Shown: positions 1 through 35,649 of the stretch, piece by piece
How the letters are laid out: each line of letters starts with the position of its first letter
Position numbering within the stretch: the stretch's first letter is position 1
Virus record (IMG/VR): IMGVR_UViG_3300009130_001834
Coordinates: 1 to 35,649 of that record
From: a virus
Length of the DNA stretch: 35,649 nt
Direction: 5' to 3' (one strand)
The notes under the pieces: generated by a model
The model's database searches: none
Told to the model about the DNA's origin: nothing
The model's input: the letters and a program-made list of their open reading frames with translations, nothing else
Translations under genes and position numbers: made by a program

Positions 1-285
1 ACCACCAAAGATTTAGATGGGCAAGATGTGTGTGAATTTGTATTTGGAGATGAAGTAGGACATAATAATAAGATCACATACCAATTACAAGGAGAAATTA
101 GTAAAGAAGACATGAAAATAAGATACAATTCAAACATGTTAAAAACTATTTTAAATGCAAATAAAGATATGGATGAAGGTCAATTTAAGATTTCTAATCA
201 AGGATTGATGTATTTTAATTTTAAGAATGAAACAATAGAAAGTGAATATTATATGGTTCCTCAAGAAGATGGTATTATTTCTTGA
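1..285 (+). CDS. 45: DNA polymerase sliding clamp, C-terminal part (T4 gp45-like, 5' truncated)
   Basis: An open frame runs in from the left edge (first codon at base 1) and stops at 283-285, leaving about 94 residues. The tail has the rhythm of the last domain of T4 gp45: an acidic strand, a segment reading MKIRYNSNMLKTIL, a short turn, then a strand ending in YYMVPQ and an acidic terminus. In T4 the clamp is a trimeric ring that tethers the polymerase and also activates late transcription. Clamp loader genes gp44 and gp62 lie downstream, which supports the call. The match is by pattern only, so another PCNA-like or unrelated DNA-binding protein is possible. The true start lies outside the window. 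Confidence 0.55.
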   Translation, partial: TTKDLDGQDVCEFVFGDEVGHNNKITYQLQGEISKEDMKIRYNSNMLKTILNANKDMDEGQFKISNQGLMYFNFKNETIESEYYMVPQEDGIIS

Positions 286-326
286 TTTCTATATATGTAT
301 AAATGCAAACTTAGGATGCACCAAAC

Positions 327-378
327 GACTTACCAAGCGGAAGTCAAATAATTAATAAACCGAGTAGCCAAGGCACTC
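327..378 (+). other. Two small hairpins in the leader of hsp20
   Basis: The 108-base gap between the clamp gene and hsp20 contains two short inverted repeats. GACTT at 327-331 pairs with AAGTC at 341-345 around a 9-nt loop. GAGT plus GC at 362-368 pairs with GC plus ACTC at 373-378, with A366 bulged. Neither is followed by a T-run, so they do not look like intrinsic terminators. They could be mRNA-processing or stability structures in the hsp20 leader, or chance pairings. Confidence 0.25.
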
Positions 379-393
379 ACAAAACTAAATGAT

Positions 394-816
394 ATGAGTA
401 CATTATATTATGAACGTACACCGTTCGATATCCTTTTTAGGAATTTTTTCAATGCAGAAAGTAATTTCACACCCTGCACAATCGATAACAAACAACCTCA
501 CCCCTTAGACATATATTACGATGAAGATGGTCTCAATTTTGAGATTGCCTGTACAGGTCTTAAAAAACAAGACCTCCAATTAGAAATAGATGGAGATGTT
601 CTATCCATAATTTATAAAAAACCAGAACAAAAAGAACCTGAAGATTATTCAGGTTACATTTATAAAGGATTGTCAAAAAGATCCTTTAGTTTGGGGTATA
701 AAATAGCACCTAAATTTGACTTATCAAAAGTAGAGGCTAATATGAAAGATGGGTTACTACACCTATTTATCCCAACGGCGGCATCACAAAAAACAAAAGT
801 AGTTAAAATAAAATAA
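394..816 (+). CDS. hsp20: Small heat shock protein, Hsp20/alpha-crystallin family
   Basis: The 140-residue protein has the build of an Hsp20: a short N-terminal region starting with YYERTPFDILFRNFF, then an alpha-crystallin beta-sandwich (about residues 38-130) with the strand motif DGLNFEIACTGLKKQDLQLEI. The late strand VEANMKDGLLHLFIP carries the family's typical 'A..kdGvL.i.iP' pattern. It ends in a basic tail with VKIK. Such proteins are ATP-independent holdases that keep unfolded proteins soluble. Hsp20 is a widely shared gene of marine T4-like phages. Here it lies between the clamp and the groES-groEL pair, so a role in virion or replisome protein folding fits. The start has no Shine-Dalgarno sequence. 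Confidence 0.9.
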   Translation: MSTLYYERTPFDILFRNFFNAESNFTPCTIDNKQPHPLDIYYDEDGLNFEIACTGLKKQDLQLEIDGDVLSIIYKKPEQKEPEDYSGYIYKGLSKRSFSLGYKIAPKFDLSKVEANMKDGLLHLFIPTAASQKTKVVKIK

Positions 817-854
817 GAAAACTGCATCCTAGGTTTGCTTATTAAGACTTTTTT
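812..854 (+). terminator. Possible intrinsic terminator/attenuator after hsp20
   Basis: AATAAG (812-817) pairs with CTTATT (838-843), and after an A/G mismatch AAAC (819-822) pairs with GTTT (833-836), leaving a 10-nt loop. A run of six T (849-854) follows after five bases. The stem is weak and AT-rich. It begins inside the hsp20 stop codon and shares bases with the -33 box of the next promoter, so it may be an overlap of termination and initiation signals. Confidence 0.4.
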
Positions 855-863
855 CGTATATTA
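834..863 (+). promoter_or_regulatory. Bacteroidota-type promoter for the small gene/groES/groEL unit
   Basis: TTTG at 834-837 is followed after 19 nt by TATATTA at 857-863, inside the context TTCGTATATTA that also appears at the promoters near 27580 and 27796. This fits the Bacteroidota -33/-7 arrangement. The first start codon lies about 33 nt further on, behind an A-rich leader. The spacer is one base shorter than in the other copies in this window. Confidence 0.55.
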
Positions 864-881
864 AACCCAAATAAAAAATTA

Positions 882-899
882 AAAAACAAATTGTTATGA
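882..899 (+). repeat. Leader repeat, copy 1 (18 nt)
   Basis: The 18 bases aaaaacaaattgttatga span the leader and start codon of the 51-aa gene. They recur exactly at 1057-1074 over the groES start. This may be a shared translation-initiation element in a phage without Shine-Dalgarno sites. Confidence 0.6.
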
Positions 900-1051
900 A
901 AGTACATATTACATTAAACCCAAAACCTGGTACAGGAGTTACCACTCAAAAAACAACAATAGATGCTACTGACATCAATGCTGCTAAGAGATTAGCTGAA
1001 TCCCAATATGGAGATAAATTCTATGTTAGAGTAAACAACTGGACTAATTAA
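896..1051 (+). CDS. Small conserved-looking protein, 51 aa, function unknown
   Basis: The frame reads MKVHITLNPKPGTG, then a segment with TTIDATDINAAKRLAESQYG and ends YVRVNNWTN. The pattern (a first strand, a helix with 'aakrlAesqyg', a last strand) is like small phage proteins of the beta-alpha-beta kind, in which the helix resembles 'extended sequence' repeats, but I cannot name a family. It shares its promoter and an identical 18-nt leader with groES 19 nt downstream, so it is probably expressed together with the chaperonin. The start is set by the leader repeat. It is too short for many gene finders. Confidence 0.65.
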   Translation: MKVHITLNPKPGTGVTTQKTTIDATDINAAKRLAESQYGDKFYVRVNNWTN

Positions 1052-1056
1052 TTAAT

Positions 1057-1074
1057 AAAAACAAATTGTTATGA
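1057..1074 (+). repeat. Leader repeat, copy 2 (18 nt)
   Basis: This is an exact second copy of the 18-nt leader and start-codon sequence at 882-899, here placed over the groES start codon. Confidence 0.6.
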
Positions 1075-1436
1075 CAGATTTAGAAGCATTATTTGATGCT
1101 GTTATCGTTAAACCTCAAGAAGAAGAGGAAACAACATATGGCTCAATTGTAGTACCTGATTTAGGTAAAGACCGAAATGAGCATGGTACTGTAGTAGCTG
1201 TAGGACCTGGAAGGCATGTAGCTGGAGTAGGTTTTATAGAAACTGAAATTAAAACAGGAGATAAAGTTATTTTACCTACAATAGGTTTTACAAAACTAGA
1301 ACATAAAGGAGAAGAATTTTATATAGGCCAAGAAAACCAAATACTTGCCAGACTAAAAAATACAACCTCTATAGAAGATGTTTTAGCAGAAACAGAAGTT
1401 ACACCCGAAGAAAAATCAATATTAGAAAATGAGTAA
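1071..1436 (+). CDS. groES: Co-chaperonin GroES (Cpn10)
   Basis: The 121-residue protein has the Cpn10 fold signature: an opening strand reading FDAVIVKPQEEEET, the mobile loop region YGSIVVPDLGKDRNEHG, the strand GTVVAVGPGRH, the KTGDKVILP turn, and the closing strand EFYIGQENQILARL. GroES caps the GroEL ring and closes the folding chamber. A cellular GroES is about 97 residues and T4 gp31 about 111. This one has an acidic C-terminal extension of roughly 25 residues (TTSIEDVLAETEVTPEEKS). It overlaps groEL by 8 nt, indicating coupled translation. Its similarity is to cellular GroES rather than to the divergent T4 gp31. Confidence 0.92.
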   Translation: MTDLEALFDAVIVKPQEEEETTYGSIVVPDLGKDRNEHGTVVAVGPGRHVAGVGFIETEIKTGDKVILPTIGFTKLEHKGEEFYIGQENQILARLKNTTSIEDVLAETEVTPEEKSILENE

Positions 1437-3057
1437 AATTATAGAATTTGGTCCTGAAGCTAGAAAACAATTAGTAGAAGGAATAGATACAATAGCAAAC
1501 GCTGTAGTATCAACATTAGGCCCTAATGGTAGAAATGTAGTAATTTCAAAACCAAATGATTACCCTCAATCCACAAAAGATGGGGTAACAGTAGCAAAAA
1601 ATATTTCATTAGAAGATCCTATTCAAGAATTAGGAGTTCAAATGCTTAAACAAGCAGCTATTAAAACAGCTGATAACGCTGGAGATGGTACCACTACCTC
1701 TACTTTATTGGCTAGGGAAATGGTTAAAGCAGGTTTAGAACAATTAGATGAGGGGGCAAATGCTGTAGATATTAAAAGAGGTATAGATGCAGCTGTAGAG
1801 CAAGTTATTACCCAATTAAGAACCATAAATGAAGATATTTCTTCTCCTGAACAATTAGAACAAATAGCAACTATTTCAGCTAACAATGACGAAACAGTAG
1901 GAAAACTTATTTCCAGAGCTATGGAAAAAGTAGGTAGAGAAGGAGTTGTCCATATTGAAGAATCTAAAACAGGAGAAACATATTTAGAAACTGTTGAAGG
2001 AATGCAGTTTGATAGAGGGTTTAAATCCCCATATTTTGTTACTAATAACAATAATATGACTTCAACTTTAAATGAAGTTTATGTATTAGTAGCAGATCAT
2101 ACTTTTACACAAGTAAAAGAATTACTTCCTATACTAGAAGGAGTATCAAATACAAATAAATCACTTTTAATTATTGCTAAGGATATAGATAATGAAGCTT
2201 TAGCTACTCTTATTGTAAATAAAATGAGAGGTACATTAAAAGTATGCGCTGTAAAAGCTCCTGATTTTGGAGACAGACAGAAATTAGTATTAGAAGATAT
2301 AGCTACATTAACAGGTGGTCAAGTATTTTCTAAAGAAAAAGGAATGAAACTTGAAAAATTTAGTTGGGAATGGTTTGGTGAAGCTAGAGTAGCTACTATT
2401 ACTAAAGAAAAAACAACTATTGTAGATGGTAAAGGTAGTGAAGAGGCAATTTCTCAAAGAGTAGAAGAATTAGCTACCCAAATTGAAAATGCTCAAACAC
2501 CATTTGAGATGGAAAGACTTCAAGATAGAATGTCCAAATTTGTTGGTGGAGTAGCAATTGTTCATGTAGGTGGAAATACTGAAACTGAAATGAATGAGAA
2601 AAAAGATAGGGTAGATGATGCTCTTAATGCTACAAAAGCAGCTATTGAAGAAGGAATCCTCCCAGGTGGTGGAGTCGCGTTATTGGGTGCTGCTTTGGGA
2701 TTAGAAATTAGTGGAAATAAAGATTTTGAATTTGGTGTAAATATAGTTAAAAAAGCATGTAGAAAACCATTTTCCCAAATTTTAACTAACGCAGGTTATA
2801 CTCAAGAAGAATCAAATTCAATTTCATTAGATGTAGAAGATTTGGATTGGGTAGGATATAATATTAAAACTAATAAAACAACCAATTTAAAAGATGCAGG
2901 TATTATTGATCCTTTTAAAGTTACTAGAAGTGCATTACAAAATGCAGCTTCAATAGCAGGTACAATTTTATTAACGGAATGTACTATAGTTGATAAACCT
3001 AGTGAAAACGATATGAACGGAATAGACCCAGCAGCAATGATGGGGGGGATGATGTAA
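1429..3057 (+). CDS. groEL: Chaperonin GroEL (Cpn60)
   Basis: The protein is full length (542 residues; E. coli GroEL is 548). All the core motifs are there: GPNGRNVVI (31-39), DGVTVAK at 51, the ATPase loop GDGTTTSTLLA with the catalytic aspartate at 86, the apical segment GMQFDRGFKSPYF, and the hinge/ATPase segment RVDDALNATKAAIEEGI with PGGGVALL. The C-terminus ends in MMGGMM, like the flexible GGM tail of cellular GroEL. It forms the double-ring ATP-driven folding chamber with GroES. Many large phages carry only a GroES-like protein; a complete pair suggests that some phage protein needs a dedicated chamber or that host GroEL becomes limiting. Confidence 0.96.
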   Translation: MSKIIEFGPEARKQLVEGIDTIANAVVSTLGPNGRNVVISKPNDYPQSTKDGVTVAKNISLEDPIQELGVQMLKQAAIKTADNAGDGTTTSTLLAREMVKAGLEQLDEGANAVDIKRGIDAAVEQVITQLRTINEDISSPEQLEQIATISANNDETVGKLISRAMEKVGREGVVHIEESKTGETYLETVEGMQFDRGFKSPYFVTNNNNMTSTLNEVYVLVADHTFTQVKELLPILEGVSNTNKSLLIIAKDIDNEALATLIVNKMRGTLKVCAVKAPDFGDRQKLVLEDIATLTGGQVFSKEKGMKLEKFSWEWFGEARVATITKEKTTIVDGKGSEEAISQRVEELATQIENAQTPFEMERLQDRMSKFVGGVAIVHVGGNTETEMNEKKDRVDDALNATKAAIEEGILPGGGVALLGAALGLEISGNKDFEFGVNIVKKACRKPFSQILTNAGYTQEESNSISLDVEDLDWVGYNIKTNKTTNLKDAGIIDPFKVTRSALQNAASIAGTILLTECTIVDKPSENDMNGIDPAAMMGGMM

Positions 3058-3058
3058 T

Positions 3059-3325
3059 ATGAAAACAAAGGTTATAGAAAGAAATGAGTTAATTGCTACT
3101 AGGGTTATAGGTAAAGGAGACACCTGGACCCTAGTAGATGATTCAAAAAAAGTAGTTTATAAGTCTTTAACAGATACTTTGGAAGCCTACCTAGGAGCTA
3201 CTAACTTCAAGGGCGAATATAGGTTAGATCCTTTAGGAAGTAAATTATATGCTATTAAAACTTCTGAAGAAGAGGTAAAACCTGAACCAATTAAAAAATA
3301 TAATATTTATGGAGATGAATACTAA
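3059..3325 (+). CDS. Hypothetical protein, 88 aa, between groEL and clamp loader gene 44
   Basis: The frame starts one base after the groEL stop and overlaps the start of the clamp loader gene by 17 nt, so it is part of the same transcript. The protein has an N-terminal beta-rich part (VIERNELIATRVIGKGDTWTL), a middle helix (SLTDTLEAYLGA) and an acidic/proline tail (EEEVKPEPIKK). I do not recognise a family. The short overlaps on both sides and lack of a competing frame support it as a real gene. Confidence 0.65.
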   Translation: MKTKVIERNELIATRVIGKGDTWTLVDDSKKVVYKSLTDTLEAYLGATNFKGEYRLDPLGSKLYAIKTSEEEVKPEPIKKYNIYGDEY

Positions 3326-4244
3326 AGAGCATTCATTATTAGTAGAAAAATATAGATCAAAAAATCTAGATGAATATGTAGGTAATAACCATATTAAAAC
3401 ACAAATAAAAAAATATTTAGATCAAGATGACATACAAAACTTTATTTTCTATGGTCCAAGTGGGACTGGGAAAACAACTTTGGCAAAACTTATTGTTAAT
3501 AATTTGGACTGCGATTACTTATATATTAACGCTAGTGATGAACGTGGTATCGAAACTATTAGGGATAAAGTCACAAACTTCTCAAGTACTGCTTCGTTTC
3601 GACAGATCAAAGTTGTCATATTGGACGAGGCAGATTTCCTTACAATTCAAGCTCAAGCATCATTAAGAAATGTAATTGAAACATTTTCAAGATCTACACG
3701 TTTTATTATGACGTGTAATTTTATAGAAAGGATAATAGATCCATTACAATCAAGATGTCAAGTACTAAAAATAATACCCCCAAGTAAAAAGGAAGTAGCA
3801 AAACATTTAAAAGAGATATTAGATACAGAACAAACAAAGTTCAAAATCGAAGCTCTTGTTAACATAGTTAACACCCATCATCCGGATATACGAAAAATGT
3901 TAAATACAATTCAATTATCAACTAAAGATAATGAGTTAGTATTAGATGAATCAATTATAGTATCATCCAATTATATAAAACAAGTCATAGCAGAATTAAA
4001 AAACCCAAAAACGGATTATCGAAAGTTAAGACAAATAATTGCCGACTCGGGAGTTAAAGATTTTGAAGAATTATATAGATCCCTATTTGATTACGCAGGT
4101 GAATATGCCAAGGGTAGAGAAGGCAGTGTAGCTATGGTTTTAAATGAGCACCAATATCATTCAAACTTTAGAATAGATAAAGAAATTAATATAAGTAGCT
4201 GTTTGGCAAAAATAATAGAAATAAAGAAACCACAAGTTATATGA
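3309..4244 (+). CDS. 44: Clamp loader large subunit, AAA+ ATPase (T4 gp44-like)
   Basis: The 311-residue AAA+ protein has Walker A GPSGTGKT (49-56), Walker B VVILDEAD (102-109), sensor 1 TCN (135-137) and the SRC motif (148-150), whose arginine acts as the finger in RFC/gp44 ATPases. The lid follows to about residue 215, and a helical collar domain completes the protein. It loads the sliding clamp onto primer-template junctions using ATP, together with gp62 (found at 6475). T4 gp44 is 319 residues, so the length fits. Starts at 3309 and 3315 are both possible (ATGGAGATG); I keep the first. The 3' end overlaps the next gene by 4 nt. Confidence 0.9.
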   Translation: MEMNTKEHSLLVEKYRSKNLDEYVGNNHIKTQIKKYLDQDDIQNFIFYGPSGTGKTTLAKLIVNNLDCDYLYINASDERGIETIRDKVTNFSSTASFRQIKVVILDEADFLTIQAQASLRNVIETFSRSTRFIMTCNFIERIIDPLQSRCQVLKIIPPSKKEVAKHLKEILDTEQTKFKIEALVNIVNTHHPDIRKMLNTIQLSTKDNELVLDESIIVSSNYIKQVIAELKNPKTDYRKLRQIIADSGVKDFEELYRSLFDYAGEYAKGREGSVAMVLNEHQYHSNFRIDKEINISSCLAKIIEIKKPQVI

Positions 4245-5221
4245 GTAGTTTAAAAAAAGGAGACAACATTACATCCAAAAAGTTTTTTTCCACCAAGGAT
4301 AAAATGATGTATGAACATGCCTGGGAATGGGCAAAGAAAGAAGGTCATAGAAATGTAGGTGAGGGAGATGCATTATGGAGAACAGGATTAGCATATATAG
4401 CATGGAAAGACCCTGAAATGAAAGAGGGTATACTTGGGTGCTACAGGAAATTCGGTGGGAATTATCATTTTAAAAAACCAATGTATCAAGCATCTAGGGC
4501 AACAGGTCGATATGGTGAAGATGATGTTTCAAGAGATCAAGTAATTATGTCATTAGCTGCATTACACGTTAATAAAGACTATGTAGATTTGGAGGAAATT
4601 GCGGGTAAGCTGCCGTACAAGCTTTCGCGTAAATTTAATATGACACCTGGTATGTGGTCTTGGGTACAATTACTTGCGGATTCAAAATGGAAAAAGTTTC
4701 ATGTAAACTTTATATGTTTAACTGGGATTTTTGGAAATGGGATAGCATTTGCTTTAAATAAAATTATAGCAAAAATTTGTGGATTTAAAAGAGATAAAGT
4801 AAAAAATAATGATTATACTTCAAGAGTTCATTATGATTTAAAGGAAAAATGGAATAAATTTCAATTAGCAGCTTCAAGAGCTTATTATCATGGATTTGCA
4901 TTTCATTTAACTTGTTGGGTATATTATACATTACCTCAAGATTATAATCCATTCTTAAAAAGGACTTTTAGAAAAATATTGTTTAATTACTGTGAAAAAG
5001 AAAATTATCTTTGTAGACTATTACTAGGTGATACTTCAGTAACAAAAGAAGAAGTTATTTCATATATTCCAAGAGAAGGATTTAGATGGCAAGCCTATTT
5101 AGATGGAAGTTGGCCAAATTATAATGGGGAAAAAACTCAAATTTGGAAAACAAAGTATTTAAAATATAACCAATTAGACAAAGATTGTTTAATAACAATG
5201 TATAACACTATAAAAAAATGA
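4241..5221 (+). CDS. Uncharacterised 326-aa protein, aromatic-rich
   Basis: I do not recognise this family. The protein is rich in Trp, Tyr, Phe and Lys. Its N-terminal part has helices carrying ALWRTGLAYIAWKDPEMKEG, then SRATGRYGEDDVSRDQVIMSL, reminiscent of helix-pair repeats of (alpha/alpha) toroid enzymes, but that is only an impression. The middle holds a weakly hydrophobic stretch (about 155-180, NFICLTGIFGNGIAFALNKI), perhaps a buried helix. It overlaps gene 44 by 4 nt upstream and the sulfotransferase by 4 nt downstream, so it is cotranscribed with both. It is too long and unlike in sequence to be the small clamp loader subunit. Its task may concern glycan or sulfate chemistry rather than replication. 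Confidence 0.75.
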   Translation: MSSLKKGDNITSKKFFSTKDKMMYEHAWEWAKKEGHRNVGEGDALWRTGLAYIAWKDPEMKEGILGCYRKFGGNYHFKKPMYQASRATGRYGEDDVSRDQVIMSLAALHVNKDYVDLEEIAGKLPYKLSRKFNMTPGMWSWVQLLADSKWKKFHVNFICLTGIFGNGIAFALNKIIAKICGFKRDKVKNNDYTSRVHYDLKEKWNKFQLAASRAYYHGFAFHLTCWVYYTLPQDYNPFLKRTFRKILFNYCEKENYLCRLLLGDTSVTKEEVISYIPREGFRWQAYLDGSWPNYNGEKTQIWKTKYLKYNQLDKDCLITMYNTIKK

Positions 5222-5841
5222 TTAGATCTAATCCACATAAATTTCTCTTCATTTCAGTCCCAAAAACGGGGTGTACCTCTATAGAGAAGATGTTAAATAG
5301 AGATTTATTTAACGATCCTAATCGCCCTGAAGGGTATGACAAGCATAGCTTTGTATCTGCTGCCCAAAATGATTATCATTATGATAATTGGGATGAAACC
5401 TGGAAGTGTGGATTTGTTAGAAATCCTTATGATAGAGCTATAAGTTGGTGGAGTTATTTAACCCAACATCTATATACTTGGTTAGATAATTCATGTAAAA
5501 GTGAAGAAGATCGATATAGATTTGGATGTGGAAAAAATAGTACTTTTTTAGAGTTTTGCCAAAACGTTCCATGGTGGGTTTGGACTAATTGTCATAAATG
5601 GTTAGAGGATGGAAATGGAAATTTAATTATGGATTTTATTGGAAGATATGAGGAATTTGATAAAGGAGTAGAAACAATATATAATCATTTAAACCTCTCC
5701 CTTCCAGAAATACAAAATTTAAATTCAAGTAAACATAAACACTACTCGGAATATTATTGCGATGAGTCTTTTGAAATAGTAACAAATCACAATAAAAAAG
5801 ATTTAGAAATATTTAATTATAAATTCGAAAACAAAAAATAA
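5218..5841 (+). CDS. Sulfotransferase family protein (PAPS-dependent)
   Basis: Residues 14-24 read VPKTGCTSIEK, the 5'-phosphosulfate-binding loop of carbohydrate sulfotransferases (usually PKtGsTsl). Residues 66-76 read FVRNPYDRAIS, the 3'-phosphate-binding motif with its arginine and serine. The length of 207 residues fits the compact Sulfotransfer_2-type enzymes. The family moves sulfate from PAPS to a hydroxyl or amino group of a sugar or other acceptor. No signal peptide is visible, so it should act in the host cytoplasm. It lies apart from the main glycan locus but close to a DUF2061 gene, and a second sulfotransferase is encoded at 17835. The acceptor is unknown. Confidence 0.82.
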   Translation: MIRSNPHKFLFISVPKTGCTSIEKMLNRDLFNDPNRPEGYDKHSFVSAAQNDYHYDNWDETWKCGFVRNPYDRAISWWSYLTQHLYTWLDNSCKSEEDRYRFGCGKNSTFLEFCQNVPWWVWTNCHKWLEDGNGNLIMDFIGRYEEFDKGVETIYNHLNLSLPEIQNLNSSKHKHYSEYYCDESFEIVTNHNKKDLEIFNYKFENKK

Positions 5842-5846
5842 AAAAA

Positions 5847-6086
5847 ATGAATAATCAACAACAACCTAACATTGATCTCACAAACACTACTTCTATTGAG
5901 GGTTTTGACGGAGGTAAACTATTTGGACAAGCTTTTCTTTTAAGAAAGGTAAGTAAATTTGTAGTAGGAGGAACAGAAGATGCTCTTTTACCTATTCCAG
6001 TATTTTATGATTTAGACTCTCGTAAAATTATAATTGACTCATTACCCAAAGAATTAAGAGAAGAATATGAAGATATTTCTATTTAA
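5847..6086 (+). CDS. Hypothetical protein, 79 aa
   Basis: This small protein starts with a Gln/Asn-rich segment (MNNQQQPNIDLTNTTSIEG), followed by KLFGQAFLLRKVSKFVVGG and a more ordered C-terminal part with LPIPVFYDLDSRKIIIDSLP and acidic end. 'PIPVFYDldsrKI' looks like a short beta hairpin. I cannot assign a family. It lies 5 nt after the sulfotransferase stop and overlaps the DUF2061 start by one base (TAATG), which supports expression as part of this transcript. Confidence 0.65.
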   Translation: MNNQQQPNIDLTNTTSIEGFDGGKLFGQAFLLRKVSKFVVGGTEDALLPIPVFYDLDSRKIIIDSLPKELREEYEDISI

Positions 6087-6313
6087 TGGTTAGTAAAAAA
6101 AAACATATTTTAAAAACTTTTACTTGGAGAATAATATCTACATTAACTACCATATTCATAGCTTTTTTTATTACTGGAGAACCCTTAATAGGATTAGCTA
6201 TTGGGGGGTTTGAATTTTTTGTTAAAATGCCTATTTATTATCTTCATGAAAGGGCCTGGTTTAGATTTTTTAAATATGAAATTAAAAAAGAAATACATAG
6301 GAAAAGGGATTAG
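6086..6313 (+). CDS. DUF2061 small membrane protein
   Basis: The 75-residue protein matches what I recall of DUF2061 (PF09834): KTFTWRIISTLTTIFIAFF at the front, the second segment GLAIGGFEFFVKMPIYYLHERAWF, and a basic tail. Two membrane-spanning segments are likely (about 10-30 and 35-55), with the YLHERxW motif just after the second. The biochemical role is unknown. In bacteria members are often found by sulfate-assimilation genes, and here the gene lies two genes after a sulfotransferase, so a link to sulfur-group chemistry is possible but inferred. Confidence 0.8.
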   Translation: MVSKKKHILKTFTWRIISTLTTIFIAFFITGEPLIGLAIGGFEFFVKMPIYYLHERAWFRFFKYEIKKEIHRKRD

Positions 6314-6323
6314 AAAAATAAAC

Positions 6324-6497
6324 ATGAAAACCCAACTATTATTTAATGGTTGGTGGGCTCATTATCACCCAAATTGTTGGTTTAAATCCTCAGAAGATAC
6401 TCAATATTTGAATGAAGAAGGGGTATTAGTTGGTTTTAGACCTGAAGAAGAAGGATTAACTCTAGAAGAAGCTTATGAAAAATCCAAAAAAGGATAG
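6324..6497 (+). CDS. Hypothetical protein, 57 aa
   Basis: The frame opens further upstream, but the upstream part overlaps the DUF2061 gene out of frame, so the ATG at 6324 (MKTQLLFNGWWAHYHPNCWF) is preferred. The peptide is rich in Trp and His in its first half and acidic in its second (GLTLEEAYEKSKKG). The pattern is typical of small phage proteins. No family is recognised. It overlaps the downstream clamp loader subunit gene by 23 nt. Confidence 0.5.
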   Translation: MKTQLLFNGWWAHYHPNCWFKSSEDTQYLNEEGVLVGFRPEEEGLTLEEAYEKSKKG

Positions 6498-6912
6498 AAC
6501 CAAGAACATCTTCTGTTGGCTGCAGGAAATAACTCTGTACAAAACACCTGCTGAAGAGTTTACGGATAACGACTGGGAAAAGTTTAACTCGTGGCTTGTG
6601 CACCGCTTTATAAGCCAATCGGTATATTACGTTGAAGTCGCTGATTACGCGCAAAGTATGTTACCAACAATGAAAAAAGAAATATATAATTTTTATAAAG
6701 AAATGATACCAAAACGCAAAGTCTGGTTAAAATATATCAAAACCAAAAATAAGGAAGTAAATAAAGAGTTAATTTCTCACATAGCTTCTTACTATGAGGT
6801 TGGATTACGTGAAGCTCGTTCGTATATTAATGTGATAACAGATGAAGAAATGCCTATCATCCTAGGAGAGATGGGATTAGAAGATAAAGAAATAAAAAAG
6901 TTATTAAAGTGA
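6475..6912 (+). CDS. 62: Clamp loader small subunit (T4 gp62-like)
   Basis: The 145-residue protein lacks an ATPase site and resembles gp62. An N-terminal helical part reads FNSWLVHRFISQSVYYVEVA (compare 'FMVNRALS' in phage gp62). The block PKRKVWLKYIKTKNKEVNK corresponds to the T4 segment with GKRYGKWAKL. It ends with a helical tail, SHIASYYEVGLREARSYINVITDEE, similar to the T4 'AKRYQVNTNDAINY' region. It would complete the gp44/gp62 loader as the non-catalytic subunit. T4 gp62 is 187 residues, so this version is short. Unlike T4, genes 44 and 62 are separated by about 2.2 kb. It overlaps the next gene by 4 nt. Confidence 0.72.
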   Translation: MKNPKKDRTKNIFCWLQEITLYKTPAEEFTDNDWEKFNSWLVHRFISQSVYYVEVADYAQSMLPTMKKEIYNFYKEMIPKRKVWLKYIKTKNKEVNKELISHIASYYEVGLREARSYINVITDEEMPIILGEMGLEDKEIKKLLK

Positions 6913-7163
6913 AAGACAAGTTTGCAAGGGAATTAGAAGAATATAGAGAACAATTATTTAAGGATTCTCAATCTAAGGTAAACCACCCAACCCATTATAA
7001 CAATGGAATAGAAATGTGGGATTATGCTTATTCTCATGATTTAGATTTTTTTGAGGGTAATATAGTAAAATATGTTACAAGATGGAAACATAAAAACGGA
7101 ATAGAAGATCTACAAAAAGCAAAACAATATCTAGATAAGCTTATAGAGCTCAAAAATGGCTAA
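6909..7163 (+). CDS. DUF3310 family phage protein
   Basis: The 84-residue protein fits DUF3310 (PF11753): the core reads NHPTHYNNGIEMWDYA, then the helix segment FFEGNIVKYVTRWKHKNGIEDLQKA and YLDKLIEL. The family is very common in phages; a role in nucleotide metabolism has been suggested but is not proven as far as I know. The start is a GTG that overlaps the gp62 stop codon (GTGA), giving coupled translation. The 3' end overlaps the nuclease gene by 8 nt. Confidence 0.82.
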   Translation: MKDKFARELEEYREQLFKDSQSKVNHPTHYNNGIEMWDYAYSHDLDFFEGNIVKYVTRWKHKNGIEDLQKAKQYLDKLIELKNG

Positions 7164-8103
7164 AATCCCTACTATAGTAAAGGAGATTCAACAAACCACT
7201 CCTACCGAGGTAAATTATGCTTACCAAAAGAATATTTCATATTCCCAATATTCTATGTGGAAGAAATGTCCTAAACAATGGGCATTACAGTATAGAGATG
7301 GCCATAAAATATATTCCCCAAGTGTTCATACTGTATTTGGAAAAGCCTTACACGAAGCGTTTCAACATTATATTCAAGTAATGTATGAAAAAAGTGGAGC
7401 AGCAGCAGATAGAGAAGATATAAATGAAATCCTAAAAGACAAGATCAGAGAACATTATCAGGATGAATATAAGAAAAACAACAAACAACATTTTTCAGAT
7501 CCAGGAGAATTAAGTGAATTTTATCAAGATGGCGTAGAAATTTTAAATTACTTAAAAAAACATAGAGGTAAATATTTTTCAAAACGAGGTTGGCACTTAG
7601 TAGGGATAGAAACTCCTATATTGATGCCTCCTGTAAATTACAACCCTAATGTTTTGTTTATGGGTTATCTTGATATTGTCATGTATAATGAAAAATTAAA
7701 TAAATTTAAAATAATAGATATTAAAACATCTACTAATGGTTGGAAATTAAATTATGTCAAAAATGATGAAGATAAACAATTCCAACTTATTTTATACAAA
7801 AAATTCTTTGCAGAACAGTTTGATGTCCCTAAAGAAAATATAGATATTGAGTTTTTTATTACAAGAAGGAAAATTTATACTGATGGGGATTATCCACAAA
7901 AACGCTTTCAAATGTATTCTCCCCCTTCGGGTAAAATTAAAATGAGTAGAGCAACTAAAGCATTAGAAGAATTTATGGGTGAATGTTTTACCCAAAATGA
8001 ATATACAACTAAGGAAATGTTACCAAACCCCTCGAAGTGGAATTGTGGCTTTTGTCCTTATAAAAATGATAAAAATTTATGTGGAGTAGGTGTAAATTCT
8101 TAA
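7156..8103 (+). CDS. PD-(D/E)XK nuclease, Cas4/RecB-like, with probable 4Fe-4S cysteines
   Basis: The 315-residue protein begins with ISYSQYSMWKKCPKQWALQY, typical of RecB/Cas4-type exonucleases, and has GKALH at 62-66 (the conserved histidine). The catalytic set is D173 (YLDIV), D188-x-K190 (IIDIKTS) and the Q210...Y214 motif (QFQLILY). One cysteine at 38 and three at 297, 300 and 309 (CGFCPY...C) match the iron-sulfur staple of Cas4/AddB. The family cuts DNA ends 5'-3' or 3'-5' using divalent metal. No cas1/cas2 or CRISPR array is near, so it is more likely a phage recombination or replication nuclease. It overlaps the DUF3310 gene by 8 nt. Confidence 0.85.
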   Translation: MAKIPTIVKEIQQTTPTEVNYAYQKNISYSQYSMWKKCPKQWALQYRDGHKIYSPSVHTVFGKALHEAFQHYIQVMYEKSGAAADREDINEILKDKIREHYQDEYKKNNKQHFSDPGELSEFYQDGVEILNYLKKHRGKYFSKRGWHLVGIETPILMPPVNYNPNVLFMGYLDIVMYNEKLNKFKIIDIKTSTNGWKLNYVKNDEDKQFQLILYKKFFAEQFDVPKENIDIEFFITRRKIYTDGDYPQKRFQMYSPPSGKIKMSRATKALEEFMGECFTQNEYTTKEMLPNPSKWNCGFCPYKNDKNLCGVGVNS

Positions 8104-8148
8104 AAATATACATATTTACGAATATAAGTATTAATTAAATAAACCAAA

Positions 8149-8337
8149 ATGGCAGTAAAAAAAGATATGACATTAACTAGTGTAAAAGTTAAAAGTGATT
8201 TATTTGAAAATTTCAAAATTGAATGTGTAAAAAGAAAATTTTCATTCCAAAAACTTGCAGATCGAGCAATTTATTTGTATCTTACGGATGAAGATTTTAG
8301 AAAACAAATTAACAATCAAACAAACTTAGAACTATAA
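8149..8337 (+). CDS. Small ribbon-helix-helix-like DNA-binding protein
   Basis: The 62-residue protein has a short strand (TLTSVKVKS) followed by two helices (DLFENFKIECVKRKFS and FQKLADRAIYLYLTD), the order of a ribbon-helix-helix (Arc/CopG-like) dimer. Such proteins bind DNA with the strand and usually repress transcription. It sits alone between the nuclease and the glycan locus, so it may regulate this locus or itself; that is inferred from position. The 45 nt before it are AT-rich and contain ATATTTAC at 8112-8119, perhaps part of a -7 element, but no TTTG lies at the right distance. Confidence 0.6.
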   Translation: MAVKKDMTLTSVKVKSDLFENFKIECVKRKFSFQKLADRAIYLYLTDEDFRKQINNQTNLEL

Positions 8338-8348
8338 ATAAAAATAAT

Positions 8349-9788
8349 ATGAATAAAAGTTTTAAATATCTTCCTCCTAATAAAAGGAAGAAAATCCTTT
8401 TAATATGTGATGATATAAGAGTCCCATCAGGAGTAGCAACAGTTGCAAAAGAAATAGTGGTACATACATGCCAACATTTTAATTGGGTTCAAATAGCAGG
8501 AGCTATTAAACACCCAGATAAAGGTAAAAAATTTGATATAAGTCAAGATACAAATAAAGAATCCGGTATAGATGATTCTAGTGTATTTTTGTATCCCGTC
8601 GATGGATATGGTAATCCTGATATGGTAAGACAATTAATTAAAATAGAAAAACCTGATGCTCTTTTTATAATTACAGATCCGAGGTATTTTATGTGGTTAT
8701 TTGAAATGGAGGGAGAGATTAGAAAACAAATCCCTATTGTTTATCTTAATATTTGGGATGATTACCCCGCTCCTTTATATAATAGAGCTTTTTATCAATC
8801 ATGTGATGCTTTATTAGGCATTTCAAAACAAACAGTAAATATTAATAAAATTGTTTTAGGAAAAGAAGCAAATAATAAAGTTATAAAATACATTCCTCAT
8901 GGGCTTAATGATACAAAATACTTCCCACTAGATAGAAACTCAGAAGAATTAACAAGTTTTAAAAATAATTTATTCAGGGATCAAGAAATTGATTTTATGT
9001 TATTTTTTAATTCTAGAAATATTAGAAGAAAACAAATCCCAGATACAATGTTTGCTTTTAAATTATTTTTAGATTCTTTACCTAAAGAAAAAGCAGAAAA
9101 ATGTGTTTTTATATTACATACTGAAGTTTCACATGAAGCTGGTACTGATTTGAAAGCTGTAGAAGAATTATTATTTGCTAAAGATTACCCTAATGCTATA
9201 AAATTTTCCACTAATAAACTACCAGTTGAAGATTTAAATAGATTATATAATTTAGCAGATGCTCAAATTTTATTAACATCTAATGAAGGTTGGGGGTTAA
9301 CATTAACAGAGGCAATGTTAGCAGGAACTCCTATTATAGCTAATGTAACAGGAGGAATGCAAGATCAAATGAGATTTGTAGATGAAAACGGAAACTGGTT
9401 TGAACCATCTCCTGAAATACCTTCAAATCATACAGGTAAATATAAAGAACATGGTGAATGGGCTTTCCCCGTTTACCCAACAAATAGATCAATCCAAGGT
9501 TCTCCTGTAACACCTTATATTTTTGATGATAGATGTAAACCTGAAGATGCAGCTGATAGGATAAGAGAAATATATGATATGTCTCCTGAAAAAAGAGATG
9601 AAGTAGGGTTAAAAGGCAGAGAATGGGCTTTAAGTGATGAAGCAGGATTTACTGCAAATCGCCAAGGGGAAAGAGTAATAGAAGTTTTAAATGAATTATT
9701 TGATACTTGGGAACCAAGAGAAAAATATGAAGTAATTAATACTAACATAGATATTAGAAAAATACAAACACATAATTTAGTTTATTAA
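8349..9788 (+). CDS. Glycosyltransferase, GT4-like (GT-B fold)
   Basis: The 479-residue enzyme has the N-terminal loop of GT4 enzymes (ILLICDDIRVPSGVATVAKE, residues 16-35), a linker with YIPHGLNDTKYFP (181-193), and the C-terminal nucleotide-sugar site SNEGWGLTLTEAMLAGTPII, where E313 and E321 form the E-x7-E motif. It transfers a sugar from a nucleotide donor with retention of configuration. The C-terminal region after residue 340 is longer than usual. It opens the glycan locus and is followed after one base by a second GT4-like gene. The acceptor cannot be read from the sequence. Confidence 0.88.
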   Translation: MNKSFKYLPPNKRKKILLICDDIRVPSGVATVAKEIVVHTCQHFNWVQIAGAIKHPDKGKKFDISQDTNKESGIDDSSVFLYPVDGYGNPDMVRQLIKIEKPDALFIITDPRYFMWLFEMEGEIRKQIPIVYLNIWDDYPAPLYNRAFYQSCDALLGISKQTVNINKIVLGKEANNKVIKYIPHGLNDTKYFPLDRNSEELTSFKNNLFRDQEIDFMLFFNSRNIRRKQIPDTMFAFKLFLDSLPKEKAEKCVFILHTEVSHEAGTDLKAVEELLFAKDYPNAIKFSTNKLPVEDLNRLYNLADAQILLTSNEGWGLTLTEAMLAGTPIIANVTGGMQDQMRFVDENGNWFEPSPEIPSNHTGKYKEHGEWAFPVYPTNRSIQGSPVTPYIFDDRCKPEDAADRIREIYDMSPEKRDEVGLKGREWALSDEAGFTANRQGERVIEVLNELFDTWEPREKYEVINTNIDIRKIQTHNLVY

Positions 9789-9789
9789 T

Positions 9790-11115
9790 ATGAAACCAAC
9801 ATTTGTAATAAGTTGCGCAATTGATACATACAGCGGCTATGGAAGTCGCTCAAGGGATGTTGCCAAAGCCATCATAGAATTAGATAAGTATGATGTTAAA
9901 ATCCTACCCCAAAGATGGGGGAATACACCTTGGGGTTTTATTGAAGACCATCCTGAGTGGGGATTTTTAAATAATCATTTATTTTATCCTCAACCTAACC
10001 AACAATACCCTCAGCCTGATATTTGGATGCAAATAACAATTCCCAATGAATTTGTTCCCCAAGGAAAATTTAACATAGGAATGACGGCTGGTATAGAAAC
10101 TACTTTATGTCCACCAGAATGGGTAGAAGGGTGTAATAGAATGAATTTAGTAGTAGGATCATCAGAACATACTATAAAAGTTTTAAAAGATTGTAAATTT
10201 CAAAAAACAGATAAAAACACGGGACAAGTTGTAAGTAATATAGAATTAAATACAAAAACAGAAGTATTATTTGAAGGATTAAATTTAGACACATATAAAC
10301 CAGTCAAATCCACCTTAGATTTATCTAATATTAGAGAAGCTTTTTGTTATCTGTTTGTAGGAACTTGGATACAAGGGGATTTTGGACATGATAGAAAAAA
10401 CGTAGGATTATTAATTAAATCTTTTTGTGAAACCTTTAAAAATAAACAACAACAACCTGCTTTAATTCTAAAAACTAGCCATGGAGTTGTATCCTATATG
10501 GATAGGGAAAAAACATTAAAAAAAATCCAAGAAATTAAAAACACAGTAAAAGGTAAATGTCCTAATGTTTATTTACTTCATGGTGATTTTTCTGATCAAG
10601 AAATAAATGAATTATACAACCATAATAAGGTTAAGGCTATGATTAGCTTAACCAAAGGAGAAGGATTTGGGAGACCTTTACTTGAGTTTACACAAACTAA
10701 AAAACCCATTATTACTACAAATTGGTCAGGTCATATCGATTTTTTAAAACCTGGTATGAGTGTATTATTACCTGGTACTTTAGGGGGTATGCATCCAAGT
10801 GCTAGAAATAATTGGTTTGTAGAAGGAGCAAAATGGTTTGATGTAGATACTATGGCTTTAGGAAAAGTTTTAAAAGATACCCATAAAAAATATAAATCAT
10901 ACCTACCAGGAGCTAGAGAACAAGCTAAAGATTCAAAACTTAATTTTAGTTTTGATAAAATGAAAAATAAAATAGATTATATTTTTACAGAAAATATTTC
11001 AGAGTTTCCAAAACAAGTTTCTTTACAACTACCAAAACTAAAAAAAGTAGATGATAATAAACCTTCAGAGTTACCCCAATTACAACTACCAAAACTTAAA
11101 AAATTAGAAATATGA
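9790..11115 (+). CDS. Glycosyltransferase, GT4-like (GT-B fold)
   Basis: The 441-residue enzyme starts with TFVISCAIDTYSGYGSRSRDVAKA, a nucleotide-fold opening with the glycine-rich loop. It carries TKGEGFGRPLLEFTQTKKPI near residues 288-307, where E291 and E299 form the E-x7-E motif. LHGDFSDQEINELYN (263-277) is the usual preceding helix segment. The tail has a repeated LQLPKLKK motif (seen twice after residue 405), a low-complexity basic end that may bind membrane or partner. Together with the previous gene it forms a pair of sugar transferases. It overlaps the next gene by 4 nt. Confidence 0.87.
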   Translation: MKPTFVISCAIDTYSGYGSRSRDVAKAIIELDKYDVKILPQRWGNTPWGFIEDHPEWGFLNNHLFYPQPNQQYPQPDIWMQITIPNEFVPQGKFNIGMTAGIETTLCPPEWVEGCNRMNLVVGSSEHTIKVLKDCKFQKTDKNTGQVVSNIELNTKTEVLFEGLNLDTYKPVKSTLDLSNIREAFCYLFVGTWIQGDFGHDRKNVGLLIKSFCETFKNKQQQPALILKTSHGVVSYMDREKTLKKIQEIKNTVKGKCPNVYLLHGDFSDQEINELYNHNKVKAMISLTKGEGFGRPLLEFTQTKKPIITTNWSGHIDFLKPGMSVLLPGTLGGMHPSARNNWFVEGAKWFDVDTMALGKVLKDTHKKYKSYLPGAREQAKDSKLNFSFDKMKNKIDYIFTENISEFPKQVSLQLPKLKKVDDNKPSELPQLQLPKLKKLEI

Positions 11116-11573
11116 GTATAGATAAATTAGAAATATGTCATAGATGTGGTTCAGATGCTTGCTACGTAACAGAAGTAAACCAGGATATAAAAAACCATTT
11201 TTGTTATGGTTGTGGGTTTCAATCTAATACCCTAATGAGAGAAGGGGAATTAATTTTAGAAGAACAAATGGAAGTCCTTCCTGAATTATATAAAGATTTA
11301 AAATATGAGGATGAAAGTGGCCAAATATGGTTCCCCTCAACAATAAATTTACCAAAAAAAGGTATGGTATTTGCTAATGGGTCTACATCCTCAAATTGGA
11401 AATGGGCAGCAGTAAAATCAATTGAAGTAAAAGAAAAAGAAAAAGAAAAATATCCAATCCCAGGAAAAAAAGGAAAATTTTATGAAAATAGAATGGATAT
11501 GACTACTATGAAAATGTTTGAAGAAAATGATTTTATTGGAGCTTTGACATATATTGGGATTTTTCCTGAATAA
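11112..11573 (+). CDS. Zinc-ribbon protein, function unknown
   Basis: The first 40 residues form a zinc ribbon with CHRC (9-12) and CYGC (31-34) pairs. The rest contains IWFPSTINLPKKGMVFANGS and WKWAAVKSIEVKEKEKEK, then a region FYENRMDMTTMKMFEENDFIGAL. The protein has no glycosyltransferase motif and looks like a small phage protein placed inside the glycan locus. It is probably a nucleic-acid binding or structural factor. Overlaps of 4 nt with the preceding gene suggest joint transcription. No family is named. Confidence 0.65.
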   Translation: MSIDKLEICHRCGSDACYVTEVNQDIKNHFCYGCGFQSNTLMREGELILEEQMEVLPELYKDLKYEDESGQIWFPSTINLPKKGMVFANGSTSSNWKWAAVKSIEVKEKEKEKYPIPGKKGKFYENRMDMTTMKMFEENDFIGALTYIGIFPE

Positions 11574-11581
11574 TTAAAAGT

Positions 11582-12379
11582 ATGATACCAAATATATTTC
11601 ATTTTATATTTGGGTTAAGTAAAGATTTCGGGGGTAAACCTTTTAATTTATCCCATTATTTAGCCCTTAAATCGGCTATAGAAGTAAACAATCCTAGTAA
11701 AGTTTATTTTTACCATCAACATCTTCCTGAAACAGAATGGTTTAAAAAAATACAAGACAAATTAGAACTTGTTAAAGTATTCCCACCAACAGAAATATTT
11801 GGTAATCCCCTATATCATGTTGCCCATAAGGCAGATATAATTAGATTAGAGGCTTTAAAAGATAAAGGTGGAATTTACATGGATATAGATACTATTTGTG
11901 TTAAACCTTTTACTTCATTACTAAATAATAAATTTGTTATTGGGCAACAAATTTCCCCTAATTATAAACAAATACAAGGATTATGCAATGCAGTTATAAT
12001 GTCTACTTCTGATAGTGAATTTTTAGACACTTGGTATAATAGTTATTCTACTTTTAGAGCTAAACCTTTAAGTAATAATTTAAATAAAGGGGGAGGAGGA
12101 AATTATGCCTATTGGGATGAACATTCAGTATATTTACCTAAATATTTATCATCTCAACACCCAGATAAATTACATATTGAAAATTTTAAAAGTTTTCATT
12201 TCCCAATTTGGGATAAAATAGGTATGAAAATGTTATTTGAAGAAGACCATAATTTAGAAGAAGCATATTGTCACCATTTATGGGAATCTGTAGCATGGAA
12301 CTATTTAAATAATTTAACTATAAAAGATATTAAAACAAAAAATACTACTTACAACAAAATAGCAAGACGTTTTTTATGA
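11582..12379 (+). CDS. Glycosyltransferase with DXD motif, GT32/OCH1-like
   Basis: The 265-residue protein has the N-terminal IPNIFHFIFG, then the diagnostic stretch HKADIIRLEALKDKGGIYM followed by DIDTICVKPF with the DXD metal site at 101-103. This is the Gly_transf_sug domain found in OCH1 and in capsular polysaccharide synthases. It binds the nucleotide sugar through Mn2+ and works with retention. No membrane anchor is visible, so it is a soluble enzyme. The 3' end overlaps the DUF707-GT14 gene by 4 nt. The C-terminal half (WDEHSVYLP, HHLWESVAWNY) resembles the acceptor part of this family. Confidence 0.88.
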   Translation: MIPNIFHFIFGLSKDFGGKPFNLSHYLALKSAIEVNNPSKVYFYHQHLPETEWFKKIQDKLELVKVFPPTEIFGNPLYHVAHKADIIRLEALKDKGGIYMDIDTICVKPFTSLLNNKFVIGQQISPNYKQIQGLCNAVIMSTSDSEFLDTWYNSYSTFRAKPLSNNLNKGGGGNYAYWDEHSVYLPKYLSSQHPDKLHIENFKSFHFPIWDKIGMKMLFEEDHNLEEAYCHHLWESVAWNYLNNLTIKDIKTKNTTYNKIARRFL

Positions 12380-14160
12380 AAAACTTATTATTTACATCCG
12401 CAGGAGATAATACCAATTTTGATGAATTATGGTTAGATAAAGATCGTAATTATGATGTTTGGGTTGTATATTATGGCAATAATGATGAAAACTTTGAGAG
12501 ATATAAATCAAAAGTAGACTATATTATTAAGAGAAAAGGTGATAAATGGCAAAACTTCCACCATGTTTATAATATCCATTATAATAAAATTCAAGAGTAT
12601 GATAGGATCTTCTTTTTAGATGATGATATTATAATTACTGTAGAAGATATAAACAAAATGTTCCAACTATCTCTAGAATGTGATTTATGGATATGCCAAC
12701 CTTCTTTTGCTCTTGGGAGTGAAATAGGATGGGGTATAAATGTTCATAATTCTAAAACTTTTTTAAGATATACAAATTTTATAGAAAATAATAGTTGTTT
12801 AATGACTAAAGAAGCTCTAAATAATTTTATGAAATTGTATAGCCCTGAATTAGTGAGTTTTGGGGTAGATTATGTTTTTATGTGGGCTAATGAATTTTCA
12901 AAAAAAGAAAATAATAAAAAGTTTGCAATTATAGATATTATTCAGTGTATTAACCCTCCGGGGGAATTAAAATCTAAAGGTAAAATTACATCAAAAACCA
13001 TTAAATCTTTCCAAAAAAAATATAAGAGTTACTCTAAAAAATATTGGCCCAATAATGATATAACTAATGGTAAGGGTAATAGAGAATTTTCCAAATTAGA
13101 AAATAATGAAAATAGGAAAAAGATATGGAAAGAATTTTCAACTAAACATAATATACCCCAATACCCCCCAAAAGTTTTAAAGGAGGTTGTAAATAAAACC
13201 CAACAAATAGAACATGCTAAGAGTAATTATTCTCCTTTTACTGATGTAAAGTTTGATAAAACTATTAAATTTGAAAAAAATGATAAAGATAAAATAGCAT
13301 TTTTATTCTTAACAAGAAATAACTTAAAACAACCCCAATTATGGTATGATTTCCTATCAGAAGGAAATGGGAAATGTAATATGTACGCTCATAGTAAAGA
13401 AAGAGATAAACTAAACCAACAATTTTTAATTGACCATCAAATCCCAGAACATATTCACACAGAATGGGGTCATAGTAATCTATTAACAGCAACAAATGCT
13501 TTAATAAAAAATGCCTTAAAAGACCCAACTAATAAGAGATTTGTTTTAGTTTCCGAAAGTTGTATACCTTTGTATTTTTTTGAAGTTATTTATTACTTAT
13601 TATTTACAGCTCCATCCACATCTGGTAAAAGTTTTTTATACACTAAAATTACTCCAACAACAAAAAAACAACATCACATAAAAATGAAGGATGCAGCATA
13701 TATTCAAGTTTGTAGAAATGGAGATCCATCAAAAGAACTAGGAATAACTTGGGAAAATATGACAAGAAATTCTCAATGGATGATATTAAATAAACCCCAT
13801 GCGGAGATAATAAATAAACACAATTATGAGCATTTGTGGAAAAATTTTAATGTAGCTGATGAATGGTATTATTATAATGTTTTAAGATACCATGACCCTA
13901 ATATAGAAAAAAATACAATAACTTACATTAAACCTACTTGGTTTGGAACTAATTTACCCTACCTAAAAACCCTCACTGAAAAAGAAAAAAAACAATTTGT
14001 CCAATCCCACTCCAAAAACCCAGAGGCTCATCCTGCTGAATATTCCTCTAAGGAATCAATTTTAAATCAAAGAGTAGAACACCCTTCTTTTTTCTTTAGA
14101 AAAGTAAATGAACATTTAAAAATAGATTATAAAGACTTAAAATTTATTCCACCAAAATAA
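12376..14160 (+). CDS. Two-domain glycosyltransferase: DUF707 domain fused to a GT14 (core-2/I-branching-like) domain
   Basis: The 594-residue protein looks like a fusion. Residues 1-215 read as DUF707: LLFTSAGDNTNFDELWL at the start, IFFLDDDIIITVEDI (metal aspartates 82-84), and FGVDYVFMWANEF. From about 305 the sequence changes to a GT14-type domain: KIAFLFLTRNNLKQPQLW, FVLVSESCIPLYFFEVIYYL, RNSQWMILNKPHAEII and WYYYNVL. GT14 enzymes add branching sugars using UDP donors without a DXD. A linker of about 90 residues with many Lys/Asn joins them. Both families are best known from plants and animals, and bacterial relatives occur. It is rare in my memory as a fusion in phages. The gene ends 38 nt before a promoter. 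Confidence 0.75.
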   Translation: MKNLLFTSAGDNTNFDELWLDKDRNYDVWVVYYGNNDENFERYKSKVDYIIKRKGDKWQNFHHVYNIHYNKIQEYDRIFFLDDDIIITVEDINKMFQLSLECDLWICQPSFALGSEIGWGINVHNSKTFLRYTNFIENNSCLMTKEALNNFMKLYSPELVSFGVDYVFMWANEFSKKENNKKFAIIDIIQCINPPGELKSKGKITSKTIKSFQKKYKSYSKKYWPNNDITNGKGNREFSKLENNENRKKIWKEFSTKHNIPQYPPKVLKEVVNKTQQIEHAKSNYSPFTDVKFDKTIKFEKNDKDKIAFLFLTRNNLKQPQLWYDFLSEGNGKCNMYAHSKERDKLNQQFLIDHQIPEHIHTEWGHSNLLTATNALIKNALKDPTNKRFVLVSESCIPLYFFEVIYYLLFTAPSTSGKSFLYTKITPTTKKQHHIKMKDAAYIQVCRNGDPSKELGITWENMTRNSQWMILNKPHAEIINKHNYEHLWKNFNVADEWYYYNVLRYHDPNIEKNTITYIKPTWFGTNLPYLKTLTEKEKKQFVQSHSKNPEAHPAEYSSKESILNQRVEHPSFFFRKVNEHLKIDYKDLKFIPPK

Positions 14161-14190
14161 TTTGGATTCTCTAGACATTTTTTATATATT
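14161..14190 (+). promoter_or_regulatory. Bacteroidota-type promoter inside the glycan locus (TTTG-N20-TATATT)
   Basis: TTTGGAT at 14161-14167 is followed by TATATT at 14185-14190, with 20 nt between TTTG and TATATT, exactly as in other copies in this window. Six C follow (14191-14196), then the ATG at 14199, so the leader would be very short or absent. The unit from 14199 on would start here, splitting the glycan locus in two transcription units. Confidence 0.6.
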
Positions 14191-14198
14191 CCCCCCAT

Positions 14199-14822
14199 AT
14201 GAAAATAAGTTATGCAATCCCCGTCTGTAATGAAATTATAGAAATCCAACGTTTATTAGGTTTTTTAATTGAAAATAAACGTGTAGAAGATGAAATCGTA
14301 GTTTTATATGATGTTAAAAATGGAGCAATTGAAGTTGAAGAATATTTAAGAGAGGCTTCAAGTGAAGGAGAATTTACCTGGTACAGATATGCTTTTGATG
14401 GTCATTTTGCTGATATGAAAAATAAATTAACTTCATTATGCAATGGAGATTATATATTCCAGATAGATGCAGATGAAATACTTTCAATAGAAGGTTTATT
14501 ACTAATTCCCCAAATTATAGAGAGTAATCCAACCGTAGAAGTATATAGAGTCCCTAGAATAAATACAGTATCTGATTTAACTCAAGAACATATCCAAAAA
14601 TGGGGTTGGAGAGTAGATGAAAAAGGATGGGTTAATTTTCCGGACCCACAATGGAGAATATATAAAAATAATTCTAAAATAAAATGGAAGAATAAGGTAC
14701 ACGAGGTTTTAGAGGGATATAAAACTTTTTCCGAATTGCCCCATAATGAAACTTTATGTTTAATACATGAAAAAACTATAGAAAGACAACAAAAACAAAA
14801 TGAATATTATAATACTTTATGA
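14199..14822 (+). CDS. Glycosyltransferase family 2-like
   Basis: The 207-residue protein opens with ISYAIPVCNEIIEIQRLLGFL, the GT2 nucleotide-binding start, and contains NGDYIFQIDADEILSIEG with the DxD-type aspartates around residues 89-91. The C-terminal part (WRIYKNNSKIKWKNKVHEVLEGY) is of a kind I have seen in GT2 enzymes that glycosylate lipids or proteins. It inverts configuration at the sugar and needs a nucleotide sugar. No membrane segment is visible. It is the first gene after the internal promoter. It overlaps the next gene by 4 nt. Confidence 0.8.
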   Translation: MKISYAIPVCNEIIEIQRLLGFLIENKRVEDEIVVLYDVKNGAIEVEEYLREASSEGEFTWYRYAFDGHFADMKNKLTSLCNGDYIFQIDADEILSIEGLLLIPQIIESNPTVEVYRVPRINTVSDLTQEHIQKWGWRVDEKGWVNFPDPQWRIYKNNSKIKWKNKVHEVLEGYKTFSELPHNETLCLIHEKTIERQQKQNEYYNTL

Positions 14823-15823
14823 AAATAAGTTTTATAGCAGAAAATGATTGGGCAAATGTTTTAACCGAGTATGCTTATTGCCTTAATAAACATAGTAAAG
14901 ATATAGAAGCTAAATCTATATGTCTCAATAAACATCCCTTTAATTATAATATTCAACATGATTATGATTTATCTACTTCTACCCTAGAGCAAAAAGAAAA
15001 AGCAAGAATTTTTTTAGAAGAGAGTGATATTATAGTTTTTGGAGAAGAAGGTGCTATGGCTTCTACTAATTATAAAGTATTAGAAATATATAAACAGATT
15101 CTGGAGGTGGATCTAATTAATTCTAATAAAAAACTTTTAATTTGGCACCCAGGTAGTCATTATAGACAAAATTATAATTTTTACAACAACCATCCTTTAA
15201 GAAATAAAATTTTTAAACATTTATATGCTTTTGATTTATATTATCTCTCACCTAAAAAAGAAATAGATTCTCCCCTATTTCCTTATCAATATTTTAATTT
15301 TGATACTAAAGTTCTTTTAGAAAATTTTAAAAACAAAATAAAACAAAAAACACAAACAATTCTTCATATTCCATCAAACCCTACTCAAAAAAGAACACAA
15401 GAAATAATTAATTCTGTTAATAATTTAAGCTTATCATTAAAATATGATTTTAAAGTTTTAACTAATATTTCTCATTTAGAAGTTATGGAAGAAAAAAAAC
15501 AGTCATTATTTTACATAGATCAATTTTCCCCCCATTGGGGAGGATATGGGATTGCTTCTTTAGAAGCTTTATTTAATTCTAATATAGTATTTTGTACAGT
15601 AAATAATTGTTTTGATTCTATAGTAAAAATAACTGGGAAGGATGAAATTCCTATTGTAGATTTATCGACTGATCCTAATAATATTAGTAGTATAATTTCC
15701 CAAATCATTTCCCTCACAGATGAGGATTTAATAGAATTATATTCAGGTATACTAGAATGGTTAGATGACTATTACCAACCTAAAAAAATTGTTTCACATA
15801 TTAAAAATATTATAAATGAGTAA
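14819..15823 (+). CDS. Putative glycosyltransferase, GT4-like C-terminal domain
   Basis: The 334-residue protein begins KISFIAENDWANVLTEYAYCL, and its C-terminal half has FSPHWGGYGIASLEALFNSNIVF, which corresponds to the nucleotide-sugar site of GT-B enzymes with a glutamate near 245. The N-terminal half (IIVFGEEGAM, LLIWHPGSHYRQN) is unlike typical GT4 and may bind the acceptor. I rate it as a diverged glycosyltransferase; a deviant GT-B fold is the main support. It overlaps the preceding gene by 4 nt and the following by 8 nt. Confidence 0.62.
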   Translation: MKISFIAENDWANVLTEYAYCLNKHSKDIEAKSICLNKHPFNYNIQHDYDLSTSTLEQKEKARIFLEESDIIVFGEEGAMASTNYKVLEIYKQILEVDLINSNKKLLIWHPGSHYRQNYNFYNNHPLRNKIFKHLYAFDLYYLSPKKEIDSPLFPYQYFNFDTKVLLENFKNKIKQKTQTILHIPSNPTQKRTQEIINSVNNLSLSLKYDFKVLTNISHLEVMEEKKQSLFYIDQFSPHWGGYGIASLEALFNSNIVFCTVNNCFDSIVKITGKDEIPIVDLSTDPNNISSIISQIISLTDEDLIELYSGILEWLDDYYQPKKIVSHIKNIINE

Positions 15824-16460
15824 TTTTACATTCAACCATTATAAAGATACCTTACATTTAGCTTTAAATAAAAAATATAAATTCTTAAAGTGTGAACAGT
15901 ATAATTTAATAAAAGAGTATGATAAAGTAATTATCATGAGGCATGATATTGATTTTTCTTTAGATAATGCTTTAAAATTTGCTCAAATTGAAAATAAATT
16001 AGGCATTTCTTCAACATATTTTATTAGATTACATTCTAAATATTATAATTCTCTAGAGTATAATTCTTATAATATTATTAAATCTATTCAAGATTTAGGT
16101 CATGAAATAGGGTTACACCAAGAACCAGATTTTTCTTCATTATCTTCTAACCCAAATAAGTATTTAAAACAAGAAATTAAAGCTTTTAATTTATTATTTC
16201 AAACTCAAATTAAAGGAATTTCTACTCATGAACCTTTAAGAACTGGTATACAAATCATCCCACAAAATATTTCAGAGTTTAATTTGGAATATGAAAGTTA
16301 TTTCCCTATATTTACTCAACAAATGAAATATATATCAGATTCAGGAGCAAGATGGAGAGAAGGAGATATGTTTGAATGGATTAAAAAGGATAAAGATAAA
16401 TTATACATATTAACTCATCCCTTTTGGTGGTATGATAAAACCCCTCTAGAAAATTATTAA
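15816..16460 (+). CDS. Polysaccharide deacetylase-like protein
   Basis: RHDIDFS at residues 42-48 is the first NodB motif (two aspartates), and GHEIGLHQ at 95-102 gives the histidines H96 and H101 of the metal site. The order and spacing match polysaccharide deacetylase-like proteins of the kind found in O-antigen loci. ISTHEPLRTG (about 133-142) and ILTHPFWWYD (about 194-203) look like the further catalytic strands. The enzyme would remove N-acetyl groups from a sugar, freeing an amine that could be formylated by the next gene product. The substrate is inferred from position. The length of 214 residues fits a single NodB-like domain. Confidence 0.72.
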   Translation: MSNFTFNHYKDTLHLALNKKYKFLKCEQYNLIKEYDKVIIMRHDIDFSLDNALKFAQIENKLGISSTYFIRLHSKYYNSLEYNSYNIIKSIQDLGHEIGLHQEPDFSSLSSNPNKYLKQEIKAFNLLFQTQIKGISTHEPLRTGIQIIPQNISEFNLEYESYFPIFTQQMKYISDSGARWREGDMFEWIKKDKDKLYILTHPFWWYDKTPLENY

Positions 16461-16463
16461 ATT

Positions 16464-17375
16464 ATGAAACAAATAGCATTTTTAAATTGTATCGAATCAG
16501 GTTATGAATTATTAACCCATTTATTAGAAAATAATATACAAATTAATTACATAATTTCTTTAACACCTGATCAAGCAAAAAAATTTAAAGTATCAGGATA
16601 TAAAGACTTTTCAGATATTTCTAAAAAGTATAATATCCCAATTTATTACCCTGAAAAATATAATTTAAGTGGAGAAAAAGATATAGAGTTTTTTAAATCT
16701 AATAATTTTGATTTAATGATGGTGTTTGGATGGCAAAGGCTAGTTCCTGATAATATTATTAAATCTTTAAATATAGGAGCACTAGGGGCACATGGTAGTT
16801 CTGAGTTTTTACCTAAAGGTAGGGGAAGATCTCCTATTAATTGGTCATTAATAGAAAATAAAAACAAATTTATTCTACATATATTTTATTTAGACCCTGG
16901 GGCAGATTCAGGAGATATAATTGACTTTATGGAATTTGATTTAAATAAATGGGATACTTGTAAAACGGCTTATTATAAAGTTCAAATATGTTTAAGAAAA
17001 ATGTTACTTAAAAATTTACCTTTAATATTTGAAAATAAAGTAAAAGTTATAAAACAAGATCATTCTAAAGCTACTTATTATCCTAAACGTACTCCAAAAG
17101 ATGGGATTATAAAATGGAATAAACCCACAAATGAAATATATAATCTAATCAGAGCAGTCACCAAACCTTACCCAGGAGCTTTTACTCCTAATAAAAAAGT
17201 TATGATTTGGAAATCTCAACCTTTTGATAGCAAGATATCTTACTTTGATAGTAAAGAAGGAGAAATAATTGAAATTTTTGATGATAAAAGCTTTGTAGTT
17301 AAAACTATAGACAGTTCCTTATATATAACTGAATATGAAAGCCCAGTTTTATTAAAAATAGGAGATATATTATGA
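16464..17375 (+). CDS. Sugar formyltransferase, methionyl-tRNA formyltransferase/ArnA-like
   Basis: The 303-residue protein matches formyl_trans: [17 protein letters not shown] (83-99), [20 protein letters not shown] (108-127) with catalytic H110, and DPGADSGDI (144-152) with D148. The asparagine two residues before H110 in Fmt is glycine here (G108), as in some sugar-acting relatives. The C-terminal part has [19 protein letters not shown], typical of the ArnA/Fmt C domain. It transfers formyl from 10-formyl-THF to an amine of a nucleotide-linked amino sugar. It overlaps the acyltransferase gene by 4 nt, which supports a role in amino-sugar tailoring. tRNA as substrate is unlikely in this locus. 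Confidence 0.82.
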
Positions 17376-17833
17376 ATTATTTTAAACATAAAACATCAAT
17401 AATTGATGAAGGATCAACTATAGGAGAAGGAACTAAAATATGGGCATTTAGCCATGTAAGTAAAGGAGCAATTATAGGTAAAAATTGTGTAATAGGAGAG
17501 GGGGTTCATATAGGACCTAATGTAATTATAGGAAATAATTGCAAAATTCAAAACCATAGTTTACTATATGAGGGAGTTACTTTAGAAGATGATGTATTTT
17601 TAGGACCCAATACAATAACTACAAATGATTTATATCCTAAAGCTCAAGGTGAGTGGAAAAGAGAAAATTTTAAAAAAACATTATTTAAAAAGGGATGTTC
17701 AATAGGGGCAAACAGCACAATAATTTGTGGTGTAATAATAGGTGAAAACACATTAATTGGAGCAGGAAGTGTAATAACTAAGAACATACAGGATAATTCA
17801 AAAGCATTTGGAAACCCTGCAAAAATAAAATAA
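17372..17833 (+). CDS. Hexapeptide-repeat sugar N-acyltransferase, WbpD/FdtC-like
   Basis: The 153-residue protein is a left-handed beta helix with repeats such as [30 protein letters not shown] and [28 protein letters not shown] (about 70-84) and [14 protein letters not shown] (about 109-122) resemble the catalytic loop of WbpD and FdtC, which N-acetylate 3-amino sugars on nucleotide carriers. With the Gfo/Idh dehydrogenase at 19032 and the aminotransferase at 20969 it makes a set like the UDP-2,3-diacetamido-sugar pathway. It is shorter than WbpD (about 191 residues) and has no C-terminal extension. It acts in the cytoplasm as a trimer by family. Confidence 0.85.
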
Positions 17834-17834
17834 T

Positions 17835-18467
17835 ATGGTAAAGGTATACGGCTATTATAGAAGTGGGAATAACTTCCTTATTCAAAGTTTAATTAAAAAT
17901 TTTAAATTTGAAAATATTGAAACAAAAATCAATTCAGCTAAGGAATATGAAAGATTTAAAAAAACTTTTCATTTTGATTCTTTACTTTTAAATAACTTAA
18001 CTCCTACTCCAATTTCTTCTAATATTTGGATTCATCCTTATGGGAATTTAATAGGGGGGCACCAAAAAGCTAATTTTGACCCCACTGGAATATATATTAT
18101 AAGAAATCCCCGAGATGTTATGTTATCTTGGTGGAAACTAAAAGGTAACCAAGAAAAATTTGAAAATTGGTGTTCTTTAAAACAATTAGATTTATGGAAA
18201 GACCATACTAATCACCATTTAGAAAAAAATTTTTTTTACATAAAATATGAAGATTTAAAAGTAAATTTCCAACAAACTATGAAAAAAATTTCAACCCATT
18301 TTAATCTTTTACCTATATCTAACCCTTATTTGACTTTAGATAATCTAGTGGGATGGAGCCCACCACAAGGAAAATTAGAGGGTAAAACTAGGAAAAGTAA
18401 GGATTTTAGTGATAGTTTAAATAAAAGGTTTGAACCCTTTGTTCAATTTTATAATAAAATAAAATAA
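17835..18467 (+). CDS. Sulfotransferase family protein (PAPS-dependent), second copy
   Basis: The 210-residue protein has YYRSGNNFLIQSLI (7-20), the PAPS-binding P-loop-like turn of Sulfotransfer_1 type, and YIIRNPRDVMLSWW (87-100), the 3'-phosphate site. FFYIKYEDLK (about 136-145) is the later conserved 'ikYEDL' segment, and the tail GWSPPQGKLEGKTRKSKDF has a GKTRKSKDF stretch close to the family's 'RKGxxGdW' end. It differs clearly from the sulfotransferase at 5218. It likely sulfates a glycan made by this locus. Only 1 nt separates it from the acyltransferase gene. Confidence 0.8.
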   Translation: MVKVYGYYRSGNNFLIQSLIKNFKFENIETKINSAKEYERFKKTFHFDSLLLNNLTPTPISSNIWIHPYGNLIGGHQKANFDPTGIYIIRNPRDVMLSWWKLKGNQEKFENWCSLKQLDLWKDHTNHHLEKNFFYIKYEDLKVNFQQTMKKISTHFNLLPISNPYLTLDNLVGWSPPQGKLEGKTRKSKDFSDSLNKRFEPFVQFYNKIK

Positions 18468-18469
18468 AT

Positions 18470-19045
18470 ATGTTATATAATAAAATTAGCTTTTGGAAAA
18501 ATAGAAATGATCCTAATAGTGATAATGGAAGAAAAATAGCTTTAGACCACATTAAATTGATAAAACCTTTTATCCCTCCTAATATAAATTTACTTGATTA
18601 TGGGCCGGGAATAGGAAGAATGGTAGATTTATATAAAAACCAAACTTATATAAATTTTTATGATATTTCTCCAACTTATAAAAATAGATTAATTCAAAAA
18701 TGTAAAAATAATAATTTAAAAATTAATAAATACATTATTGATGAGTCTGGGGACATTAAAACTCCTTTTAAAGATAAAGAGTTTGATATTGTGTGTGCTT
18801 TTGAAGTTTTACTTCATTCTCCTGAAAATGAAATTGAAGAAATGATGAATGAATTAGCTAGAATAGGAAAAAAAGTTATAATAACAACTTGGTACCAAGA
18901 TGGAGAGTTAATAAGTAAAGGAAGTTGTTGGACTAGAGACTACAAAAAGTTATTAACAAACAATAATTTAAGTTTAATTAGATGGGAAAAAATAAATTTT
19001 AATAACACACCCCAAATATTTTTTATATATCATGATAAATTATAA
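18470..19045 (+). CDS. Class I SAM-dependent methyltransferase
   Basis: Residues 40-50 read NLLDYGPGIGR, the SAM-binding glycine loop with the first strand. The motif FDIVCAFEVLLHSP (near 103-116) is the acidic fourth strand with the typical 'fevl.H'. The following KKVIITTWYQDG is strand five. The 191-residue length is a single methyltransferase domain. It may methylate a sugar hydroxyl or carboxyl in this locus; the substrate cannot be read. The gene starts 2 nt after the sulfotransferase stop and overlaps the dehydrogenase gene by 14 nt. Confidence 0.82.
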   Translation: MLYNKISFWKNRNDPNSDNGRKIALDHIKLIKPFIPPNINLLDYGPGIGRMVDLYKNQTYINFYDISPTYKNRLIQKCKNNNLKINKYIIDESGDIKTPFKDKEFDIVCAFEVLLHSPENEIEEMMNELARIGKKVIITTWYQDGELISKGSCWTRDYKKLLTNNNLSLIRWEKINFNNTPQIFFIYHDKL

Positions 19046-20042
19046 AACAGGAATAATAGGTTGTGGAGGTATTTTCCCTCGACACATAGAAGCAATTGAA
19101 TTTAATTCTAATTTTGAATTAATATCTTTATGTGATATTCAAGCTTCTTTAGCTAAAAGTTTAGGGAAAAGATATAAAGTACCTTCTTATGCTGATTACA
19201 AAGATATGATAGATGCTGAAGATATAAATTTTGTAGTAATAGCAACACCAAACTCATTACATAAAGAACAAGCAATATATGCTCTTAAAAATGGGTGTGA
19301 TGTATTAATTGAAAAACCTGTAACATTTAATATAGAAGATTTAAATGAAATATTAAAAGTATCCAAAAAAGTAAAACAAAAAGCATATTGCGTTTTACAA
19401 GTAAGATTAAATCCAACAGTATCTTTAACCAAAGAAATATTGAATAAAAATTTACTAGGTACTATTAGGGGATTTTCATTTACCCAAAGATGGCAAAGAC
19501 CCTTAGAATATTTTTCAGGTTGGAGAGGAGAACCTAATGTAGGGGGAGGGATATTATATGAAACGGGAATACATTATCTAGATATCTTACAATTTTTAAT
19601 AGGTAGTCCTAAAGAAATATTATCTACTAAAACATACACCACAAAACATAAAGATGCAATTATTGAAGATACAGTTTATTCTTTAGTTGATTATGGGGAT
19701 TTTGGAGGAACTATTGAATCTACAATAGCTTCAGAACCTCATAATATTGAAAGTTCAATAACTTTAATGGGATCAAATGGGTATATTAAAGTAGGAGGTA
19801 AAGCTCTTAATATAATAGAATCTGCAAACTTTTTAAGCTATGAATCAACAAGACAGTATGAAAACCTTTTAAAACAATATTCATATTCTAAAGACCCAAA
19901 TTCATATGGTTCATATCAGGGATCATGTCCTAACCATCCTGAAGTATATCGAAATTTAGATAAATTTAATTTGGAAGAGACAAAAAACGTTATTACATTT
20001 ATAGAGAACATTTATAAAAAAGCAAATATTAAATATGGATAA
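19032..20042 (+). CDS. Gfo/Idh/MocA family oxidoreductase (WbpB/FdtA-pathway-like sugar dehydrogenase)
   Basis: The 336-residue protein has the N-terminal Rossmann loop GIIGCGGIFPRH (7-18), then FVVIATPNSLHKEQAIYALKNG and the EKP motif at 94-96 (VLIEKPVTF). The C-terminal substrate domain has GGGILYETGIHYLDILQFLIG with its conserved H and D. It would oxidise a sugar (often C3 of a UDP-HexNAc acid) using NAD(P). In WbpB-type pathways this is followed by transamination and N-acetylation, enzymes also present here (20969, 17372). The length fits WbpB (about 316). It overlaps the next gene by 8 nt. Confidence 0.88.
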   Translation: MINYKTGIIGCGGIFPRHIEAIEFNSNFELISLCDIQASLAKSLGKRYKVPSYADYKDMIDAEDINFVVIATPNSLHKEQAIYALKNGCDVLIEKPVTFNIEDLNEILKVSKKVKQKAYCVLQVRLNPTVSLTKEILNKNLLGTIRGFSFTQRWQRPLEYFSGWRGEPNVGGGILYETGIHYLDILQFLIGSPKEILSTKTYTTKHKDAIIEDTVYSLVDYGDFGGTIESTIASEPHNIESSITLMGSNGYIKVGGKALNIIESANFLSYESTRQYENLLKQYSYSKDPNSYGSYQGSCPNHPEVYRNLDKFNLEETKNVITFIENIYKKANIKYG

Positions 20043-20760
20043 CCATGTTATTTTATTAAGATTAAACCAATATTGGGGTAATCAAACCCAGTATGGACAA
20101 TACACTAGAGAACAAATGTACGAGGGAAACCCAAGTTGGTTAGATATAAGATTAGAATGGTTTGATAAATACCTTTTAGAAAATCTAAAAAGCCAAGATG
20201 ATATGAATTTTTGGTGTTTTCTTCTATCAGATCCGGAAACCCCTCTACGTTACAAAAATAGAATTAAGGAATATGAAAAGTTAGGATTTATAAAAGTAGT
20301 AGAAGTGAATGGGGAAGCTGGATTAGGTATGGATGATATAATCTTAGATACCTACAAATCAGTAAGAAAAAATAACAGTAATAAAATCTTTTGTAGTAGA
20401 CTAGATACAGATGATATGGTTGGGCCTTATTGGAATGTTGCTGTAAAAAAATTATTAGGAGAAAATAAAAGAATTTCACTAGAAACTGTACTTTTGTATA
20501 ATTTTCTTTCTAAAGAAACTAAAATAATAAAATTCCATAAGGGTTCTTTTGTATCAACTTTATCAACTTTAGATAATTTTGATAATCCTAGATCTTTTTC
20601 CCATAATGATTCAGGAGCTCTCTCAGTAGATACTGATTACCCTTTAGTTTGTATGGGAATTCATGATAATAATATTACAAATCAAAATTGGTGGCCTGCT
20701 GGTAGACCTTACCCTTTAAACGAAGAAATTTTTAACCAAATGTTTATATTTGATAAATGA
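20035..20760 (+). CDS. Putative rhamnosyltransferase-like glycosyltransferase
   Basis: The 241-residue protein has WLDIRLEWFDKYLLENLKSQ and FWCFLLSDPETPLRYKNRI, as in the putative rhamnosyl transferase family (PF11316). RLDTDDMVGPYW (near 122-133) carries an aspartate cluster fitting the metal site of a GT-A enzyme. Later the segment SHNDSGALSVDTDYPLVCMGIHDNN resembles the acceptor region. The start overlaps the preceding gene by 8 nt, and the end overlaps the next gene by 4 nt. The name reflects the family; the donor sugar is not established. Confidence 0.72.
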   Translation: MDNHVILLRLNQYWGNQTQYGQYTREQMYEGNPSWLDIRLEWFDKYLLENLKSQDDMNFWCFLLSDPETPLRYKNRIKEYEKLGFIKVVEVNGEAGLGMDDIILDTYKSVRKNNSNKIFCSRLDTDDMVGPYWNVAVKKLLGENKRISLETVLLYNFLSKETKIIKFHKGSFVSTLSTLDNFDNPRSFSHNDSGALSVDTDYPLVCMGIHDNNITNQNWWPAGRPYPLNEEIFNQMFIFDK

Positions 20761-20966
20761 TAGATTTAAAATCAACTATAAAAGAACAAGGAAAAATAGT
20801 TACCCAAATAATTCATTTTGTAGGAGGTGAGAAAAGAACCTTTCATGGTATAATTTCCAAAAGTATAAAACAAGGCCAATTTACTAAATTTAAAACTGTG
20901 GATGGATGTATGATTTGTATAAATGATAAAAATGTTTTATGTATTGAAATTTTTGAAGAAAAATAA
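20757..20966 (+). CDS. Hypothetical protein, 69 aa
   Basis: A small beta-rich protein: TIKEQGKIVTQIIHFVGGEKRTFHG, a strand pair around GQFTKFKTVDG, and CINDKNVLCIEIFEE at the end. The pattern suggests a small barrel such as an SH3-like or Sm-like fold, but no family is recognised. It overlaps the rhamnosyltransferase-like gene by 4 nt and precedes the aminotransferase by 2 nt, so it is expressed with them. It may be a phage gene lodged in the glycan locus. Confidence 0.6.
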   Translation: MIDLKSTIKEQGKIVTQIIHFVGGEKRTFHGIISKSIKQGQFTKFKTVDGCMICINDKNVLCIEIFEEK

Positions 20967-20968
20967 AT

Positions 20969-22132
20969 ATGAATATACAATTATTTAAACCAAAATATAG
21001 AACCCAAGAGGTTTTAAATGAAATTGAGGAATGTCTTGAATTAGGGTGGACAGGATTAGGATTTAAAACAACCCAATTTGAAAAAGAATTTAATAAATAC
21101 ACAGGATTCCCCCACTCCCACTTTGTGTCATCAAATACTATAGGTCTTCAAATATCCCTTAAAGTATTAAAAGATATTAATAAATGGGAAGATGAAGATG
21201 AAGTTATAACAACCCCATTAACTTTTGTTTCATCAAACCATTCTATCTTATACAACAACCTCACTCCCGTATTTGCAGATATTGATGACCAACTTTGCTT
21301 AGATCCTGAAAGTGTAAAACAAAGAATAACTAAAAAAACCAAAGCAGTTATGTTTGTAGGGATAGGAGGAAATATAGGACAATATAATAAAATTAAAAAA
21401 ATCTGCGTTGAACATAATTTAAAACTTATTTTAGACGCAGCCCATATGATGGGAACAAAAGCTAAAAAACCTTTCCAAGATATAGGCACTAGTGAATCTC
21501 AAGTAGGGTGGGATGCTGATGTAACAGTATTTAGTTTCCAATCAGTAAAAAACCTCCCCACAGCTGATGGAGGAATGATATGTTTTGAAAATAAAGATTG
21601 TGATATTTTAGCTAGAAAATTATCCTGGTTAGGAATAGATAAGGATACTTTTAGTAGAACCTCCTCTAAAGGAAAATATAAGTGGGATTACAATGTTATA
21701 GATTTAGGGTTAAAAGCCCACGGAAATTCAATTATGGCTTCCATGGGTTTAATAGCATTAAAATATATAGATGAAGATAATTCTTATAGAAGAAAAATTT
21801 GCAATTTATATGATGAGGGGTTAAAAAATCACCCTTTAATTTCCCTTATTCCTCATAATTCTGAATGTCTTTCATCTAGGCACCTTTATCAAATTAGGGT
21901 AAACAATAGAAACCAAGTCATGGAGTTTTTAAATGAAAAAAAGATTTATCCTGGGGTTCATTATAAAGATAATACAGAATATGATTTATACTCTTATGGT
22001 AAGGGTAAATGTCCTAAATCTTCTAAATTAAACAAAGAAATTATATCACTTCCTCTCCATTTATTTCTTACAAATAGAGAAGTTGAATATATTATTAAAA
22101 ACATTAAAAAAGCAGTAGAAAAATGGAATTAG
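20969..22132 (+). CDS. DegT/DnrJ/EryC1/StrS-type sugar aminotransferase
   Basis: The 387-residue PLP enzyme has TTPLTFVSSNHSILYNN (81-97), DAAHMMGT (156-163, the aspartate that binds the PLP ring nitrogen), and FSFQSVKNLPTADGGMI (189-205), where K194 should form the Schiff base. The family transfers an amino group, usually from glutamate, to a keto sugar nucleotide. With the dehydrogenase at 19032 and the acyltransferase at 17372 it fits an amino-sugar pathway such as WbpB-WbpE-WbpD. The length suits the family (about 370). It overlaps the GNAT gene by 10 nt. Confidence 0.92.
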   Translation: MNIQLFKPKYRTQEVLNEIEECLELGWTGLGFKTTQFEKEFNKYTGFPHSHFVSSNTIGLQISLKVLKDINKWEDEDEVITTPLTFVSSNHSILYNNLTPVFADIDDQLCLDPESVKQRITKKTKAVMFVGIGGNIGQYNKIKKICVEHNLKLILDAAHMMGTKAKKPFQDIGTSESQVGWDADVTVFSFQSVKNLPTADGGMICFENKDCDILARKLSWLGIDKDTFSRTSSKGKYKWDYNVIDLGLKAHGNSIMASMGLIALKYIDEDNSYRRKICNLYDEGLKNHPLISLIPHNSECLSSRHLYQIRVNNRNQVMEFLNEKKIYPGVHYKDNTEYDLYSYGKGKCPKSSKLNKEIISLPLHLFLTNREVEYIIKNIKKAVEKWN

Positions 22133-22518
22133 AATTAGTTAATTGTGAAGAAAAATATTGGGAGTTTGTTAGACTCCTTAGAACTAACCCACTAAACCAA
22201 GAAGGATTCTTCAACCCCGCTTCAATAACCCCAAAAGAACAGACAAAATATATGGAAAAACACCAATATAATTATAAAATATGTTTAGCCAATGGGGTCC
22301 CAGCAGGGTATGTAGGGTTTTTAAAGGCAAGAGAAGTTACTTATTGTGTATTACCTGATTTTCATGGAAGAGGTATTGGTAGTTTTATGATAAATTCTTA
22401 TTGTCCTCGATGGGGGAGGGTTGAGGCTAGGGTAAAACCTAATAATATTGCATCCCAAAAAGTATTTGAAAAATTAGGATTTGAAAAACAAATTCTTTAT
22501 ATAAAAAGTTACCAATGA
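22123..22518 (+). CDS. GNAT family N-acetyltransferase
   Basis: The 131-residue protein has VTYCVLPDFHGRGIGSFMIN (about 76-95), the acetyl-CoA pyrophosphate loop (R/Q-x-x-G-x-G/A; here GRGIGS), and a final segment NNIASQKVFEKLGFEKQ typical of RimJ/RimL-like and sugar N-acetyltransferases. The N-terminal half is short with many Trp/Phe. It may acetylate an amino sugar made by the aminotransferase directly upstream, whose end it overlaps by 10 nt. Protein targets cannot be excluded. Confidence 0.82.
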   Translation: MELELVNCEEKYWEFVRLLRTNPLNQEGFFNPASITPKEQTKYMEKHQYNYKICLANGVPAGYVGFLKAREVTYCVLPDFHGRGIGSFMINSYCPRWGRVEARVKPNNIASQKVFEKLGFEKQILYIKSYQ

Positions 22519-22519
22519 T

Positions 22520-23245
22520 ATGAAAAAACTTTTAGTAATAATACCCTTTTATAATGTTGAGGCTCATTTAGAAGAAGCAATTGAAGGAGTCTTACAACAA
22601 ACCTACCAAAATTTTCATTTGGTTTTAATTGATGATGCTTCAACAGATAATTCAAGAAAAATAGCTGAAGAATACAAATCTAATCCAAAAATAGATATAT
22701 TATATAACACAGAAAATAAGGGGTGTTACTACAGTGTTAACAAAGCTTTACTTTCAATGTCAAATCAAGAATGGGATTATTGGCATTACCATGGTGGAGA
22801 TGATGTTTCGGATCTAACTAGATTTGAAAAAATAATGAAATATCTAGAAAATAACCCTAAAGTAATAGGGTGTAAAAGTACGTTTGTTAGAGTTCATTAT
22901 GATACAAAAGAAGTAGATATTTTAGATGGTCAAGCCCATATAGGAACAAGTGAGGGGATTGCTTTTTATTCAAGAGTAGCATTTGACAATTTAGGTTATT
23001 ATGATGATACTAGATTTGGAGGAGATACTGATTACTTTTGGAGATTAGAAGCTTGGATCCATACAAATAAATTAGATTATCAATTAGGAGAACACAAAGA
23101 ATGTTTGTATATTGCTTACTTAAGAAAAACAAATTTAGTTATACAGTATGATTGGACTTATGATAGACCCAGATATTGGCAAAAATCAAAAAATGAAATA
23201 CAAAAAATGATAGCTAATAACAATTTTTATAGAGAAATTTTTTAA
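22520..23245 (+). CDS. Glycosyltransferase family 2
   Basis: The 241-residue protein is a classic GT2: LLVIIPFYNVEAHLEEAIEG, VLQQTYQNFHLVLIDDASTDNS and WHYHGGDDVSDLTRFEKIM, where the aspartates DD at about 94-95 bind the metal-nucleotide. RFGGDTDYFWRLEAW later matches the acceptor-side 'ED..l..R' region. It inverts configuration at the sugar. There is no membrane segment. It starts 1 nt after the GNAT stop. Confidence 0.9.
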   Translation: MKKLLVIIPFYNVEAHLEEAIEGVLQQTYQNFHLVLIDDASTDNSRKIAEEYKSNPKIDILYNTENKGCYYSVNKALLSMSNQEWDYWHYHGGDDVSDLTRFEKIMKYLENNPKVIGCKSTFVRVHYDTKEVDILDGQAHIGTSEGIAFYSRVAFDNLGYYDDTRFGGDTDYFWRLEAWIHTNKLDYQLGEHKECLYIAYLRKTNLVIQYDWTYDRPRYWQKSKNEIQKMIANNNFYREIF

Positions 23246-23257
23246 AAATAAACTAAG

Positions 23258-24304
23258 ATGGAAAACATAACTTTTTGTATACCAAGTAAAAATAATTTAA
23301 GATACTTAAAATCTTCTATAACTAGCATTAAACAAAATTCTACTTTAGATAATGAAATTATAGTTTGGGTAGATCAAGATAATGATGGAACTGAAAAATG
23401 GTTAAAAGAAAACAAAATTCAATATCTTACTAATCCTGAAAGTGAACCTCAAGGTATAGCAGCCGGATATAACCGATGTATAGAAGCAGCTTCAAATGAA
23501 ATAGTTTGTATGTTTCATGCTGATATGTTTATGGGTAAAGGATTTGATATTAATTTAATCAAACATTTAAAACCTAAAAAAGTAATCTCAGGTACTAGAA
23601 TAGAACCCCCACTACACCCACCAGGAAAAGAAAAAATAATAATGGATTTTGGAATGTATCCTGAGGATTTTAAAGAGGAAGAATTTAATGTTTTTGTAAA
23701 TCAGGTTAAAGAAGAACAGAAAGACCAAATCACCCATGGTATATTTGCCCCTTGGGCTTGTTATAAGAATGAAATATTAGAAATTGGAATGCATGATGAA
23801 GAATTTCATTCATATCATGAAGATTCAGATATATTCAACAGGTTTATTTTAAGTGGAATGGAATTAGTTCAAAGTAGAGATGCTTTAGTTTACCATTTAA
23901 CTTGTAGGGGAGGGAAATGGATTGATGGGATAGAACAAGTAACTACTGATACAAAGTTCCATGATATGACAATAAGAGCTAGAAACCATTATCTTAAAAA
24001 ATGGGGGTGTTGGATTAAAAATAATGAATATCAACATCCCATATTAAGTCCTGTTTATAGAAAAAAATTAATTATATCTAATCCAAACTCTAACCTAAAT
24101 CAATTACAGGATTGGTTTAATGGGGGAGAAGATATTATAGTAGAAATTGATGGTAATAATTTTAACCAACAAGATTTTCAAGTTTTACAACAACTAAATG
24201 ATATTATTAAAGATAGTGGGGAAATAGGCACTTTTGAATTAGGAAATATTAAAATTAAGATTAATTCTTTAAATGAATATCAAAATAATTTAATAAAAAC
24301 TTGA
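23258..24304 (+). CDS. Glycosyltransferase family 2-like with C-terminal extension
   Basis: The 348-residue protein opens NITFCIPSKNNLRYLKSSI with VDQDNDGTEKWL, and has the donor site CMFHADMFMGKGFD (about 88-101). HSYHEDSDIFNRFILSG (about 188-204) is the acceptor-side acidic segment of GT2 enzymes. The last 80 residues (from SNPNSNLNQLQDWFNGGED) add an unfamiliar beta-rich part, which may aid binding. It ends the glycan locus; its stop overlaps the -33 box of the promoter that drives the following small genes. Confidence 0.82.
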   Translation: MENITFCIPSKNNLRYLKSSITSIKQNSTLDNEIIVWVDQDNDGTEKWLKENKIQYLTNPESEPQGIAAGYNRCIEAASNEIVCMFHADMFMGKGFDINLIKHLKPKKVISGTRIEPPLHPPGKEKIIMDFGMYPEDFKEEEFNVFVNQVKEEQKDQITHGIFAPWACYKNEILEIGMHDEEFHSYHEDSDIFNRFILSGMELVQSRDALVYHLTCRGGKWIDGIEQVTTDTKFHDMTIRARNHYLKKWGCWIKNNEYQHPILSPVYRKKLIISNPNSNLNQLQDWFNGGEDIIVEIDGNNFNQQDFQVLQQLNDIIKDSGEIGTFELGNIKIKINSLNEYQNNLIKT

Positions 24305-24329
24305 TTTATCAAATAAATTTTCATATATT
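24300..24329 (+). promoter_or_regulatory. Bacteroidota-type promoter at the end of the glycan locus
   Basis: CTTG at 24300-24303 and TATATT at 24324-24329 have the same 20-nt spacing as the other copies. Six C follow directly (24330-24335), as in the promoter at 14161-14190. The -33 box overlaps the stop codon of the glycosyltransferase gene. The first start codon is at 24348, behind AAAAGTT. Confidence 0.5.
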
Positions 24330-24347
24330 CCCCCCAAAATAAAAGTT

Positions 24348-24509
24348 ATGAATAAATACAAGTATTTCTTTAAATCTGATATTACTAAAGAAGCAATAGG
24401 GGTTGTAAAAGCAAAAAATAAAACTCAAGCTCTTACAAAAGCATCAAAAAAGAAACAACTTCCCATGGAAAATTTTTTGGAAATATTTTTTATAGAAGAG
24501 GTAAAATGA
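24348..24509 (+). CDS. Small hypothetical protein, 53 aa
   Basis: The frame begins MNKYKYFFKSDITKEAIGVV, continues with a helix KAKNKTQALTKASKKKQLP and ends in NFLEIFFIEEVK. It is basic in the middle. The strand-helix-strand order resembles the 51-aa protein at 896, and both may be small phage proteins of a common type. It is preceded by AAAAGTTATG, the leader seen at several first genes in this window. It overlaps the next gene by 4 nt. Confidence 0.6.
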   Translation: MNKYKYFFKSDITKEAIGVVKAKNKTQALTKASKKKQLPMENFLEIFFIEEVK

Positions 24510-24901
24510 AGGATAGAATAAAAAAATCATTATTACCTATAGCAGGTTCAAATCTAAAAGTTTCAAACAACCCTAAGTCCCTTAAGAAAAAAGAAAAGGA
24601 TAAGTTTATAAGACTTGTAGATTCTTTAAAAAATCTAAATACAAGAGCTAATACACTTCAAGATGATTTTGGAATTAATTTATTTTATTATGAAGACATC
24701 CACTACCAGCTTTTAGAGGATCTATTAGAAGAAGTTTATGGGGGGGCAGTTTCTAAAGTGATTTTTTGGTGGGTTTATGATGCAGAAGACCCTAAAAATA
24801 ATGATTATAAAATAAGGGATGAAAAAACAGAAGCAGAATACACTGTAAGATCCACCAAACAATTGTATAATATTATAAAAAAGTTAGATATTTTTAAATA
24901 A
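24506..24901 (+). CDS. Hypothetical phage protein, 131 aa
   Basis: The protein is mostly helical: SLKKKEKDKFIRLVDSLKN, LLEDLLEEVYGG, ending in STKQLYNIIKKLDIFK. The segment SKVIFWWVYDAEDPKNNDYKI is Trp-rich and well ordered. I do not recognise a family but believe that similar proteins occur in large T4-like phages. It is cotranslated with the small gene upstream (ATGA overlap). No catalytic motif is seen. Confidence 0.65.
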   Translation: MKDRIKKSLLPIAGSNLKVSNNPKSLKKKEKDKFIRLVDSLKNLNTRANTLQDDFGINLFYYEDIHYQLLEDLLEEVYGGAVSKVIFWWVYDAEDPKNNDYKIRDEKTEAEYTVRSTKQLYNIIKKLDIFK

Positions 24902-24911
24902 ACAAAAACCT

Positions 24912-25175
24912 ATGAATATGTATCCCCCAGTTGACTTAATAGAAGATATGAAGTGTATAAAATGTAATATAGTAATTCCCCCAAAAAGATTGGAAATTAT
25001 CCCAGGAACTAAAACTTGTGTGAATTGTTCTACTGAATCCGCAAAAAGAGGGGTTCCTGTAATGAAGGGAAAAGGAGATCATACTTGGGTAGAAATGGAA
25101 GTGTTAACCCAAGAACAGTATGATACATACGAAAAATTAAATTCTAAAAAAAATAAATTAGATAATCCTAACTAA
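24912..25175 (+). CDS. C4 zinc-finger protein, 87 aa (DksA/TraR-like finger)
   Basis: Cysteines at 15, 18, 36 and 39 (CIKC and CVNC) form a zinc finger with the spacing and 'KRLEIIPGTKTCVNC' pattern of DksA/TraR-type fingers (iPxaxtCvxC). The rest reads VPVMKGKGDHTWVEMEVLTQEQYDTYEKLN. There is no long coiled coil, so it is not a full DksA. The protein may bind RNA polymerase or other factors, but this is inferred from the finger. It follows the previous gene by 10 nt and touches the next gene. Confidence 0.65.
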   Translation: MNMYPPVDLIEDMKCIKCNIVIPPKRLEIIPGTKTCVNCSTESAKRGVPVMKGKGDHTWVEMEVLTQEQYDTYEKLNSKKNKLDNPN

Positions 25176-25823
25176 ATGCCTGCTGCTAAACCCATAAGTA
25201 AAGAAATGTGTTTAGCTGCTATGAATAAAACTAAATCAGTTAAGGCAGCAGCTAGATACCTAAATTGCTCATACCACCATTTGAAGCGTTATATGAAGCT
25301 TTATACTGATGAGGAAACTGGTAAGACTTTATTTGAAAAGCATAAAAACCAACAAGGTAAAGGTATTCCAAAATTCTTAAGATCAAGTGGGAAAGAACCC
25401 GCTTTATTAGATATAATAGAGGGTAGAATAGATGCCTCATCCTTCTCCCCAGATAAATTAAAGTATAGATTAACATCAGAGGGATATTTAGAAGAATGTT
25501 GTAGTAATTGTGGGTTTGAAGAACATAGAATAACAGACCATAAAGTACCTTTAATATTAAATTTTAGGGATAAAAATAAACTAAATTACAATTTAAATAA
25601 TATTGAATTTTTATGTTATAATTGTTATTTCTTATTCATAGGAGAAGTATTTTCTAAAAGAGACATCAAAAAACTTGAAGATAATATATCAGTAACAAAA
25701 ACTACAGATGCTGTAGATATGCAACTAGATGACTACCATTTGCAAAGGTTACGTGAGTTAGGGTTAGATGGTGAAAACCCCATAGACGATAATGACCCTT
25801 ACAATCTTGTTTCCTATAAGTAA
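25176..25823 (+). CDS. HNH-like zinc-finger protein with N-terminal helix-turn-helix
   Basis: The first 45 residues contain a helix-turn-helix-like segment (SVKAAARYLNCSYHHLKRYMK). Cysteine pairs CSNC (109-112) and CYNC (147-150) flank TDHKVPLILNFRDKNKLNYNLNNIEFLC, which is the arrangement of HNH nucleases, with H122 as a possible catalytic residue and N142/N141 as the middle N. It lacks a clear last H, so nuclease activity is uncertain. T4-like phages carry conserved relatives of this kind. It could be a transcription or recombination factor. Confidence 0.65.
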   Translation: MPAAKPISKEMCLAAMNKTKSVKAAARYLNCSYHHLKRYMKLYTDEETGKTLFEKHKNQQGKGIPKFLRSSGKEPALLDIIEGRIDASSFSPDKLKYRLTSEGYLEECCSNCGFEEHRITDHKVPLILNFRDKNKLNYNLNNIEFLCYNCYFLFIGEVFSKRDIKKLEDNISVTKTTDAVDMQLDDYHLQRLRELGLDGENPIDDNDPYNLVSYK

Positions 25824-25855
25824 TTTGGATATTGTGTGGTTTTTTCTTATATTTA
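25824..25855 (+). promoter_or_regulatory. Bacteroidota-type promoter for the small-gene block 25862-27025
   Basis: TTTGGAT at 25824-25830 and TATATTTA at 25848-25855 with 20 nt between TTTG and TATATTTA. The next start codon is at 25862, only six bases after the -7 box, so transcription from this site would give a nearly leaderless mRNA. Confidence 0.6.
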
Positions 25856-25861
25856 TTACCG

Positions 25862-26044
25862 ATGAAGAGAGGTAAGAAAATAAAACCCCTTAAGAAAAAA
25901 AAACACGATAAGATAGTTAAAGATTTTGAAAAATCAAAACAAAATCATTTAGAACGTTTAGCTACCAAAATGCTTAAAAGGGATGAAATGTTTTCAAAAC
26001 TAAAGGAGAAAAAGATAAATAATAACTTTTTAGATTTGTTTTAA
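25862..26044 (+). CDS. Small basic protein, 60 aa
   Basis: A longer frame starts at a TTG upstream, but that part overlaps the promoter, so the ATG at 25862 is chosen (MKRGKKIKPLKKKKHDKIVK). The protein is very rich in Lys and forms probable helices (DFEKSKQNHLERLATKMLKRDEMFSKL). It may bind nucleic acids. It has no recognisable family. It starts right after the promoter -7 element. Confidence 0.6.
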   Translation: MKRGKKIKPLKKKKHDKIVKDFEKSKQNHLERLATKMLKRDEMFSKLKEKKINNNFLDLF

Positions 26045-26045
26045 T

Positions 26046-26354
26046 ATGGCTATAGAATTTCAAGTAAAAAATGTAGAAGAATTTGAACATATGATTCAAA
26101 ACATGGATTTTAGAGTCTCAGAAGCTCTAGTATCTACAATATTAAAAAATATAAAAGGAAAAAGGAAATATTTACATGCCTTTAGTGTTATAAGTGAAGA
26201 AGATGGAGATATATATGATATTACTATAAACAGGCAGGATTTTGAAAAAACCTTAATAGAAGCTCTTCCTAAATATGAGGAAGAGGAGAAATATGAGGAT
26301 TGTATTAAAATTCAAGAAGCCATTAAATATCTCCATAATAAAAATGATAGATAG
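26046..26354 (+). CDS. Hypothetical phage protein with UVR-like C-terminal segment, 102 aa
   Basis: The N-terminal region (EFEHMIQNMDFRVSEALVSTILKN) is helical. The middle reads LHAFSVISEEDGDIYDITINR. The C-terminal part, EALPKYEEEEKYEDCIKIQEAIKYLH, resembles the UVR motif (a helical hairpin seen in UvrB/UvrC). That motif in UvrB binds UvrC; here it may bind another protein. I recall similar sequences in marine T4-like phages, with no known role. It overlaps the next gene by 11 nt. Confidence 0.65.
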   Translation: MAIEFQVKNVEEFEHMIQNMDFRVSEALVSTILKNIKGKRKYLHAFSVISEEDGDIYDITINRQDFEKTLIEALPKYEEEEKYEDCIKIQEAIKYLHNKNDR

Positions 26355-26493
26355 AGAATTTAGGAACTTACTTAACAGTTTAACATCAGAAGAGATAATT
26401 GAACTCCATATGATGGATCCTTATTTTCTAGAAATTTTTTGTTATATGCTTACTTTAGAACTTCAAATTAATAGAGAAAATTTACAAAATTGA
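26344..26493 (+). CDS. Small hypothetical protein, 49 aa
   Basis: The frame is open from 26275, but the ATG at 26344 fits better because it overlaps the previous gene only slightly. The peptide reads MIDREFRNLLNSLTSEEIIEL, HMMDPYFLEIFCYMLTLELQ, ending in INRENLQN. It is helical and hydrophobic in the second half, perhaps amphipathic. No family is known. It precedes the J-domain gene by 10 nt. Confidence 0.5.
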   Translation: MIDREFRNLLNSLTSEEIIELHMMDPYFLEIFCYMLTLELQINRENLQN

Positions 26494-26503
26494 AGAAAAA
26501 ATT

Positions 26504-27025
26504 ATGTCATATAAAAAATGGATACATAAATACCAATATCTTAAAGAAGAAATTAGGGATTTAAGGGAACAAGAAAAAATAAATATTGAAAAATTCAATA
26601 ATGATTTTCAAGTTAAACCCCCAAATGAATCAGATGAAACCTCTCCAAAAACACCTGAGGATCACCCAAATCAAAAAACACCTGACAATCCAGGTAAACC
26701 CCTATATAAGAGTTTAAGTAAAATTCTCCACCCTGATAAAGGAGGAGACACGGATGAATTTGCTGAGTTATCTATTATGTATAGAGAACAAGACACAATT
26801 GGTCTTTTTTTAAAAGCCAAAGAATTAGAAATTGAAGTTGAAAAATATTTAGATGAAGAATTAATTGATTCTTTTAAAACTTCTTGTGGGTCATTAGAAG
26901 AAGAATGTGATACTATTAAAGGTACTATTTCTTGGGTTTGGTGTAATGCTGAAGGAGATTTATCAAAAAATTATCATACTAAATGGATTAAAGACAATTT
27001 AGGGTTAACTCTTAAAGAATCTTAA
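26504..27025 (+). CDS. J-domain (DnaJ-like) protein
   Basis: The central part reads LYKSLSKILHPDKGGDTDEF with HPD at 76-78, the motif by which J-proteins stimulate Hsp70 ATPase. The helix after it (AELSIMYREQDTIGLFLKAK) corresponds to helix III. Helix II is short, and the N-terminal 60 residues contain coiled-coil (YLKEEIRDLREQEKIN) and proline-rich (PPNESDETSPKTPEDHPNQ) parts. It may bring host DnaK to a phage protein. With Hsp20 and GroES/EL it forms a notable folding set. It lacks the zinc and C-terminal domains of full DnaJ. Confidence 0.78.
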   Translation: MSYKKWIHKYQYLKEEIRDLREQEKINIEKFNNDFQVKPPNESDETSPKTPEDHPNQKTPDNPGKPLYKSLSKILHPDKGGDTDEFAELSIMYREQDTIGLFLKAKELEIEVEKYLDEELIDSFKTSCGSLEEECDTIKGTISWVWCNAEGDLSKNYHTKWIKDNLGLTLKES

Positions 27026-27513
27026 GAAAGTAAATAAGGTAACCAATCTTTTTTCTTATTCACATTAATATTTTTTACAAATTGAATATAAGTTGGTTTG
27101 TATGGTTGGTATTCTAATTCAAATCCAACTTCTTCAATACTTTTATTATCTTTTTTTAAATTGCAAGGTTTACAACAAGTAACTAAATTCTTCCAATCAT
27201 TTTTCCCTCCTTTTGATTTTGGGATAACATGATCAACAGTTAAATTTTTTTTATTCCCACAATATAAACAATGATATCTATCTCTTCTAAAAACATTTTC
27301 CCTACTTAAGGGTACTTTCCTAAAAGGAATAGTAACATATCTTAATAATCTTATAATCGCAGGTCTTTTATATTTTTTATTCTCAGTAATAATAGGATTA
27401 TCGTTGTATTGGATAATCTCTGCTTTTTTTAAATATATAAGATTAAATGCTCGTTGAAGTCCTGTAATATTAATAGGAGAATAATCAGCATTTAAAACAA
27501 GAATAACTTCCAT
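27022..27513 (-). CDS. HNH endonuclease
   Basis: The only gene clearly on the minus strand. The 163-residue protein starts EVILVLNADYSPINITGLQRAF, and contains IRLLRYVTIPFRKVPLSRENV, then the HNH core: C82/C85 (CLYC), DHVIPKSKGGKNDWKNL with D94-H95 and N109, and C114/C117 (CKPCN) with N118. This is the typical bacterial HNH family (McrA-like). It would nick or cut DNA with a metal ion. It may be a homing-type or anti-competitor nuclease. It converges with the J-domain gene (4-nt overlap at their 3' ends), and upstream of it lies a rightward promoter (27556). Confidence 0.88.
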   Translation of the reverse strand: MEVILVLNADYSPINITGLQRAFNLIYLKKAEIIQYNDNPIITENKKYKRPAIIRLLRYVTIPFRKVPLSRENVFRRDRYHCLYCGNKKNLTVDHVIPKSKGGKNDWKNLVTCCKPCNLKKDNKSIEEVGFELEYQPYKPTYIQFVKNINVNKKKDWLPYLLS

Positions 27514-27548
27514 ATAATTAATTTTAAATAAATATTAAAGACTTATGT

Positions 27549-27588
27549 GTAAATATTTGGATACCTGAAGAAGGGTTCGTATATTTAC
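27549..27588 (+). promoter_or_regulatory. Bacteroidota-type promoter with flanking inverted repeat, copy 1
   Basis: TTTGGAT at 27556-27562 and TATATTTA at 27580-27587 (20 nt between TTTG and TATATTTA). The promoter is bracketed by GTAAATAT (27549-27556) and its reverse complement ATATTTAC (27581-27588), which could be operator half-sites. The first start codon is at 27613 after AAATAAAGGTT. Confidence 0.62.
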
Positions 27589-27612
27589 GGCGTAAATAAA
27601 AAAATAAAGGTT

Positions 27613-27768
27613 ATGACAGTATTAAGATTTTTCAAAGATGGTTTAACAGGAGATGAATGTGCAATTGCTTGGAATGGTACAGAAGAAATTTGTATTACAG
27701 AAGCTCAAGCATATGATATATTAACTAAAGAGCAAGCACAGAAAGATTCATATGAATTAATGTGGTAA
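27613..27768 (+). CDS. Small hypothetical protein, 51 aa
   Basis: The frame reads MTVLRFFKDGLTGDECAIAW, NGTEEICITEAQAYDILTKE and ends in KDSYELMW. It has strand-like N-terminal and helical C-terminal parts, and is acidic. The A-rich leader with GTTATG is the same as at other first genes here. It has its own promoter, and the following gene also has its own. No family is recognised. Confidence 0.6.
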   Translation: MTVLRFFKDGLTGDECAIAWNGTEEICITEAQAYDILTKEQAQKDSYELMW

Positions 27769-27771
27769 ATG

Positions 27772-27803
27772 TTTGGATATCACAGAAATTGTTCGTATAT
27801 TTA
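27772..27803 (+). promoter_or_regulatory. Bacteroidota-type promoter, copy before the 37-aa gene
   Basis: TTTGGAT at 27772-27778 and TATATTTA at 27796-27803 with the usual 20-nt spacing. The context TTGTTCGTATATTTAGG is close to the copies at 27580 and 28500, but the inverted repeat is imperfect here. It starts 4 nt after the preceding stop codon; the start codon is at 27824 behind ATTAAGGTT. Confidence 0.6.
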
Positions 27804-27823
27804 GGTAATTAAAAATTAAGGTT

Positions 27824-27937
27824 ATGTATAAAGATTTAGAAGAAATAATGGATGAAATGTTAGAATTTGATTCCAAAATAGGCACAGTTATAGATTGTGG
27901 AGCTTGTAGTAATAATGGTTGTAAAGTTTGTAAATAA
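27824..27937 (+). CDS. Small cysteine-rich peptide, 37 aa
   Basis: The peptide is acidic and helical at the start (MYKDLEEIMDEMLEFDSKI) and ends with four cysteines in CGACSNNGCKVCK, a compact metal-binding pattern that resembles a zinc knuckle. It has its own promoter. It may bind a partner or nucleic acid. No family is recognised, and the length makes the call tentative, but the leader and promoter support it. Confidence 0.55.
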   Translation: MYKDLEEIMDEMLEFDSKIGTVIDCGACSNNGCKVCK

Positions 27938-27942
27938 AAATT

Positions 27943-28386
27943 ATGGCACTATTCAAATTTCAAAATTTAAACAAACATGGTAATCTAAGAACTAGAATAG
28001 TTCATAGAGATTCATCACAATTTTCATTTAAACCAAGAGGTTTAGGAAAATTTGTAAACGTACAAAGATTTTACTATGAAATGGAGCATGTATACCTAAG
28101 CCCAGCTTTATACACAAATAATAAGGGAGAAAAAATAATCCTCCCAAGCATGCAAAAGGTACATCCTAAAACCACACTAGAAGATATTAAGGTAATTAGA
28201 CCTAAAACCGAAAAAAGAACTGAACCAGTAATAGAAACAAATATTAGTAGTTCAAGTGGGATTGAATACACAACAAAATATTACCCAGATTCAGGAAAGT
28301 ATTACTGTACTTGTATGGGTTTTTTTCGCGCCCGTGATAGGCGTTGTAAGCATATAAAAGCATTAGAATTAAAACATAAAAAATGA
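27943..28386 (+). CDS. SWIM-type zinc-finger protein
   Basis: The C-terminal 35 residues carry C122, C124, C135 and H137 (CTCMGFFRARDRRCKH), the CxCxnCxH pattern of SWIM fingers. The preceding strand pair TTKYYPDSGKYY fits as well. The N-terminal 100 residues (FQNLNKHGNLRTRIVHRDS, FKPRGLGKF) are basic and not assigned. SWIM domains bind DNA or proteins, and short phage versions are common. It follows the 37-aa gene by 5 nt, sharing its promoter. Confidence 0.7.
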   Translation: MALFKFQNLNKHGNLRTRIVHRDSSQFSFKPRGLGKFVNVQRFYYEMEHVYLSPALYTNNKGEKIILPSMQKVHPKTTLEDIKVIRPKTEKRTEPVIETNISSSSGIEYTTKYYPDSGKYYCTCMGFFRARDRRCKHIKALELKHKK

Positions 28387-28457
28387 TACAAATAGGAATT
28401 ATATTTTTAATAGGATTAGCCCTTATAGGAATTTGGGTATATCAAGGTGAAAAATAA
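28383..28457 (+). CDS. Tiny membrane peptide, 24 aa
   Basis: The 24-residue frame reads MIQIGIIFLIGLALIGIW followed by VYQGEK. It is almost all a single membrane-spanning helix. It overlaps the SWIM gene's stop codon by 4 nt (ATGA), which suggests coupled translation. Tiny holin-like or toxin-like membrane peptides are known in phages, but nothing here shows a role. A chance frame is possible because the segment is short. Confidence 0.4.
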   Translation: MIQIGIIFLIGLALIGIWVYQGEK

Positions 28458-28468
28458 AAAATAATTGC

Positions 28469-28508
28469 GTAAATATTTGGATACCACAGAAAGGGTTTGT
28501 ATATTTAC
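28469..28508 (+). promoter_or_regulatory. Bacteroidota-type promoter with flanking inverted repeat, copy 2
   Basis: TTTGGAT at 28476-28482 and TATATTTA at 28500-28507 with 20 nt between TTTG and TATATTTA. GTAAATAT (28469-28476) and ATATTTAC (28501-28508) form the same inverted repeat at the same spacing as at 27549-27588. The start codon is at 28524 after AATTAAGGTT. Confidence 0.62.
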
Positions 28509-28523
28509 ATCAAAATTAAGGTT

Positions 28524-28655
28524 ATGAATAAAACAAAAATTACCAAAGAACTTATAGAAAATTTAGTAAAAAAAGGAGCAACTTACACACCACCTAAAGA
28601 AAATAGTTTAGGTATTGTTGAAAGTTTCTTGGATTTGACAACTATAAAAAAATAA
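28524..28655 (+). CDS. Small hypothetical protein, 43 aa
   Basis: The frame reads MNKTKITKELIENLVKKGAT, then YTPPKENSLGIVESFLDLTT and IKK. It is a helix followed by an extended part. It has its own promoter and the shared leader. No family is recognised. Confidence 0.55.
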   Translation: MNKTKITKELIENLVKKGATYTPPKENSLGIVESFLDLTTIKK

Positions 28656-28660
28656 AAGTT

Positions 28661-29041
28661 ATGTATATTACAAAATTAAAAGAGGGTTATATTGATGTTC
28701 CCATTATTTCAAAAGAAAATATAATTAAGAGAGGTTTATATGAGTTAGTTTATAATGGTAAAGTAATTAAAGTTGGGATATATGGAGAAGGTGTAAAATC
28801 CAATAACAAATCTAGATTTAATGGTTATAGGAGTATGGGTAAAAACATCAAACCAGGAAATGGAAGTTATAAAACAATGAAAAAAATAAATGAAAATTTA
28901 AAAATTGGAGAACAAGTAGAGGTAAGATTTATAAAATTACCTAAGGATATTGAAATGAATGGATATAAATGGAAAGTAGATTTATATCATGAAGAAGATA
29001 AATTAAAAAAAGAGTATAAAAACTCATTATGGTTAAGTTAA
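28661..29041 (+). CDS. Possible GIY-YIG-like nuclease, 126 aa
   Basis: The stretch GLYELVYNGKVIKVGIYGEG (about 25-44) resembles the GIY-YIG core (two Tyr, KVGIYG as the second motif). A basic residue cluster with SRFNGYRSMGKN follows, and a glutamate-containing helix (YHEEDKLKKEYKNS) stands where the metal-binding Glu is expected. This would be a small nuclease of the kind used for homing or for DNA repair, but the match is partial. It follows the 43-aa gene by 5 nt and uses the leader AAAAGTTATG. Confidence 0.42.
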   Translation: MYITKLKEGYIDVPIISKENIIKRGLYELVYNGKVIKVGIYGEGVKSNNKSRFNGYRSMGKNIKPGNGSYKTMKKINENLKIGEQVEVRFIKLPKDIEMNGYKWKVDLYHEEDKLKKEYKNSLWLS

Positions 29042-29045
29042 TAAA

Positions 29046-29273
29046 ATGGCAAGAGAAAAATCATATCTATACCCAACAGTATTAGTATTTAAAACGTCAA
29101 ACCGTTCAAATGCTAAAACTAAAATGAAAGTTTATAAAACTAGAAATGTAGATGAAATAATAGAAGCATTAGAAAATAGCAATCTTCCTGGCGTCCCCCT
29201 AAAAGCTGAAGTATTAAAGTTAGGGGTAGGGGCAAGTATGGTAAAAAAATATAAGGAACAATATAGTTTGTAA
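29046..29273 (+). CDS. Hypothetical protein, 75 aa
   Basis: The protein has an N-terminal strand (YLYPTVLVFKTSNRSNAKTK), then a helix with TRNVDEIIEALENSNLPG, followed by VPLKAEVLKLGVGASMVKKY. It ends just before the PrkA gene (24 nt gap) and could be part of the same transcript. No family is recognised. It has a basic, compact composition like small phage regulators. Confidence 0.55.
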   Translation: MAREKSYLYPTVLVFKTSNRSNAKTKMKVYKTRNVDEIIEALENSNLPGVPLKAEVLKLGVGASMVKKYKEQYSL

Positions 29274-29297
29274 TATTTATATTAAAATACCCCATCT

Positions 29298-31223
29298 ATG
29301 AGTCTATTAAGTAAGATAAAAAGTGAATACAAGGTTGATAAAAAAGAAACCACAATCCAAAATTATTTAAAAAAATGCTCCTCAGATCCCTCAATGTATG
29401 CTTCTTCCCCCGAAAGGATGTTAAAGGCTATTGGTGATCCTGAAATTATAGATACTAAGGATGATCCAAGACTTAGTAGAATATACCAAAATAAAAAGAT
29501 TAAAGTATATCCCTCATTTAAGGATTTTTATGGAATGGAACAAACAATTGAAAATATTGTTTCATTTTTTAAACACTCGGCTCAGGGATTAGAAGAATCA
29601 AAACAAATATTATATTTAATGGGTCCTGTGGGTTCAGCTAAATCATCATTAGCTGAATGTTTAAAAGGTTTAATTCAAAAAGAACCAATTTATGTTTTAA
29701 AATGTGGTGATGAATTATCACCTGTTTTAGAATCTCCATTAGGGTTATTTTGTGATCATAAAGAAGAATTAGAAGAAGAATATGGAATACCTTCTAGGTA
29801 TGTTCCTAATTGTATGTCTCCTTGGGCTATAAAAAGGCTAAAAGATGTAGGTGGGGATATGTCTAAATTTAAAGTAGTAACTTTAAACCCTTCTATATTA
29901 GATCAAAGAGGTGTTTCCAAAACAGAACCTGGAGATGAAAATAATCAAGATATTTCAACTTTAGTAGGTAAAGTAGACATTAGAAAATTAGGAGACCATT
30001 CCCAAAATGACCCAGATGCATACTCATACTCAGGGGGTTTATGTTTAGGTAATCAGGGTGTTATGGAATTTGTAGAAATGTTTAAAGCCCCCATTAAAGT
30101 ATTACACCCCTTATTAACGGCAACACAAGAAAAAAATTATAAAGGCACCGAACCAATTGGTGCTATTCCTTTCAATGGTATTATTTTAGCTCACTCAAAT
30201 GAAAGCGAATGGGAGAAATTTTCTAATGATAAGAAAAATGAAGCATTTTTAGATAGGGTTTATATGGTAAGAGTACCATATTGTTTAAAAGTAGATGAAG
30301 AAATTAAGATATATGAAAAATTAATAAGAGAAAGTTCATTATCTAAAGCTCCATGTTCCCCTAAAACACTAGATATATTATCTCAGTTTACAGTAATGAG
30401 CCGTTTAGTAGAGCCTCAAAATAGTAAATTAGTTTCTAAGATGAGAGTGTATAATGGAGAAAATTTAAAAGAATTAGACCCAAATGCTAAATCAATCCTA
30501 GAATATAAAGATGACGCAGGGGTAACTGAAGGAATGGAAGGTATTTCAACAAGATTTGCTTTTAAAATATTATCTAAAGTATTTAACTATGATCAAGCTG
30601 AAATATCAGCCAACCCAGTTCATTTGTTATATGTTTTAGAGCAAGAGATTATAAAAACACAATTCCCTAAAGATAAAGAAGATAAATACCTTGATATTAT
30701 TAAATCTGTATTAGCAGTTAAATATGCTGAGTTCATTGGAGATGAAATACAAAAAGCATATATCGATTCATACCATGAATATGGGCAAAATATATTTGAT
30801 AAATACGTTTTACATGCTGATTGTTGGATGAATGATACCGATTATAGAGACCCAGATACGGGGGAAATTTATGATAGGAATTCTTTAAATGAGGAACTAG
30901 AAAAAATTGAAAAAGCAGCAGGCATTGCCAACCCAAAAGATTTTAGAAATGAAGTAGTTAACTTCTTTTTAAGACATAAGGCTAATAACAATGGTAAAGC
31001 TCCTAAATGGACATCTTATAAAAAAATAAAAACAGTAATAGAAAAGAGATTATTCTCTAACACAGAAGATCTATTACCTGTTATTTCTTTTAGTGCTAAA
31101 TCAAGTAAAGATGATAAGAAAAAACATCAAGATTTTGTTAAAAGGCTAGAAGAAAGAGGTTACACCAAGAAACAAGTAGAACTAGTAGTACAATGGTGGA
31201 GTCGTCATAGAAAAAGACAATAA
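29298..31223 (+). CDS. prkA: PrkA/YeaG family AAA+ serine protein kinase
   Basis: The 641-residue protein is near E. coli YeaG (644). It starts with a PrkA N-terminal part (RLSRIYQNKKIKVYPSFKDFYGMEQTIENI) and has a nucleotide site GPVGSAKSSLAECLKG (109-124). Later it has NPSILDQRGVSKTEPGD, the family's conserved segment, and IPFNGIILAHSNESEWEKFSND with the 'aHsNe.Ew..F' motif. The C-terminal PrkA domain follows (SYHEYGQNIFDKYVLHADCW). YeaG forms a complex and autophosphorylates; a protease activity has also been described for PrkA. The glycine before the Walker lysine is Ala here (GSAKS). The neighbours YeaH and SpoVR are the standard partners, so the operon is complete. Confidence 0.93.
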   Translation: MSLLSKIKSEYKVDKKETTIQNYLKKCSSDPSMYASSPERMLKAIGDPEIIDTKDDPRLSRIYQNKKIKVYPSFKDFYGMEQTIENIVSFFKHSAQGLEESKQILYLMGPVGSAKSSLAECLKGLIQKEPIYVLKCGDELSPVLESPLGLFCDHKEELEEEYGIPSRYVPNCMSPWAIKRLKDVGGDMSKFKVVTLNPSILDQRGVSKTEPGDENNQDISTLVGKVDIRKLGDHSQNDPDAYSYSGGLCLGNQGVMEFVEMFKAPIKVLHPLLTATQEKNYKGTEPIGAIPFNGIILAHSNESEWEKFSNDKKNEAFLDRVYMVRVPYCLKVDEEIKIYEKLIRESSLSKAPCSPKTLDILSQFTVMSRLVEPQNSKLVSKMRVYNGENLKELDPNAKSILEYKDDAGVTEGMEGISTRFAFKILSKVFNYDQAEISANPVHLLYVLEQEIIKTQFPKDKEDKYLDIIKSVLAVKYAEFIGDEIQKAYIDSYHEYGQNIFDKYVLHADCWMNDTDYRDPDTGEIYDRNSLNEELEKIEKAAGIANPKDFRNEVVNFFLRHKANNNGKAPKWTSYKKIKTVIEKRLFSNTEDLLPVISFSAKSSKDDKKKHQDFVKRLEERGYTKKQVELVVQWWSRHRKRQ

Positions 31224-31245
31224 CCTCTACCACTTATAAAACAGC

Positions 31246-32517
31246 ATGGGTCACATAATTGACAGGAGAAGAAACTTTAAGGGTAAATCCACTGGTAATA
31301 AGAGGAAGTTTGTTAAAAGAGTTGAGGATAAAATCAGGAAAGCATTACCTAAAACTATATCTGAGGGTAGTATTGAGGATATGGCCACGGGTAAGGGTAA
31401 GGTTAAAGTTCCAATTAAAGGTATTAAGGAACCTAAATTTAAATATGACCATGATACAGGGGATAAAAAATACATCAGTCCTGGAAATGATCAATTTCAA
31501 ACTGGGGATAAGGTAAATAAACCCCCTAAAAATGGAGGTAAAGGTGGGGGCGGAAGACAAGGCAGTAAAGAAGGATTAGGGGAAGATGAATTTTATATTG
31601 AGTTAGATAGAGATGAATTTTTAAAATATTTTTTTGAAAATCTAGAACTACCTGATTTACTTAAAAAAGATTTAGAGGAGTTAGTTGAACATAAACTTAA
31701 AAGAAAGGGGCACACCAAAGATTCAACCCCTTCAAGACTCAACATTACTACATCAGTAAAAAACTCCTTAGCTAGAAAAATAGGAATTAGGTCTGTTTAT
31801 GATAAAAAAATAAAAGAATTAGAAGATAAACTTGAACAAACCACAGATAAAGACATAATAAAAGAATTAGAAGAAGAAATTAAAAAACTTAAATCCTTAA
31901 GAGATTCAATCCCATTTTTAGATGATGTAGATTTAAGGTATAATAACTTTGAAATTGAATCTGAACCTTCAACAAAAGCAGTAATGTTTTGCATAATGGA
32001 TGTCTCAGCCTCAATGGGGGAAAATGAAAAAACCATATCAAAGAAGTTTTTTACATTATTATATATGTTTTTACATAAAAAATATGAAAAAATAGATTTA
32101 GTATTTATTAGACACCATAGTGAAGCAAAAGAGGTAGATGAAGATGAATTTTTCAACTCAAGAGAAAGTGGAGGTACAGTTGTTACTAGTGCTCTAAATT
32201 TAGCTAATAAAATCATAAAAGAAAGATACTCTACTTTAAATTGGAACATTTATGTAACCCAAGCCTCAGACGGGGATGTGTGGGATTATTCAGATGCTTC
32301 TCAATGTTGTGAAATTATAATGAATGATCTACTACCTAACATAAGATATTTTGCGTATTTAGAAATAAGTAGATGGGTAGATAGAAGCAAGTTATTTTCA
32401 TATTATTCTAAAATAGATGAAAAATTTCCTCATTTCTCTTCACAAAAAGTTAGGGATGAAAGTGAAATTTGGCCTGTCTTTCAAAAACTATTTTCAAAAA
32501 ATAAAAAAGATGTCTAA
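31246..32517 (+). CDS. yeaH: YeaH/YhbH family protein (DUF444), VWA-like
   Basis: The 423-residue protein is close in plan to E. coli YeaH (427): HIIDRRRNFKGKSTGNKRKF at the start, a glycine-rich loop (about 96-105), then SVKNSLARKIGIRSVYDKKI. The VWA-like core has CIMDVSASMGENEK (249-262), a MIDAS D-x-S-x-S site at D252, S254 and S256. It continues with IRHHSEAKEVDEDEFFNS, SGGTVVTSALNLA and QASDGDVWDYSDASQCCEI. A coiled coil lies at about 187-222. YeaH works with PrkA/YeaG in stress survival. It starts 22 nt after prkA and overlaps spoVR by 8 nt. I have seen no sign of damage. Confidence 0.93.
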   Translation: MGHIIDRRRNFKGKSTGNKRKFVKRVEDKIRKALPKTISEGSIEDMATGKGKVKVPIKGIKEPKFKYDHDTGDKKYISPGNDQFQTGDKVNKPPKNGGKGGGGRQGSKEGLGEDEFYIELDRDEFLKYFFENLELPDLLKKDLEELVEHKLKRKGHTKDSTPSRLNITTSVKNSLARKIGIRSVYDKKIKELEDKLEQTTDKDIIKELEEEIKKLKSLRDSIPFLDDVDLRYNNFEIESEPSTKAVMFCIMDVSASMGENEKTISKKFFTLLYMFLHKKYEKIDLVFIRHHSEAKEVDEDEFFNSRESGGTVVTSALNLANKIIKERYSTLNWNIYVTQASDGDVWDYSDASQCCEIIMNDLLPNIRYFAYLEISRWVDRSKLFSYYSKIDEKFPHFSSQKVRDESEIWPVFQKLFSKNKKDV

Positions 32518-34036
32518 GTTAAAATCTAAAGAATATTATAGGGATCTTTTTGACAATTCAGAATGGACCTTTGAAACCTTAGAGGCAGCTGATTATTTAT
32601 GTGAAATAATAGCAAAAGAAGAATTAAATATAGACATTTACACAAACCAATATGAAGTAGTAACATCAGAACAATTGCTAGATGCTATGTCTTTAATTGG
32701 ATTACCTATTTCATACCCCCACTGGTCCTTTGGGAAGAATTTCTCACAACAAAAAACAGCATACAAAAAAGGACAAATGGGGTTAAGTTATGAAATGATA
32801 ATTAATTCCAACCCTTGTATTTCTTATAACATGGAGGATAATACTACTTGTTTAATGTTATTAGTTATTGCCCATGCTGGAATGGGGCATAATCATTTCT
32901 TTAAAAATAATTATATGTTTCAGCAATGGACAAATGCTGATACTATTGTTGATTATATGAAATTTGCAAGGGATTATATTATTAAGTGTGAAGAAATTTA
33001 TGGTCCTGAAGAAGTTGAAGATGTGCTAGATGCATGTCATTCAATACAGGATTATGGTGTTGATAAATATAAAAAACCACAAAAATTATCATCAGAAAAA
33101 GAAAAACAAAGATTTTTGGATGCCCTAGAGTTTGAAAGAAAAGATTATGATCCCTTATGGGAAACTATCCCTAATTACAAAAGTAAAAAAATAAAAAGAA
33201 AAAAACATAAAAAAATACCTAACCAACCTGAAGAAAATATTTTGTATTTCATAGAAAAACATTCTCCATCATTACCCACATGGAAAAGAGAAATTGTTAG
33301 AATTTGTAGAAAGGTATCCCAATATTTTTATCCCCAAGCTCAAACTAAAATGATAAATGAAGGTTTTGCTACTTTTTCACATTATTATATTGTTAATAGT
33401 TTATATGATAAAGGATATTTAAGTGAGGGTTTTATGTTAGAATTTATAAAACACCATACAGGAGTAATAACCCAACCACCTTATAACAGCAACTATTACT
33501 CAGGAATTAATCCCTATACTATGGGGTTTAACATTTTTATGGATATAAAAAGAATATGTGAAGATCCAACAGAAGAAGATAAAGAGTGGTTTCCTGAATT
33601 AATAGGTAAGAATTGGAGAGAAGAAATAATATATGCAGCAGCTAATTATAGAGATGATTCATTTATATCTCAATACTTATCTCCTAAAGTAATTAGAGAT
33701 ATGGGACTATTTGAAATATCGGATAAGGAAAATGATTCCAAATTAGAAATATCCTCAATTCATGATGAAATAGGATATAGAAATATAATTGAAACCTTAT
33801 CCAATCAATATAATAGAGAAAGATATCTTCCAGATATTCAAGTAACAGATTATGATAAAACGGGTGATAGAAGTATTGTTTTAACCCACAATAAAAGAAA
33901 CGGAGTTAGATTAGATGAAGATCAAGCTGATGAAGTAGTATATAGTATTTGGCAACTTTGGGGGTATCCAATTTTTTTAATTAGTGAAGATGAAGAAGGT
34001 CGTGTAGATGAATTATCTCATTGTGGAATGATGTAA
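32510..34036 (+). CDS. spoVR: SpoVR family protein (YcgB-like)
   Basis: I choose the ATG at 32510, which gives 508 residues (E. coli YcgB is 510) and overlaps yeaH by 8 nt. Upstream in-frame starts would extend into yeaH. The sequence has EEIAKEELN-like start motifs, SYPHWSFGKNF (68-78), the histidine-rich AHAGMGHNHFFKNN (121-134), YFYPQAQTKMINEGFATFSHY near the middle, and the C-terminal DEDQADEVVYSIWQLWGYPIFL. In Bacillus SpoVR acts in spore cortex formation, and the YcgB role in E. coli is linked to stationary phase. Its chemistry is not known. It completes the PrkA-YeaH-SpoVR module. Confidence 0.92.
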   Translation: MSKLKSKEYYRDLFDNSEWTFETLEAADYLCEIIAKEELNIDIYTNQYEVVTSEQLLDAMSLIGLPISYPHWSFGKNFSQQKTAYKKGQMGLSYEMIINSNPCISYNMEDNTTCLMLLVIAHAGMGHNHFFKNNYMFQQWTNADTIVDYMKFARDYIIKCEEIYGPEEVEDVLDACHSIQDYGVDKYKKPQKLSSEKEKQRFLDALEFERKDYDPLWETIPNYKSKKIKRKKHKKIPNQPEENILYFIEKHSPSLPTWKREIVRICRKVSQYFYPQAQTKMINEGFATFSHYYIVNSLYDKGYLSEGFMLEFIKHHTGVITQPPYNSNYYSGINPYTMGFNIFMDIKRICEDPTEEDKEWFPELIGKNWREEIIYAAANYRDDSFISQYLSPKVIRDMGLFEISDKENDSKLEISSIHDEIGYRNIIETLSNQYNRERYLPDIQVTDYDKTGDRSIVLTHNKRNGVRLDEDQADEVVYSIWQLWGYPIFLISEDEEGRVDELSHCGMM

Positions 34037-34076
34037 TTTACTTCATAATCCCCATATTTATATTATATACATACTT

Positions 34077-35649
34077 ATGGCTACTTATACATTTCATAAT
34101 CCATCTGGATCCTCATACTTTGTTTTAAACCTTATTCCAAGAGAAGATGGAATTTTCCCTTCTTCCTCCGCACAATCTTCTTTTTTATCCCCCATTAAGG
34201 TTTTAGATAATAATACAGTTTCTTTAGTAAAAAATAATTATAAATTGGGGGTAATTGTACCTAGGGGCACCTCATCTTTTTCATTTTATAATGATACAAA
34301 CATCCCAACTTCAGCCTCTACATACCAGGGTACTGGAGACACTTCTTTAACAGTAACTGGGGTAGCAGGATTTGGATCATCGGGTTCATCGCATACTTAT
34401 AGTGCTAAACAATTAAGAGAAAAAACCCCCGCAGCAGATATTCCTAAAAATGATTATTTCCAATTAAAAATCAATATACCCTCAAATGGGTTAGGGTTTG
34501 CTTTAAAATCAAATGGTGCTCCCTCTAGTTATAATGTTGATTGGGGGGATGGAACAATTCAAACAGGGTTAAGCGGGGATAATACCCACACTTATACTAC
34601 TGCAGGGGATTATATAGTTCAATTATCAGCCTCATCCTTTGATTATCCTGATTTTAATGATGGTGGTATAGTAGATATTCAAAATTTTGGAAATCTTGTT
34701 ATTGGACCAACAAACCCCTCTTCTTTACAATATACTTTTCGCCAAGTATCCCCATGGACTATATCAGCTGTTGATACTTTAGATACTTCTCTTGTTAATG
34801 ACATGGATTATACATTTGGAAATAGTTATGGAACTTATGGTCTTTATGGGGATGGTATTGCTTTAAATTTATGGGATACTTCTAATGTGACTAGTATGAG
34901 ATATACTTTTGCTAATTGTAACAATTTCAACATGCCTCTAGGAAATTGGAATACCTCTAATGTAACATTCATGACTGACATGTTTAAAATGTGCTATATA
35001 TTTAACCAACCCATAGGGGATTGGGATGTGTCTAAATGTACTAATTTTTATGAGATGTTTTGGGGAGCTAATATTTTTGACCAAGACTTATCAAGATGGC
35101 ACTTTTCAGGAAGTGGTGATGGGACTGTAAATGTTTCGTGGATGTTTCAAGGACAAAATAATTCCAATCCAAGTTATTTTAATAATGGAGGAAACCCTAA
35201 TATAGATAGTTGGAATGCTGCTGCTTTTAATGATACTACAGGTATGTTTTACGACAACATCGGTTTTAACCAACCTATTGGAAGTTGGGACGTATCAAAT
35301 GTAACGACTATGCAGCAAATGTTTTATAATGCAAAAGCATTTAACCAACCTATTGGAAGTTGGAATATGAGTAATCTTACTGGTAATGATTGTAAACAAT
35401 TATTTTATGGTGCCACTGATTTTAATAATGGGGGTTCACCTAATATAAACAATTGGGATGTATCCAATTTAACAGATTTCACAGGAATGTTCCAAAATTC
35501 CAATTTTAACCAACCTATAGATAAATGGGACATATCCAACGGAACTACTTTCTCCAGTTGGTTAAATGGGACTCCTTTCAATCAAGACATAAGTGCTTGG
35601 AGTGGATCTTTACCAAGTAATAACAGTTTAGCCTATCTATTTTATGGTG
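34077..35649 (+). CDS. Repeat-rich surface/adhesin-like protein (BspA/DUF285 type), 3' truncated
   Basis: The frame opens at 34077 (MATYTFHNPSGSSYFVLNL) and remains open to the window end for 524 codons. A segment from about residue 155 (YNVDWGDGTIQTG, then HTYTTAGDYIVQLS) is a PKD-like or surface-protein module. From about residue 270 a BspA-like (DUF285) array starts. Its unit carries W(D/N)xSNVTxMxxMF and FNQPIGSW; examples are LWDTSNVTSMRYTF and NWNTSNVTFMTDMF. Such repeats occur in bacterial lipoproteins and some phage or virus adhesins. No signal peptide is seen at the start, so export as a classical lipoprotein is unlikely; a virion fibre or decoration protein fits better. The 40 nt before it hold no clear promoter. 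Confidence 0.72.
   Translation, partial: MATYTFHNPSGSSYFVLNLIPREDGIFPSSSAQSSFLSPIKVLDNNTVSLVKNNYKLGVIVPRGTSSFSFYNDTNIPTSASTYQGTGDTSLTVTGVAGFGSSGSSHTYSAKQLREKTPAADIPKNDYFQLKINIPSNGLGFALKSNGAPSSYNVDWGDGTIQTGLSGDNTHTYTTAGDYIVQLSASSFDYPDFNDGGIVDIQNFGNLVIGPTNPSSLQYTFRQVSPWTISAVDTLDTSLVNDMDYTFGNSYGTYGLYGDGIALNLWDTSNVTSMRYTFANCNNFNMPLGNWNTSNVTFMTDMFKMCYIFNQPIGDWDVSKCTNFYEMFWGANIFDQDLSRWHFSGSGDGTVNVSWMFQGQNNSNPSYFNNGGNPNIDSWNAAAFNDTTGMFYDNIGFNQPIGSWDVSNVTTMQQMFYNAKAFNQPIGSWNMSNLTGNDCKQLFYGATDFNNGGSPNINNWDVSNLTDFTGMFQNSNFNQPIDKWDISNGTTFSSWLNGTPFNQDISAWSGSLPSNNSLAYLFYG
35265..35363 (+). repeat. Exact 24-nt direct repeat, 75-nt period, within the DUF285-like array
   Basis: The bases at 35265-35288 recur exactly at 35340-35363, coding for FNQPIGSW. 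The offset is 75 nt, i.e. 25 codons, which is the length of one protein repeat unit. Identity at DNA level suggests recent duplication or gene conversion in an otherwise diverged array. Confidence 0.85.

Follow-up and report, generated by a model that had tools for sequence, protein, structure and literature searches.

Why does a T4-type phage of marine bacteria carry an intact copy of a bacterial operon for PrkA, YeaH and SpoVR, and what could it do with it? The window analyzed here, that is, the whole of the IMG/VR record IMGVR_UViG_3300009130_001834, a linear fragment of 35,649 bases, contains three adjacent genes on the plus strand, in the bacterial order: a prkA/yeaG homologue (29298..31223; 641 aa), which encodes an AAA+ ATPase with a PrkA C-terminal domain; a yeaH/DUF444 homologue (31246..32517; 423 aa), which encodes a vWA-type protein with MIDAS-type residues; and a spoVR/ycgB homologue (32510..34036; 508 aa). 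We give roughly an even chance to the explanation that this trio is a functional bacterial-type operon acquired by the phage as a cassette and used as a late, ATP-driven remodelling machine that acts with or on SpoVR.

The trio and its carrier phage

PrkA matches the Pfam families PF08298 (AAA_PrkA; 551 bits) and PF06798 (the C-terminal domain; 224 bits) over its full length, with a cut-off of 25 for each; YeaH matches PF04285, also over its full length (500 bits, residues 3-418), and SpoVR matches PF04293 (506 bits) and PF24755 (SpoVR_C; 59 bits), with all scores far in excess of the cut-offs. The Walker A motif of PrkA is GPVGSAKSS, and the equivalents of K116, R232 and K426 of Escherichia coli YeaG are all retained. 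The MIDAS-type residues of YeaH (D252/S254/S256, T311 and D342) are invariant. The likely start codon of spoVR is the ATG at 32510, which yields an 8-nucleotide overlap with the yeaH stop; the same overlap is present in two related contigs, L002 and L004. Coordinates, Pfam matches and residues all agree with the preliminary description, which had reported three full-length adjacent genes with the key motifs.

The contig covers part of a T4-type phage genome, the full length of which is probably about 160 kb. The window encodes both T4-type clamp loader subunits, which are located 5' of the trio along with Hsp20, GroES, GroEL and an exonuclease. With a neighbour of the trio (25176-25823) as the bait, we retrieved 65 related viral contigs; a gene for the T4-type Gp23 capsid protein was detected in 7 of the 47 tested contigs of this lineage. 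No match to Terminase_6N over the cut-off was obtained in the window or its nearest contigs, and accordingly, the capsid, portal and sheath of the relatives were used instead: Gp23, the portal and the tail sheath are encoded in collinear relatives, the window's own capsid gene being outside the fragment, and one near-complete relative (G355; 160,544 bases) has the portal, tail sheath and tape measure genes. Together with the clamp-loader genes, these findings uphold the earlier 'T4-like' label. The nearest cultured phage is Flavobacterium phage immuto (57.5% identity for GroEL, 44% for the exonuclease and 58% for the capsid, the latter measured on G355), in which, unlike the window, a search for PrkA gave no match. 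Given this nearest cultured relative, the host of the window phage is probably a member of Bacteroidota.

An accessory cassette under purifying selection

The trio is flanked by two phage genes on the plus strand. The left one (29046..29273; 75 aa), to which no function is assigned, directly adjoins a DUF285 gene in those relatives from which the trio is absent; the right one (34077..35648), which runs off the contig, encodes a predicted surface or tail-type protein with DUF285 (PF03382, 208 bits) and PKD repeats. In the relatives, DUF285 homologues come after the 29046 gene in some cases and after the 26275 gene in others. Three relatives (L172, L169 and L174) show the empty site, in which the 29046 gene is directly followed by the DUF285 gene, and the left junction, CAATATAGTTTGTAATATTTATAT, is identical in the window, in L004 and in the empty-site contig L172. 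The gene order around the trio in L004 is the same as in the window, and L002 and L003 carry the trio elsewhere within the same phage lineage; because the latter two contigs are identical at the nucleotide level over the aligned parts of the trio, they represent one phage sampled twice. A further 47 contigs from the lineage, six of which are 130-173 kb long, yielded no PrkA over the cut-off. In this phage lineage, the trio is an accessory cassette.

Comparison of the window, L004 and L002 by the Nei-Gojobori method yielded pairwise dN/dS values of 0.06-0.10 for PrkA, 0.07-0.13 for YeaH and 0.08-0.10 for SpoVR. Thus, among the phage-carried copies, the trio is under strong purifying selection, and since the compared copies all come from a single phage lineage, it was most likely in phages that this constraint acted. 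The reading frames are intact and selection is not relaxed in any of the three genes, in line with the earlier remark that nothing in the trio looks decayed and that this argues for selection.

The accessory distribution would fit a passive passenger, contamination or an assembly artefact, as would the record of Enterobacter phage LAU1, where yeaG and yeaH at the extreme end look like host DNA. Such an origin is extremely unlikely for the window trio: three contigs from separate samples, representing two distinct phages, share the arrangement, the dN/dS values are low, a phage-type motif is located 5' of the trio, and phages form several clades in the PrkA tree. In particular, a chimeric contig, a possibility raised in the preliminary description, or contamination with host DNA is ruled out by the presence of the trio amid the same phage genes in L002/L003 and L004.

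A late-type motif at the borders of the cassette

A promoter-like motif, ATATTTATA, marks the left border of the cassette on the plus strand (29273..29281), 24 nt 5' of prkA, and a second copy (34054..34062, plus strand) marks the right border, 22 nt 5' of the DUF285 gene. These are the only two copies in the window, compared with 4.9 expected by chance, so the motif is not enriched overall; both copies, however, directly precede a start codon at this distance of 22-24 nt, and ATATTTATA is found ahead of PrkA in the window, L004 and L002. Across the lineage, ATATTTAT is the top enriched upstream 8-mer. In the near-complete relative G355, 33 of the 69 copies of TATTTATA, all on one strand, are located 8-60 nt 5' of open reading frames, a zone that comprises 4.3% of positions. 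The ten motif-preceded genes of this relative that were scanned include those for the portal, tail sheath, tape measure, head-tail adaptor and tail fibre, and four of the ten gave no match. Because the motif precedes the portal, sheath and tape-measure genes, the trio is probably a late gene set in the window phage, with ATATTTATA as the predicted late promoter element. In another T4-like marine group, the motif CTAAATA, which is enriched 5' of the genes of that group, stands before PrkA in all 5 loci read, compared with 1 of 78 in bacteria. The notion of a late promoter for every phage trio was rejected, the pattern being clear only in the window lineage and in this marine group; in other phage groups, the trio adjoins PhoH, thymidylate synthase or DHFR-type genes.

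The late-type motif, which is common to structural genes, raises the question of whether the trio contributes to virion morphogenesis, with PrkA and YeaH as an AAA+/vWA chaperone for head or tail proteins beside the phage GroEL, GroES and Hsp20. The location of the trio between head genes and TerL in Thermus phage Lalka8, beside TerL in phiYS40, and adjacent to PAAR and tape-measure-like genes in a marine group would be compatible with such a role. Nevertheless, related phages with these same structural genes form particles in the absence of the trio, and the bacterial orthologues function without any virion, so that we consider this explanation very unlikely.

The operon in other phages and in cells

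A search of viral contigs of the kind suggested by the preliminary description revealed at least 139 IMG/VR contigs that encode a close PrkA. Of the 80 contigs fetched, 67 have the complete trio with identical gene order and strand, many of the others being cut by contig ends; Gp23 was matched over the cut-off in 10 of the 50 PrkA contigs tested, including contigs of 323-348 kb. The order and strand of the trio in the window are those of most viral and bacterial loci, whereas the gap between PrkA and YeaH has a median of 12 bases in viral loci compared with 82.5 in bacterial ones.

With the window phage, a known operon gains a further carrier. The window trio shares the protein families, gene order, tight spacing and key residues with the bacterial prkA-vWA-spoVR operon (as in Rhizobium etli; in E. 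coli, yeaGH is separate from ycgB, which is located elsewhere), but is phage-borne, has the shorter viral gap and stands behind a phage-type motif instead of starvation control. Several phages with related genes have been recorded. The Ralstonia jumbo phage RsoM2USA, a different phage with a different host, encodes SpoVR (ORF28) and PrkA (ORF30) one ORF apart, and the part of the paper available to us discusses no module or trio (PMC8504454). In the cultured Thermus phages phiYS40, phiLo, MN1 and Lalka8, genes of the PrkA, vWA and SpoVR types occur together, as in the window, but the proteins are divergent (25-30% identity to the window for PrkA) and the order is vWA-SpoVR-PrkA; the HAxxGH and NEG motifs are not cleanly conserved in the Thermus SpoVR, which is therefore equated with the window protein on the basis of annotation and weak similarity. 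The uncultured phages LR745206, LR756502 and LR756504 (635-642 kb) encode the same families, with PrkA 62-66% identical to that of the window, but belong to another phage type, and in LR756502, SpoVR is located about 240 kb from PrkA-YeaH. A marine virome study reports spoVR as the most abundant sporulation-type gene and, in the portion available to us, does not discuss the trio (PMC8940887). The earlier statement that no role of the trio in phages has been described stands for the literature searched, although the genes themselves had already been listed in RsoM2USA and the Thermus phages.

Among the sampled Bacteroidota, the bacterial operon occurs in few members, and in a set of 296 genomes, PrkA was found in one, which is the seed itself. 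In the PrkA tree, built along with Bacteroidota homologs as had been proposed, the window clade (support 100) is the sister group to a few Cytophagales copies (99), and both are nested within a group that includes huge phages (99). Phage sequences form several separate clusters, and the starred branches force at least five label changes; in the SpoVR and YeaH trees, the window likewise belongs to a mixed phage/Cytophagales group. These trees have limited sampling of cells and a very long outgroup branch, which bears on the direction of transfer. Recent capture from a single sampled host was not supported, given that even the closest cellular copies show just 72% identity and that the phage label changes at least five times on starred branches. 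The pattern under which the preliminary description would have seen a chance acquisition, with homologs inside one host genus, no other phage copies and relaxed selection, was not observed: copies are found in many phages and are strongly constrained. Given that relatives of the operon are present in many unrelated large phages, viruses seem to use the prkA-yeaH-spoVR machine repeatedly. The more far-reaching proposal that many unrelated large phages use a MoxR/vWA-like machine with a zincin-like SpoVR late in infection, and that the few Bacteroidota that own the operon obtained it from phages, is in our judgement unlikely.

Structural models and possible activities

The best matches of the structural model of PrkA (pLDDT 81) are NorQ (Z 12.9) and CbbQ (Z 11.9), with sigma54 activators scoring up to 11.7, the matches covering mainly residues 72-474. 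As Z-scores less than 1 apart are to be taken as tied, a MoxR-type AAA+ ATPase is favoured, not proven. The NorQ-NorD system, in which a MoxR AAA+ protein is paired with a vWA partner, resembles the trio in this pairing, but there is no membership at the sequence level, the target of NorQD is nitric oxide reductase, and SpoVR has no counterpart in that system. NorQD powers metal insertion (PMC13036017). The comparison of YeaH with solved structures yielded just one chance-level match.

The preliminary description had treated PrkA as a kinase/protease, which now appears doubtful: a 2026 paper reports negligible kinase and protease activity of purified Bacillus anthracis PrkA (PMC13001217), and the model is MoxR-like. 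Because the published activities conflict and the C-terminal third is barely covered by the fold search, we did not adopt kinase as the main activity of PrkA. The same result weighs against the starvation-state controller envisaged earlier, in which PrkA, as a regulatory kinase/protease, would push the host into a stationary-type programme, much as YeaG does for E. coli short of nitrogen, and so permit infection of starved cells. Residues from both domains of E. coli YeaG (those whose equivalents are kept in the window) are required under nitrogen starvation (PMC4664914), in R. etli, prkA is the first gene of the same three-gene operon and the one most strongly induced by (p)ppGpp (PMC3188799), and in another phage group, the trio is located beside PhoH, all of which would suit such a controller. 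Conversely, the motif 5' of the window trio is of the late type, and the sampled Bacteroidota mostly lack the trio, so the bacterial regulatory targets might not exist in the host. We regard a controller of this kind as possible but unlikely. Hence the complete, selected, phage-carried trio of the preliminary description holds, whereas with regard to its function the evidence leans to a late machine.

The closest structures to the model of SpoVR (pLDDT 82) are zinc peptidases, for the most part M1 aminopeptidases, followed by M3 and M4 and also M61, with Z-scores of 8.6-11, above those of other folds; in the VIA-align comparison, rows 1-24 consist of zinc peptidases and related proteins, with the single exception of a hydrolase whose fold is unassigned. 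No significant match for SpoVR was obtained with Foldseek alone, a sequence search against solved structures detected no relative, and there was no M1 match in Pfam. The VIAHAxxGHN and NEG(F/W)A motifs of SpoVR resemble the VIAHExxH and NEGFA sites of the M1 family. Comparison of the SpoVR and M1 profiles aligns NEG(F/W)A with a score of 35.4 (column shuffles reach at most 22.6 and the other trio proteins 12.6-21.5), but the probability of this best alignment is only 28%, and VIAHAxxGHN aligns in a much weaker alternative. The HExxH catalytic motif is absent from SpoVR, in which HAxxGH is invariant; with the catalytic Glu replaced by Ala, peptidase activity is uncertain, and we do not call the protein a peptidase. 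Judging from the models, SpoVR might be a metal-site protein and a client of PrkA/YeaH.

SpoVR is named for its role in the formation of the spore cortex in Bacillus. The name, the resemblance of the model to zinc hydrolases, and the presence of peptidoglycan-binding or endolysin-type genes in the vicinity of the trio, as in phiYS40, in MN1 and in the huge-phage group, suggest an envelope or peptidoglycan module, in which SpoVR, driven by PrkA and YeaH, would alter the wall late in infection and affect lysis timing or particle release. Against this stand the replacement of the zincin catalytic Glu by Ala, the result of the Pfam scan of the trio, which detected no signal peptide or wall-binding domain, and the surroundings of the window trio, which no wall gene adjoins. 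Such a function is quite unlikely.

Proposed function and implications

The explanation that we prefer, a late remodelling machine, can be outlined as follows. The prkA-yeaH-spoVR operon would have entered a T4-type phage of a probable member of Bacteroidota as a cassette beside a promoter-like repeat, and would be transcribed late from the ATATTTATA motif. PrkA would form a MoxR-like AAA+ ring paired with the vWA protein YeaH, similarly to NorQ-NorD; as the models suggest, this pair might remodel a target or load it with metal, with SpoVR, given its zinc-peptidase-like fold, as the third component or the client. More speculatively, the phage might deploy the module late in infection so that a slow or starved host, or its complexes and envelope, is kept fit through a long assembly. 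Given the late-type motif and the near absence of the operon in the sampled Bacteroidota, the phage seems to bring in a machine for late infection rather than to boost a host pathway; judging from these genomes, the host presumably lacks PrkA.

The stress proteins PrkA, YeaH and SpoVR are widely conserved, and the phage trio provides a minimal system for a search for their target. That phages keep the trio intact under strong selection, here behind a late-type motif and in hosts from a group in which these genes are mostly missing, suggests a use outside the bacterial starvation network. The similarity of the PrkA model to NorQ and CbbQ, together with that of SpoVR, which lacks the catalytic Glu, to zinc peptidases, offers a concrete, testable mechanism. 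If the broader proposal of repeated late use by large phages and transfer to Bacteroidota is true, phages would be a main reservoir of the operon and a direct route to the function of SpoVR.

Genomic neighborhood of the trio

The gene for a protein with DUF285 and PKD domains occupies positions 34077-35648 of the window, and in the window and the seven related viral contigs compared with it (L002, L169, L172, L174 and L177-L179), the prkA-yeaH-spoVR trio, if carried, always directly precedes this gene. The left neighbor of the DUF285/PKD gene varies among the same sequences, being a homolog of either the 29046 gene or the 26275 gene of the window.

Trio genes in other phages

In a phage with a 642 kb genome, the trio is split between positions 273831-277130 and 519950-521413 of LR756502.1, with approximately 240 kb separating SpoVR from PrkA-YeaH. 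MN688132.1, the public entry for Enterobacter phage LAU1 (L163), starts with yeaG and yeaH of the enterobacterial type (positions 1-3308), with no spoVR; these genes look like host flanking DNA retained in the phage record. In one group of phages (L026, L027, L028, L039, L040 and L057), a PhoH-like phosphate starvation gene and genes of the thymidylate synthase and dihydrofolate reductase types are located near the trio. For the SpoVR copies of L016 and L087 and the YeaH copies of L027, L050 and L058, automatic ORF prediction ran into internal stops, which may reflect frameshifts, sequencing errors, wrong start choice or real decay.

Other features of the window and its lineage

The phage encodes Hsp20, GroES and GroEL together (window 394-3057); this GroEL shares 57.5% identity with its counterpart in Flavobacterium phage immuto, the nearest cultured relative, and approximately 50% with those of Bacteroides phages. 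The region at 8349-24304, which differs in gene content between relatives, contains many glycosyltransferase, aminotransferase, formyltransferase-like and acetyltransferase genes.

Among the related T4-type phages (L168-L207), a second upstream motif, TCGTATATT, separate from the promoter-like repeat that precedes prkA and the DUF285/PKD gene, is enriched approximately 9-fold before genes and displays a strong strand bias (93 vs 6 copies of TCGTATAT). This motif possibly represents another promoter class.
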